Assembly (NCBI RefSeq): GCF_041296385.1
Contig: NW_027183775.1
Location: 1 to 64,000, forward strand
Source of the DNA: Aphelocoma coerulescens
Taxonomy: Eukaryota; Chordata; Aves; Passeriformes; Corvidae
Direction: 5' to 3'
Length of the DNA: 64,000 nucleotides
Below the pieces are notes generated by a model. That model searched no databases, had not been told where the DNA came from, and saw nothing but the letters and a program-made list of their open reading frames with translations. The position numbers and the translations under genes were made by a program. Of the stretch, positions 1-64,000 are shown piece after piece (positions within the stretch are counted from its first letter, which is position 1; every line of letters starts with the position of its first letter).

Positions 1-21
1 CATCCCTTTTTTTTTTTTTTT

Positions 22-27
22 CCCCAG
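22..27 (+). other. 3' splice site before exon 1
   Basis: A pyrimidine tract of about 15 T bases followed by CCCCAG precedes the start-codon exon. The tract and AG are seen directly; use as an acceptor is inferred. Confidence 0.55.
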
Positions 28-142
28 GAAAAATTCCTTTCTCCTCCCAAGAAATCTCCAACCTTTGAAAATTCCCATTTTTCCACCTCCAAAACCTCTG
101 GAATTCCACCCCAAAAAATGTCCAGGAAGCAACAACCCAAAG
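28..142 (+). CDS. SPATS2: Exon 1 (left): 5' UTR tail and start codon
   Basis: ATG at 118 opens MSRKQQPK and is followed by one base of a split Asp codon, then the donor GTAGGA at 143. The octapeptide matches the known SPATS2 N-terminus closely. A long T-run ending in CCCCAG at 22-27 looks like a strong acceptor, so the exon probably begins at 28, with 28-117 as 5' UTR and coding only from 118. A non-coding first exon and the promoter would then lie upstream of the window. Confidence 0.82.
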
Positions 143-3100
143 GTAGGAGCTGCCAGAGCTGCCAAAATCCCGGGATTTGACCCCAAAAACCCCGAGCCGG
201 AGCTGCTGATCCCGGAGATTTTAATTGGGAACGGCAGCTGGAGCTGCCAATTCCCGGGATTGTTAATTGGGAAAGGGTTAATTGGGAAAGGGTTAATTGG
301 GAAAGGGTTAATTGGGATGGCTGCCGCCGTTCCCTGGGAATTCTCAGCCCTGACAGGAATGGAAATGGGGGGGGAAAGGAGGGAAAAATGGGGTGGAAAA
401 GGGGAAATTTGGGGGTTTTGGGGGGTTTTCACTGGGATTTCTGGGGGGTTTTGGGGTTTTTTTGGGGTTTTTTTGGGGATTTTTGGGGATTTTTCCTGGG
501 ATTTCAGGGGTTTTTTGGGTTTTTTTTGGGGATTTTCAGGGGGGTTTTGGGGATTTTCAGGGGGGTTTGGGGGTTTTTTGGGGATTTTTCCTGGGATTCC
601 AGGGGTTTTTTGGGGATTTTTGGGGATTTTCCCTGGGATTTCTGGGGGGTTTTGGGGTTTTTTTTGGCGTTTTTTTGGGGATTTTCAGGGGGGTTTTGGG
701 GATTTTTGGGGATTTTCCCTGGGATTCCAGGGGGTTTTGGGGATTTTGGGGGATTTTCCCTGCGGTTTCAGGGGTTTTTTGGGGATTTTCAGGGGGGTTT
801 TGGGGTTTTTTGGGGATTTTTCCTGGGATTTTAGGGTTTTTTTGGGGATTTTCCCTGGGATTTCAGGGGCTTTTTGGGGTTTTGGGGGAATTTCCCTGGG
901 ATTCCAGGGTTTTTTTGGGGTTTTTTGGGGATTTTCAGGGGGGTTCTGGGGATTTTGGGGGATTTTCCCTGGGATTTCAGGGGTTTTTGGGGATTTTCCT
1001 TGGGATTCCAGGGAGTTTTGGGGTTTTTGGGGGATTTTTCCTGGGATTCCAGGGGTTTTTTGGGGATTTTCAGGGGGGTTTTGGGGATTTTTGGGGAATT
1101 TCCCTGGGATTTCAGGGGCTTTTTGGGGTTTTGGGGGAATTTCCCTGGGATTTCAGGGTTTTTTGGGGATTTTCAGGGGTTTTTTGGGGGATTTTTGGGG
1201 ATTTTTCCTGGGATTCCAGGGGTTTTTTGGGGATTTTCAGGGGGGTTTTGGGGTTTTTTGGGGATTTTCCCTGGGATTCCAGGGGGTTTTGGGGTTTTTG
1301 GGGGATTTTCAGGGTTTTTTTGGGGATTTTGGGGGAATTTCCCTGGGATTCCAAGGGGTTTTGGGGATTTTCCCTGGGATTTCAGGGGTTTTTTGGGGTT
1401 TTGGGGGGATTTTCAGGGTTTTTTGGGGATTTTTGGGAATTTTCCCTGGGATTTCAGGGGCTTTTTGGGGTTTTGGGGGAATTTCCCTGGGATTCCAGGA
1501 TTTTTTTGGGGTTTTTTGGGGATTTTCAGGGGGGTTCTGGGGATTTTGGGGGATTTTCCCTGGGATTTCAGGGGTTTTTGGGGATTTTTGGGGATTTTCA
1601 GGGGTTTTTGGGGATTTTCCTTGGGATTTCAGGGGTTTTTTGGGGATTTTGGGGATTTTCCCTGGGATTCCAGGGGTTTTTGGGAATTTTCCTTGGGATT
1701 CCAGGGGTTTTTTGGGGATTTTTGGGGATTTTCAGGGGTTTTTGGGAATTTTCCTTGGGATTCCAGGGGTTTTTTGGGGATTTTTGGGGATTTTCCTTGG
1801 GATTTCAGGACGTTTTTGGGGTTTTTCCCTGGGATTCCAGGGGGTTTTGGGTTTTTTTGGGAATTTTCCCTGAGATTCCAGGGGGTTTTGGGGATTTTTG
1901 GGGATTTTCCTTGGGATTCCAGGGTTTTTTTGGGATTTTTGGGGATTTTCCCTGGGATTCCAGGGGTTTTTTGGGGGTTTTGGGGATTTTCAGGGGTTTT
2001 TGGGGATTTTCCTTGGGATTCCAGGGTTTTTTTGGGGTTTTTTTGGGTTTTTTTTGGGATTGGTTCTCCCAGGGAAGGTTTGATCCCGATCAGGAATAAA
2101 AAACAGGGGGAGAAAAGGTGGAAAAAGAAGAGAAAAAAAGCTGGAAAAGGGAGGAAAAAAAGCCCAAAAATGGAAGGAAAAGGAGAATTCCGAGCCCAAA
2201 TTTGGGAATTTTGGGAATCCCAAGAAAAGCAGGAATCCCCCCTGAGCTCCCAGGACTTTTTTTTGGGATCAATCCTCCCCCACCTCTCTCGTTCTCCCAC
2301 AAAATCCAAGAATTCCATGGAAAAAAGAAAAAAAAAAAAAAAACAACCCCTTGGAGTTGGAAAAATCGATCCCAAAATTCCCCAAAAACCTCGGATTTTT
2401 CCTTGGATTTCCCCTTTTTTTGGGGTGGTTTTTCCTGCTGGAAATGGGGATTTTTAGGGTTTTTTTTTGGTAGGATTTCAGCTGTGGGAGGATTTCCTTG
2501 GAATGTTAATTCCAGAGGGTGTTTGGAGAGGGGGGAGGGGCCTCGTTTGTCTTTATTTGCCTTTAATTAACGGCGGAGCCGCAATTCCCGCCTGGAAAAG
2601 GGGGGGAAAAAATGGGATTTTGGGGGGGAAAATGGGGATTTTGGGGGGGAAAATGGGATTTTGGGAGAAGAAAAGGGATTTGGGGGGGGAAATGTGGGAT
2701 TTTGGGGGGAAAAAATGGGATTTTGGGAGAAAAAAGTGGGATTTTGGGTGGAAAATGTGGGATTTTTTAGGAAAAAAATGGGATTTTGGGGGGGAGAAAG
2801 GGGAAAAAATGGGGTAAAATGTGGGATTTTGGGGGTAAAATGGGATTTGGGGAGAATAAAAGGGATTTGGGGGGGGAAATGGGATTTTGGGGGGGGAAAT
2901 GTGGGATTTTGGGAGGAAAAAATGGGATTTTGGGGGGAAAATGTGGGATTTGGGGAGAAAAACGGGGGATTTGGGGGGAAAAATGGGATTTTGGGTGGGA
3001 AATGTGGGATTTTTTAGGAAAAAAAAGGGATTTTGGGGGGGAAAAAGGGGAAAAATGGGGTAAAATGTGGGATTTTGGGAGAAAGAAAGGGATTTTGGGA

Positions 3101-6100
3101 GGAAATGTGGGATTTTGGGGGGAAAAAAGGGATTTTGGGGGGAAAATAGGAAAAAATGGGGGGGAAATGTGGGATTTTGGGAGGAAAAAAAGGGATTTGG
3201 GGTCAAAAATGTGGGATTTGGGGGGAAAAAATGGGATTTTGGGGGAAAATGTGGGATTTTGGGAGGAAAATGGGGGATTTTGGGGGGAAAAAAGATTTTG
3301 TGGGGAAAATGTGGAATTTGGGGGGAAAAAATGGGGGAAAATGTGGGATTTTGGGGGGAAAATGTGGGATTTTGGGAGAAAAAAAGGGATTTTGGGGGGA
3401 AAAAATGGGATTTTGGGTGGGAAAATTGGGATTGTGGGGGGAAAATGTGGGGTTTGGGTGGAAAAACCTCAGGAAATTGGGGGAAAATGTGGGATTTTTT
3501 TAGGAAAAGCTGGGAAATTTTCCATGAATGAAACCTGGAATGGCTCCAAAATCCTCTGGAGTCGCTAAAAAAAAATCCTGGAATTGCTCCAGAAATCCCT
3601 GGAATTGCTCCCAAAAAAAATCCCCTGGAATGGCTCCAAATCCCTGGAATTTCTCGGAAAAAAACCCCTGGAATTGTTCCCAAAAAATTCCCTGGAATTG
3701 CCCCAGAAAAGGCAAAAAAATCTTGGAATTGCTCCAGAAATATTCCTGGAATTGTGCCAGAAAAAATCCTGGAATGGCTCCAGAAAATTCCCCTGGAATT
3801 GCCCCAAAAAAATCCTGGAATTATCCAAAAAAATCCCCTGGAATTGCCCCCAAAAAATCCAAAAAAATCCTGGAATTGCCCCAAAAAAATCCTGGAATTG
3901 CTCCCAAAAATCCCCTGGAATTTCTCAGAAAAAAACCCTGGAATTGCCCCAAAATCCCTGGAATTTACCCCAAAAAAATCCTGGAATTGCTCCAAAAATC
4001 CTTGGAATTGCTCCAAAAAAAAAATCCAAAAAATCCTGGAATTGCTCCAGAAATATCCTGGAATGGCTCCAGAAAATTCCCCTGGAATTGCCCCCAAAAA
4101 ATCCAAAAAAATCCTGGAATTTCTCAGAAAAAAAATGCTGGAATTGCCCCAAAAATCCTTGGAATTGCTCCAAAAAAATTCCAAAAAATTCCAAAAAATC
4201 CTGGAATTGCCCCCAAATCCCTGGAATTGGGGGGGCCCTTCCCGGGGGAATTCCAGGGGGAATTTTGGGATGAGGAACTCCCGGGCCAGGGGGATCCGGG
4301 AATTCCAGGATGGGACGGGAATTCCGGGAGGTTCCGGAGGGAATTTTGGGATTTGGGAATTCTGGGGTTGGACAGGGAATTTTGGGGGGATTTGGGAAGG
4401 GAATTTGGGGGATTTTGAGGGGATTTTTTGGGATTTAGGAGGGAATTTGGGCGATTGGAGAGGGAATTTTGGGAATTTTGGGAATATTTGGGATTGAATT
4501 TCCCTGCACACGGAATTCCGGGGGGCTCGGAGGCCGCGGGGTCGGAATTCCGAAGGGGAATTCCCAACATTCCAGGGATGAAATTCCCAACATTCCAGGG
4601 GGGAATTCCCAACATTCCAGGGGGGAATTCCCAACATTCCAAGGGCTGAAATTCCCGAAATTCTGGAGGAATTCCCAACATTCCAAAGAGCAATTCCCAC
4701 CATTCCACAGGGGAATTCCCAACATTCCACAGGGGAATTCCCAACATTCCAAGGGCTGAAATTCCCGCCATTCCAAAGGATAAAATTCCCAACATTCCAA
4801 GCCGGAATTCCCGCCATTCCAAGGGCTGAAATTCCCAAAATTCTGGAGGAATTCCCGCCATTCCAAAGGCTGAAATTCCCAACATTCCAGGGCTGAAATT
4901 CCCGAAATTCTGGAGGAATTCCTGGAATTCCAAAGGCTGAAATTCCCACCATTCCAAGGCTGAAATTCCCAACATTCCAAACCAGAATTCCCGGAATTCT
5001 GGAGGAATTCCCACCATTCCAAGGGCTGAAATTCCCGGAATTCTGGAGGAATTCCCACCATTCCAAGGGCTGAAATTCCCGGAATTCTGGAGGAATTCCC
5101 ACCATTCCAAGGCTGAAATTCCCACCATTCCAAGGGCTGTAATTCCCGGAATTCTGGAGGAATTCCCAACATTCCAAAGGGGAATTCCCAACATTCCAGA
5201 GGGGAATTCCCGCCATTCCAAAGGCTGAAATTCCCGGAATTCTGGAGGAATTCCCACCATTCCAAGGGCTGAAATTCCCGGAATTCTGGAGGAATTCCTG
5301 GAATTCCAAGGGCTGAAATTCCCAACATTCCAAAGGATGAAATTCCTGAAATTCTGGGGGAATTCCCAACATTCCAGGGGATGAAATTCCCAACATTCCA
5401 AAGAGGAATTTCCCAACATTCCAAGGGGAATTTCCCAACATTCCAGGAGGGAATTCCCAGCATTCCAAAGGCTGAAATTCCCGAAATTCTGGAGGAATTC
5501 CCACCATTCCAAAGGCTGAAATTCCCAACATTCCAAAGGGGAATTCCCAGCATTCCAAAGGATGAAATTCCCGCCATTCCAAAGGGGAATTCCCAACATT
5601 CCAGGGGCTGAAATTCTGGAGGAATTCCCGGAATTCCAAGGGCTGAAATTCCCGCCATTCCAAAGGATGAAATTCCCAACATTCCAAAGGCTGAAATTCC
5701 TGAAATTCTGGGGGAATTCCCAATATTCCAAGGGATGAAATTCCCGCCATTCCAAGGCTGAAATTCCCGGAATTCTGGAGGAATTCCCGCCATTCCAAAG
5801 GGGAATTCCCGCCATTCCAAAGGATGAAATTCTCGAAATTCTGGAGGAATTCCCGCCATTCCAAAGGCTGAAATTCCCAACATTCCAAAGGCTGAAATTC
5901 CCAAAATTCTGGAGGAATTCCCACCATTCCAAGGCTGAAATTCCCAACATTCCAAGGCTGAAATTCCCACCATTCCAGGGCTGAAATTCCCAGAATTCTG
6001 GAGGAATTCCCACCATTCCAAAGGCTGAAATTCCCGGAATTCTGGAGGAATTCCCAACATTCCAAGGCTGAAATTCCCACCATTCCAAGGCTGAAATTCC

Positions 6101-9100
6101 CGGAATTCTGGAGGAATTCCCACCATTCCAAAGGCTGAAATTCCTGAAATTCTGGGGGAATTCCCAATATTCCAAGGGATGAAATTCCCGCCATTCCAAA
6201 GGCTGAAATTCCCAGAATTCTGGAGGAATTCCCGCCATTCCAAGGGCTGAAATTCCCAACATTCCAAGCCAGAATTCCCGAAATTCTGGAGGAATTCCCG
6301 CCATTCCAAAGGCTGAAATTCCCACCATTCCAGGGCTGAAATTCCCAAAATTCTGGAGGAATTCCCACCATTCCAGGGCTGAAATTCCCGGAATTCTGGA
6401 GGAATTCCCAACATTCCAAAGGCTGAAATTCCCGAAATTCTGGAGGAATTCCCAACATTCCAAAGGCTGAAATTCCCAACATTCCAAAGGATGAAATTCC
6501 CAACATTCTAAAGGCTGAAATTCCCGAAATTCTGGAGGAATTCCCGCCATTCCAAGGCTGAAATTCCCAAAATTCTGGAGGAATTCCCACCATTCCAAAG
6601 GCTGAAATTCCCACCATTCCAAGGCTGAAATTCCCAAAATTCTGGAGGAATTCCCACCATTCCAAGGGCTGAAATTCCCGGAATTCTGGAGGAATTCCCG
6701 CCATTCCAAAGGCTGAAATTCCCAAAATTCTGGAGGAATTCCCGCCATTCCAAAGGATGAAATTCTCGAAATTCTGGGGGAATTCCTGCCATTCCAAAGG
6801 CTGAAATTCCCAAAATTCTGGAGGAATTCCCGCCATTCCAAAGGATGAAATTCTCGAAATTCTGGGGGAATTCCTGCCATTCCAAAGGATGAAATTCCCG
6901 CCATTCCAAAGGGGAATTCCCAACATTCCAGGGGCTGAAATTCTGGAGGAATTCCCGGAATTCCAAGGGCTGAAATTCCCGCCATTCCAAAGGATGAAAT
7001 TCCCAACAATCCAAGCCGGAATTCCCGCCATTCCAAGGGCTGAAATTCCCAAAATTCTGGAGGAATTCCCACCATTCCAGGGCTGAAATTCCCAACATTC
7101 CAAAGGCTGAAATTCCCAAAATTCTGGAGGAATTCCCGCCATTCCAAGGCTGAAATTCCCAACATTCTGGAGGAATTCCCACCATTCCAAGGGCTGAAAT
7201 TCCCGAAATTCTGGAGGAATTCCCACCATTCCAAGGCTGAAATTCCCAAAATTCTGGAGGAATTCCCACCATTCCAGGGCTGAAATTCCCGGAATTCTGG
7301 AGGAATTCCCGCCATTCCAAGGGCTGAAATTCCCGGAATTCTGGAGGAATTCCCGCCATTCCAAGGCTGAAATTCCCGGAATTCTGGAGGAATTCCCGCC
7401 ATTCCAAGGCTGAAATTCCCGGAATTCTGGAGGAATTCCCACCATTCCAAGGGCTGAAATTCCCGGAATTCTGGAGGAATTCCCGCCATTCCAAGGCTGA
7501 AATTCCCGGAATTCTGGAGGAATTCCCGCCATCCCAAGGGCTGAAATTCCTGGAATTCTGGAGGAATTCCCGCCATTCCAAGGGCTGAAATTCCCGGAAT
7601 TCTGGAGGAATTCCCGCCATTCCAAAGGCTGAAATTCCCGGAATTCTGGAGGAATTCCCAACATTCCAAAGGCTGAAATTCCCAAAATTCTGGAGGAATT
7701 CCCACCATTCCAAGGGCTGAAATTCCCAACATTCCAAGCCAGAAGTCCTGAAATTCTGGAGGAATTCCCGCCATTCCAAAGGCTGAAATTCCCGCCATTC
7801 CAAGGGCTGAAATTCCCAAAATTCTGGAGGAATTCCCGCCATTCCAAAGGCTGAAATTCCCAAAATTCTGGAGGAATTCCCACCATTCCAAAGGCTGAAA
7901 TTCCCGGAATTCTGGAGGAATTCCCGCCATTCCAAAGGCTGAAATTCCCAGAATTCTGGAGGAATTCCCGCCATTCCAAGGGCTGAAATTCCCAACATTC
8001 CAAGCCAGAATTCCCGAAATTCTGGAGGAATTCCCACCATTCCAGGGCTGAAATTCCCAACATTCCAAAGGCTGAAATTCCCACCATTCCAAGGCTGAAA
8101 TTCCCGAAATTCTGGAGGAATTCCCACCATTCCAAAGGCTGAAATTCCCAACATTCCAAAGGCTGAAATTCCCACCATTCCAGGGCTGAAATTCCCAAAA
8201 TTCTGGAGGAATTCCCACCATTCCAAGGCTGAAATTCCCGGAATTCTGGAGGAATTCCCGCCATTCCAAAGGCTGAAATTCCCAACATTCCAAGGCTGAA
8301 ATTCCCGCCATTCCAAAGGCTGAAATTCCCAAAATTCTGGAGGAATTCCCGCCATTCCAAGGCTGAAATTCCCAACATTCTGGAGGAATTCCCACCATTC
8401 CAAGGGGTGAAATTCCCGAAATTCTGGAGGAATTCCCAACATTCCAAGGCTGAAATTCCGGCTGCTTTTCCCGCAGATCCCTCGGGGTTGGTGCTCGACC
8501 TTCGCTCCGGGGCCGTTCGCGCCCAGGGCGGCGCCGCCGAGAACATGAAGGAAAAGGTGCCCTGCCCGCAATTCCCGGAATTCCCGCAATTCCCACAATT
8601 CCCGCAATTCCCGCAATTCCCGGGTCCCCAGCAGTCCCCAGTTTTCCTAGAATTCCCTGATTTTTTTCCCAGTTTCCCCCATGCCCTTTCCCAGTTTTTC
8701 CCGGGGTTTTTCCCACTTTCCCCCGTGCCCTTTCCCAGTTTTCCCCATGCCTTTGCCCAGTTTTTCCCATTACTTTTCCCAGTTTCCCCCGTGCCCTTTC
8801 CCAGTTTTCCCCATTACTTTTCCCAGTTTCCCCCATGCCTTTTCCCAGTTTCCCCCGTGCCCTTTCCCAGTTTCCCCATTACTTTTCCCAGTTTCCCCGT
8901 GCCCCTTCCCGGTTTCCCCATGCCCTTTCCCAGTTTTCCCCGTGCCCTTTCCCAGTTTCCCCATTACTTTTCCCAGTTTCCCCCGTGCCCTTTCCCAGTT
9001 TTCCCCGTGCCCTTTCCCAGTTTCCCCATTACTTTTCCCAGTTTCCCCCGTGCCCTTTCCCAGTTTTCCCCGTGCCCTTTCCCAGTTTCCCCGTGCCCTT

Positions 9101-12100
9101 TCCCAGTTTCCCCGTGCCCTTTCCCAGTTTTCCCCATGCCCTTTCCCAGTTTCCCCGTGCCCTTTCCCAGTTTCCCCCGTGCCCTTTCCCAGTTTTTCCC
9201 GGGATTTTTCCCAGTTTTCCCCGGGGTTTTTCCCAGTTTTCCCCGGGGTTTTTCCCAGTTTCCCCATGCCCTTTCCCAGTTTCCCCCGTGCCCTTTCCCA
9301 GTTTCCCCCATGCCCTTTCCCAGTTTCCCCGTGCCCTTTCCCAGTTTTTCCCGGGATTTTTCCCAGTTTTCCCTGGGGTTTTTCCCAGTTTCCCTGTGCC
9401 CTTTCCCAGTTTCCCCCGTGCCCTTTCCCAGTTTTTCCCCGGGGTTTTTCCCCATGCCCTTTCCCAGTTTCCCCGGGGTTTTTCCCAGTTTCCCCCGTGC
9501 CCTTTCCCAGTTTCCCCGTGCCCTTTCCCAGTTTCCCCCGTGCCCTTTCCCAGTTTTCCCCGTGCCCTTTCCCAGTTTCCCCGTGCCCTTTCCCAGTTTC
9601 CCCCATGCCCTTTCCCAGTTTCCCCCGTGCCCTTTCCCAGTTTCCCCCGTGCCCTTTCCCAGTTTCCCCCGTGCCCTTTCCCAGTTTGCCCCGTGCCCTT
9701 TCCCAGTTTCCCCCGTGCCCTTTCCCAGTTTCCCCCGTGCCCTTTCCCAGTTTTCCCCGTGCCCTTTCCCAGTTTTCCCCGTGCCCTTTCCCAGTTTCCC
9801 CCATGCCCTTTCCCAGTTTTCCCCGTGCCCTTTCCCAGTTTCCCCCGTGCCCTTTCCCAGTTTCCCCCGTGCCCTTTCCCAGTTTTTCCCGGGGTTTTTC
9901 CCAGTTTCCCCCGTGCCCTTTCCCAGTTTCCCCGTGCCCTTTCCCAGTTTCCCCCGTGCCCTTTCCCAGTTTTTACCATTACTTTTCCCAGTTTCCCCCG
10001 TGCCCTTTCCCAGTTTCCCCCATGCCCTTTCCCAGTTTCCCCCGTGCCCTTTCCCAGTTTGCCCCGTGCCCTTTTCCCAGTTTCCCCGTGCCCTTTCCCA
10101 GTTTCCCCCATGCCCTTTCCCAGTTTCCCCCATGCCCTTTCCCAGTTTCCCCCGTGCCCTTTCCCAGTTTCCCCCGTGCCCTTTCCCAGTTTCCCCCATG
10201 CCCTTTCCCAGTTTCCCCCATGCCCTTTTCCCAATTTCCCCGTGCCCTTTCCCAGTTTCCCCCGTGCCCTTTCCCAGTTTCCCCCGTGCCCTTTCCCAGT
10301 TTTCCCCATGCCTTTTCCCAGTTTTCCCTGGGGTTTTTCCCAGTTTCCCCCATGCCTTTTCCCAGTTTTCCCTGGGGTTTTTCCCAGTTTCCCACATGCC
10401 TTTTCCCAGTTTCCCCCATGCCTTTTCCCAGTTTCCCCGGGGTTTTTCCCAGTTTCCCCATTACTTTTCCCAGTTTTCCCCCATGCTTTTTCCCGAGGTT
10501 TTTCCCAGTTTTTCCTGGGGTTTTTCCCAGTTTTCCCTGGGATTTTTCCCAGTTTTTCCCGGGGTTTTTCCCCATGCCCTTTCCCAGTTTCCCCCGTGCC
10601 CTTTCCCAGTTTCCCCGTGCCCTTTCCCAGTTTGCCCCGTGCCCTTTCCCAGTTTCCCCCGTGCCCTTTCCCAGTTTCCCCATGCCTTTTCCCAGTTTCC
10701 CCCGTGCCCTTTCCCAGTTTCCCCATGCCTTTTCCCAGTTTTCCCCATGCCTTTTCCCAGTTTTCCCCATGCCTTTTCCCAGTTTCCCCCATGCCTTTTC
10801 CCAGTTTTCCCCGGGGTTTTTCCCAGTTTCCCCATTACTTTTCCCAGTTTTCCCCCATGCTTTTTCCCGAGGTTTTTCCCAGTTTTTCCTGGGGTTTTTC
10901 CCCATGCCCTTTCCCAGTTTCCCCCATGCCCTTTCCCAGTTTCCCCGTGCCCTTTCCCAGTTTCCCCCGTGCCCTTTCCCAGTTTCCCCGTGCCCTTTCC
11001 CAGTTTCCCCCGTGCCCTTTCCCAGTTTCCCCATTACTTTTCCCAGTTTCCCCCGTGCCCTTTCCCAGTTTTCCCCGTGCCCTTTCCCAGTTTGCCCCAT
11101 GCCCTTTCCCAGTTTCCCCCGTGCCCTTTCCCAGTTCTCCCCGTGCCCTTTCCCAGTTTCCCCATTACTTTTCCCAGTTTCCCCGTGCCCTTTCCCAGTT
11201 TCCCCATGCCCTTTCCCAGTTTCCCCCGTGCCCTTTCCCAGTTTCCCCCGTGCCCTTTCCCAGTTTCCCCGTGCCCTTTCCCAGTTCTCCCCGTGCCCTT
11301 TCCCAGTTTCCCCCGTGCCCTTTCCCAGTTTCCCCGTGCCCTTTCCCAGTTTTTCCCCGGGGTTTTTCCCCCGTGCCCTTTCCCAGTTTCCCCGTGCCCT
11401 TTCCCACTTTCCCCCGTGCCCTTTCCCAGTTTCCCCGTGCCCTTTCCCAGTTTCCCCATGCCCTTTCCCAGTTCTCCCCGTGCCCTTTCCCAGTTTCCCC
11501 CGTGCCCTTTCCCAGTTTTCCCCGGGATTTTTCCCAGTTTTTCCCGGGGTTTTTCCCAGTTTTCCCCGGGGTTTTTCCCAGTTTCCCCCATGCCCTTTCC
11601 CAGTTTCCCCCGTGCCCTTTCCCAGTTTCCCCCGTGCCCTTTCCCAGTTTCCCCCATGCCCTTTCCCAGTTTTCCCCGTGCCCTTTCCCAGTTTTCCCCG
11701 TGCCCTTTCCCAGTTTCCCCCATGCCCTTTCCCAGTTTCCCCCATGCCCTTTCCCAGTTTTTCCCCGGGGTTTTTCCCCCGTGCCCTTTCCCAGTTTCCC
11801 CCGTGCCCTTTCCCACTTTCCCCCGTGCCCTTTCCCAGTTTCCCCGTGCCCTTTCCCAGTTTCCCCATGCCCTTTCCCAGTTCTCCCCGTGCCCTTTCCC
11901 AGTTTCCCCCGTGCCCTTTCCCAGTTTTCCCCGGGATTTTTCCCAGTTTTTCCCGGGGTTTTTCCCAGTTTTCCCCGGGGTTTTTCCCAGTTTCCCCCAT
12001 GCCCTTTCCCAGTTTCCCCCGTGCCCTTTCCCAGTTTCCCCCATGCCCTTTCCCAGTTTTCCCCGTGCCCTTTCCCAGTTTTCCCCGTGCCCTTTCCCAG

Positions 12101-15100
12101 TTTCCCCCATGCCCTTTCCCAGTTTTCCCCGTGCCCTTTCCCAGTTTCCCCCGTGCCCTTTCCCAGTTTCCCCCGTGCCCTTTCCCAGTTTTCCCCGTGC
12201 CCTTTCCCAGTTTCCCCCGTGCCCTTTCCCAGTTTCCCCAGGGTTTTTCCCAGTTTCCCCGTGCCCTTTCCCAGTTTCCCCCGTGCCCTTTCCCAGTTTC
12301 CCCCGTGCCCTTTCCCAGTTTCCCCCGTGCCCTTTCCCAGTTTCCCCGTGCCCTTTCCCAGTTTCCCCAGGGTTTTTCCCAGTTTCCCCCATGCCCTTTC
12401 CCAGTTTCCCCCGTGCCCTTTCCCAGTTTGCCCCGTGCCCTTTCCCAGTTTCCCCCGTGCCCTTTCCCAGTTTCCCCATGCCTTTTCCCAGTTTCCCCCG
12501 TGCCCTTTCCCAGTTTCCCCATGCCTTTTCCCAGTTTCCCCCGTGCCCTTTCCCAGTTTCCCCCGTGCCCTTTCCCAGTTTCCCCCGTGCCCTTTCCCAG
12601 TTCCCCCGTGCCCTTTCCCAGTTCTCCCCGTGCCCTTTCCCAGTTCCCCCGTGCCCTTTCCCAGTTTCCCCCGTGCCCTTTCCCAGTTTCCCCCGTGCCC
12701 TTTCCCAGTTTCCCCGGGGTTTTTCCCAGTTTCCCCGTGCCCTTTCCCAGTTTGCCCCGTGCCCTTTCCCAGTTCTCCCCGTGCCCTTTCCCAGTTCTCC
12801 CCGTGCCCTTTCCCAGTTCTCCCCGTGCCCTTTCCCAGTTTCCCCCGTGCCCTTTCCCAGTTTCCCCGTGCCCTTTCCCAGTTTTCCCCGTGCCCTTTCC
12901 CAGTTTCCCCGTGCCCTTTCCCAGTTCTCCCCGTGCCCTTTCCCAGTTCTCCCCGTGCCCTTTCCCAGTTTTCCCCGTGCCCTTTCCCAGTTTCCCCGTG
13001 CCCTTTCCCAGTTCTCCCCGTGCCCTTTCCCAGTTCTCCCCGTGCCCTTTCCCAGTTTTCCCCGTGCCCTTTCCCAGTTTCCCCGTGCCCTTTCCCAGTT
13101 CTCCCCGTGCCCTTTCCCAGTTTCCCCCATGCCCTTTCCCAGTTCTCCCCGTGCCCTTTCCCAGTTTCCCCCATGCCCTTTCCCAGTTCTCCCCGTGCCC
13201 TTTCCCAGTTTTCCCCGTGCCCTTTCCCAGTTCTCCCCGTGCCCTTTCCCAGATCGGCGCCGTCCGGGCCGTGGTTCCGAATCGCAGCAACACCGAGATC
13301 GCGCTGGTGCTGCAGCACTTCGACAACTCCGTGCCCCGGGCCGTGCAGGCCTTCATGGAAGGTGGGAATTCGGGAATTCCGGGAATTCCGGGAATTCGGG
13401 AATGCCGGGAGTGACGGGAATGTCGGGAATGCCGGGAGTGCTGGGAATGTCGGGAGTGATGGGAGTGCTGGGAGTGTCGGGAATGTTGGAATATCGGGAA
13501 TTCCGGGAATGTCGGGAGTGCCGGGAATGCTGGGAATTCCAGGAATGCTGGGAGTGCTGGGAATGTCGGGAATTCCAGGAGTGTTGGGAGTGCTGGGAGT
13601 GCCGGGAATGCTGGGAGTGCCAGGAATGCTGGGAATGTCGGGAATGCTGGGAATGATGGGAGTGCTGGGAATTCCGGGAGTGTTGGGAGTGCTGGGAGTG
13701 ACGGGAATGTCGGGAATTCCGGGAGTGCCAGGAGTGCTGGGAATGATGGGAGTGCTGGGAATGTCGGGAATGCTGGGAATGCCAGGAATTCTGGGAATGC
13801 TGGGAGTGCTGGGAATTCCAGGAATGACAGGAATGCTGAGAATGCCGGGAATGCCAGGAATGCCGGGAGTGCCGGGAATGCCGGGAATGCCAGGAGTGCT
13901 GGGAGTGCTGGGAATTCCGGGAGTGTTGGGAGTGCTGGGAGTAACGGGAATGTTGGGAATTCCGGGAATGCTGGGAATTCTGGGAGTGCCAGGAGTGTTG
14001 GGAGTGCTGGGAATGCCGGGAATGCTGGGAGTGCTGGGAGTGTTGGGAATGTTGGGAATTCCGGGAGTGCCAGGAGTGCTGGGAGTGCTGGGAATGATGG
14101 GAGTGTCGGGAATGCTGGGAATGTTGGGAATTCCAGGAGTGCTGGGAATGCCGGGAGTGCTGGGAGTGCTGGGAATGCCAGGAATGTTGGGAATTCCAGG
14201 AATGTCGGGAATTCTGGGAATTCCGGGAGTGCTGGGAATGATGGGAGTGCTGGGAGTGACGGGAATGTCAGGAATTCCGGGAATGTCAGGAATTCCGGGA
14301 ATGCTGGGAATGTCAGGAATGTCGGGAATGTCAGGAATGTCGGGAATTCCGGGAGTGCTGAGAATTCCGGGAATGTCGGGAATGTCAGGAGTGCCGGGAA
14401 TGCTGGGAATTCCAGGAATGCTGGGAGTGCTGGGAATGTCGGGAATTCCGGGAGTGTTGGGAGTCTTGGGAGTGCCGGGAATGCTGGGAGTGCTGGGAGT
14501 GTTGGGAATGTTGGAATATCGGGAATTCCAGGAGTGCCAGGAATGCCGGGAGTGCTGGGAATTCCAGGAATGACAGGAATGCTGGGAGTGCTGGGAATGC
14601 CGGGAATGATGGGAGTGTCGAGAATGCTGGGAATGTTGGGAATTCCAGGAGTGCTGGGAATGTCGGGAATGCTGGGAATTCCAGGAATGCTGGGGGTGCT
14701 GGGAATGTCGGGAATGTCGGGAATTCTGGGAGTGCTGGGAGTGCCGGGAATGTTGGGAATGCTGGGAATGATGGGAGTGCTGGGAATTCTGGGAGTGTTG
14801 GGAATGCTGGGAGTGACGGGAATGTCGGGAATTCCGGGAATGCCGGGAGTGACGGGAATGCCGGGAGTGCTGGGAGTGTCGGGAATGATGGGAGTGTCGG
14901 GAATGCTGGGAATGTTGGGAATTCCAGGAGTGCTGGGAGTGCTGGGAATGCCGGGAATGTTGGGAATTCCGGGAATGTCGGGAATTCCGGGAGTGCTGGG
15001 AGTGACGGGAATGTCAGGAATGCCGGGAATACTGGGAATGCCGGGAGTGCTGGGAGTGCTGGGAGTGCCAGGAGTGTTGGGAGTGCTGGGAATTCCAGGA

Positions 15101-18100
15101 ATGCTGGGAGTGCTGGGAGTGTTGGGAATGTTGGAATATCGGGAATTCTGGGAGTGCTGGGAATGCTGGGAATGCCGGGAGTGCTGGGAATGATGGGGAA
15201 TGTCGGGAATGCTGGGAGTGCTGGGAATTCTGGGAATTCCAGGAATGCTGGGGGTGCTGGGAATGTCGGGAATGTCGGGAATTCCAGGAGTGTTGGGAGT
15301 GCCGGGAATGCTGGGAGTGCTGGGAATTCCAGGAATGACAGGAGTGCTGGGAGTGCTGGGAATGATGGGAGTGTCAAGAATGCTGGGAATGTTGGGAATT
15401 CCAGGAGTGCTGGGAGTGCTGGGAATGCCGGGAATGCTGGGAGTGCTGGGAATGTTGGGAGTGCCGGGAATTCCGGGAATGCCAGGAATTCTGGGAATGC
15501 TGGGAGTGCCGGGAGTGCTGGGAGTGCTGGGAATTCCGGGAGTGTTGGGAGTGCTGGGAGTGACGGGAATGTCGGGAATTCCGGGAATGCTGAGAATGTC
15601 GGGAATGTCGGGAATTCCGGGAGTGCCGGGAGTGCTGGGAATGCCGGGAATTCCGGGAATGCTGGGAGTGGCGGGAGTGCTGGGAGTGACGGGAATGTTG
15701 GGAATTCCGGGAGTGTTAGGAGTGCTGGGAGTGCTGGGAATTCCAGGAATGTCGGGAATGCCGGGAGTGCTGGGAGTGCTGGGAATGATGGGAGTGTTGG
15801 GAAGTCCGGGAATGTCGGGAATGCCGGGAATTCCGGGAATGCTGGGAGTGCGGGAAAGCTGGGAATTCTGGGAGTGCCGGGAATTCCGGGAATGCTGGGA
15901 ATGTTGGGAATGCCGGGAATTCCAGGAATCCTGGGAGTGCTGGGAGTGCTGGGAATTCCAGGAGTGCCGGGAATGCCGGGAATTCCGGCACCTCAGAGGG
16001 AATTCCGGCAGCTGGGAGGGAATTCGGGGCATTTTGGGGGGAATTCCGGGCATTTTGGGGGAATTTTTGGGGGTTTTGAGGGAGTTTTTTGGGTGTTTGG
16101 GAGGGAATTTTGGGGTTTGGGAGGGAATTTTTTGGGGTTTTGAGGGAATTTTCTGGGATTTTGAGGGAGTTTTTGGGGATTTTGAGGGAATTTTTGGGGA
16201 TTTTAGGGGAATTTTTGGGGGTTTTGAGGGAATTTTGGGGATTTTGAGGGAATTTTTTGGGATTTGGGAAGGAATTTTGGGGATTTCAGAGGGAATTTTT
16301 GGGGGATTTGGGAGGGAATTGTGGGATTCGGGAGGGAATTTTTGGGATTTGGGAGGGAATTTTTAGGGATTTCCGATGGAATTTTGGGATTTGGGATGGA
16401 GTTTTTTAGGGATTTGGGAGGGAATTTGGAGGATTTTGGGGGAATTTGGGGGATTTGGGATGGAATTTGGCCGGAATTTGGGCCCCAGGCTTCCCCTCCC
16501 CCCCTGCAATTCCCCTCCCCTGTTTTTCCTGGAATTCTCCTTTTTTCCCCCCATTCCCAGTTTTCCCACTGCTTTTTCCCAGGGAATGCCAGCGAGGTGC
16601 TGAAGGAATGGACGGTGACTGGGAAAAAAAAGGTGAATTCCCAAAAAATCCTGGCGTTTTCCCCAATTTCTTTCCCATCTTTCCCAATTATTTTCCTATT
16701 TTTCCCCAATTTTTCCCCAATTTTTCCCCATTTTCCCCATTTTTCCCCAATTTTTCCCCATTTTTCCCCATTTCCCCCCAATTATCCCCAATTTTTCCCA
16801 CAAATTTTCCCCCTTTTCCCAATTTTTTCCCCATTTTTTCCCCAATTTTCCCCAATTTTTCCCCCATTTCCCCACCATTTTCCCCCATTCTTTCCCAATT
16901 TTCCCTATTTTTTTCCCAATTTTCCCCAATTTTTTTCCCAATTTTTCCTCCAACTTTCCCACATTCTTCCCCAATTTTTCCCCAATTTTCCCCAATTTTT
17001 TCCCAATTTTCCCCATCTTTCCCTGTTTTTCCCCCATTTTTTTCCCAATTTTTCCCCAATTTTCCCCAATTTTTTTCCCCAATTTTCCCCATTTTTTCCC
17101 TGTTTTCCCCCCAACTTTTATCCAATTTTTCCCTAATTTTTCCCCAACTTTCCCCCAACTTTCCCCCATTTTTTCCCAATTTTTTTCCCCATTTCCCCCC
17201 ATTTCCCCCCATTTTTCCCCCATTTTTCCCCATTTTTCCCCAATTTTCCCCAATTTTTTCCCCAATTTTCCCCATTTTTTCCCTGTTTTCCCCCCAACTT
17301 TTCTCCAATTTTTCCCCCAATTTTTCCCCCAATTTTTTCCCCATTTTTTCCCTATTTTTTTCCCCATTTTTTTCCCATTTTTCCCCCATTTTTTTCCCCA
17401 ATTTTCCCCATTTTTTCCCTGGTTTTCTCCCAATTTTTCCCCATTTTTTCCCTGTTTTTCCCTCATTTTTTCCCCCATTCTTCCCCCATTCTTCCCCAAT
17501 CTTTCCTCAATTTTCCCCAATTTTTTCCCCAATTTTCCTCATTTTTTCCCTGTTTCCCCCCCAACTTTTATCCAATTTTTCCCCAATTTTTTCCCCAATT
17601 TTCCCCCAACTTTCCCCCATTTTCCCCCATTTTTTCCCCATTTTTTCCCCCAACTTTCCCCTATTTTTTCCCCCATGTTTTCCCCAATTTTCCCCAATTT
17701 TTTTCCCAATTTTCCCAATTTTTTTTCCTTTTTTCCCCCCATTTTTCCCCCATTTTTCCCCATTTTTCCCCAATTTTTCCCCAATTTTCCCCAATTTTTT
17801 CCCTAATTTTCCCCACTTTTTCCCCATTTTTTCCCCAATTTATTCCCCAACTTTCCCCCAACTTTCCCCCAACTTTCCCCATTTTCTCCCCATTTTCTCC
17901 CCATTTTTTCCCCAATTTTCCCCCCTTTCCCCCCTTTCCCCCCACTTCCCCCAACCCCCCCCCCCATTTCCCCTCCCCCACCCCCCATTCCCGCTTTCCC
18001 TCCCTTCCCCCTCCCAGCACAAGAAGAAGAAGCCCAAAGCCCAACCCCCACCCGGCTCCGAGGACACCTGGGAACGGCCGGCCCCGGGACCGGGATCAGC

Positions 18101-21100
18101 GGGATCATCGGGATCCGCGGGATCGAGATCGGGATCGTCGGGATTGGGACTGGCACCGGGATCATTGGGATCACCGGGGTTATTGGGATCACCGGGCTCG
18201 TTGAGATCATCGGCACCGGGATCATCGGCACCGGGATCATCGGCACTGGGATCATTGGGATCATCAGCACCAGGATCATTGGCACCGGGATCATTGGGAT
18301 CACCGGGATTATTGGGATCATCGGCACCGGGATCATCGGCACCGGGATCATCGGCACTGGGATTATTGGGATTATTGGGCTCATTGGGCTCACCGGGATC
18401 ACCGGCACCGGGATCATCGGCACCGGGATCATCGGCACTGGGATCATTGGGCTCACCGGGATCCCCGGGATCACCGGGAAGGGCCCTGAACGGCCTCGGC
18501 GCCGCCTCGGGATCGCTGGAGTCGCTCAGTGACGGCGCCGAGGCCGCGGAGCCGCCGGCAGCGGGTGCGGCACCGGGATCGGGGCACGGGGGGAGCCCGG
18601 GGAGTTTGGGGAGTTTTGGGAGATTTGGGGGATTTTTGGGGATTTTTGGGGGATTTTTTGGGGATTTTTTGGGGGATTTTTTAGAATTTTTTGGGGATTT
18701 TGGGGGATTTTTTGGGATTTTTTGGGGGATTTTTTGGGATTTTTTTGGGGACTTTTTGGGGATTTTTGGGGGATTTTTTGGGGGATTTTTTGGGATGTTT
18801 TTGGGGATTTTTGGGGGATTTTTGGGGGTTTTTTAAGGGATTTTTTGGAATTTTCTGGAGATTTTTGCGGGATTTTTTGGGGGATTTTTGGGGATTTTTT
18901 TTCAATTTTTGGGGGATTTTTTGGGATTTTTGGGGGGATTTTTTGGGGATTTTTGGGGGATTTTTTGGGATGTTTTTGGGGATTTTTTGGGGATTTTCGG
19001 GGGTTTTTTAAGGGATTTTTTGGAATTTTTTGGAGATTTTTGCGGGATTTTTTGGGGAATTTTTGGGGGATGTTTTTGGGGATTTTTTGTGGATTTTTGG
19101 GGATTTTTTTTCACTTTTTGGGGGATTTTTGGGGATTTTTTTTCACTTTTTGGGGGATTTTTTGAGGATTTTTGGGGGATTTTTGGGGGATTTTTTGGAA
19201 TTTTTTGGGGGATTTTTTGGGGATTTTTGGGGATTTTTGGGGATTTTTTGGGGATTTTTTGGTTTTTTGGGGGGGATTTTTGGGGGATTTTTTGGGGATT
19301 TTTGGGGATTTTTTGGGGGATTTTTTGGGGATTTTTTTTCAATTTTTGGGGGCTTTTGGGGGGATTTTTTGGAATTTTTGGGGGATTTTTTGGGGGAATT
19401 TTTGGGGGAATTTTTGGGGGGATTTTTTTTTATTTTGGGGGAATTTTGGGGGGATTTTTTGGGGGAGAAATGGGGCTGAATCCTGGATTTTCCTGGAGCT
19501 GTTCCAGGGGTGGATTCCCAACGGATTTTTGGCTTTTCCCGCAGCCCTGGGGAGCGAAATTCCGGCTTTTTCCACCCAATCCCGGCCCGGGGCCCCTTCC
19601 CGGAGCCCCCGGAGCAGCCCCGGATCCCCGGGAGGGAAAAAACTGGGTCAGGAATTGGGGAAAAATTGGGAATTCTGGGGGAAAAATGGGAATTTTGGGG
19701 GGAAAATGGGAATTATGGGGGGGGGAAATGGGAATTCTGGGGGAAAAATGGGAATTATGGGGGGGGGAAATGGGAATTCTGGGGGAAAAATGGGAATTAT
19801 GGGGGGAAAATGGGAATTTTGGGGGAAAAATAAGAATTCTGGGGGGAAAATGGGAATTGGGGAGGGAAAATGGGAATTATGGGGGAAAAATGGGAATTGG
19901 GGAGGGGAAATGGGAATTGGGGTGGAAAAAACAGGAATTGGGGGGGAAATGGGAATTTGGGGGGAAAAATGGGAATTTTGGGGGAAAAATGAGAATTCTG
20001 GGGGGAAAATGGGAATTGGGGAGGGAAAATGGGAATTGGGGAGGGAAAAAATGGGAATTTTAGGGGAAAATGGGAATTCTGGGGGGAAAATGGGAATTGG
20101 GGTGAGAAAATGGGAATTTTGGGGAGGGAAAAATGGGAATAATGGAAGAAAAAAATGGGAATTTTGGGGGAAAAATCGGGAATTATGGGGAAAATGGGAA
20201 TTGGGGTGGGAAAATGAGAATTGGGGCAGAAAAATGGGAATTTTGGGGGGGGGAATGGGAATTGGGGAGGGAAAAATGGGAATTGGGGGTGGGAAAAATG
20301 GGAATTTTGGGGAGGGAAAAATGGGAATTATGGAATGAAAAATGGGAAATTTGGGGGGAAAAATGGGAATTGGGGAGGGAAAATGGGAATTGGGGCAGAA
20401 AAATGGGAATTTGGGGGGGGGAAACAGGAATTGGGGAGGGAAAAACAGGAATTGCCTGGCTCGGCCCCACAGGCCCCAGCCTGGAGAAGTCCCTGAAGGA
20501 TCTGCAGCAGGGAGGGAAAAATGGGAATTGTGGGGGAAAAGTGGGAATTGGGGTGGGAAAAACAGGAATTGGGGCAGAAAAATGGGAATTTTGGGGTGGG
20601 AAAAATGGGAATTGGGGCAGAAAAATGGGAATTTTGGGGAGGGAAAAACGGGAATTGTGTGGCTCCACCCCCGCAGGCCCCAGCCTGGAGAAGTCCCTGA
20701 AGGATCTGCAGCAGGGAGGGAAAAATGGGAATTGGGGAGGGAAAAATGGGAATTGGGGGTGGGAAAAATGGGAATTGGGGGTGGGAAAAACAGGAATTGG
20801 GGCAGAAAAATGGGAATTTTGGGGAGGGAAAAACAGGAATTGTGTGGCTCCACCCCCGCAGGCCCCAGCCTGGAGAAGTCCCTGAAGGACCACGGCAGGG
20901 AGGGAAAAATGGGAATTGGGGGTGGGAAAAATGGGAATTTTGGGGGAAAAGTGGGAATTGGGGAGGGAAAATGGGAATTGGGGTGGGAAAAACAGGAATT
21001 GGGGCAGAAAAATGGGAATTTTGGGGAGGGAAAAACGGGAATTCCGTGGCTGTGCCCACAGGCCCCAGCCTGGAGAAGTCCCTGAAGGACCACGGCAGGG

Positions 21101-24100
21101 AGGGAAAAATGGGAATTGGGGGTGGGAAAAAGGGAATTGAGGTGGGAAAAATGGGAATTTTGGGGGAAAAGTGGGAATTGGGGTGGGAATTGGGAATTGG
21201 GGCAGAAAAATGGGAATTTTGGGGTGGGAATGATGGGAATTGCGTGTCTCTGCTGCAGGCCCCAGCCTGGAGAAGTCCCTGAAGGATCTGCAGCGCTGCG
21301 CCGTGGCCCTGGCGCGGTTCCGGGCGCTGCTGAGGCAGGACACGGAGAGCTCCGTGAGGAGCCTGAAACGCGCCTTCGGAGACATCCAGAGCTGGTCTGG
21401 GAATACTGGGAATAATGGGAATTGTGGGATGGGAATGGGATGGGAATGATGGGAATGGGGGAATGGGGATGGGAATGGGGATGGGAATGGGGATGAGGCA
21501 GGGAGGGACACAGAGAACTCCGTGAGGAGCCTGAAACGCGCCTTCGGAGAGATCCAGAGCTGGTCTGGGAACTGTGGGAATAATGGGAATTATGGGATGG
21601 GGATGGGATGGGAATGATGGGAATGATAGGAATGGGGATGGGGATGGGGATGGGGATGGGGATGGGAATGGGGGAATGGGAATGGGGATGGGAATGGGGA
21701 TGGGAAGGACACGGAGAGCTCCGTGAGGAGCCTGAAACGCGCCTTCGGAGACATCCAGAGCTGGTCTGGGAATACTGGGAATAGTGGGAATTGTGGGATG
21801 GGAATGATGGGAATGGGAATGGGGGAATGGGGATGGGGGAATGGGGATGGGGGAATGGGAATGGGGATGGGAATGGGGACGGGGATGGGGCAGGGAGGGA
21901 CACGGAGAGCTCCGTGAGGAGCCTGAAACACGCCTTGGGAGAGATCCAGAGCTGGTCTGGGAATAGTGGGAATAATGGGAATTGTGGGATGGGAATGGGA
22001 TGGGAATGGGATTGGGAATTATGGGAATTATGGGAATTATGGGGATGGGGGAATGGGAATGGGAATGGGGCAGGGAGGGACACGGAGAGCTCCGTGAGGA
22101 GCCTGAAACGCGCCTTGGGAGAGATCCAGAGCTGGTCTGGGAATAGTGGGAATAATGGGAATTCTGGGATGGGGATGGGATGGGAATGATGGGAATTATG
22201 GGAATTATGGGAATTATGGGATGGGAATGGGATGGGAATGATGGGAATGATGGGAATTATGGGAATTATGGGATGGGAATGGGATGGGAATGATGGGAAT
22301 GGGGGAATGGGGATGGGGATGGGGATGGGGGAATGGGAATGGGGATGGGGGAATGGGAATGGGGATGGGAATAGGAATGGGGGAATAGGAATGGGGGAAT
22401 GGGAATGGGGATGGGGATGGGGATGGGGATGGGGATGGGGGAATGGGGATGAGGATGGGAATGGGGGAATGGGAATGGGGATGGGAACGGGAATGGGGAT
22501 GGGAAGGACACGGAGAGCTCCGGGAGGAGCCTGAAACGCGCCTTGGGAGAGATCCAGAGCTGGTCTGGGAATAGTGGGAATAATGGGAATTATGGGATGG
22601 GAATGGGAATGATGGGAATGATGGGAATGGGGGAATGGGGATGGGGATGGGGATGGGAATGGGGGAATGGGAATGGGGATGGGGGTGGGAATGGGAATGG
22701 GGATGGGGATGGGGATGGGGATGGGGATGGGGATGGGGATGAGGATGGGAATGGGGGAATGGGAATGGGGGAATGAGAATGGGGATGGGAACGGGGATGG
22801 GGCAGGGAGGGACACGGAGAGCTCCGTGAGGAGCCTGAAACGCGCCTTGGGAGAGATCCAGAGCTGGTCTGGGAATAGTGGGAATAATGGGAATTGTGGG
22901 ATGGGAATGATGGGAATTATGGGAATTATGGGATGGGGATGGGAATGGGGATGGGGATGGGGGAATGGGGATGGGGCAGTTCAAGGGGGAGCTGGGAGGG
23001 GAGAATTCCATGGACAGAAATTCCTTCTCCTGCTCCCCAATTCCTCCTTCCCCCAATTCCCACCCCAATTCCCACCCCAATTCCCCCTTCCCCCAATTCC
23101 CCCTTCCCCCAATTCCCACCCCAATTCCTTCCTCCTCCCCCTTCTCCCTCCCCAATTCCCGCTGCAATTCCCGGGTTTCCCTCTGGGCTCTCTCCCGGCG
23201 CTTCCCGCGGCTCCGGTGCCACCTGCCGGCGATTCCCGCCTGGAATTCCCTGCCCGGAGCCTTCCCTGCTCCTCCCCTTTTCCTTTTTCCCTGATTTTCC
23301 CTGATTTTTCCTCCTTTTTCCTCCTTTCCCCTCCTTTTCCCCATTTTTTCCCTCCTTTCCCCTCCTTTCCCCTCCTTTTCCCTCCCTTTCCCTTCTTTTC
23401 CCTTCTTTTCCCTGATTTTCCCTCCTTTCCCCTCCTTTCCCCTCTTTTTCCCCATTTTTTTCCCTCCTTTTCCCTCCTTTTCCCTGATTTTCCCTCTTTT
23501 TTCCTCCTTTTCCCTCCTTTTCCCCATTTTTCCCATTTTTCCCCCGTTTTTCCCCCATTTCCTCCTGTTCCCCATCCCATCCCACCCCAGTCCCTCCCAG
23601 TCCCTCCCAGTCCCTCCCAGTCCATCCCAGTCCATCCCATCCCATTCCCAGTCCATCCCAGTCCATCCCAGTCCCTCCCATCCCATCCCATTCCCAGTCC
23701 ATCCCAGTCCCTCCCAGTCCATCCCAGTCCATCCCATCCCAGTCCCTCCCATCCCATCCCATTCCCAGTCTATCCCAGTCCATCCCAGTCAATCCCGTCC
23801 CATTCCCAGTTCATCCCAGTCAATCCCGTCCCATTCCCAGTCCCTCCCATCCCATTCCCAGTCCATCCCATTCCCAGTTCCCTCCCAGTCCATCCCAGTC
23901 CCTCCCATCCCATTCCCAGTCCCTCCCAGTCCATCCCAGTCCCTCCCATCCCATTCCCAGTCGCTCCCAGTCGCTCCCAGTCACTCCCAGTTGCTCCCAG
24001 TCTCTCCCAGTCGCTCCCGTCCCATTCCCAGTCGCTCCTATCCCGTTCCCAGTCCCTCCCAGTCCATCCCAGTCCCTCCCATCCCATTCCCAGTCCGTCC

Positions 24101-27100
24101 CAGTCCCTCCCAGTTGCTGACGCTCTCGGTTGCCGCTGTTGCAGCCTCATGGATCGGGAGGTGGCCCTGCTGGCCGAGATGGACACGGTCAAGGCGGAAG
24201 CGAGTGAGGCCCCGGCCCTGACCCCGACCCCAAAATGGGACCCCTGACCCCAAAATGGGACCCCTGAGCCTGACCCCGACCCCAAAATGGGACCCCTGAG
24301 CCCGATCCTGACCCCAAAATGGGACCCCTGAGCCCGATCCTGACCCCAAAATGGGACCCCCCCAACCCCAAAATGGGACCCCCCAACCCCAATCCTGACC
24401 CTGACCCCAATCCTGACCCCAACCCCAAAATGGGACCCCGACCCCAAAATGGGACCCCTGACCCCAACCCTGAGCCCGACCCCAATCCTGACCCTGACCC
24501 CGACCCCAAAATGGGACCCCTGACCCCGATCCTGACCCCAAAATGGGACCCCTGACCCTGACCCTGACATGGGACCGCCTGACCCCGACCCCAACCCCAA
24601 AATGGGACCCCCCAACCCCGACCCTGACCCCAATCCTGACCCCGACCCCAAAATGGGACCCCTGACCCTGATCCCAATCCTGACCCCGACCCCAAAATGG
24701 GACCTCCTGACCCCGACCCCGACCCTGAGCCCAACCCCAATCCTGACCCTGACCCCGACCCCAAAATGGGACCCTCCAACCCTGACCCCGATCCTGACCC
24801 CGACCCCAAAATGGGACCCCCCCGGCCCTGACCGTGACCCTGACCCTGATCCTGAGCCCTGACCCTGACCCCGACCCCAAAATGGGACCCCCCGACCCCG
24901 ACCCTGACCCCAACCCTGACCCCGACCCTGACCCTGACCCCATTCCCGGCCCCGGGGCCATTCCCGCCATTCCCAAGGGGGGGAAGGGAATTCCCGGTTT
25001 TCCATCCCTAATTCCTGCTTTCCCAGGCTTTTTTCCCCATTTCCCATCCCCAATTCCCCGGGTTTTTCCCCCTTTCCCGTGTGTCATTCCCAGTTTCCCG
25101 TGTGTCATTCCCGGGGTTTTCCCCCTTTCCCGTGTGTCATTCCCGAATTCCCAGTTCCCGTGTGTCATTCCCGGTTCCCGTGTGTCATTCCCGAATTCCC
25201 GGTTTCCCGTGTATCATTCCCGGATTCCCAGTTTCCCGTGTGTCATTCCCGGGGTTTTCCCCCTTTCCCGTGTGTCATTCCCGGATTCCCGGGGTTTCTC
25301 CCCATTTCCCATCCCCAATTCCCGGGGTTTTTCCCACCCTTTCCCGTGTGTCATTCCCGGGGTTTTTCCCCCTTTCCCGTGTGTCATTCCCGGTTCCCGT
25401 GTGTCATTCCCGAATTCCCGGGGTTTTCCCCCTTTCCCGTGTGTCATTCCCGGGGTTTTTCCCCCTTTCCCGTGTGTCATTCCCGGTTTCCCATGTGTCA
25501 TTCCCGAATTCCCGGTTTCCCGTGTGTCATTCCCGGTTCCCGTGTGTCATTCCCGGTTTCCCGGTTCCCGTGTGTCATTCCCGGGGTTTTTCCCCCCTTT
25601 CCCGTGTGTCATTCCCGGTTTCCCGTGTGTCATTCCCCAATTCCCAGTTCCCATGTGTCATTCCCAGTTCCCGTGTGTCATTCCCAGTTCCCGTGTGTCA
25701 TTCCCGGTTTCCCGTGTGTCATTCCCGGTTCCCGTGTGTCATTCCCCAATTCCCGGTTCCCGTGTGTCATTCCCGGGGTTTTTCCCCCCTTTCCCGTGTG
25801 TCATTCCCGGTTTCCCGTGTGTCATTCCCGGTTCCCGTGTGTCATTCCCGAATTCCCGGTTTCCCGTGTGTCACTCCCGGTTCCCGTTCCCAGTGGAGCT
25901 CCTGGCGCTCCGGCAGCGCCGCGCCGAGGCCCTGCGGAAGCTCACGGAGGCGGCGCCGGGAATGTCGGAGGAGCAGCTGCTGGAGCTGCGCGCGGACATC
26001 AAGGTGTGATCCCGGGAATCCGCGGGGATCCCTGCCCCGATCCCATGGAATCCCTGCCCTGATCCCATTGGAATTCCTGCCCTGATCCCTGCCCCGATCC
26101 CATTGAATCCCTGCCCTGATCCCATGGAATCCCTGCCCTGATCCCATTGGAATCCCTGCCCTGATCCCATTGGAATTCCTGCCCTGATCCCATTGGAATT
26201 CCTGCCCTGATCCCTGTCCCGATCCCATGGAATCCCAGCCCTGATCCCATTGGAATTCCTGCCCTGATCCCATGGAATTCCTGCCCTGATCCCATTGGAA
26301 TTCCTGCCCTGATCCCTGCCCCAATCCCTTGGAATCCCTGCCCCAATCCCATTGGAATTCCTGCCCGGATCCCATTGGAATTCCTGCCCTGATCCCTGCC
26401 CCGATCCCATGGAATTCCTGCCCCGATCCCATTGGAATTCCTGCCCTGATCCCATGGAATCCCTGCCCTGATCCCATTGGAATTCCTGCCCCGATCCCAT
26501 GGAATTCCTGCCCCAATCCCTTGGGAATTCCTGCTTTGATCCCGGTGCTCCCAGCCCCATTCCCACTCCTGCTCTGATCCCGGGCAGCTCCGGCTTGGAT
26601 CTCCCCATTCCCTGCCCCCATTCCCGCTGGGAATTCCCGTTGTTCCCGCTGGGAATTCCCAATTTTCCCGCTGGGAATTCCCATCATTCCGGGTGGGAAT
26701 TCCCATTGTTCCGGGTGGGAATTCCCGACTTTCCCGCTGGGAATTCCTGTTGTTCCGGCTGGGAATTCCCGATTTTCCTGCTGGGAATTCCCGTTGTTCC
26801 GGGTGGGAATTCCCGATTTTCCCGCTGGGAATTCCCGTTGTTCCAGCTGGGAATTCCCGTTGTTCCAGCTGGGAATTCCCGATTTTCCTGCTGGGAATTC
26901 CCGATTTTCCCGCTGGGAATTCCCGTTGTTCCTGCTGGGAATTCCCAATTTTCCGGGTGGGAATTCCCGATTTTCCCGCTGGGAATTCCCATCATTCCGG
27001 GTGGGAATTCCCGTTGTTCCCGCTGGGAATTCCCATTGTTCCTGATGGGAATTCCCGTTGTTCCGGGTGGGAATTCCCGTTGTTCCGGGTGGGAATTCCC

Positions 27101-29700
27101 GTTGTTCCGTGGATTTTCCAGCACTTTGTGAGCGAGCGCAAGTTCGATGAGGAGCTGGGCCGGGCCGGGCGCTTCGGCTGCGACCTGGACGCCCTCAGGG
27201 GCAGCATCCGCACCTTCGGCCAAGGTGGGTCCGGAAAATCCCGGGAAAAATCCCAGGGGAAAGCCAGGGAAAATCCCAGGGGAATCCAAGGGGAATCCAG
27301 GGAAAATCCCAGGGGAATCCCAGGGGAATCCGGGGAGAATCCCAGGGGAATCCAAGGGGAATCCGGGGAAAATCCCAGGGGAATCCCAGAAATCCCAGGA
27401 GAATCCCAGAGGAATCCAAGGGGAATCCCAGAAATCCCAGGGGAATTCCCGGGGAATCCAGGGAGAATCCCAGGGAAATCCCAGGAGATCCCAGGGGAAA
27501 TCCCAGAGGAATCCAGGGAGAATCCCAGGGAGAATCCCAGGGGAAATCCAGGGGAATCCCAGGGAAATCTCAGGGGAATCCAGGAGAATCCCTGGGAAAA
27601 TCCAGGGAAAATCCCAGGGGAATCCCACCTGGAGCCGGCCTCCATTCCCAGCACTCCCAGTGCCATTCCCAGTCTCTCCCAGTGCTCCCAGCCCCATTCC
27701 CAAGGATCCCAATCCCATTCCCATTAATCCCAGTCCCATTCCCAGTCCCTCCCAGTCCCTCCCAGTCTCTCCCAGTGCTCCCAGCCCCATTCCCAAGGAT
27801 CCCAATCCCATTCCCATTAATCCCAGTCCCATTCCCAATCCCTCCCAGTCCCTCCCAGTCCCTCCCAGTGCTCCCAGTGCCATTCCCAGTCCCTCTCTCG
27901 GCAGTGTCCCACCCCAGGACGGGCTATTCCAGCCGCTCCCGCTGCAGCTCCGGCCCCGCGCTCCCAGCGGGATCCGCCCCGGGATCCGCCCCGGGATCCG
28001 CCCTGGGATCCGCCCCAGGATCCCCCGGGGACGGCGCCGCCCCAACGGAGCCGAGCCCGGCAGCGCAGGTGGGTCTGGAACAGCGGGAAGGGCGGGAATA
28101 TCGGGAATATCGGGAATATCGGGAATATTGGGATTGGGATTTGGATTGCAGGGAATGGGATCAGGATTTGGGATCCAGGCCTGGCCCCACAGGTGGGTCT
28201 GGAACGGCGGGATCGGGAATATCGGGAATATCGGGAATATCGGGATTGGGATGGGGGGCTCTGGGATTGGGAATATCAGGATTGGGATCAGGAATATTGG
28301 GAATATCGGGATCAGGACTGGAAATATCAGGAACAGGGGGATCAGGAATATCGGGAACAGTGGGAATATTGGGAACAGGATCGGGAATATTGGGAATATG
28401 GGGAATATGGGGAACAGCGGGAATGGCAGGAGCACCGGGAATATCGGGGTCAGGATCGGGATCAGGGGAATGGGATCGGGAATATCGGGATCGGGATCAG
28501 GAATATCGGGATAAAGGAATATTGGGATCAGGAATATCGGGATCAGGAATTGGGATCAGGATTGGGGTCAGGAATTGGGATCAGGATTGGGATCAGGAAT
28601 ATCAGGATCCGGAATTGGGATCAGGATCGGGGTCAGGATCAGGATCAGGAATATCAGGATCAGGAATTGGGATCAGGAATATTGGGATCAGGAATATCAG
28701 GATCGGGATCAGGATCGGGATCAGGATTATGGGGGTTGGGATCGGGGCTCTGGGATCGGGGTTTGGGATCCGGGTTCTCCTGCCCGGAGCAGCCGCCGGG
28801 ATTTTGGGATTCTGGGCTTTTCCTGGGAATGGCCATGTCGGGATCCCCTTTTCCCCCTTTTTTTCCCCCTTTTCCCCCTTTTTTTCCCCCTTTTCCCCCT
28901 TTTTTTCCCCCTTTTCCCCCTTTTTTTCCCCCTTTTCCCCCTTTTCCCTCCCACCCTTCCCCCAGTTCAGCATTCCAGGAGGTTTTTTGGGATTTGGGAT
29001 CATTTTCCCCCTTTTCCCGCAGCTCCCCCAGCGGATCCGGAACCCGGGAGCAGCCGGACCCCGCCCCCACCCCCAGCGCCCCCCGGGGATTCCCGGGAAC
29101 CCCAAAAATCCCGGGAACCCCAAAAATCCCGGGATCCCTGAAAACCCCGGGAACCCCAAACATTCTGGGATCCCTGAAAACCCTGGGAACCCCAAAAACC
29201 CCGGGAACCCCAAACATCCCGGGATCCCTGAAAACCCCGGGAACCCCAAGAATCCCAGGAACCCCAAACATTCCGGGATCCCTGAAAACCCCGGGAACCC
29301 CAAAAACCCCGGGAACCCCAAAAATCCCGGGAACCCCAAGAATCCTGGGATCCCAGAAAATCCTGGGATCCCCGAAAATCCCAGGAACTCCAAAAACCCC
29401 GGGATCCCTGAAAACCCCGGGAGCCCCAAAAATCCTGAGGTCCCAGAAAATCCCGGGAACCCCAAAAATCCCGGGAACCCCAAAAACCCCAGGAACCCCA
29501 AACATCCCGGGATCCCCGAAAGCCCCGGGATCCCCAAAAACCCCGTGATCCCTGAAAACCCCGGGAGCCCCGAAAATCCCGGGAACCCCAAAAACCCCGG
29601 GAACCCCAAAAATCCCGGGAGCCGCGCCCGGAGCCGCCCGGGAGCCCGGGAAGCGCCGGGAAAGCCCCGCAGGAGCCGCCCCGAGGGAGCCAATTCCTGA
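118..29700 (+). CDS. SPATS2: SPATS2, left copy, 12 coding exons, apparently intact
   Basis: Joined exons are 118-142, 8477-8556, 13253-13361, 16583-16632, 18018-18564, 19545-19646, 21259-21394, 24145-24203, 25894-26003, 27122-27224, 27905-28068 and 29023-29700. They total 2163 nt, and every junction agrees in phase with GT/AG borders. The product is 720 residues: UBA-like N-terminal part (about 36-85), lysine-rich stretch (86-95), Gly/Ser/Ala/Pro repeat (about 110-240), conserved helical, probably coiled-coil core (about 306-440), GSAP-rich tail and hexapeptide repeats (about 515-700), ending in EGANS. SPATS2 is a cytoplasmic protein linked to spermatogenesis and reported to associate with RNA; its biochemical role is not well defined. 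The family member was chosen from the MSRKQ start, the core and the terminal residues. The mammalian protein is about 545 residues, and the extra length here is coding tandem repeat. Exon 5 and 6 limits are the least certain. Confidence 0.88.
143..394 (+). repeat. Proximal intron 1 with 15-bp tandem repeat
   Basis: Mostly unique intron sequence. At 262-320 four copies of GTTAATTGGGAAAGG follow each other at exact 15-bp spacing. Nothing else recognised. Confidence 0.75.
395..2075 (+). repeat. Intron 1 array A: GGGGATTTT / CTGGGATTCCAGG units
   Basis: About 1.7 kb of units of roughly 25-30 bp built from GGGGATTTTCCCTGGGATT, CCAGGGG and TTTTTGGGG. Runs of four or more G recur on the plus (non-template) strand. 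Mirrored at 62515-64000, where the window ends. Confidence 0.9.
2076..2590. other. Unique island in intron 1
   Basis: About 500 bp of non-repetitive sequence between arrays, almost identical to 62000-62510 including a 16-base A run. It contains AATAAA at 2095-2100 (+) and, on the minus strand, AATAAA near 2550. No exon recognised. It may be ancestral intron left between expanding arrays. Confidence 0.7.
2591..3520 (+). repeat. Intron 1 array B: GGGATTTTGGGGGGAAAATG units
   Basis: About 0.9 kb of G/A-rich units near 20-24 bp. The mirrored array at 59970-61995 is about 2 kb, so the arms differ about two-fold here. Confidence 0.9.
3530..4225 (+). repeat. Intron 1 array C: CCTGGAATTGCTCCAAAAA units
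   Basis: Units of about 22-27 bp built from CTGGAATTGC followed by CCCAAAAAATC. Mirrored at 59340-59930. Confidence 0.9.
4226..4560. other. Unique/low-complexity island in intron 1
   Basis: Degenerate GGGAATTTTGGGATT stretches and a unique CG-rich piece at about 4505-4560. Mirrored at about 59000-59340. No gene seen. Confidence 0.6.
4561..8455 (+). repeat. Intron 1 array D: 44-bp unit
   Basis: About 3.9 kb of a 44-bp unit (GGGCTGAAATTCCCGGAATT, then CTGGAGGAATTCCCACCATT, then CCAA) mixed with half-length units. GAATTC occurs once or twice per unit. The array stops about 20 nt before the exon 2 acceptor. The mirrored array (55830-59000) is about 3.2 kb. Confidence 0.93.
8477..8556 (+). CDS. 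SPATS2: Exon 2 (left)
   Basis: Eighty nt between acceptor TTTTCCCGCAG and donor GTGCCC. It completes the split Asp and encodes residues 10-35, reading PSGLVLDLRSGAVRAQGG then AAENMKEK. The conserved family features are the hydrophobic/Asp/Leu stretch, the AQGG turn and the ENMKEK end. The exon is wedged between a 44-bp-unit array ending about 20 nt upstream and the intron 2 array about 100 nt downstream. Confidence 0.92.
8557..13252 (+). repeat. Intron 2: 22-bp array of acceptor-like units
   Basis: After a short CAATTCCCG repeat (about 8570-8625), 8660-13252 is about 200 copies of a 22-bp unit, TTTCCCAG plus TTTCCCCCGTGCCC, with TTTTCCCGGGGTTT and CATTACTTTTCCCAG variants. Every unit contains a pyrimidine tract ending in CAG. 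The last unit is the exon 3 acceptor itself. The right-arm intron is 1585 bp shorter. Confidence 0.95.
13253..13361 (+). CDS. SPATS2: Exon 3 (left): UBA-like segment
   Basis: A 109-nt exon encoding residues 36-71, with the motifs AVRAVVPNRSNTEI, LVLQHFDNSV and AVQAFME. This is the most conserved N-terminal element of the SPATS2/SPATS2L family and resembles a UBA-type three-helix fold (family knowledge). The donor is GTGGGA at 13362. The acceptor CCCTTTCCCAG is identical to the repeat unit filling intron 2. Confidence 0.95.
13362..15990 (+). repeat. Intron 3 array A: 9-10-bp GGGAATGCT/GGGAGTGCC units
   Basis: About 2.6 kb of short units GGGAATGCT, GGGAGTGCC, GGAATTCCG and GGAATGTCG starting directly at the exon 3 donor (GTGGGAATTCGGG). 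Mirrored at 49760-52505. Confidence 0.93.
16010..16582 (+). repeat. Intron 3 array B and exon 4 acceptor region
   Basis: GGGAATTTTTGGGGATTTTGA units to about 16480, then about 100 bp of unique C/T-rich sequence ending in TTTTTCCCAG before exon 4. Confidence 0.85.
16583..16632 (+). CDS. SPATS2: Exon 4 (left)
   Basis: Fifty nt after CTTTTTCCCAG, ending at donor GTGAAT. It completes a split Gly codon and encodes NASEVLKEWTVTGKKK (residues 73-88), a signature of the family between the UBA-like part and the lysine-rich linker. An 8-A run near the 3' end is a place where sequencing indels would break the frame; both copies have 8. Confidence 0.94.
16633..18017 (+). repeat. Intron 4: CCCCAATTTTT pyrimidine array
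   Basis: From about 16680 to 17990 the plus strand is almost wholly C and T with short A pairs (TTTTCCCCAATTTTTCCCC). The purine complement is a candidate triplex former. Mirrored at 47680-49085 (intron 1545 bp versus 1385 bp). Confidence 0.9.
18018..18564 (+). CDS. SPATS2: Exon 5 (left) with coding Gly/Ser/Ala/Pro minisatellite
   Basis: It opens with HKKKKPKAQPPPGSEDTWER after CTCCCAG, matching the lysine-rich linker of SPATS2, and closes with ALNGLGAASGSLESLSDGAE, matching the NG...SLESLS-like conserved patch. Between them lie about 380 nt of repeats built on GGATCATCGGCACCG, reading GSSAP-type units in frame. Length is 547 nt and the donor GTGCGG leaves one base over. Very few GT dinucleotides occur inside, so a hidden intron is unlikely but cannot be excluded. 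The right copy is 123 nt (41 codons) shorter and stays in frame. Confidence 0.75.
18100..18480 (+). repeat. Coding minisatellite in exon 5 (left)
   Basis: Imperfect units of 15 or 18 nt such as GGGATCATCGGCACC with GGGATCACC variants. All unit lengths are multiples of three and the frame stays open, giving Gly, Ser, Ala, Pro and Leu only. Confidence 0.85.
18565..19544 (+). repeat. Intron 5: GGGGGATTTTTTGGGGATTTTT array
   Basis: 18600-19470 is a T/G array of 10-13-bp units with runs of four or five G on the non-template strand, then unique sequence to the exon 6 acceptor. Mirrored at 46110-47120. Confidence 0.92.
19545..19646 (+). CDS. SPATS2: Exon 6 (left)
   Basis: A 102-nt exon after TTTTCCCGCAG, ending before GTCAGG. 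The frame imposed by neighbouring phases reads LGSEIPAFSTQSRPG, then a Ser/Arg/Pro-rich stretch ending GGKKL. This weakly resembles the divergent serine-rich middle of SPATS2, where mammals also have KKL just before the core. Both phases fit exons 5 and 7. Supported mainly by phase, splice borders and full conservation in the right copy. Confidence 0.7.
19647..21258 (+). repeat. Intron 6: GGGAATT/GGGAAAATG array with embedded exon 7 starts
   Basis: Units of about 18-22 bp (GGAAAAATGGGAATTTTGGG). In the second half a higher-order unit of 185-204 bp carries a copy of the exon 7 acceptor and 5' end. The right-arm intron is 2667 bp versus 1612 bp here. Confidence 0.92.
20461..21106 (+). repeat. 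Four partial copies of exon 7's 5' end (left)
   Basis: Copies start at 20473, 20677, 20862 and 21062, spaced 185-204 bp from each other and 197 bp from the real exon at 21259. Each has an acceptor (CCACAG or CCCGCAG), then GCCCCAGCCTGGAGAAGTCC and about 16-20 more exon bases, before running into GGGAGGGAAAAATGGG repeat. Confidence 0.93.
21259..21394 (+). CDS. SPATS2: Exon 7 (left): helical core
   Basis: A 136-nt exon after CTCTGCTGCAG, donor GTCTGG at 21395. It encodes residues 306-349 with PSLEKSLKDLQRC, LARFRALLRQDTESSV and LKRAFGDIQS, the alpha-helical SPATS2 family core. The last two bases begin a Cys codon completed by exon 8. Unusually, its 5' end is repeated four times upstream and its 3' end six times downstream, each with its splice site, inside intronic minisatellites. 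Confidence 0.95.
21395..22975 (+). repeat. Intron 7 array A: GGGAATGGGGATGGG with embedded exon 7 ends
   Basis: Six-to-fourteen-bp G/A/T units, interrupted by six partial copies of the exon 7 3' end with donor. Mirrored at 41060-43132, where nine partial copies occur. Confidence 0.92.
21507..22872 (+). repeat. Six partial copies of exon 7's 3' end (left)
   Basis: Donor GT positions are 21563, 21764, 21955, 22135, 22563 and 22867. Each copy begins at GGACACGGAGAGCTCC (or a one-base variant) and keeps the last ~55-58 exon bases plus the donor GTCTGG. The base at the FGD/GE position and a few others differ, so the copies have diverged slightly. No pyrimidine-rich acceptor precedes them. Confidence 0.93.
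22976..23285. other. Unique island in intron 7
   Basis: Non-repetitive sequence with short CCCCAATTCC repeats, mirrored at about 40760-41060. No exon of SPATS2 recognised. Confidence 0.6.
23286..24110 (+). repeat. Intron 7 arrays B and C
   Basis: 23286-23570 is CCTTTTCCCTCC pyrimidine repeat. 23572-24110 is 10-bp CCCAGTCCCT/CCCAGTCCAT/CCCATTCCCA repeat ending about 35 nt before exon 8. Mirrored at 39873-40760. Confidence 0.9.
24145..24203 (+). CDS. SPATS2: Exon 8 (left), absent from the right copy
   Basis: A 59-nt exon after TGCCGCTGTTGCAG and before GTGAGG. It encodes LMDREVALLAEMDTVKAEA (351-369), one of the best conserved stretches of the family, with a split Cys before and a split Met after. 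No equivalent remains in the right copy, where only a short scar survives. Confidence 0.95.
24204..24960 (+). repeat. Intron 8 array A: CCCTGACCCCGACCCCAAAATGGGA
   Basis: CCCTGA/CCCCGA hexamers broken by CCCCAAAATGGGACCCC blocks start about 10 nt after the exon 8 donor. The G-rich complement has dense GGGTCA and GGGGTC. Mirrored at 38985-39840. Confidence 0.9.
25060..25893 (+). repeat. Intron 8 array B: CCCGTGTGTCATTCCCGGTT units
   Basis: Units of 20-21 bp run up to about 10 nt before exon 9; the last degenerate unit (TTCCCGTTCCCAG) supplies the acceptor. Mirrored at 38171-38860. Confidence 0.92.
25894..26003 (+). CDS. SPATS2: Exon 9 (left)
   Basis: A 110-nt exon after CCGTTCCCAG and before GTGTGA. 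It encodes ELLALRQRRAEALRKL, TEAAPGMSEEQ and LLELRADIK (371-406), the long amphipathic helix of the core that precedes HFVSER. The sequence is identical in the right copy (38061-38170). Confidence 0.94.
26020..26620 (+). repeat. Intron 9 array A: CCCTGATCCCATTGGAATTC
   Basis: Units of about 20-23 bp, built from GCCCTGATCCCATTGGAATT plus CCT, start about 25 nt after the exon 9 donor. Mirrored at 37300-38040. Confidence 0.9.
26625..27115 (+). repeat. Intron 9 array B: 22-bp unit with GGGAATTCCC
   Basis: About 22 units at 22-bp spacing, each GGGAATTCCC followed by a 12-bp linker such as GTTGTTCCGGGT or GATTTTCCCGCT. The 10-bp palindrome is almost invariant and the linker varies. Mirrored at 36715-37275. 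Confidence 0.93.
27122..27224 (+). CDS. SPATS2: Exon 10 (left)
   Basis: A 103-nt exon after GGATTTTCCAG and before GTGGGT. It encodes HFVSERKFDEELGRAGRF, then GCDLDALRGSIRTFGQ (407-440). HFVSERK followed by an acidic DEELG is a hallmark of the SPATS2 family. The final base starts a Val codon completed by exon 11. Identical in the right copy. Confidence 0.95.
27225..27904 (+). repeat. Intron 10 arrays
   Basis: 27230-27630 is CCCAGGGGAATCC repeat, and 27640-27895 is CCCAGTCCCT/CCCATTCCCA repeat, leaving only about 10 unique bases before the CGGCAG acceptor. The right-arm intron is 1084 bp versus 680 bp. Confidence 0.9.
27905..28068 (+). CDS. SPATS2: Exon 11 (left)
   Basis: A 164-nt exon after CTCTCTCGGCAG and before GTGGGT. 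It reads VSHPRTGYSSRSRCSSGP, the conserved SHP..YS.RSRCSS patch that follows the core in SPATS2, then a GSAPGSAP repeat and TEPSPAAQ (441-495). The 12-nt GGATCCGCCCCG units are in frame. The right copy is 45 nt longer. Confidence 0.9.
28069..28740 (+). repeat. Intron 11 array: GGGAATATC/GGGATCA units with a copied donor
   Basis: 9-16-bp units GGGAATATCGGGATCAGG. At about 28184-28204 a second CCCCACAG, GTGGGTCTGGAAC element repeats the exon 11 donor context (real donor at 28069). Confidence 0.9.
28741..29022 (+). repeat. Distal intron 11
   Basis: Unique sequence to about 28850, then CCCCCTTTTTTTCCCCCTTT repeat to 28945, then unique acceptor region TTTTCCCGCAG. Mirrored at 34270-34540. Confidence 0.8.
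29023..29700 (+). CDS. SPATS2: Exon 12 (left): last coding exon with hexapeptide repeats
   Basis: A 678-nt exon after CCTTTTCCCGCAG. It opens LPQRIRNPGAAGPRPHPQ, runs through about 30 hexapeptide units (GNPKNP, GIPENP, GNPKHP) and closes with GKPRRSRPEGANS and TGA at 29698-29700. The ending matches the KPR...E..NS terminus of SPATS2. Only two GT dinucleotides occur in the repeat, so a spliced-out intron is unlikely. Right and left copies have exactly the same length. Confidence 0.85.
   Translation, partial: LPQRIRNPGAAGPRPHPQRPPGIPGNPKNPGNPKNPGIPENPGNPKHSGIPENPGNPKNPGNPKHPGIPENPGNPKNPRNPKHSGIPENPGNPKNPGNPKNPGNPKNPGIPENPGIPENPRNSKNPGIPENPGSPKNPEVPENPGNPKNPGNPKNPRNPKHPGIPESPGIPKNPVIPENPGSPENPGNPKNPGNPKNPGSRARSRPGAREAPGKPRRSRPEGANS
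29085..29625 (+). repeat. Coding 18-nt minisatellite in exon 12 (left)
   Basis: Units GGGAACCCCAAAAATCCC and GGGATCCCTGAAAACCCC alternate. In the coding frame they read GNPKNP and GIPENP, so basic and acidic hexapeptides alternate irregularly. No stop or frame change is seen across about 30 units. Confidence 0.9.
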
Positions 29701-29770
29701 GGCCCCCCCGGAATTCGGGATCGGGATTTGGGGCCCATCCCAGGAATGTTTACAAAAAATTCCCACTTTT
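29701..29770 (+). other. Start of 3' UTR (left)
   Basis: Non-repetitive sequence after the stop, mirrored at about 33516-33591. No AATAAA or ATTAAA is visible between here and the gap, so the polyadenylation site is not located. Confidence 0.6.
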
Positions 29771-30334
29771 GTGCCATTTCCCCCTTTTTTGTTTTTTTTC
29801 CCTTTTTTTCCCCTTTTTTTCCTTCTTTTTCCCCCTTTTTTCTTCTTTTTTTTCCCCTTCTTTCCCCTTTTTTCCCTCTTCTTTCTCTCTTTTTTCCCCT
29901 TTTTCCCTTTTTTCCCCTTTTTTCCCCTTTTTCCCTTTTTTCCCCTTTTTCCCTTTTTTCCCCTTTTTCCCCTTTTTCCCCTTTTTCCCTTTTTTCCCCT
30001 TTTTTCCCTCTTTTTTCCCCCTCTTTTTTCCCCTTTTTTCCTCTCTTTTTTCCCCTTTTTTCCTTCTATTTTCCCCCTTTTTCCTCTTTTTTTTCCCCTT
30101 CTTTCCCGTTTTTTCCCTCTTCTTTCTTTTTTCCCCCTTTTTCACTTTTTTCCCCTTTTTCCCCTTTTTCCCCTTTTTCCCTCTTCTTTCTCTCTTTTTT
30201 CCCCCTTTTTCCCCTTTTATTCCCCTTTTTTTCCCCCTTTTTTCCCCTTTTTTCCTCTTTTTTTCCCCCTTTTTTCCCCTTTTATTCCCCTTTTTTCCCC
30301 TTTTTCCCCCTTTTTTCCCTCATTTTTCTCCCCC
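29771..30334 (+). repeat. 3' flank C/T-rich tract
   Basis: About 560 bp nearly pure pyrimidine (CCCCTTTTTTCCC, CTCTTCTTTC) on the plus strand, mirrored as a purine tract at about 32950-33515. Confidence 0.92.
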
Positions 30335-30479
30335 TCCCCCGTCTTTGTCCCGCCGGGATTTTTGGGGCTCCCTTTGATCCCAATCCCGGAATTTTTCCCG
30401 CCCCCCTCATTCCCAAATCCCGGCCTCGGCCTCGCGCTGGCAGCGAGGGAAGAGCGGGGCCAGGGAAGGGGGGGGGGAT
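30335..30479. other. Unique island in 3' flank
   Basis: Non-repetitive, mirrored at about 32806-32950 with very few changes. No gene or polyadenylation signal recognised. Confidence 0.6.
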
Positions 30480-32159
30480 TGGGGGGGACCCTCTGGAATT
30501 TGGGGGTTCCAGTTGGAATTTGGGGGTTCCCTCTGGAATTTGGGGGTTCCAGTTGGAATTTGGGGGGTTCCTGCTGGAATTTTGGGGGGGTTCCCTGTGG
30601 GATTTGGGGGGTTCCTGCTGGAATTTTGGGGGGGTTCTCTCTGGAATTTGGGATGTTCCCTGTGGGATTCCCGCTGGAATTTTGAGGGGTTCCTCTGGAA
30701 TTTTGGGGGGTTCCAGTTGGAATTTGGGGGTTCCCTATGGGATTTGGGGGTTCCAGTTGTAATTTGGGGGGTTCCAGCTGGAATTTGGGATGTTCCCTGT
30801 GGGATTCCCACTGGAATTTTGGGGAGTTCCTGCTGGAATTTTGGGGGGGACCCTCTGGAATTTTGGGGGGTTCCCTCTGGAATTTGGGGGGTTCCCGTTG
30901 GAATTTTGGGGGGGTTCCTGCTGGAATTTGGGGGTTCCAGTTGGAATTTGGGATGTTTCCTGTGGGATTTGGGGGTTCCCATTGGAATTTTGGGGGGGAC
31001 TCTCTGGAATTTTGGGGGGTTCCCTGTGGGATTTGGGGGTTCCAGCTGGAATTTTGAGGGTTCTCTATGGAATTTGGGGGGTTCCCATTGGAATTTTGGG
31101 GGGTTCCTGCTGGAATTTGGGGGGAGACCCTCTGGAATTTTGGGATGTTCCCTGTGGGATTTGGGGAGTTCCAGTTGGAATTTTGGGGGATTCCCTGTAG
31201 GATTTGGGGGGTTCCCGCTGGAATTTGGGGGGTTCGGGGATCTCCCTGAAGATTTGGGGGTGTCCCAAAATTCTGGGATGGGCCCTCCAGGAGCGGGAAT
31301 TGTTCCCTGTGGGATTTGGGGTGGCCCCAAGCAGGATCTGGGATGTCCCTTTGGGATTTGGGGGTTCCCTGTGGGATTTGGGGGTTCCCTTTGGGATCCG
31401 GGATGTCCCTCTGGAATTTGGGAATTCCCTGTGGGATTTGGGGCTGTCCCCTGGGATTTGGGAATTCCCTCTGGAATTTGGGATGTCCCTTTGGAATTTG
31501 GGGGTTCCCTCTGAAATTTGGGATGTCCCTGTGGGATTTGGGGGTTCCCTCTGGAATCCGGGATGGCCCTTCTGGAATTTGGGATGTCCCTTCCTGACCC
31601 CCCCATCCCCCACCCCCCTAAAATCCAGGATGTCCCTCTGGAATTTGGGAATTCCCTGTGCGACTTTGGGATGTTCCCTTTGGGATTTGGGGGTTCCCTT
31701 TGGGATTTGGGGGTTCCCTGTGGGATTTGGGATGGCCCCTCTGGAATTTGGGATGTTCCTCTGGAATCTGGGAATTCCCTGTGGGATTTGGGCTGTCCCC
31801 TGGGATTTGGGAACTCCCTCTGGAATTTGGGGGTTCCTTGTGGGATTTGGGGGTTCCCTCTGGAATTTGGGATGTCCCTTCCTGATCCCTCCCTCCCCAC
31901 CCCCCCCCAAAATCCGGGATGTCCCCTCTGGAATCTGGGAACTCCCTCTGGAATCTGGGAACTCCTCTGGAATTTGGGAATTCCCTCTGGAATTTGGGAT
32001 GTTCCCTTTGGAATTCGGGGTCCCCCCCCCCCCCCATCCACCCCCACTCCGGGATTTTCCGGTTTTCTCTGGAATTTCTTTTGGAATTTCCCCCCCCTCC
32101 CCCTCCCCCAGCCCCGAATTTCGGGGAATTTCCGGGAATTTCGGGGCTCTCTGGGGGGG
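30480..32159 (+). repeat. 3' flank array: GGAATTTGGGGGTTCC units, up to the gap
   Basis: Units of about 17-25 bp (TGGAATTTGGGGGTTCCAGT, later GGGATTTGGGATGTCCCT), with C-rich interruptions at 31590-31625 and 32011-32159. Only 30480-30583 has a mirror on the other side of the gap. 30584-32159 is unmatched. Confidence 0.88.
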
Positions 32160-32659
32160 NNNNNNNNNNNNNNNNNNNNNNNNNNNNNNNNNNNNNNNNN
32201 NNNNNNNNNNNNNNNNNNNNNNNNNNNNNNNNNNNNNNNNNNNNNNNNNNNNNNNNNNNNNNNNNNNNNNNNNNNNNNNNNNNNNNNNNNNNNNNNNNNN
32301 NNNNNNNNNNNNNNNNNNNNNNNNNNNNNNNNNNNNNNNNNNNNNNNNNNNNNNNNNNNNNNNNNNNNNNNNNNNNNNNNNNNNNNNNNNNNNNNNNNNN
32401 NNNNNNNNNNNNNNNNNNNNNNNNNNNNNNNNNNNNNNNNNNNNNNNNNNNNNNNNNNNNNNNNNNNNNNNNNNNNNNNNNNNNNNNNNNNNNNNNNNNN
32501 NNNNNNNNNNNNNNNNNNNNNNNNNNNNNNNNNNNNNNNNNNNNNNNNNNNNNNNNNNNNNNNNNNNNNNNNNNNNNNNNNNNNNNNNNNNNNNNNNNNN
32601 NNNNNNNNNNNNNNNNNNNNNNNNNNNNNNNNNNNNNNNNNNNNNNNNNNNNNNNNNNN
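32160..32659. other. Assembly gap, exactly 500 N
   Basis: Five hundred N characters lie between the two inverted arms. A round length usually marks a scaffold join of unknown true size. Confidence 0.99.
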
Positions 32660-33591
32660 AAAATTCCAGCAGGAACCCCCCAAATTCCAACTGGAACCCC
32701 CAAATTCCAGAGGGAACCCCCAAATTCCAACTGGAACCCCCCAAATTCCAGAGGGAACCCCCAAATTCCAACTGGAACCCCCAAATTCCAGAGGGTCCCC
32801 CCCAATCCCCCCCCCCCTTCCCTGGCCCCGCTCTTCCCTCGCTGCCAGCGCGAGGCCGAGGCCGGGATTTGGGAATGAGGGGGGCGGGAAAAATTCCGGG
32901 ATTGGGATCAAAGGGAGCCCCAAAAATCCCGGCGGGACAAAGACGGGGGAGGGGGAGAAAAATGAGGGAAAAAAGGGGGAAAAAGGGAAAAAAAGAGGGA
33001 AAAAAAGGGAAAAAAGAGAGGGGAAAAAAGGGGAAAAAAAGGGGAATAAAAGGGGAAAAAGGGGGAAAAAAGAGAGAAAGAAGAGGGAAAAAGGGGAAAA
33101 AAGGGGGGAAAAGGGGAAAAAGGGGAAAAAGGGGAAAAAGGGGAAAAAAGTGAAAAAGGGGGAAAAAAGAAAGAAGAGGGAAAAAACGGGAAAGAAGGGG
33201 GAAAAAAAGAGGAAAAAAGGGGAAAATAGAAGGAAAAAAGGGGAAAAAAGAGAGGAAAAAAGGGGAAAAAAGAGGGAAAAAAGGGGAAAAAGGGGAAAAA
33301 AGTGAAAAAGGGGAAAAAAGGGAAAAATGGGGAAAAAAGGGAAAAAGGGGAAAAAAGGGGAAAAGGGGAAAAAAGGGAAAAAAAGGGAAAAAGGGGAAAA
33401 AAGAGAGAAAGAAGAGGGAAAAAAGGGGAAAGAAGGGGAAAAAAAAGAAGAAAAAAGGGGGAAAAAGAAGGAAAAAAAGGGGAAAAAAAGGGAAAAAAAA
33501 AAAAAAAGGGGGAAATGGCACAAAAGTGGGAATTTTTTGTAAACATTCCTGGGATGGGCCCCAAATCCCGATCCCGAATTCCGGGGGGGCC
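32660..33591 (-). repeat. 3' flank of right copy
   Basis: From the gap: GGAATTTGGGGG array mirror (32660-32805), unique island (32806-32950), purine tract of GGGGAAAAAAGG type (32950-33515), then the start of the 3' UTR (33516-33591). Confidence 0.88.
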
Positions 33592-34269
33592 TCAGGAATT
33601 GGCTCCCTCGGGGCGGCTCCTGCGGGGCTTTCCCGGCGCTTCCCGGGCTCCCGGGCGGCTCCGGGCGCGGCTCCCGGGATTTTTGGGGTTCCCGGGGTTT
33701 TTGGGGTTCCCGGGATTTTCGGGGCTCCCGGGGTTTTCAGGGATCACGGGGTTTTTGGGGATCCCGGGGCTTTCGGGGATCCCGGGATGTTTGGGGTTCC
33801 TGGGGTTTTTGGGGTTCCCGGGATTTTTGGGGTTCCCGGGATTTTCTGGGATCCCAGGATTTTTGGGGCTCCCGGGGTTTTCAGGGATCCCGGGGTTTTT
33901 GGGGTTCCTGGGATTTTCGGGGATCCCGGGATTTTCTGGGATCCCAAGATTCTTGGGGTTCCCGGGAGATTTGGGGTTCCCGGGGTTTTTGGGGTTCCCA
34001 GGGTTTTCAGGGATCCCGGGATGTTTGGGGTTCCTGGGATTCTTGGGGTTCCCGGGGTTTTCAGGGATCCCGGGGTTTTTGGGGTTCCCGGGGTTTTTGG
34101 GGTTCCCAGGGTTTTCAGGGATCCCAGAATGTTTGGGGTTCCCGGGGTTTTCAGGGATCCCGGGATTTTTGGGGTTCCCGGGATTTTTGGGGTTCCCGGG
34201 AATCCCCGGGGGGCGCTGGGGGTGGGGGCGGGGTCCGGCTGCTCCCGGGTTCCGGATCCGCTGGGGGAG
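33592..34269 (-). CDS. SPATS2: Exon 12 (right)
   Basis: 678 nt with the stop TGA complement at 33592-33594 and the same LPQRIRNPG start and PEGANS end as the left copy. Same total length but with some substituted hexapeptide units (for example GNPKSP, GNPKNL), so copies diverged by substitution or unit conversion rather than by net expansion. Confidence 0.85.
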   Translation of the reverse strand, partial: LPQRIRNPGAAGPRPHPQRPPGIPGNPKNPGNPKNPGIPENPGNPKHSGIPENPGNPKNPGNPKNPGIPENPGNPKNPRNPKHPGIPENPGNPKNPGNPKSPGNPKNLGIPENPGIPENPRNPKNPGIPENPGSPKNPGIPENPGNPKNPGNPKNPRNPKHPGIPESPGIPKNPVIPENPGSPENPGNPKNPGNPKNPGSRARSRPGAREAPGKPRRSRPEGANS

Positions 34270-35311
34270 CTGCGGGAAAAGGGGGAAAATGATCCCAAAT
34301 CCCAAAAAACCTCCTGGAATGCTGAACTGGGGGAAGGGTGGGAGGGAAAAGGGGGAAAAGGGGGAAAAAAAGGGGGAAAAGGGGGAAAAAAAAGGGGGAA
34401 AAGGGGGAAAAAAAGGGGGAAAAGGGGGAAAAAAAAGGGGGAAAAGGGGATCCCGACATGGCCATTCCCAGGAAAAGCCCAGAATCCCAAAATCCCGGTG
34501 GCTGCTCCGGGCAGGAGAACCCGGATCCCAAACCCCGATCCCAACCCCCATAATCCTGATCCCGATCCTGATCCCGATCCTGATCCTGATATTCCTGATC
34601 CCAATTCCTGATCTTGATATTCCTGATCCCAATATTCCTGATCCCAATTCCTGATCCTGATATTCCTGATCCTGATCCTGACCCCGATCCTGATCCCAAT
34701 TCCGGATCCTGATATTCCTGATCCCGATCCTGATCCCAATTCCTGACCCCAATCCTGATCCCAATTCCTGATCCCGATATTCCTGATCCCAATATTCCTT
34801 TATCCCGATATTCCTGATCCCGATCCCGATATTCCCGATCCCATTCCCCTGATCCCGATCCTGACCCCGATATTCCCGGTGCTCCTGCCATTCCCGCTGT
34901 TCCCCATATTCCCCATATTCCCGATATTCCTGATCCTGTTCCCGATATTCCTGATCCCCCTGTTCCTGATATTTCCAGTCCTGATCCCGATATTCCCAAT
35001 ATTCCTGATCCCAATCCTGATATTCCCAATCCCAGAGCCCCCCATCCCAATCCCGATATTCCCGATATTCCTGATCCTGCCATTCCAGACCCACCTGTGG
35101 GGCCAGGCCTGGATCCCAAATCCTGATCCCATTCCCTGCAATCCAAATCCCAATCCCAATATTCCCGATATTCCCGATATTCCCGATATTCCCGATATTC
35201 CTGATCCCAATCCTGATATTCCCAATCCCAGAGCCCCCCATCCCAATCCCGATATTCCCGATATTCCCGATATTCCCGATATTCCCGCCCTTCCCGCTGT
35301 TCCAGACCCAC
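34270..35311 (-). repeat. Intron 11 (right)
   Basis: CCCCCTTTTTTT mirror at 34345-34450, and ATATTCCTGATCCCGATCC mirror at 34545-35300. A copied donor context lies near 35085-35110. 1042 bp versus 954 bp on the left. Confidence 0.88.
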
Positions 35312-35520
35312 CTGTGCTGCCGGGCTCGGCTCCGTTGGGGCGGCGCCGTCCCCGGGGGATCCTGGGGCGGATCCCAGGGCGGATCCCGGGGTGGATCCCG
35401 GGAATGCCGGGGTGGATCTCGGGGCGGATCCCGGGGCGGATCCCGGGGCGGATCCCGCTGGGAGCGCGGGGCCGGAGCTGCAGCGGGAGCGGCTGGAATA
35501 GCCCGTCCTGGGGTGGGACA
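35312..35520 (-). CDS. SPATS2: Exon 11 (right), 15 codons longer
   Basis: 209 nt with the same borders and VSHPRTGYSSRSRCSSGP start as the left. The GSAP repeat has an in-frame 45-nt excess that includes RSTPAFPGSTPGSA. A third-position change (GCG to GCA) sits next to the donor. Confidence 0.88.
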
Positions 35521-36604
35521 CTGCCGAGAGAGGGACTGGGAATGGCACTGGGAGCACTGGGAGGGACTGGGAGGGATTGGGAATGGGACTGGGAGTGCTG
35601 GGATCCTTGGGAATGGCACTGGGAGCACTGGGAGGGACTGGGAATGGGACTGGGATTAATGGGAATGGGGTTGGGAATGGCACTGGGAGCACTGGGAGGG
35701 ACTGGGAGCACCAGGAATGGGGCTGGGAGCACTGGGAGAGACTGGGAATGGCACTGGGAGTGCTGGGAATGGAGGCTGGCTCCAGGTGGGATTTCCCTGG
35801 GATTCCCCTGGGATTTCCCTGGAATTTTTCCTGGGACTTTCCCTGGATTTTCCCAGGGATTCTCCTGGATTCCCCTGAGATTCCCCTGGGATCTCCCTGG
35901 GATTTTCCCTGGATTTCCCTGGATTTTCCCTGGGATTTTCCCTGGGATTCTCCTGGGATTTTCCCTGGATTTTCCCAGATTTCCCTGGGATTTCTGGGAT
36001 TTCCTCTGGGATTTCCCCTGGAGTTCCCCTGGGATTTCCCTGGGATTTTCCCTGGACTTTCCCTGGATTTCCCCTGGGATTTTCCCTGGATTTCCCCTGG
36101 GACTTTCCCTGGATTTTCCCAGGGATTCTCCTGGATTCCCCTGAGATTTCCCTGGGATTCCCCTGGGATTCCGCTGGGATTTCCCCTGGGATCTCCTGGG
36201 ATTTCCCTGGGATTCTCCCTGGATTCCCCTGGGATTCCCCTGGGATTTCTGGGATTCCCCTGGGATTTTCCCCGGATTCCCCTTGGATTCCCCTGGGATT
36301 CTCCCCGGATTCCCCTTGGATTCCCCTGGGATTTCTGGGATTCCCCTTGGATTCCTCTGGGATTCTCCTGGGATTTCTGGGATTCCCCCTGGGATTCTCC
36401 CTGGGATTCTCCCTGGATTCCTCTGGGATTCTCCTGGGATTTCTGGGATTCCCCTGGGATTTTCCCCGGATTCCCCTTGGATTCCCCTGGGATTCTCCCC
36501 GGATTCCCCTGGGATTCCCCTGGGATTTCTGGGATTCCCCTTGGATTCCCCTGGGATTTTCCCTGGATTCCCCTGGGATTTTTCCCGGGATTTTCCGGAC
36601 CCAC
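35521..36604 (-). repeat. Intron 10 (right)
   Basis: 35530-35775 is GGGACTGGGA repeat, and 35785-36595 is GGGATTCCCCTGGGATTTTC repeat, mirrors of the left arrays with more copies. Confidence 0.88.
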
Positions 36605-36707
36605 CTTGGCCGAAGGTGCGGATGCTGCCCCTGAGGGCGTCCAGGTCGCAGCCGAAGCGCCCGGCCCGGCCCAGCTCCTCATCGAACTTGCGCTCGCTCA
36701 CAAAGTG
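36605..36707 (-). CDS. SPATS2: Exon 10 (right)
   Basis: 103 nt identical in sequence to the left exon 10 (HFVSERKF...). If exon 7 is spliced straight to exon 9, the shifted frame meets TGA in the GTTCGATGAGGAG segment of this exon. Confidence 0.92.
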
Positions 36708-38060
36708 CTGGAAAATCCACGGAAAAACGGGAATTCCCACCCGGAACAACGGGAATTCCCATCAGGAACAATGGGAATTCCCAGCGGGAACAACGGGAAT
36801 TCCCACCCGGAACAACGGGAATTCCCAGCGGGAAAATCGGGAATTCCCACCCGGAACAACGGGAATTCCCACCCGGAATGATGGGAATTCCCAGCGGGAA
36901 AATCGGGAATTCCCACCCGGAAAATTGGGAATTCCCAGCAGGAACAACGGGAATTCCCAGCGGGAAAATCGGGAATTCCCAGCAGGAAAATCGGGAATTC
37001 CCAGCTGGAACAACGGGAATTCCCAGCTGGAACAACGGGAATTCCCAGCGGGAAAATCGGGAATTCCCACCCGGAACAACGGGAATTCCCAGCAGGAAAA
37101 TCGGGAATTCCCACCCGGAACAACGGGAATTCCCAGCCGGAACAACAGGAATTCCCAGCGGGAAAGTCGGGAATTCCCACCCGGAACAATGGGAATTCCC
37201 ACCCGGAATGATGGGAATTCCCAGCGGGAAAATTGGGAATTCCCAGCGGGAACAACGGGAATTCCCAGCGGGAATGGGGGCAGGGAATGGGGAGATCCAA
37301 GCCGGAGCTGCCCGGGATCAGAGCAGGAGTGGGAATGGGGCTGGGAGCACCGGGATCAAAGCAGGAATTCCCAAGGGATTGGGGCAGGAATTCCATGGGA
37401 TCGGGGCAGGAATTCCAATGGGATCAGGGCAGGGATTCCATGGGATCAGGGCAGGAATTCCAATGGGATCGGGGCAGGAATTCCATGGGATCGGGGCAGG
37501 GATCAGGGCAGGAATTCCAATGGGATCAGGGCAGGAATTCCAATGGGATTGGGGCAGGGATTCCAAGGGATTGGGGCAGGGATCAGGGCAGGAATTCCAA
37601 TGGGATCAGGGCAGGAATTCCATGGGATCAGGGCAGGAATTCCAATGGGATCAGGGCTGGGATTCCATGGGATCGGGACAGGGATCAGGGCAGGAATTCC
37701 AATGGGATCAGGGCAGGAATTCCAATGGGATCAGGGCAGGGATTCCAATGGGATCAGGGCAGGGATTCCATGGGATCAGGGCAGGGATTCAATGGGATCG
37801 GGGCAGGGATCAGGGCAGGAATTCCAATGGGATCAGGGCAGGAATTCCAATGGGATCAGGGCAGGGATTCCATGGGATCGGGGCAGGGATCAGGGCAGGG
37901 ATTCCATGGGATCAGGGCAGGAATTCCAATGGGATCAGGGCAGGGATTCCATGGGATCAGGGCAGGAATTCCAATGGGATCAGGGCAGGGATTCCATGGG
38001 ATCGGCGCAGGGATTCCATGGGATCGGGGCAGGGATCCCCGCGGATTCCCGGGATCACAC
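36708..38060 (-). repeat. Intron 9 (right)
   Basis: 36715-37275 is the 22-bp GGGAATTCCC array, and 37300-38040 is the GGGATCAGGGCAGGAATTCC array. 1353 bp versus 1118 bp on the left. Confidence 0.9.
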
Positions 38061-38170
38061 CTTGATGTCCGCGCGCAGCTCCAGCAGCTGCTCCTCCGAC
38101 ATTCCCGGCGCCGCCTCCGTGAGCTTCCGCAGGGCCTCGGCGCGGCGCTGCCGGAGCGCCAGGAGCTCCA
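38061..38170 (-). CDS. SPATS2: Exon 9 (right)
   Basis: 110 nt, same sequence and borders as left exon 9. It expects one preceding codon base from exon 8, which is missing here. Confidence 0.92.
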
Positions 38171-39840
38171 CTGGGAACGGGAACCGGGAGTGACACACGG
38201 GAAACCGGGAATTCGGGAATGACACACGGGAACCGGGAATGACACACGGGAAACCGGGAATGACACACGGGAACCGGGAATGACACACGGGAAACCGGGA
38301 ATGACACACGGGAAAGGGGGGAAAAACCCCGGGAATGACACACGGGAACCGGGAAACCGGGAATGACACACGGGAACCGGGAATGACACACGGGAACCGG
38401 GAATTGGGGAATGACACACGGGAACCGGGAATGACACACGGGAAACCGGGAATGACACACGGGAACTGGGAATGACACACGGGAACTGGGAATGACACAC
38501 GGGAACTGGGAATTGGGGAATGACACACGGGAAACCGGGAATGACACACGGGAAAGGGGGGAAAAACCCCGGGAATGACACACGGGAACCGGGAAACCGG
38601 GAATGACACACGGGAACCGGGAATGACACACGGGAAACCGGGAATTCGGGAATGACACATGGGAAACCGGGAATGACACACGGGAAAGGGGGAAAAACCC
38701 CGGGAATTGGGGATGGGAAATGGGGAGAAACCCCGGGAATCCGGGAATGACACACGGGAAAGGGGGCAAACCCCGGGAATGACACACGGGAAACTGGGAA
38801 TGACACACGGGAACCGGGAATGACACACGGGAAACTGGGAATGACACACGGGAAAGGGGGAAAAACCCGGGGAATTGGGGATGGGAAATGGGGAAAAAAG
38901 CCTGGGAAAGCAGGAATTAGGGATGGAAAACCGGGAATTCCCTTCCCCCCCTTGGGAATGGCGGGAATGGCCCCGGGGCCGGGAATGGGGTCAGGGTCAG
39001 GGTCGGGGTCAGGGTTGGGGTCAGGGTCGGGGTCGGGGGGTCCCATTTTGGGGTCGGGGTCAGGGTCAGGGCTCAGGATCAGGGTCAGGGTCACGGTCAG
39101 GGCCGGGGGGGTCCCATTTTGGGGTCGGGGTCAGGATCGGGGTCAGGGTTGGAGGGTCCCATTTTGGGGTCGGGGTCAGGGTCAGGATTGGGGTTGGGCT
39201 CAGGGTCGGGGTCGGGGTCAGGAGGTCCCATTTTGGGGTCGGGGTCAGGATTGGGATCAGGGTCAGGGGTCCCATTTTGGGGTCGGGGTCAGGATTGGGG
39301 TCAGGGTCGGGGTTGGGGGGTCCCATTTTGGGGTTGGGGTCGGGGTCAGGCGGTCCCATGTCAGGGTCAGGGTCAGGGGTCCCATTTTGGGGTCAGGATC
39401 GGGGTCAGGGGTCCCATTTTGGGGTCGGGGTCAGGGTCAGGATTGGGGTCGGGCTCAGGGTTGGGGTCAGGGGTCCCATTTTGGGGTCGGGGTCCCATTT
39501 TGGGGTCGGGGTCAGGATTGGGGTCAGGGTCAGGATTGGGGTTGGGCTTGAGGGGTCCCATTTTGGGCTCAGGGGTCCCATTTTGGGGTCAGGATCGGGC
39601 TCAGGGGTCCCATTTTGGGGTCAGGGGTCCCATTTTGGGGTGGGGGTTGGGCTCAGGGGTCCCATTTTGGGGTCGGGGTCCCATTTTGGGGTCGGGGTCA
39701 GGGTCAGGGGTCCCATTTTGGGGTCGGGGTCCCATTTTGGGCGCAGGGGTCCCATTTTGGGGTTGGGGTCCCATTTTGGGGTTGGGGTCAGGGTCAGGGG
39801 TCCCATTTTGGGGTCAGGGGTCCATTTTGGGGGGGCTCAG
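38171..39840 (-). repeat. Intron 8 (right)
   Basis: 38171-38860 is GGGAATGACACACGGGAACC array, and 38985-39840 is GGGGTCAGGGTCCCATTTTG array, with a short unique stretch between them (about 38870-38985). Confidence 0.9.
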
Positions 39841-39866
39841 GGCCGGGCCTCCCGCCTGACCGGAGG
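39836..39866 (-). pseudogene. SPATS2: Scar of exon 8 (right)
   Basis: Read on the minus strand, GTCCCTCC repeat is followed directly by GGTCAGGCGGGAGG and CCCGGCCCTGAG. The left copy has GGTCAAGGCGGAAGCGA then GTGAGG at exon 8's end. The branch/pyrimidine region, acceptor, about 43 exon bases and the donor are gone; LMDREVALLAEMD is not found anywhere in this arm. Confidence 0.85.
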
Positions 39867-42800
39867 GACTGGGACTGGGAGGGACTGGGGATGAGGGATG
39901 GGATTGGGAGGGACTGGGAGGGCGGGACTGGGATGGGGACTGGGGGGACTGGGGATGGGGAATGGGATGGGAGGGCGACTGGGAGGGACTGGGATGGGAT
40001 GGGAGCGACTGGGAGGGACTGGGAGGGACTGGGAATGGGATGGGAGGGACTGGGAGGGCACTGGGAATGGGATGGGAGCGACTGGGAGGGCACTGGGATG
40101 GACTGGGAGGGACTGGGAATGGGATGGGAGCGACTGGGATGGACTGAGAGGGAACTGGGAATGGGATGGACTGGGAATGGGATGGGAGGGACTGGGAGGG
40201 ACTGGGAATGGGACGGGATTGACTGGGATGAACTGGGAATGGGACGGGATTGACTAGGATGGACTGGGATAGACTGGGAATGGGATGGGATGGGAGGGAC
40301 TGGGATGGACTGGGATGGACTGGGAGGGACTGGGAGGGACTGGGAATGGGATGGGATGGACTGGGAGGGAACTGGGAATGGGATGGACTGGGAGGGACTG
40401 GGATGGACTGGGATGGACTGGGAATGGGATGGGATGGACTGGGAGGGACTGGGAGGGACTGGGAGGGACTGGGAATGGGATGGGATGGACTGGGATGGAC
40501 TGGGAGGGACTGGGAATGGGATGGGATGGACTGGGAGGGACTGGGAGGGACTGGGGTGGGATGGGATGGGGAACAGGAGGAAATGGGGGAAAAACGGGGG
40601 AAAAATGGGAAAAAATGGGGAAAAGGAGGGAAAAGGAGAGGAAAGGAGGGGAAAGGAGGGAAAAGGAGGGGAAAATGGGGAAAAGGAGGAAAAAAGGGAA
40701 AAGGAGGGAAAAGGAGGGAAAAGGAGGAAAAATCAGGGAAAATCAGGGAAAAAGGAAAAGGGGAGGAGCAGGGAAGGCTCCGGGCAGGGAATTCCAGGCG
40801 GGAATCGCCGGCAGGTGGCACCGGAGCCGCGGGAAGCGCCGGGAGAGAGCCCAGAGGGAAACCCGGGAATTGCAGCGGGAATTGGGGAGGGAGAAGGGGG
40901 AGGAGGAAGGAATTGGGGTGGGAATTGGGGGAAGGGGGAATTGGGGGAAGGGGGAATTGGGGTGGGAATTGGGGTGGGAATTGGGGGAAGGGGGAATTGG
41001 GGAGCAGGAGAAGGAATTTCTGTCCATGGAATTCTCCCCTCCCAGCTCCCCCTTGAACTGCCCCATCCCCATTCCCCCATCCCCATCCCCATCCCCATTC
41101 CCCCATTCCTATTCCCCCATTCCTATTCCCATCCCCATTCCCATTCCCCCATCCCCATTCCCATTCCCCCATCCCCATCCCCATCCCCATTCCCCCATTC
41201 CCATCATTCCCATCATTCCCATCCCATTCCCATCCCATAATTCCCATCATTCCCATCCCATTCCCATAATTCCCATTATTCCCACAATTCCCAGACCAGC
41301 TCTGGATCTCTCCCAAGGCGCGTTTCAGGCTCCTCACGGAGCTCTCCGTGTCCCTCCCTGCCCCATTCCCATTCCCATTCCCCCATCCCCATAATTCCCA
41401 TAATTCCCAACCCCGTTCCCATCATTCCCATCCCATAATTCCCATTATTCCCACTATTCCCAGACCAGCTCTGGATGTCTCCGAAGGCGCGTTTCAGGCT
41501 CCTCATGGAGCTCTCCGTGTCCCTCCCTGCCCCATCCCCATTCCCATCCCCATTCCCCCATTCCCATTCCCCCATTCCCATCCCCATCCCCATTCCCATT
41601 CCCCCATCCCCATTCCCCCATCCCCATCCCCATTCCCATTCCCCCATTCCCATCCCCATTCCCCAACCCCATTCCCATCCCACAATTCCCATTATTCCCA
41701 CTATTCCCAGACCAGCTCTGGATGTCTCCGAAGGCGCGTTTCAGGCTCCTCCCAGAGCTCTCCGTGTCCCTCCCTGCCCCATCCCCATCCCCATCCCCAT
41801 TCCCATCATTCCCATCATTCCCATCCCATTCCCATCCCATAATTCCCATAATTCCCATAATTCCCAATCCCATTCCCATCATTCCCAATCCCATTCCCAT
41901 AATTCCCATTATTCCCACTATTCCCAGACCAGCTCTGGATGTCTCTGAAGGCGCGTTTCAGGCTCCTCACGGAGCTCTCCGTGTCCCTCCCTGCCCCATC
42001 CCCATCCCCATTCCCCCATTCCCATTCCCCCATCCCCATTCCCATTCCCCCATTCCCATCCCCATTCCCCAACCCCATTCCCATCCCACAATTCCCATTA
42101 TTCCCACTATTCCCAGACCAGCTCTGGATGTCTCCGAAGGCGCGTTTCAGGCTCCTCCCAGAGCTCTCCGTGTCCCTCCCTGCCCCATCCCCATCCCCAT
42201 CCCCATTCCCATCATTCCCATCATTCCCATCCCATTCCCATCCCATAATTCCCATAATTCCCAATCCCATTCCCATCATTCCCAATCCCATTCCCATAAT
42301 TCCCATTATTCCCACTATTCCCAGACCAGCTCTGGATCTCTCCCAAGGCGCGTTTCAGGCTCCTCACGGAGCTCTCCGTGTCCCTCCCTGCCTCATCCCC
42401 ATCCCCATTCCCATCCCCATTCCCATTCCCCCATTCCCATTCCCATTCCCCCATTCCCATCCCCATTCCTATCATTCCCATCATTCCCATCCCATTCCCA
42501 TCCCATAATTCCCATAATTCCCAATCCCATTCCCATCATTCCCAATCCCATTCCCATAATTCCCATTATTCCCACTATTCCCAGACCAGCTCTGGATCTC
42601 TCCCAAGGCGCGTTTCAGGCTCCTCACGGAGCTCTCCGTGTCCCTCCCTGCCCCATCCCCGTCCCCATTCCCCCATCCCCATTCCCATAATTCCCAATCC
42701 CATTCCTATAATTCCCATAATTCCCACAATTCCCACTATTCCCAGTATTCCCAGACCAGCTCTGGATCTCTCCCAAGGCGCGTTTCAGGCTCCTCACGGA

Positions 42801-43132
42801 GCTCTCCGTGTCCTTCCCATCCCCATTCCCATCCCCATTCCCATTCCCCCATTCCCATCCCCATCCCCATCCCCATCCCCATCCCCATTCCTATCATTCC
42901 CATCATTCCCATCCCATCCCCATCCCATAATTCCCATTATTCCCACAGTTCCCAGACCAGCTCTGGATGTCTCCCAAGGCGCGTTTCAGGCTCCTCACGG
43001 AGTTCTCTGTGTCCCTCCCTGCCCCATCTCCATCCCCATTCCCCCAATCCCATTCCCATAATTCCCAATCCCATTCCCATCATTCCCATCCCACAATTCC
43101 CATTATTCCCATTATTCCCAGTATTCCCAGAC
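39867..43132 (-). repeat. Intron 7 (right)
   Basis: 39867-40565 is GGGACTGGGA-type repeat, 40565-40760 purine tract, 40760-41060 unique island, and 41060-43132 CCCATCCCCATTCCC array with partial exon copies. Confidence 0.9.
41293..43019 (-). repeat. Nine partial copies of exon 7's 3' end (right)
   Basis: Copies lie near 41293, 41461, 41709, 41926, 42114, 42322, 42582, 42751 and 42953, each about 65 bp, with the complement of the donor (CCAGAC, CAGCTCTGGAT) and the CGCGTTTCAGGCTCCTC core. Three more than in the left arm. Variants (CTCATGG, CTCCCAG) mark sub-lineages. Confidence 0.92.
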
Positions 43133-43268
43133 CAGCTCTGGATGTCTCCGAAGGCGCGTTTCAGGCTCCTCACGGAGCTCTCCGTGTCCTGCCTCAGCAG
43201 CGCCCGGAACCGCGCCAGGGCCACGGCGCAGCGCTGCAGATCCTTCAGGGACTTCTCCAGGCTGGGGC
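43133..43268 (-). CDS. SPATS2: Exon 7 (right)
   Basis: 136 nt with the same translation and borders as left exon 7. It is the only full-length copy among the partial ones, recognised by the unique middle part encoding RCAVALARFRALLRQ. Confidence 0.94.
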
Positions 43269-45935
43269 CTGCAGCAGAGACACGCAATTCCCATCATTCC
43301 CACCCCAAAATTCCCATTTTTCTGCCCCAATTCCCAATTCCCACCCCAATTCCCACTTTTCCCCCAAAATTCCCATTTTTCCCACCCCCAATTCCCATTT
43401 TTCCCTCCCTGCCGTGGTCCTTCAGGGACTTCTCCAGGCTGGGGCCTGTGGGCACAGCCACGGAATTCCCGTTTTTCCCTCCCCAAAATTCCCATTTTTC
43501 TGCCCCAATTCCTGTTTTTCCCACCCCAATTCCCATTTTCCCTCCCCAATTCCCACTTTTCCCCCAAAATTCCCATTTTTCCCACCCCCAATTCCCATTT
43601 TTCCCTCCCTGCTGCAGATCCTTCAGGGACTTCTCCAGGCTGGGGCCTGCAGCAGAGACAGGCAATTCCCGTTTTCCCTCCCCAAAATTCCCATTTTTCT
43701 GCCCCAATTCCCATTTTTCCCTCCCCAAAATTCCCATTTTTCTGCCCCAATTCCCACTTTTCCCCCAAAATTCCCATTTTTCCCACCCCCAATTCCCATT
43801 TTTCCCTCCCTGCTGCAGATCCTTCAGGGACTTCTCCAGGCTGGGGCCTGCGGGGGTGGAGCCACACAATTCCTGTTTTTCCCTCCCCAAAATTCCCATT
43901 TTTCTGCCCCAATTCCTGTTTTTCCCATCCCAATTCCCATTTTTCCCACCCCCAATTCCCATTTTTCCCTCCCTGCTGCAGGCCCTTCAGGGACTTCTCC
44001 AGGCTGGGGCCTGTGGGCAGAGCCAGGCAATTCCTGTTTTTCCCACCCCAAAATTCCCATTTTTCTGCCCCAATTCCCATTTTTCCCACCCCAAAATTCC
44101 CATTTTTCTGCCCCAATTCCTGTTTTTCCCACCCCAATTCCCACTTTTCCCCCAAAATTCTCATTTTTCCCTCCCTGCTGCAGATCCTTCAGGGACTTCT
44201 CCAGGCTGGGGCCTGTGGGGCCGAGCCACACAATTCCCGTTTTTCCCTCCCCAATTCCTGTTTTTCCCCCCAAAAATTCCCATTTTTCTGCCCCAATTCC
44301 CATTTTCCCTCCCCAATTCCCATTTTTCCCCCCAAATTTCCCATTTTTCATTCCATAATTCCCATTTTTCCCTCCCCAAAATTCCCATTTTTCCCACCTC
44401 CAATTCCCGTTTTTCCCTCCCCAATTCCCATTCCCCCCCCAAAATTCCCATTTTTCTGCCCCAATTCTCATTTTCCCACCCCTATTCCCATTTCCCCCCA
44501 TAATTCCCATTTTTCCCCCCAAATTCCCACTTTTTCTTCCCTAATTCCCATTTTCCTCCCCAATTCCCATTTTCCCCTCCCCAATTCCCATTTTTCTGCC
44601 CCAGTTCCTGTTTTTCCCTCCCCAATTCCCATTTCCCCCCATAATTCCCATTTTCCCTCCCCAATTCCCACTTCCCCTCCCCAAAATTCCCATTTTCCCT
44701 CCCCAATTCCCATTTTTCCCCCCAATTCCCATTTCCCCTCCCCAATTCCCATTTTCCCACCCCAATTCCCGTTTTTCCCCATAATTCCCATTTTTCCCCC
44801 AAAATTCCCATTTTCCCCCCAAAATTCCCATTTTTCATTCCATAATTCCCATTTTTCTCTCCCCAAAATTCCCATTTTTCCCACCCCCAATTCCCATTTT
44901 TCCCTCCCCAATTCCCATTCCCCCCCCCAAAATTCCCATTTTTCTGCCCCAATTCTCATTTTCCCACCCCTATTCCCATTTCCCCCCATAATTCCCATTT
45001 TTCCCCCCAAATTCCCACTTTTTCTTCCCTAATTCCCATTTTCCTCCCCAATTCCCATTTTCCCCTCCCCAATTCCCATTTTTCTGCCCCAGTTCCTGTT
45101 TTTCCCTCCCCAATTCCCATTTTTTCCTTCCATAATTCCCATTTTTCCCCCCCAATTCCCTTTTTTCCCTCCCCAATTCCCATTTCCCCCCATAATTCCC
45201 ATTTTCCCTCCCCAATTCCCACTTCCCCTCCCCAAAATTCCCATTTTCCCTCCCCAATTCCCATTTTTCCCCCCAATTCCCATTTCCCCTCCCCAATTCC
45301 CATTTTCCCACCCCAATTCCCGTTTTTCCCCATAATTCCCATTTTTCCCCCAAAATTCCCATTTTCCCCCCAAAATTCCCATTTTTCATTCCATAATTCC
45401 CATTTTTCTCTCCCCAAAATTCCCATTTTTCCCACCCCCAATTCCCATTTTTCCCTCCCCAATTCCCATTCCCCCCCCCAAAATTCCCATTTTTCTGCCC
45501 CAATTCTCATTTTCCCACCCCAATTCCCATTTCCCCCCAGAATTCCCATTTTCCCCTAAAATTCCCATTTTTTCCCTCCCCAATTCCCATTTTCCCTCCC
45601 CAATTCCCATTTTCCCCCTAAAATTCCCATTTTTTCCCTCCCCAATTCCCATTTTCCCTCCCCAATTCCCATTTTCCCCCCAGAATTCTCATTTTTCCCC
45701 CAAAATTCCCATTTTCCCCCCATAATTCCCATTTTTCCCCCAGAATTCCCATTCCCCCCCCCATAATTCCCATTTTTCCCCCAAAATTCCCATTTTTCCC
45801 CCAGAATTCCCATTTCCCCCCCCATAATTCCCATTTTTCCCCCAGAATTCCCATTTCCCCCCCCCATAATTCCCATTTTCCCCCCAAAATTCCCATTTTT
45901 CCCCCAGAATTCCCAATTTTTCCCCAATTCCTGAC
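43269..45935 (-). repeat. Intron 6 (right)
   Basis: CCCCAATTCCCATTTTTCCC units over about 2.6 kb. Two ~550-bp blocks (about 44400-44950 and 44950-45500) are near copies of each other, which accounts for much of the extra length over the left intron. Confidence 0.9.
43412..44225 (-). repeat. Five partial copies of exon 7's 5' end (right)
   Basis: Copies near 43418, 43612, 43813, 43976 and 44175 carry the complement of the exon 7 start (CAGGGACTTCTCCAGGCTGG) and its acceptor. One more than in the left arm. Confidence 0.92.
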
Positions 45936-46037
45936 CCAGTTTTTTCCCTCCCGGGGATCCGGGGCTGCTCCGGGGGCTCCGGGAAGGGGCCCCGGGCCGG
46001 GATTGGGTGGAAAAAGCCGGAATTTCGCTCCCCAGGG
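45936..46037 (-). CDS. SPATS2: Exon 6 (right)
   Basis: 102 nt, same sequence and borders as left exon 6. Conservation between arms supports it as a real unit but does not prove coding, since the arms are nearly identical everywhere outside arrays. Confidence 0.68.
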
Positions 46038-47171
46038 CTGCGGGAAAAGCCAAAAATCCGTTGGGAATCCACCCCTGGAACAGCTCCAGGAAAATCCAGG
46101 ATTCAGCCCCATTTCTCCCCCAAAAAATCCCCCCAAAATTCCCCCAAAATAAAAAAAAATCCCCCCAAAAATTCCCCCAAAAAATCCCCCAAAAATTCCA
46201 AAAAATCCCCCCAAAAGCCCCCAAAAATTGAAAAAAAATCCCCAAAAAATCCCCCAAAAAATCCCCAAAAATCCCCAAAAAATCCCCCAAAAATCCCCCC
46301 CAAAAAACCAAAAAATCCCCAAAAAATCCCCAAAAATCCCCAAAAAATCCCCCAAAAAATTCCAAAAAATCCCCCAAAAATCCCCCAAAAATCCTCAAAA
46401 AATCCCCCAAAAAGTGAAAAAAAATCCCCAAAAATCCCCCAAAAAGTGAAAAAAAATCCCCAAAAATCCACAAAAAATCCCCAAAAACATCCCCCAAAAA
46501 TTCCCCAAAAAATCCCGCAAAAATCTCCAAAAAATTCCAAAAAATCCCTTAAAAAAACACCGAAAATCCCCAAAAAATCCCCAAAAACATCCCAAAAAAT
46601 CCCCAAAAATCCCCAAAAAATCCCCCCAAAAATCCCCAAAAAGTCCCCAAAAAAATCCCAAAAAATCCCCCAAAAATTGAAAAAAAATCCCCAAAAATCC
46701 CCAAAAAAATCCCCAAAAAATCCCGCAAAAATCTCAAAAAAATTCCAAAAAATCCCTTAAAAAAACCCTGAAAATCCCCAAAAAATCCCCAAAAAATCCC
46801 CAAAAATCCCCCAAAAAATCCCCAAAAAATCCCGCAAAAATCTCCAGAAAATTCCAAAAAATCCCTTAAAAAACCCCCGAAAATCCCCAAAAAATCCCCA
46901 AAAACATCCCAAAAAATCCCCCAAAAAATCCCCAAAAAGTCCCCAAAAAATCCCAAAAAATCCCCCAAAAATTGAAAAAAAATCCCCAAAAATCCCCAAA
47001 AAAATCCCCCCAAAAAATCCCAAAAAATCCCCCAAAATCCCCAAAAAATTCTAAAAAATCCCCCAAAAAATCCCCAAAAAATCCCCCAAAAATCCCCAAA
47101 AATCCCCCAAATCTCCCCAAACTCCCCGGGCCTCCCCGGGCTCCCCCCGTGCCCCGATCCCGGTGCCGCAC
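46038..47171 (-). repeat. Intron 5 (right)
   Basis: AAAAAATCCCCAAAAATCCCC array at 46110-47120. 1134 bp versus 980 bp on the left. Confidence 0.9.
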
Positions 47172-47595
47172 CCGCTGCCGGCGGCTCCGCGGCCTCGGCG
47201 CCGTCGCTGAGCGACTCCAGCGATCCCGAGGCGGCGCCGAGGCCGTTCAGGGCCCTTCCCGGTGATCCCGGGGATCCCGGTGATCCCAATGATCCCAGTG
47301 CCGATGATCCCGGTGCCGGTGATCCCGGTGAGCCCAATGAGCCCAATAATCCCAATAATCCCAGTGCCGATGATCCCGGTGCCGATGATCCCGGTGCCGA
47401 TGATCCCAATAACCCCGGTGATCCCAATGATCCCGGTGCCAGTCCCAATCCCGACGATCCCGATCTCGATCCCGCGGATCCCGATGATCCCGCTGATCCC
47501 GGTCCCGATCCCGCTGATCCCGGTCCCGGGGCCGGCCGTTCCCAGGTGTCCTCGGAGCCGGGTGGGGGTTGGGCTTTGGGCTTCTTCTTCTTGTG
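47172..47595 (-). CDS. SPATS2: Exon 5 (right), 41 codons shorter
   Basis: 424 nt with the same HKKKKPKAQPPPGSEDTWER start and SLESLSDGAE end. The Gly/Ser repeat is 123 nt shorter yet in frame, and contains an extra GSGPGSA near its start. Confidence 0.75.
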
Positions 47596-49140
47596 CTGGG
47601 AGGGGGAAGGGAGGGAAAGCGGGAATGGGGGGTGGGGGAGGGGAAATGGGGGGGGGGGGGTTGGGGGAAGTGGGGGGAAAGGGGGGAAATTGGGGAAAAA
47701 ATGGGGAGAAAATGGGGGGAAAATGGGGAAAAATGGGGGAAAGTTGGGGGAAAGTTGGGGAATAAATTGGGGAAAAAATGGGGAAAAAGTGGGGAAAATT
47801 AGGGAAAAAATTGGGGAAAATTGGGGAAAAATTGGGGAAAAATGGGGAAAAATGGGGGAAAAATGGGGGGAAAAAAGGAAAAAAAATTGGGAAAATTGGG
47901 AAAAAAATTGGGGAAAATTGGGGAAAACATGGGGGAAAAAATAGGGGAAAGTTGGGGGAAAAAATGGGGAAAAAATGGGGGAAAATGGGGGAAAGTTGGG
48001 GGAAAATTGGGGAAAAAATTGGGGAAAAATTGGATAAAAGTTGGGGGGGAAACAGGGAAAAAATGAGGAAAATTGGGGAAAAAATTGGGGAAAATTGAGG
48101 AAAGATTGGGGAAGAATGGGGGAAGAATGGGGGAAAAAATGAGGGAAAAACAGGGAAAAAATGGGGAAAAATTGGGAGAAAACCAGGGAAAAAATGGGGA
48201 AAATTGGGGAAAAAAATGGGGGAAAAATGGGAAAAAAATGGGGAAAAAAATGGGGAAAAAATGGGGAAAAAATTGGGGGAAAAATTGGGGGAAAAATTGG
48301 AGAAAAGTTGGGGGGAAAACAGGGAAAAAATGGGGAAAATTGGGGAAAAAATTGGGGAAAATTGGGGAAAAATGGGGAAAAATGGGGGAAAAAATGGGGA
48401 AAAAAATGGGGAAAAAAATGGGGAAAAAATTGGGGAAAAAATTGGGGAAAAATTGGAGAAAAGTTGGGGGGAAAACAGGGAAAAAATGGGGAAAATTGGG
48501 GAAAAAATTGGGGAAAATTGGGGAAAAATGGGGAAAAATGGGGGAAAAATGGGGGGAAATGGGGAAAAAATTGGGAAAAAATGGGGGAAAGTTGGGGGAA
48601 AGTTGGGGAAAAATTAGGGAAAAATTGGATAAAAGTTGGGGGGAAAACAGGGAAAAAATGGGGAAAATTGGGGAAAAAAATTGGGGAAAATTGGGGAAAA
48701 ATTGGGAAAAAAATGGGGGAAAAACAGGGAAAGATGGGAAAAATGGGGAAAAAATTGGGGAAAATTGGGGAAAAATTGGGGAAGAATGTGGGAAAGTTGG
48801 AGGAAAAATTGGGAAAAAAAATGGGGAAAATTGGGAAAAAAAATAGGGAAAATTGGGAAAGAATGGGGGAAAATGGTGGGGAAATGGGGGAAAAATTGGG
48901 GGAAAATTGGGGAAAAAATGGGGAAAAAATTGGGAAAAGGGGGAAAATTTGGGGGAAAAATTGGGGATAATTGGGGAAAAATGGGGAAAAATGGGGAAAA
49001 ATTGGGGAAAAATGGGGAAAAATGGGGAAAAATTGGGGAAAAATGGGGAAAAATGGGGAAAAATTGGGGAAAAATAGGAAAATAATTGGGAAAGATGGGA
49101 AAGAAATTGGGGAAAACGCCAGGATTTTTTGGGAATTCAC
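47596..49140 (-). repeat. Intron 4 (right)
   Basis: GGGGAAAAATTGGGGAAAA purine array, 47680-49085. 1545 bp versus 1385 bp on the left. Confidence 0.9.
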
Positions 49141-49190
49141 CTTTTTTTTCCCAGTCACCGTCCATTCCTTCAGCACCTCGCTGGCATTCC
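49141..49190 (-). CDS. SPATS2: Exon 4 (right)
   Basis: 50 nt encoding NASEVLKEWTVTGKKK after a split Gly, identical to left exon 4, including the 8-base homopolymer. Confidence 0.93.
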
Positions 49191-52100
49191 CTGGGAAAAA
49201 GCAGTGGGAAAACTGGGAATGGGGGGAAAAAAGGAGAATTCCAGGAAAAACACGGGAGGGGAATTGCAGGGGGGGAGGGGAAGCCTGGGGCCCAAATTCC
49301 GGCCAAATTCCATCCCAAATCCCCCAGATTCCCCCAAAATCCTCCAAATTCCCTCCCAAATCCCTAAAAAACTCCATCCCAAATCCCAAAATTCCATCGG
49401 AAATCCCTAAAAATTCCCTCCCAAATCCCCCAAAAATTCCCTCTGAAATCCCCAAAATTCCTTCCCAAATCCCAAAAAATTCCCTCAAAATCCCCAAAAT
49501 TCCCTCAAAACCCCCAAAAATTCCCCTAAAATCCCCAAAAATTCCCTCAAAATCCCCAAAAACTCCCTCAAAATCCCAGAAAATTCCCTCAAAACCCCGA
49601 AAAATTCCCTCCCAAACCCCAAAATTCCCTCCCAAACACCCAAAAAACTCCCTCAAAACCCCCAAAAATTCCCTCAAAACCTCCAAAAATTCCCCCAAAA
49701 CGCCCGGAATTCCCCCCAAAATGCCCCGAATTTCCTCCCAGCTGCCGGAATTCCCTCTGAGGTGCCGGAATTCCCGGAATTCCCGGCACTCCCAGCATTC
49801 CCAGCACTCCCAGGATTCCTGGAATTCCCGGCATTCCCAACATTCCCAGCATTCCCGGAATTCCCGGCAGCACTCCCAGCACTCCCAACACTCCCGGAAT
49901 TCCCAGCACTCCCAGCACTCCCGGCACTCCCAGCATTCCCAGAATTCCTGGCATTCCCGGAATTCCTGGCACTCCCAACATTCCCAGCACTCCCAGCATT
50001 CCCGACATTCCCGGCACTCCCAGCACTCCTGGAATTCCCAACATTCCCGACATTCCCAGCACCCCCAGCATTCCTGGAATTCCCAGAATTCCCAGCACTC
50101 CCGACATTCCCCATCATTCCCAGCATTCCCGGAATTCCCGGCACTCCCGGCATTCCCAGCATTCCCAGCACTGCCAGAATTCCCGATATTCCAACATTCC
50201 CAACACTCCCAGCACTCCCAGCATTCCTGGAATTCCCAGCACTCCCAACACTCCTGGCACTCCCAGCACTCCCGCCACTCCCAGCATTCCCAACATTCCC
50301 GGCATTCCCACCACTCCCAGCACTCCTGGCATTCCCAGCACTCCTGGAATTCCCAGCACTCCCGCCACTCCCAGCATTCCCAGAATTCCTGGCATTCCCG
50401 GAATTCCCGGCACTCCCAACATTCCCAGCACTCCCAGCATTCCCGGCATTCCCAGCACTCCCAGCACTCCTGGAATTCCCAACATTCCCAGCATTCTTGA
50501 CACTCCCATCATTCCCAGCACTCCCAGCACTCCTGTCATTCCTGGAATTCCCAGCACTCCCAGCATTCCCGGCACTCCCAACACTCCTGGAATTCCCGAC
50601 ATTCCCGACATTCCCAGCACCCCCAGCATTCCTGGAATTCCCAGAATTCCCAGCACTCCCAGCATTCCCGACATTCCCCATCATTCCCAGCACTCCCGGC
50701 ATTCCCAGCATTCCCAGCACTCCCAGAATTCCCGATATTCCAACATTCCCAACACTCCCAGCACTCCCAGCATTCCTGGAATTCCCAGCACTCCCAACAC
50801 TCCTGGCACTCCCAGCACTCCCAGCACTCCCGGCATTCCCAGTATTCCCGGCATTCCTGACATTCCCGTCACTCCCAGCACTCCCGGAATTCCCGACATT
50901 CCCGGAATTCCCAACATTCCCGGCATTCCCAGCACTCCCAGCACTCCTGGAATTCCCAACATTCCCAGCATTCCCGACACTCCCATCATTCCCGACACTC
51001 CCAGCACTCCCGGCATTCCCGTCACTCCCGGCATTCCCGGAATTCCCGACATTCCCGTCACTCCCAGCATTCCCAACACTCCCAGAATTCCCAGCACTCC
51101 CATCATTCCCAGCATTCCCAACATTCCCGGCACTCCCAGCACTCCCAGAATTCCCGACATTCCCGACATTCCCAGCACCCCCAGCATTCCTGGAATTCCC
51201 AGCATTCCCGACATTCCCAGCACTCCTGGAATTCCCAACATTCCCAGCATTCTCGACACTCCCATCATTCCCGGCATTCCCAGCACTCCCAGCATTCCTG
51301 TCATTCCTGGAATTCCCAGCACTCCCGGCATTCCTGGCACTCCTGGAATTCCCGATATTCCAACATTCCCAACACTCCCAGCACTCCCAGCATTCCCGGC
51401 ACTCCCAAGACTCCCAACACTCCCGGAATTCCCGACATTCCCAGCACTCCCAGCATTCCTGGAATTCCCAGCATTCCCGGCACTCCTGACATTCCCGACA
51501 TTCCCGGAATTCTCAGCACTCCCGGAATTCCCGACATTCCTGACATTCCCGACATTCCTGACATTCCCAGCATTCCCGGAATTCCTGACATTCCCGGAAT
51601 TCCTGACATTCCCGTCACTCCCAGCACTCCCATCATTCCCAGCACTCCCGGAATTCCCAGAATTCCCGACATTCCTGGAATTCCCAACATTCCTGGCATT
51701 CCCAGCACTCCCAGCACTCCCGGCATTCCCAGCACTCCTGGAATTCCCAACATTCCCAGCATTCCCGACACTCCCATCATTCCCAGCACTCCCAGCACTC
51801 CTGGCACTCCCGGAATTCCCAACATTCCCAACACTCCCAGCACTCCCAGCATTCCCGGCATTCCCAGCACTCCCAACACTCCTGGCACTCCCAGAATTCC
51901 CAGCATTCCCGGAATTCCCAACATTCCCGTTACTCCCAGCACTCCCAACACTCCCGGAATTCCCAGCACTCCCAGCACTCCTGGCATTCCCGGCATTCCC
52001 GGCACTCCCGGCATTCCTGGCATTCCCGGCATTCTCAGCATTCCTGTCATTCCTGGAATTCCCAGCACTCCCAGCATTCCCAGAATTCCTGGCATTCCCA

Positions 52101-52512
52101 GCATTCCCGACATTCCCAGCACTCCCATCATTCCCAGCACTCCTGGCACTCCCGGAATTCCCGACATTCCCGTCACTCCCAGCACTCCCAACACTCCCGG
52201 AATTCCCAGCACTCCCATCATTCCCAGCATTCCCGACATTCCCAGCATTCCTGGCACTCCCAGCATTCCCGGCACTCCCAGCACTCCCAACACTCCTGGA
52301 ATTCCCGACATTCCCAGCACTCCCAGCATTCCTGGAATTCCCAGCATTCCCGGCACTCCCGACATTCCCGGAATTCCCGATATTCCAACATTCCCGACAC
52401 TCCCAGCACTCCCATCACTCCCGACATTCCCAGCACTCCCGGCATTCCCGACATTCCCGTCACTCCCGGCATTCCTGAATTCCCGGAATTCCCGGAATTC
52501 CCGAATTCCCAC
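49191..52512 (-). repeat. Intron 3 (right)
   Basis: 49310-49740 is AAATTCCCTC/AAATCCCC repeat, and 49760-52505 is AGCATTCCC/GGCACTCCC 9-10-bp array. 3322 bp versus 3221 bp on the left. Confidence 0.9.
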
Positions 52513-52621
52513 CTTCCATGAAGGCCTGCACGGCCCGGGGCACAGAGTTGTCGAAGTGCTGCAGCACCAGCGCGATCTCGGTGTTGCTGCGGTTCGGAAC
52601 CACGGCCCGGACGGCGCCGAT
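52513..52621 (-). CDS. SPATS2: Exon 3 (right)
   Basis: 109 nt encoding the same UBA-like segment as the left copy. One synonymous change (TCC to TCT in the Ser codon of FDNSV) separates the copies. Confidence 0.94.
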
Positions 52622-55600
52622 CTGGGAAAGGGCACGGGGAGAACTGGGAAAGGGCACGGGGAAAACTGGGAAAAGGGCACGGGGAGAACTGGGAAAGGGC
52701 ACGGGGAAAACTGGGAAAGGGCATGGGGGAAACTGGGAAAGGGCACGGGGAAAACTGGGAAAGGGCACGGGGAGAACTGGGAAAGGGCATGGGGGAAACT
52801 GGGAAAGGGCACGGGGGAAACTGGGAAAGGGCATGGGGGAAACTGGGAAAGGGCACGGGGGAAACTGGGAAAGGGCGCGGGGAAACTGGGAAAGGGCATG
52901 GGGGAAACTGGGAAAAACCCCGGGGAAACTGGGAAAGGGCACGGGGGAAACTGGGAAAGGGCACGGGGGAAACTGGGAAAAACCCCAGGGAAAACTGGGA
53001 AAAATCCCGGGAAAAACTGGGAAAGGGCACGGGGAAACTGGGAAAAGTAATGGGGAAACTGGGAAAGGGCACGGGGAAAACTGGGAAAGGGCACGGGGGA
53101 AACTGGGAAAGGGCCACGGGGGAAACTGGGAAAGGGCCACGGGGGAAACTGGGAAAGGGCACGGGGGAAACTGGGAAAGGGCATGGGGGAAACTGGGAAA
53201 GGGCACGGGGAAAACTGGGAAAAGGGCACGGGGAGAACTGGGAAAGGGCACGGGGAAACTGGGAAAAGTAATGGGGAAACTGGGAAAGGGCACGGGGAAA
53301 ACTGGGAAAGGGCACGGGGGAAACTGGGAAAGGGCCACGGGGGAAACTGGGAAAGGGCACGGGGGAAACTGGGAAAGGGCACGGGGGAAACTGGGAAAGG
53401 GCATGGGGGAAACTGGGAAAGGGCACGGGGAAAACTGGGAAAAGGGCACGGGGAGAACTGGGAAAGGGCACGGGGAAAAACCCCGGGAAAAACTGGGAAA
53501 AACCCCAGGAAAAACTGGGAAAAACCTCGGGAAAAACTGGGAAAAACCTCGGGAAAAAGCATGGGGGAAAACTGGGAAAAGTAATGGGGAAACTGGGAAA
53601 AACCCCGGGGAAACTGGGAAAAAGCATGGGAGAAACTGGGAAAGGGCCATGGGGAAAAACCCCGGGGAAAAACTGGGAAAGGGCACGGGGGAAACTGGGA
53701 AAGGGCACGGGGGAAACTGGGAAAGGGCATGGGGAAACTGGGAAAGGGCACGGGGAAAACTGGGAAAGGGCACGGGGGAAACTGGGAAAGGGCATGGGGG
53801 AAACTGGGAAAAATCCCGGGAAAAACTGGGAAAGGGCACGGGGAAACTGGGAAAGGGCATGGGGGAAACTGGGAAAGGGCACGGGGAAACTGAGAAAGGG
53901 CATGGGGGAAACTGGGAAAGGGCACGGGGAAACTGGGAAAGGGCATGGGGAAACTGGGAAAGGGCATGGGGGAAACTGGGAAAGGGCACGGGGAAACTGG
54001 GAAAGGGCATGGGGGAAACTGGGAAAGGGCACGGGGAAACTGAGAAAGGGCATGGGGAAACTGGGAAAGGGCATGGGGAAACTGGGAAAGGGCATGGGGA
54101 AAAACCCCGGGGAAAAACTGGGAAAAATCCCGGGAAAAACTGGGAAAGGGCACGGGGAAACTGGGAAAAACCCCAGGGAAAACTGGGAAAAATCCCGGGA
54201 AAAACTGGGAAAGGGCACGGGGGAAACTGGGAAAGGGCACGGGGAAACTGGGAAAGGGCACGGGGAGAACTGGGAAAGGGCACGGGGAAACTGGGAAAGG
54301 GCACGGGGAAACTGGGAAAGGGCACGGGGCAAACTGGGAAAGGGCACGGGGAAACTGGGAAAGGGCATGGGGAAAAACCCCAGGAAAAACTGGGAAAAAT
54401 CCCAGGGAAAACTGGGAAAAACCTCGGGAAAAAGCATGGGGGAAAACTGGGAAAAGTAATGGGGAAACTGGGAAAAACCCCGGGGAAAACTGGGAAAAGG
54501 CATGGGGGAAACTGGGAAAAGGCATGGGGAAAACTGGGAAAAGGCATGGGGAAACTGGGAAAAGGCACGGGGAAACTGGGAAAGGGCACGGGGGAAACTG
54601 GGAAAGGGCACGGGGGAAACTGGGAAAAACCCCGGGAAAAACTGGGAAAAATCCCGGGGAAAACTGGGAAAGGGCACGGGGGAAAGTGGGAAAAGTAATG
54701 GGAAAAACTGGGAAAAGGCATGGGGAAAACTGGGAAAAGTAATGGGGAAAACTGGGAAAGGGCACGGGGGAAACTGGGAAAAGTAATGGGGAAACTGGGA
54801 AAGGGCACGGGGGAAACTGGGAAAGGGCACGGGGAAACTGGGAAAGGGCATGGGGAGAACTGGGAAAGGGCACGGGGAAAAACCCCGGGAAAAACTGGGA
54901 AAAACCTCGGGAAAAAGCATGGGGGAAAACTGGGAAAAGTAATGGGGAAACTGGGAAAAACCCCGGGGAAACTGGGAAAAAGCATGGGAGAAACTGGGAA
55001 AGGGCCATGGGGAAAAACTCCGGGGAAAAACTGGGAAAGGGCACGGGGGAAACTGGGAAAGGGCACGGGGAAACTGGGAAAGGGCACGGGGAAAACTGGG
55101 AAAGGGCATGGGGGAAACTGGGAAAAACCCTGGGGAAACTGGGAAAGGGCACGGGGAAACTGGGAAAGGGCATGGGGGAAACTGGGAAAAACCCTGGGGA
55201 AACTGGGAAAGGGCACGGGGAAACTGGGAAAGGGCATGGGGGAAACTGGGAAAGGGCACGGGGGAAACTGGGAAAGGGCACGGGGAAAACTGGGAAAGGG
55301 CACGGGGAAACTGGGAAAAACCCCAGGGAAAACTGGGAAAAACCCCGGGAAAAACTGGGAAAAACCCCGGGGAAAACTGGGAAAAACCCCGGGGAAAACT
55401 GGGAAAGGGCACGGGGGAAACTGGGAAAAGTAATGGGGAAACTGGGAAAGGGCACGGGGGAAACTGGGAAAGGGCACGGGGAGAACTGGGAAAGGGCACG
55501 GGGGAAACTGGGAAAGGGCACGGGGAAAACTGGGAAAAGTAATGGGAAAAACTGGGAAAAGGCATGGGGGAAACTGGGAAAAAAATCAGGGAATTCCGGG

Positions 55601-55732
55601 AAAAAAATCAGGGAATTCTAGGAAAACTGGGGACTGCTGGGGACCCGGGAATTGCGGGAATTGCGGGAATTGTGGGAATTCTTGCGGGAATTCCGGGAAT
55701 TCCGGGAATTCCGGGAATTGCGGGCAGGGCAC
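52622..55732 (-). repeat. Intron 2 (right)
   Basis: 22-bp AAACTGGGAAAGGGCACGGG-type array (complement of the left unit), 3111 bp. Again the exon 3 acceptor is the terminal unit. Confidence 0.94.
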
Positions 55733-55812
55733 CTTTTCCTTCATGTTCTCGGCGGCGTCGCCCTGGGCGCGAACGGCCCCGGAGCGAAGGTCGAGCACCA
55801 ACCCCGAGGGAT
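55733..55812 (-). CDS. SPATS2: Exon 2 (right)
   Basis: 80 nt, same borders as left exon 2. One non-synonymous change: the left AQGG reads AQGD here (GGC to GAC). Confidence 0.92.
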
Positions 55813-58800
55813 CTGCGGGAAAAGCAGCCGGAATTTCAGCCTTGGAATGGTGGGAATTCCTCCAGAATTTCGGGAATTTCAGCCCTTGGAATGTTGGGAA
55901 TTCCTCCAGAATTCCGGGAATTTCAGCCTTGGAATGGCGGGAATTCCTCCAGAATTCCGGGAATTCTGGCCTGGAATGTTGGGAATTTCAGCCTTGGAAT
56001 GGTGGGAATTTCAGCCCTGGAATGGTGGGAATTCCTCCAGAATTTTGGGAATTTCAGCCTTTGGAATGGCGGGAATTCCTCCAGAATTTCGGGAATTTCA
56101 GCCCTTGGAATGGCGGGAATTCCTCCAGAATTTCAGGAATTTCAGCCTTTGGAATGGCGGGAATTTCAGCCTTGGAATGTTGGGAATTTCAGCCTTTGGA
56201 ATGGCGGGAATTCCTCCAGAATTCCGGGAATTTCAGCCTTGGAATGGTGGGAATTCCTCCAGAATTTTGGGAATTTCAGCCCTGGAATGGTGGGAATTTC
56301 AGCCTTTGGAATGTTGGGAATTTCAGCCTTTGGAATGGTGGGAATTCCTCCAGAATTTCGGGAATTTCAGCCTTGGAATGTTGGGAATTTCAGCCTTTGG
56401 AATGTTGGGAATTTCAGCCCTGGAATGGTGGGAATTCCTCCAGAATTTCGGGAATTCTGGCTTGGAATGTTGGGAATTTCAGCCCTTGGAATGGCGGGAA
56501 TTCCTCCAGAATTCTGGGAATTTCAGCCTTTGGAATGGCGGGAATTCCTCCAGAATTCCGGGAATTTCAGCCTTTGGAATGGTGGGAATTCCTCCAGAAT
56601 TTTGGGAATTTCAGCCTTTGGAATGGCGGGAATTCCTCCAGAATGTTGGGAATTTCAGCCCTTGGAATGGCGGGAATTTCAGCCTTGGAATGTTGGGAAT
56701 TTCAGCCTTTGGAATGGCGGGAATTCCTCCAGAATTTCAGGACTTCTGGCTTGGAATGTTGGGAATTTCAGCCTTGGAATGGTGGGAATTCCTCCAGAAT
56801 TTTGGGAATTTCAGCCTTTGGAATGTTGGGAATTCCTCCAGAATTCCGGGAATTTCAGCCTTTGGAATGGTGGGAATTCCTCCAGAATTTCGGGAATTTC
56901 AGCCTTGGAATGTTGGGAATTTCAGCCTTTGGAATGGCGGGAATTCCTCCAGAATTCCGGGAATTTCAGCCTTGGAATGGCGGGAATTCCTCCAGAATTT
57001 TGGGAATTTCAGCCCTGGAATGGTGGGAATTCCTCCAGAATTTCGGGAATTTCAGCCTTTGGAATGGTGGGAATTCCTCCAGAATTTCGGGAATTTCAGC
57101 CCTGGAATGGTGGGAATTCCTCCAGAATTCTGGGAATTTCAGCCCTTGGAATGGCGGGAATTCCTCCAGAATTCTGGGAATTTCAGCCTTTGGAATGGCG
57201 GGAATTCCTCCAGAATTCCGGGAATTTCAGCCTTTGGAATGGTGGGAATTCCTCCAGAATTCTGGGAATTTCAGCCCTTGGAATGGCGGGAATTCCTCCA
57301 GAATTCTGGGAATTTCAGCCTTTGGAATGGCGGGAATTCCTCCAGAATTCCGGGAATTTCAGCCTTTGGAATGGTGGGAATTCCTCCAGAATTTTGGGAA
57401 TTTCAGCCTTTGGAATGGCGGGAATTCCTCCAGAATTTTGGGAATTTCAGCCCTTGGAATGGCGGGAATTTCAGCCTTGGAATGTTGGGAATTTCAGCCT
57501 TTGGAATGGCGGGAATTCCTCCAGAATTTCAGGACTTCTGGCTTGGAATGTTGGGAATTTCAGCCCTTGGAATGGTGGGAATTCCTCCAGAATTCCGGGA
57601 ATTTCAGCCTTGGAATGGTGGGAATTTCAGCCTTGGAATGGTGGGAATTCCTCCAGAATTTTGGGAATTTCAGCCTTTGGAATGTTGGGAATTCCTCCAG
57701 AATTCCGGGAATTTCAGCCTTTGGAATGGTGGGAATTCCTCCAGAATTCCGGGAATTTCAGCCTTTGGAATGGCGGGAATTTCAGCCTTGGAATGTTGGG
57801 AATTTCAGCCTTTGGAATGGCGGGAATTCCTCCAGAATTCCGGGAATTTCAGCCTTGGAATGGTGGGAATTCCTCCAGAATTTTGGGAATTTCAGCCCTG
57901 GAATGGTGGGAATTTCAGCCTTTGGAATGTTGGGAATTCCTCCAGAATTCCGGGAATTTCAGCCTTGGAATGGTGGGAATTTCAGCCTTTGGAATGGTGG
58001 GAATTCCTCCAGAATTTTGGGAATTTCAGCCTTTGGAATGTTGGGAATTCCTCCAGAATTCCGGGAATTTCAGCCTTTGGAATGGCGGGAATTCCTCCAG
58101 AATTCCGGGAATTTCAGCCTTTGGAATGGTGGGAATTCCTCCAGAATTCCGGGAATTTCAGCCTTTGGAATGGTGGGAATTCCTCCAGAATTCCGGGAAT
58201 TTCAGCCTTGGAATGGCGGGAATTCCTCCAGAATTCCGGGAATTTCAGCCCTGGAATGGTGGGAATTCCTCCAGAATTCCGGGAATTTCAGCCCTTGGGA
58301 TGGCGGGAATTCCTCCAGAATTTTGGGAATTTCAGCCCTTGGAATGGCGGGAATTTCAGCCCTGGAATGGTGGGAATTCCTCCAGAATTTCGGGAATTCT
58401 GGCTTGGAATGTTGGGAATTTCAGCCTTTGGAATGGCGGGAATTCCTCCAGAATTTTGGGAATTCTGGCTTGGAATGTTGGGAATTTCAGCCCTTGGAAT
58501 GGCGGGAATTCCTCCAGAATTCTGGGAATTTCAGCCTTTGGAATGGCGGGAATTCCTCCAGAATTCCGGGAATTTCAGCCTTGGAATGGTGGGAATTTCA
58601 GCCTTGGAATGTTGGGAATTCCTCCAGAATTTTGGGAATTTCAGCCTTTGGAATGGCGGGAATTTCAGCCCTTGGAATTCTGGGAATTCCCCCAGAATTT
58701 CAGGAACTTCAGCCCTTGGAATGTTGGGAATTCCCCTGTGGAATGGTGGGAATTGCTCTTTGGAATGTTGGGAATTCCTCCAGAATTTCAGGAATTTCAG

Positions 58801-59000
58801 CCTTTGGAATGTTGGGAATTTCAGCCCTTGGAATGTTGGGAATTTCAGCCTTTGGAATGTTGGGAATTTCAGCCTTGGAATGTTGGGAATTTCAGCCTTT
58901 GGAATGGCGGGAATTCCTCCAGAATTTCGGGAATTTCAGCCCTTGGAATGTTGGGAATTCCCCCCTGGAATGTTGGGAATTTCATCCCTGGAATGTTGGG
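55813..59000 (-). repeat. Intron 1 array D (right), 44-bp unit
   Basis: Mirror of 4561-8455, about 3.2 kb instead of 3.9 kb. Confidence 0.92.
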
Positions 59001-62000
59001 AATTCCCCTTCGGAATTCCGACCCCGCGGCCTCCGAGCCCCCCGGAATTCCGTGTGCAGGGAAATTCAATCCCAAATATTCCCAAAATTCCCAAAATTCC
59101 CTCTCCAATCGCCCAAATTCCCTCCTAAATCCCAAAAAATCCCCTCAAAATCCCCCAAATTCCCTTCCCAAATCCCCCCAAAATTCCCTGTCCAACCCCA
59201 GAATTCCCAAATCCCAAAATTCCCTCCGGAACCTCCCGGAATTCCCGTCCCATCCCGGAATTCCCGGATCCCCCTGGCCTGGGAGTTCCTCATCCCAAAA
59301 TTCCCCCTGGAATTCCCCCGGGAAGGGCCCCCCCAATTCCAGGGATTTGGGGGCAATTCCAGGATTTTTTGGAATTTTTTGGAATTTTTTTGGAGCAATT
59401 CCAAGGATTTTTGGGGCAATTCCAGCATTTTTTTCTGAGAAATTCCAGGATTTTTTTTGGATTTTTTGGGGGCAATTCCAGGGGAATTTTCTGGAGCCAT
59501 TCCAGGATTTTTGGGATTTTTTTTGGAGCAATTCCAAGGATTTTTGGGAGCAATTCCAGGATTTTTTTGGGGCAATTCCAGGATTTTTTTGGATTTTTTG
59601 GGGGCAATTCCAGGGGATTTTTTTGGATTTTTTTTGGGATAATTCCAGGATTTTTTTGGGGCAATTCCAGGGGAATTTTCTGGAGCCATTCCAGGATTTT
59701 TTCTGGCACAATTCCAGGAATATTTCTGGAGCAATTCCAAGATTTTTTTGCCTTTTCTGGGGCAATTCCAGGGAATTTTTTGGGAACAATTCCAGGGGTT
59801 TTTTTCCGAGAAATTCCAGGGATTTGGAGCCATTCCAGGGGATTTTTTTTGGGAGCAATTCCAGGGATTTCTGGAGCAATTCCAGGATTTTTTTTTAGCG
59901 ACTCCAGAGGATTTTGGAGCCATTCCAGGTTTCATTCATGGAAAATTTCCCAGCTTTTCCTAAAAAAATCCCACATTTTCCCCCAATTTCCTGAGGTTTT
60001 TCCACCCAAACCCCACATTTTCCCCCCACAATCCCAATTTTCCCACCCAAAATCCCATTTTTTCCCCCCAAAATCCCTTTTTTTCTCCCAAAATCCCACA
60101 TTTTCCCCCCAAAATCCCACATTTTCCCCCATTTTTTCCCCCCAAATTCCACATTTTCCCCACAAAATCTTTTTTCCCCCCAAAATCCCCCATTTTCCTC
60201 CCAAAATCCCACATTTTCCCCCAAAATCCCATTTTTTCCCCCCAAATCCCACATTTTTGACCCCAAATCCCTTTTTTTCCTCCCAAAATCCCACATTTCC
60301 CCCCCATTTTTTCCTATTTTCCCCCCAAAATCCCTTTTTTCCCCCCAAAATCCCACATTTCCTCCCAAAATCCCTTTCTTTCTCCCAAAATCCCACATTT
60401 TACCCCATTTTTCCCCTTTTTCCCCCCCAAAATCCCTTTTTTTTCCTAAAAAATCCCACATTTCCCACCCAAAATCCCATTTTTCCCCCCAAATCCCCCG
60501 TTTTTCTCCCAAAATCCCACATTTTCCCCCCAAAATCCCATTTTTTCCTCCCAAAATCCCACATTTCCCCCCCCGAAAATCCCATTTCCCCCCCAAAATC
60601 CCTTTTATTCTCCCCAAATCCCATTTTACCCCCAAAATCCCACATTTTACCCCATTTTTTCCCCTTTCTCCCCCCCAAAATCCCATTTTTTTCCTAAAAA
60701 ATCCCACATTTCCCACCCAAAATCCCACTTTTTTTCTCCCCAAATCCCATTTTTCCCCCCAAATCCCACATTTTCCCCCCCAAAATCCCCTTTTTTCCCC
60801 CAAAAATCCCATTTTTTCCCCCCAAAATCCCACATTTCCCCCCCCAAATCCCTTTTCTTCTCCCAAAATCCCATTTTTTTCCTAAAAAATCCCACATTTC
60901 CCCCCCAAAATCCCATTTTTTTCTCCCAAAATCCCATTTTTCCCCCCAAAATCCCACATTTCCCCCCCAAAATCCCATTTTTTTCTCCCAAAATCCCATT
61001 TTTTTCCTAAAAAATCCCACATTTCCCCCCCAAAATCCCATTTTTTTCTCCCAAAATCCCATTTTTTCCCCCAAAATCCCACATTTCCCCCCCCCAAATC
61101 CCTTTTCTTCTCCCAAAATCCCATTTTTTTCCTAAAAAATCCCACATTTCCCCCCCAAAATCCCATTTTTTTCTCCCAAAATCCCATTTTTCCCCCCAAA
61201 ATCCCACATTTTCCCCCCAAAATCCCATTTTTTCCCCCCAAAATCCCATTTTTCCCCCCAAAATCCCATTTTTTTCTCCCAAAATCCCATTTTCCCCCCC
61301 AAATCCCCATTTTCCCCCCCAAAATCCCATTTTCCTCCCCAAAATCCCATTTTTTCTCCCAAAATCCCATTTTTCCCCCCCAAATCCCACATTTCCCCCC
61401 CCCAAATCCCATTTCCCCCCCCAAATCCCTTTTCTTCTCCCAAAATCCCATTTTTCCCCCCCAAATCCCCCATTTTCCCCCCCAAAATCCCATTTTTTCC
61501 TCCCAAAATCCCATTTTTCCCCCCAAATCCCACATTTCTCCCCCAAAATCCCTTTTCTTCTCCCAAAATCCCATTTTTCCCCCCAAAATCCCTTTTTTCC
61601 CCCCAAATCCCACATTTCCCCCCCAAATCCCTTTTCTTCTCCCAAAATCCCATTTTTTTCCTAAAAAATCCCACATTTCCCCCCCAAAATCCCATTTTTT
61701 TCCTAAAAAATCCCACATTTTCCACCCAAAATCCCACTTTTTTCTCCCCAAATCCCATTTTCCCCCCCAAATCCCACATTTTCCCCCCCAAAATCCCACA
61801 TTTCCCCCCCAAATCCCTTTTCTTCTCCCAAAATCCCATTTTTTTCTCCCAAAATCCCGTTTTCCCCCCCAAAATCCCATTTTTTTCTCCCAAAATCCCA
61901 TTTTTTTCCTAAAAAATCCCACATTTCCCCCCCAAATCCCTTTTCTTCTCCCAAAATCCCCATTTTCCCCCCCAAAATCCCATTTTTCCCCCCCTTTTCC
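59001..62000 (-). repeat. Intron 1 island and arrays C and B (right)
   Basis: 59001-59340 is the unique/low-complexity island, 59340-59930 array C, and 59970-62000 array B (CCCCCCAAAATCCCATTTTT), about twice the length of its left counterpart. Confidence 0.9.
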
Positions 62001-62514
62001 AGGCGGGAATTGCGGCTCCGCCGTTAATTAAAGGCAAATAAAGACAAACGAGGCCCCTCCCCCCTCTCCAAACACCCTCTGGAATTAACATTCCAAGGAA
62101 ATCCTCCCACAGCTGAAATCCTACCAAAAAAAAACCCTAAAAATCCCCATTTCCAGCAGGAAAAACCACCCCAAAAAAAGGGGAAATCCAAGGAAAAATC
62201 CGAGGTTTTTGGGGAATTTTGGGATCGATTTTTCCAACTCCAAGGGGTTGTTTTTTTTTTTTTTTTCTTTTTTCCATGGAATTCTTGGATTTTGTGGGAG
62301 AACGAGAGAGGTGGGGGAGGATTGATCCCAAAAAAAAGTCCTGGGAGCTCAGGGGGGATTCCTGCTTTTCTTGGGATTCCCAAAATTCCCAAATTTGGGC
62401 TCGGAATTCTCCTTTTCCTTCCATTTTTGGGCTTTTTTTCCTCCCTTTTCCAGCTTTTTTTCTCTTCTTTTTCCACCTTTTCTCCCCCTGTTTTTTATTC
62501 CTGATCGGGATCAA
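62001..62514. other. Unique island in intron 1 (right)
   Basis: Almost exact reverse complement of 2076-2590. Best place in the window to measure divergence between the arms. Confidence 0.75.
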
Positions 62515-64000
62515 ACCTTCCCTGGGAGAACCAATCCCAAAAAAAACCCCAAAAAACCCCAAAAAAACCCTGGAATCCCAAGGAAAATCCCCAAAAACCC
62601 CTGAAAATCCCCAAAACCCCCAAAAAACCCCTGGAATCCCAGGGAAAATCCCCAAAAATCCCAAAAAAACCCTGGAATCCCAAGGAAAATCCCCAAAAAT
62701 CCCCAAAACCCCCTGGAATCTCAGGGAAAATTCCCAAAAAAACCCAAAACCCCCTGGAATCCCAGGGAAAAACCCCAAAAACGTCCTGAAATCCCAAGGA
62801 AAATCCCCAAAAATCCCCAAAAAACCCCTGGAATCCCAAGGAAAATTCCCAAAAACCCCTGAAAATCCCCAAAAATCCCCAAAAAACCCCTGGAATCCCA
62901 AGGAAAATTCCCAAAAACCCCTGGAATCCCAGGGAAAATCCCCAAAATCCCCAAAAAACCCCTGGAATCCCAAGGAAAATCCCCAAAAACCCCTGAAAAT
63001 CCCCAAAAATCCCCAAAAACCCCTGAAATCCCAGGGAAAATCCCCCAAAATCCCCAGAACCCCCCTGAAAATCCCCAAAAAACCCCAAAAAAATCCTGGA
63101 ATCCCAGGGAAATTCCCCCAAAACCCCAAAAAGCCCCTGAAATCCCAGGGAAAATTCCCAAAAATCCCCAAAAAACCCTGAAAATCCCCCCAAAACCCCA
63201 AAAAACCCCTGAAATCCCAGGGAAAATCCCCAAAACCCCTTGGAATCCCAGGGAAATTCCCCCAAAATCCCCAAAAAAACCCTGAAAATCCCCCAAAAAC
63301 CCCAAAACCCCCTGGAATCCCAGGGAAAATCCCCAAAAAACCCCAAAACCCCCCTGAAAATCCCCAAAAAACCCCTGGAATCCCAGGAAAAATCCCCAAA
63401 AATCCCCCAAAAAACCCCTGAAAATCCCCAAAAAACCCTGAAATCCCAGGGAAATTCCCCCAAAACCCCAAAAAGCCCCTGAAATCCCAGGGAAATTCCC
63501 CAAAAATCCCCAAAACCCCCCTGAAAATCCCCAAAAAACCCCTGGAATCCCAGGAAAAATCCCCCAAAAACCCCAAAACTCCCTGGAATCCCAAGGAAAA
63601 TCCCCAAAAACCCCTGAAATCCCAGGGAAAATCCCCCAAAATCCCCAGAACCCCCCTGAAAATCCCCAAAAAACCCCAAAAAAACCCTGGAATCCCAGGG
63701 AAATTCCCCCAAAACCCCAAAAAGCCCCTGAAATCCCAGGGAAAATCCCCAAAAAAACCCTAAAATCCCAGGAAAAATCCCCAAAAAACCCCAAAACCCC
63801 CCTGAAAATCCCCAAAAAACCCCTGAAACCGCAGGGAAAATCCCCCAAAATCCCCAAAACCCCCTGGAATCCCAGGGAAAATCCCCAAAAATCCCCAAAA
63901 CCCCCCTGAAAATCCCCAAAAAAACGCCAAAAAAAACCCCAAAACCCCCCAGAAATCCCAGGGAAAATCCCCAAAAATCCCCAAAAAACCCCTGGAATCC
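62515..64000 (-). repeat. Intron 1 array A (right), cut by the window end
   Basis: CCCTGGAATCCCAGGGAAAATCC-type units, mirror of about 594-2075. The start-codon exon of this copy should follow about 0.5 kb beyond 64000. Confidence 0.9.

Follow-up and report, generated by a model that had tools for sequence, protein, structure and literature searches.

One exon of SPATS2 lies, on the left arm of the scaffold studied here, between two arrays of partial copies of itself, those on its 5' side repeating its acceptor and first nucleotides and those on its 3' side its last nucleotides and donor. Very probably these copies are a case of exon stuttering, a local repeat expansion known from genes of avian dot chromosomes, which in this instance affects both borders of an exon. 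The window, a 64,000-nt stretch of an unplaced contig of 72,663 bp, contains two inverted arms that each carry the full exon with its arrays, and the locus offers a clear two-sided case of a phenomenon named only in 2026, in two assembled arms that can be compared unit by unit.

Structure of the exon and its flanking arrays

The assignment of the gene to SPATS2, originally made from sequence alone, is borne out by a protein family search, in which the 136-nt exon matches positions 161-203 of the SPATS2-like family PF07139 with an E-value of 2.5e-12. The exon, called exon 7 in the numbering of the sequence-only reading, is delimited by an acceptor CTGCAG/GCCCC and a donor GAGCTG/GTCTGG, with splice sites positioned as in SPATS2L. 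Tandem arrays detected by TRF with a period of at most 100 cover 87% of the window and make up most of both introns flanking the exon. G4-type motifs cover 65% of the plus strand in the intron before the exon and 42% and 30% (plus and minus strands) in the intron after it, compared with none in both SPATS2L loci. Another SPATS2 exon contains an in-frame minisatellite whose length is unequal between the arms. A search with the MCRS_N family for the neighbouring gene, as a chromosome marker, gave no match anywhere, controls included.

The anatomy proposed for the left arm, with four acceptor copies upstream and six donor copies downstream of a single full exon, is confirmed (Table 1). The upstream pieces, described as about 36 nt long, have that length in two of the four cases and measure 28 nt in the other two; their start-to-start distances are 204, 185 and 200 bp, with 197 bp from the last copy to the exon, all within the range of about 185-204 bp that had been given. 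The downstream pieces correspond to exon positions 79/80-136 at 94.7-100% identity, so that the expected length of about 58 nt is measured as 57-58 nt; the same donor nonamer follows all six, and the first decoy GT is at 21563, as had been read. Their spacing is 168-428 bp, compared with 163-202 bp for the 5' copies and 169-260 bp for the 3' copies of the right arm, and in both arms the exon pieces sit within larger repeated units. The middle of the exon is indeed single: positions 37-78 have no further copy in the window beyond one per arm.

Table 1. Features of the SPATS2 locus in the window (decoy donors are predicted)
Feature	Coordinates	Strand	Remarks
SPATS2 exon before	19545..19646	+	translation, splice sites, phase
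Intron 5' of exon	19647..21258	+	20-bp G/A-rich minisatellite; decoy acceptors in final 0.8 kb, units 185-204 bp
Upstream partial copy 1	20473..20508	+	acceptor + first 36 nt; 100%, 71.9 bits
Upstream partial copy 2	20677..20712	+	acceptor + first 36 nt; 100%
Upstream partial copy 3	20862..20889	+	acceptor + first 28 nt; 100%, 56.0 bits
Upstream partial copy 4	21062..21089	+	acceptor + first 28 nt; 100%
Sole complete exon copy, left arm	21259..21394	+	136 nt, encodes PSLEKSLKDLQRCAVALARFRALLRQDTESSVRSLKRAFGDIQS; PF07139
Intron 3' of exon	21395..24144	+	TGGGAAT-type minisatellite, decoy-donor units 168-428 bp to 22976; other arrays beyond
Downstream partial copy 1	21506..21562	+	last 57 nt + donor; 94.7%
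Downstream partial copy 2	21706..21763 (start also called 21707)	+	58 nt identical to exon; 100%, 115 bits
Downstream partial copy 3	21898..21954	+	94.7%
Downstream partial copy 4	22078..22134	+	96.5%
Downstream partial copy 5	22505..22562 (start also called 22506)	+	94.8%
Downstream partial copy 6	22810..22866	+	96.5%
Decoy donors	21563, 21764, 21955, 22135, 22563, 22867	+	predicted
SPATS2 exon after	24145..24203	+	not found in right arm
500-N gap between inverted arms	32160..32659	.	sole run of N in 72,663-bp contig
Right-arm downstream array, nine partial copies with donors	41291..43014	-	starts 43014, 42813, 42643, 42383, 42175, 41986, 41769, 41522, 41353
Full exon, right arm	43133..43268	-	100%, sequence same as left-arm exon
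Right-arm upstream array, five partial copies	43418..44212	-	starts 43445, 43646, 43847, 44010, 44212

Copies were screened using blastn-short with the settings of Hron et al. (PMC12954441), accepting matches of at least 20 nt and at least 42.1 bits, and seven exons (the outer ends of e4, e5 and e10 being approximate) were compared with six introns of the left arm. Ten matches were accepted, out of eleven of at least 20 nt, and all ten lead from the 136-nt exon to its own two introns. The source begins at exon position 1 in each of the four upstream matches and ends at position 136 in each of the six downstream ones. No match passed in 100 mononucleotide shuffles, the top score being 28.2 bits; as in the published control, such shuffles preserve base counts only and do not model repeats. 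When the exon DNA was searched against the 1.33-Gb assembly, with the best candidates alone being scored, all 26 matches fell on the SPATS2 contig. SPATS2L, which we take to be the ohnologue of SPATS2, lies on a 40-Mb contig and has a homologous exon that is also 136 nt long. No copies of that exon were found nearby, in 7.4 kb on its 5' side and 2.4 kb on its 3' side (top match, 22.3 bits), and its 10-kb region gives a single TRF row.

Alternative explanations

The right arm had been read as repeating the same design, its arrays still expanding as units that include exon sequence. Its five and nine copies are present; as the arms resemble two haplotype contigs joined at the gap, it is doubtful that the right arm is a second array expanding independently, and it does not count as separate evidence for a recurring design. 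We regard the right arm as most likely the other haplotype, joined head to head, since a gap of 500 N separates the arms and their unique islands are nearly identical, with 10 differences in 2737 bp (0.37%). If the arms are alleles, the copy numbers of these two assembled arms, 4/6 and 5/9, would represent allelic length variation and not a second design. The assembly itself depicts the arms as a genuine palindrome, in which each haploid genome would have two SPATS2 genes and the copy numbers would have diverged between paralogues; the island divergence would also fit a young palindrome homogenised by conversion. We nevertheless consider this reading unlikely in view of the gap itself, the collinearity of the left contig with the right one up to about 30627, the lack of an exon from one arm, and a divergence the size of bird heterozygosity (0.34% in a hummingbird, 0.95% in the zebra finch; PMC9516828). 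A gap that separates two duplicates within a scaffold is, moreover, listed among the marks of heterotype false duplication (PMC9516828), which the present case resembles as a near-identical pair on one scaffold, separated by a gap and diverged to the order of heterozygosity; this likeness bears on the two arms and not on the exon-end copies. Scaffolds such as this one may display two haplotypes as a palindrome. That the copies themselves are false, generated by the assembly of noisy long reads across a G-rich array, is very unlikely. The right arm may have been damaged in this way, as a shortened and altered remnant occupies the site of the 24145-24203 exon. However, the arrays occur in both contigs, with units that match at up to 0.99 identity and numbers that differ; the copies bear distinct substitutions (nine variable sites over 57 nt among the 15 downstream copies) that simple stutter would not yield; and the repeat structure of chicken PHF8 introns was verified by raw nanopore reads (PMC12954441).

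It is also very unlikely that the copies form a selected decoy array tuning SPATS2 splicing, which might, for example, draw transcripts into frames with premature stops. In a prediction with splice-site matrices, with the donors of e4 and e10 left out, the true acceptor scores 8.2 and those of the upstream decoys lie at 5.5-6.6 (left arm) and 5.5-9.8 (right arm). A GAG/GTGGGA site at 21142, beyond the final decoy acceptor of the left arm, has a predicted score of 7.3, compared with 2.55 for the true donor, and 21062-21141 is a candidate cryptic exon. Within the nine upstream copies the 28 exonic nt are, in addition, nearly unchanged (mean distance 0.008, compared with 0.46 for the preceding 20 nt, a value inflated by gapped alignment of short pieces), a likeness for which recent spread or conversion would account equally well. 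The downstream copies argue against such a role: seven of their nine changes are nonsynonymous and look unconstrained as coding sequence, and the pieces have no acceptors of their own. In a scan with the same matrices from 120 nt before to 40 nt into each left-arm downstream piece, five of six had no acceptor above -4.3, and the acceptor found for the sixth (score 1.1) is located inside the true exon. As the scanned stretches contain no good acceptor of their own, these six pieces are predicted to be weak decoys, which might chiefly offer the true exon alternative donors; the use of any of the six from that exon is predicted to meet an in-frame stop.

Turnover and origin of the arrays

Comparison of the arms informs the mechanism, through units older than the split of the arms, later changes in number and conversion-like patches. 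For five of the 11 left units the right arm contains a partner with an identity of at least 0.90 (left-right pairs 20473-44212, 0.95; 20862-43646, 0.98; 21062-43445, 0.90; 21506-43014, 0.99; 21898-41522, 0.90), and the remaining six have none at 0.90; the top match of 5' units within an arm is 0.86 (left) and 0.92 (right). The best partners of these five units follow the same order in both arms. Several units thus predate the split, and numbers have changed since.

Two patches look like the products of conversion. The left unit at 21706 and the right unit at 42813 match exactly over the 45 nt that precede the exon piece and the 34 nt that follow it; the piece itself is identical to the true exon in the left unit and differs from it at two sites in the right unit. 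The right-arm copy at 43646, which is inside the array, departs from the start of the true exon and its acceptor region at one position in 55 nt. The first difference could likewise have arisen by two point mutations. Over whole units, the left unit (here starting at 21707) is nearer to right unit 42175 (0.86) than to 42813 (0.80), so that it is just the immediately neighbouring sequence that speaks for the pairing and for its reading as conversion. Among the 3' copies, the mean distance is 0.044 for the exon piece and 0.042 for the 20 nt of intron that follow; the exon piece is thus not better preserved, and nothing here points to the exon in particular as a source of rewriting. It is conceivable, if quite improbable, that the copies serve the coding exon as a two-way conversion partner and a store of protein variation, the uncopied middle being a limit set by splicing; this reading is made less likely by the lack of support for the 21707-42813 pairing in the whole-unit comparison. 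Among the variants in the copies are nonsynonymous ones, for instance GAC/GAG and TTC/TTG, that could rewrite the exon ends if two-way conversion took place.

Most likely the arrays arose through local tandem duplications that spanned the exon borders, with array turnover and some conversion afterwards, and slippage or unequal exchange across those borders, as proposed in the sequence-only reading, is supported as the best available account. We infer a duplication mechanism, conversion and a selective filter, which may have acted as follows. Minisatellite arrays would at the start have reached right up to both exon borders, and a tandem duplication that ran from the intron array into the exon would have brought a lateral exon piece and its splice site into the array. 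Short matches may have provided the breakpoints, TGAGGCAGG being an example from the 3' side that is retained at one of the six left copies. Through slippage or unequal exchange the enlarged units, of about 160-430 bp, could then multiply or shrink, and the similarity of the exon pieces would be maintained in part by conversion, both from unit to unit and with the true exon. A single middle part probably remains because a second full exon, its 136 nt not being divisible by three, would cause a frameshift and be eliminated, while a lone acceptor or donor would mostly be ignored in splicing.

Other repeat-rich loci

Matches to the JHD family occur on three contigs (C2, C14 and C32), of which the C32 copy was taken as PHF8-like, PHF8 intron 18 being a stuttering intron in chicken (PMC12954441). 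A 10-kb piece of this locus has a tandem-repeat cover of 0.89 and 11 islands, none of them with a copy of at least 42.1 bits, and the counterpart of chicken intron 18 may lie outside the piece. That a piece so rich in tandem repeats contains no copied island above the threshold may indicate that stuttering is not universal among such genes. Among 20 contig starts of 10 kb, three have a tandem-repeat cover of 0.74-0.89, with copied islands numbering 0 of 7 (L024), 1 of 6 (L018) and 14 of 26 (L029, on contig C300). The last contains a coding-like exon with five upstream copies of its acceptor region, the exonic part of which, taken by itself, reaches 30.2 bits and so misses the published threshold; we note this exon as a lead, a further candidate for stuttering.

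Comparison with known systems

It had been stated that no named element of this kind exists, which is wrong: exon stuttering was named for the dot chromosomes of chicken (Hron et al. 2026, Genome Biol Evol, PMC12954441), where a lateral part of an exon, together with its donor or acceptor, is copied across the adjacent intron. According to that study, more than 90% of the sources lie at most one base from the exon border, the exon pieces measure 20-187 nt (median 36) and are present in 1-44 copies (median 4), the introns concerned are full of simple repeats and the ohnologue is unaffected; 190 of the 236 introns are on dot chromosomes, a location that is typical and not required, and the mechanism was left open by its discoverers. 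The SPATS2 locus agrees in its direct tandem lateral exon pieces that carry a splice site in the adjacent intron, in the size (28-58 nt) and number (4 and 6) of these pieces, in its repeat-filled introns, in its unaffected paralogue SPATS2L and, if the arms are alleles, in its apparent length variation. It differs in that both ends of the same exon are copied, and this involvement of both ends is its least described aspect: the main text of PMC12954441 contains no mention that we found of two-sided stuttering. Nor is SPATS2 named in that main text, the list of 115 genes being part of the supplement.

A more distant parallel is the 31-bp VNTR of human CBS, c.1444_1467+7(16_21) (PMC2630376), a polymorphic tandem repeat that likewise multiplies an exon end and its donor, the unit of which, as read from its name, comprises the last 24 nt of the exon and 7 nt of intron. 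That repeat, from a mammal, differs in its short and simple unit, which lies at a single end of the exon, and, to judge from the name, in having no larger unit that holds other minisatellite sequence. Set beside these systems, the SPATS2 locus adds a new, two-sided instance to a peculiarity already described and does not represent a novel type of element.

Copied exon ends around a single complete exon

The window covers bases 1-64000 of a 72,663-bp contig (C355) in a 1.33-Gb assembly of 660 contigs, and 87% of it lies under tandem repeats (Tandem Repeats Finder, period up to 100). The complete SPATS2 exon concerned has a counterpart in SPATS2L on another contig (C9), which is likewise 136 nt long with an identical donor position.

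Coordinates of SPATS2 features and of repeat-rich pieces in the same assembly
Feature	Position	Strand	Remark
Preceding SPATS2 exon	19545-19646	+	phase and splice sites agree with 136-nt exon
Complete SPATS2 exon, 136 nt	21259-21394	+	PF07139 positions 161-203, E 2.5e-12
Following SPATS2 exon	24145-24203	+	phase and splice sites agree with 136-nt exon
GSSAPGSSAPGSL-type array, left arm	18091-18479		389 bp; in frame, exon from 18018; no stop
GSSAPGSSAPGSL-type array, right arm	47257-47522		266 bp; no stop
Gap between inverted arms	32160-32659		500 N
Coding-like exon, L029 (C300:1-10000)	6251-6177	-
Tandem array, L009	5916-7647		C355:68916-70647, beyond window
PHF8-like gene, L032	C32:1189001-1199000		GC 0.66; tandem-repeat cover 89%

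Upstream of the exon, the left arm carries four pieces that begin at exon base 1 with 100% identity (BLAST); the sequence-only reading had the number right, but its length of about 36 nt holds for two of them, the other two being 28 nt long. Downstream are six pieces of 57-58 nt, each running to the exon's last base at 94.7-100% identity (BLAST), as that reading had described them with their donor. Its counts for the right arm, whose gene lies on the minus strand, were also recovered: five upstream and nine downstream pieces around one full exon. Among the best-scored candidates, to which scoring was limited, an assembly-wide search with the exon DNA gave 26 places, all within C355. When seven exons of the left-arm gene were compared with six of its introns under the published screen settings (blastn-short, at least 20 nt, at least 42.1 bits), 11 matches of at least 20 nt were obtained and 10 accepted, each leading from the 136-nt exon into its two flanking introns, versus none accepted in 100 shuffled sets (top score 28.2 bits). 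The observation of copied exon ends around a single full exon is real and well described.

The two arms

The gap between the arms is the only run of N in C355, and the left contig is collinear with the right one up to about 30627. The left arm contains 37 unique islands. Across the 24 that lie outside the exon-end arrays, the arms differ at 10 sites in 2737 bp (0.37%) with zero gaps; adding nine array islands gives 13 differences in 3304 bp. For the remaining four the window offers no complete collinear match: these are the exon-8 island, 32026-32115 near the gap, and two at the left end that match C355 beyond the window at 98%. The arms are probably two haplotypes, since near-identical copies parted by a gap on one scaffold are among the listed signs of false heterotype duplication and the divergence is near the bird heterozygosities of 0.34% and 0.95% given in the same source (PMC9516828). 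One reason not to trust the right arm fully is that the following 59-nt SPATS2 exon was not found there; in the right-arm stretch compared with it (39700-40760), its 3' edge and flank are present only as a shortened, altered remnant, reflecting either a consensus error or a null allele.

The GSSAPGSSAPGSL-type minisatellite within a SPATS2 exon differs between the arms by 123 bp, or 41 codons. Since stuttering is reported to leave coding regions intact (PMC12954441), this length-variable coding array merits attention. Beyond the window, the same contig holds a tandem array with units of about 150-180 bp of unique-looking sequence.

Predicted consequences for splicing

Splice sites were scored with matrices, and the consequences for splicing are predictions. 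Scores of the decoy acceptors range over 5.5-6.6 (left arm) and 5.5-9.8 (right arm), with the true acceptor at 8.2; the true donor is weak (2.55) and is equalled by all six left-arm decoy donors. Joining a decoy acceptor to the true donor would introduce a stop in four of four left-arm cases, and joining the true acceptor to a decoy donor in six of six. By the same scoring no downstream piece comes with its own acceptor. Nine single-base variants among the 15 downstream pieces of both arms (seven nonsynonymous, two synonymous) are as expected for non-coding copies. Across 28 nt the nine upstream pieces show a striking likeness (mean distance 0.008), for which conversion or recent spread is as good an explanation as selection.

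Probable origin of the arrays

A minisatellite lies close to the 136-nt exon in both introns. A tandem duplication reaching from the intron array into the exon would place an acceptor-side piece before the full exon, and its mirror image a donor-side piece after it. TGAGGCAGG occurs at 21331, where the copied part of the exon begins, and again at 21494, just 5' of the first downstream copy; it is a candidate short match for the 3'-side exchange and is retained in one of the six left downstream copies. Unit number would have changed after the initial duplication: for five of the 11 left units a right-arm partner reaches at least 0.90 identity, in preserved order, and for six none does.

Some patches within units look like conversion. 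The left-arm unit L21706 (or L21707) agrees with the right-arm unit R42813 over the 45 nt that precede the exon piece and the 34 nt that follow it, yet the pieces differ, the left one being exactly the true exon; over whole units its identity is higher to R42175 (0.86) than to R42813 (0.80). Compared with the true acceptor region and the start of the exon, the right-arm unit R43646 carries one mismatch in 55 nt. The exon pieces on the 3' side show no stronger preservation than the 20 intronic nt that come next (mean distance 0.044 versus 0.042). Both introns are rich in G4-type motifs, of which the two SPATS2L loci have none; this fits the replication-stress idea put forward by Hron et al. (PMC12954441).

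A 12-mer from the end of that preceding exon (19630-19641) is present 13 times in the intron after it (19647-21258) and not once in the four other left-arm segments counted, so the basic repeat of that intron may itself have been seeded by the exon end.

Repeat-rich pieces elsewhere in the assembly

In L029, a piece of contig C300, a coding-like exon has five upstream repeats of its acceptor region (82-91% identity), made up of about 40 intronic and 11-25 exonic nt; taken by itself, the exonic part falls short of the published threshold. Within L032, the piece bearing a PHF8-like gene, no copied exon ends above threshold were found.

Comparison with exon stuttering

The sequence-only reading knew of no named element of this kind, but a name exists. 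Hron et al. 2026 (PMC12954441), the one source found in a literature search on stuttering terms, describe the spread of a lateral exon part with its donor or acceptor by copying along the adjacent intron as "exon stuttering". In chicken it is reported from 115 genes and 236 introns, 190 of the latter on dot chromosomes, with pieces of 20-187 nt (median 36), 1-44 copies (median 4), sources within one base of the exon border in >90%, and lengths that differ among chickens in 183 of 192 such introns. The main text of that paper, which the search covered, does not name SPATS2, and the phrases 'both sides', 'both ends' and 'both introns' gave no match in it. The SPATS2 exon-end copies are a new, two-sided example of an already named phenomenon. 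Their main value lies in mechanism, as two probable alleles can be set side by side, with upstream/downstream copy numbers of 4/6 in the left assembled arm versus 5/9 in the right. In five of the features tested here, the SPATS2 case is like exon stuttering as described in chicken (PMC12954441).
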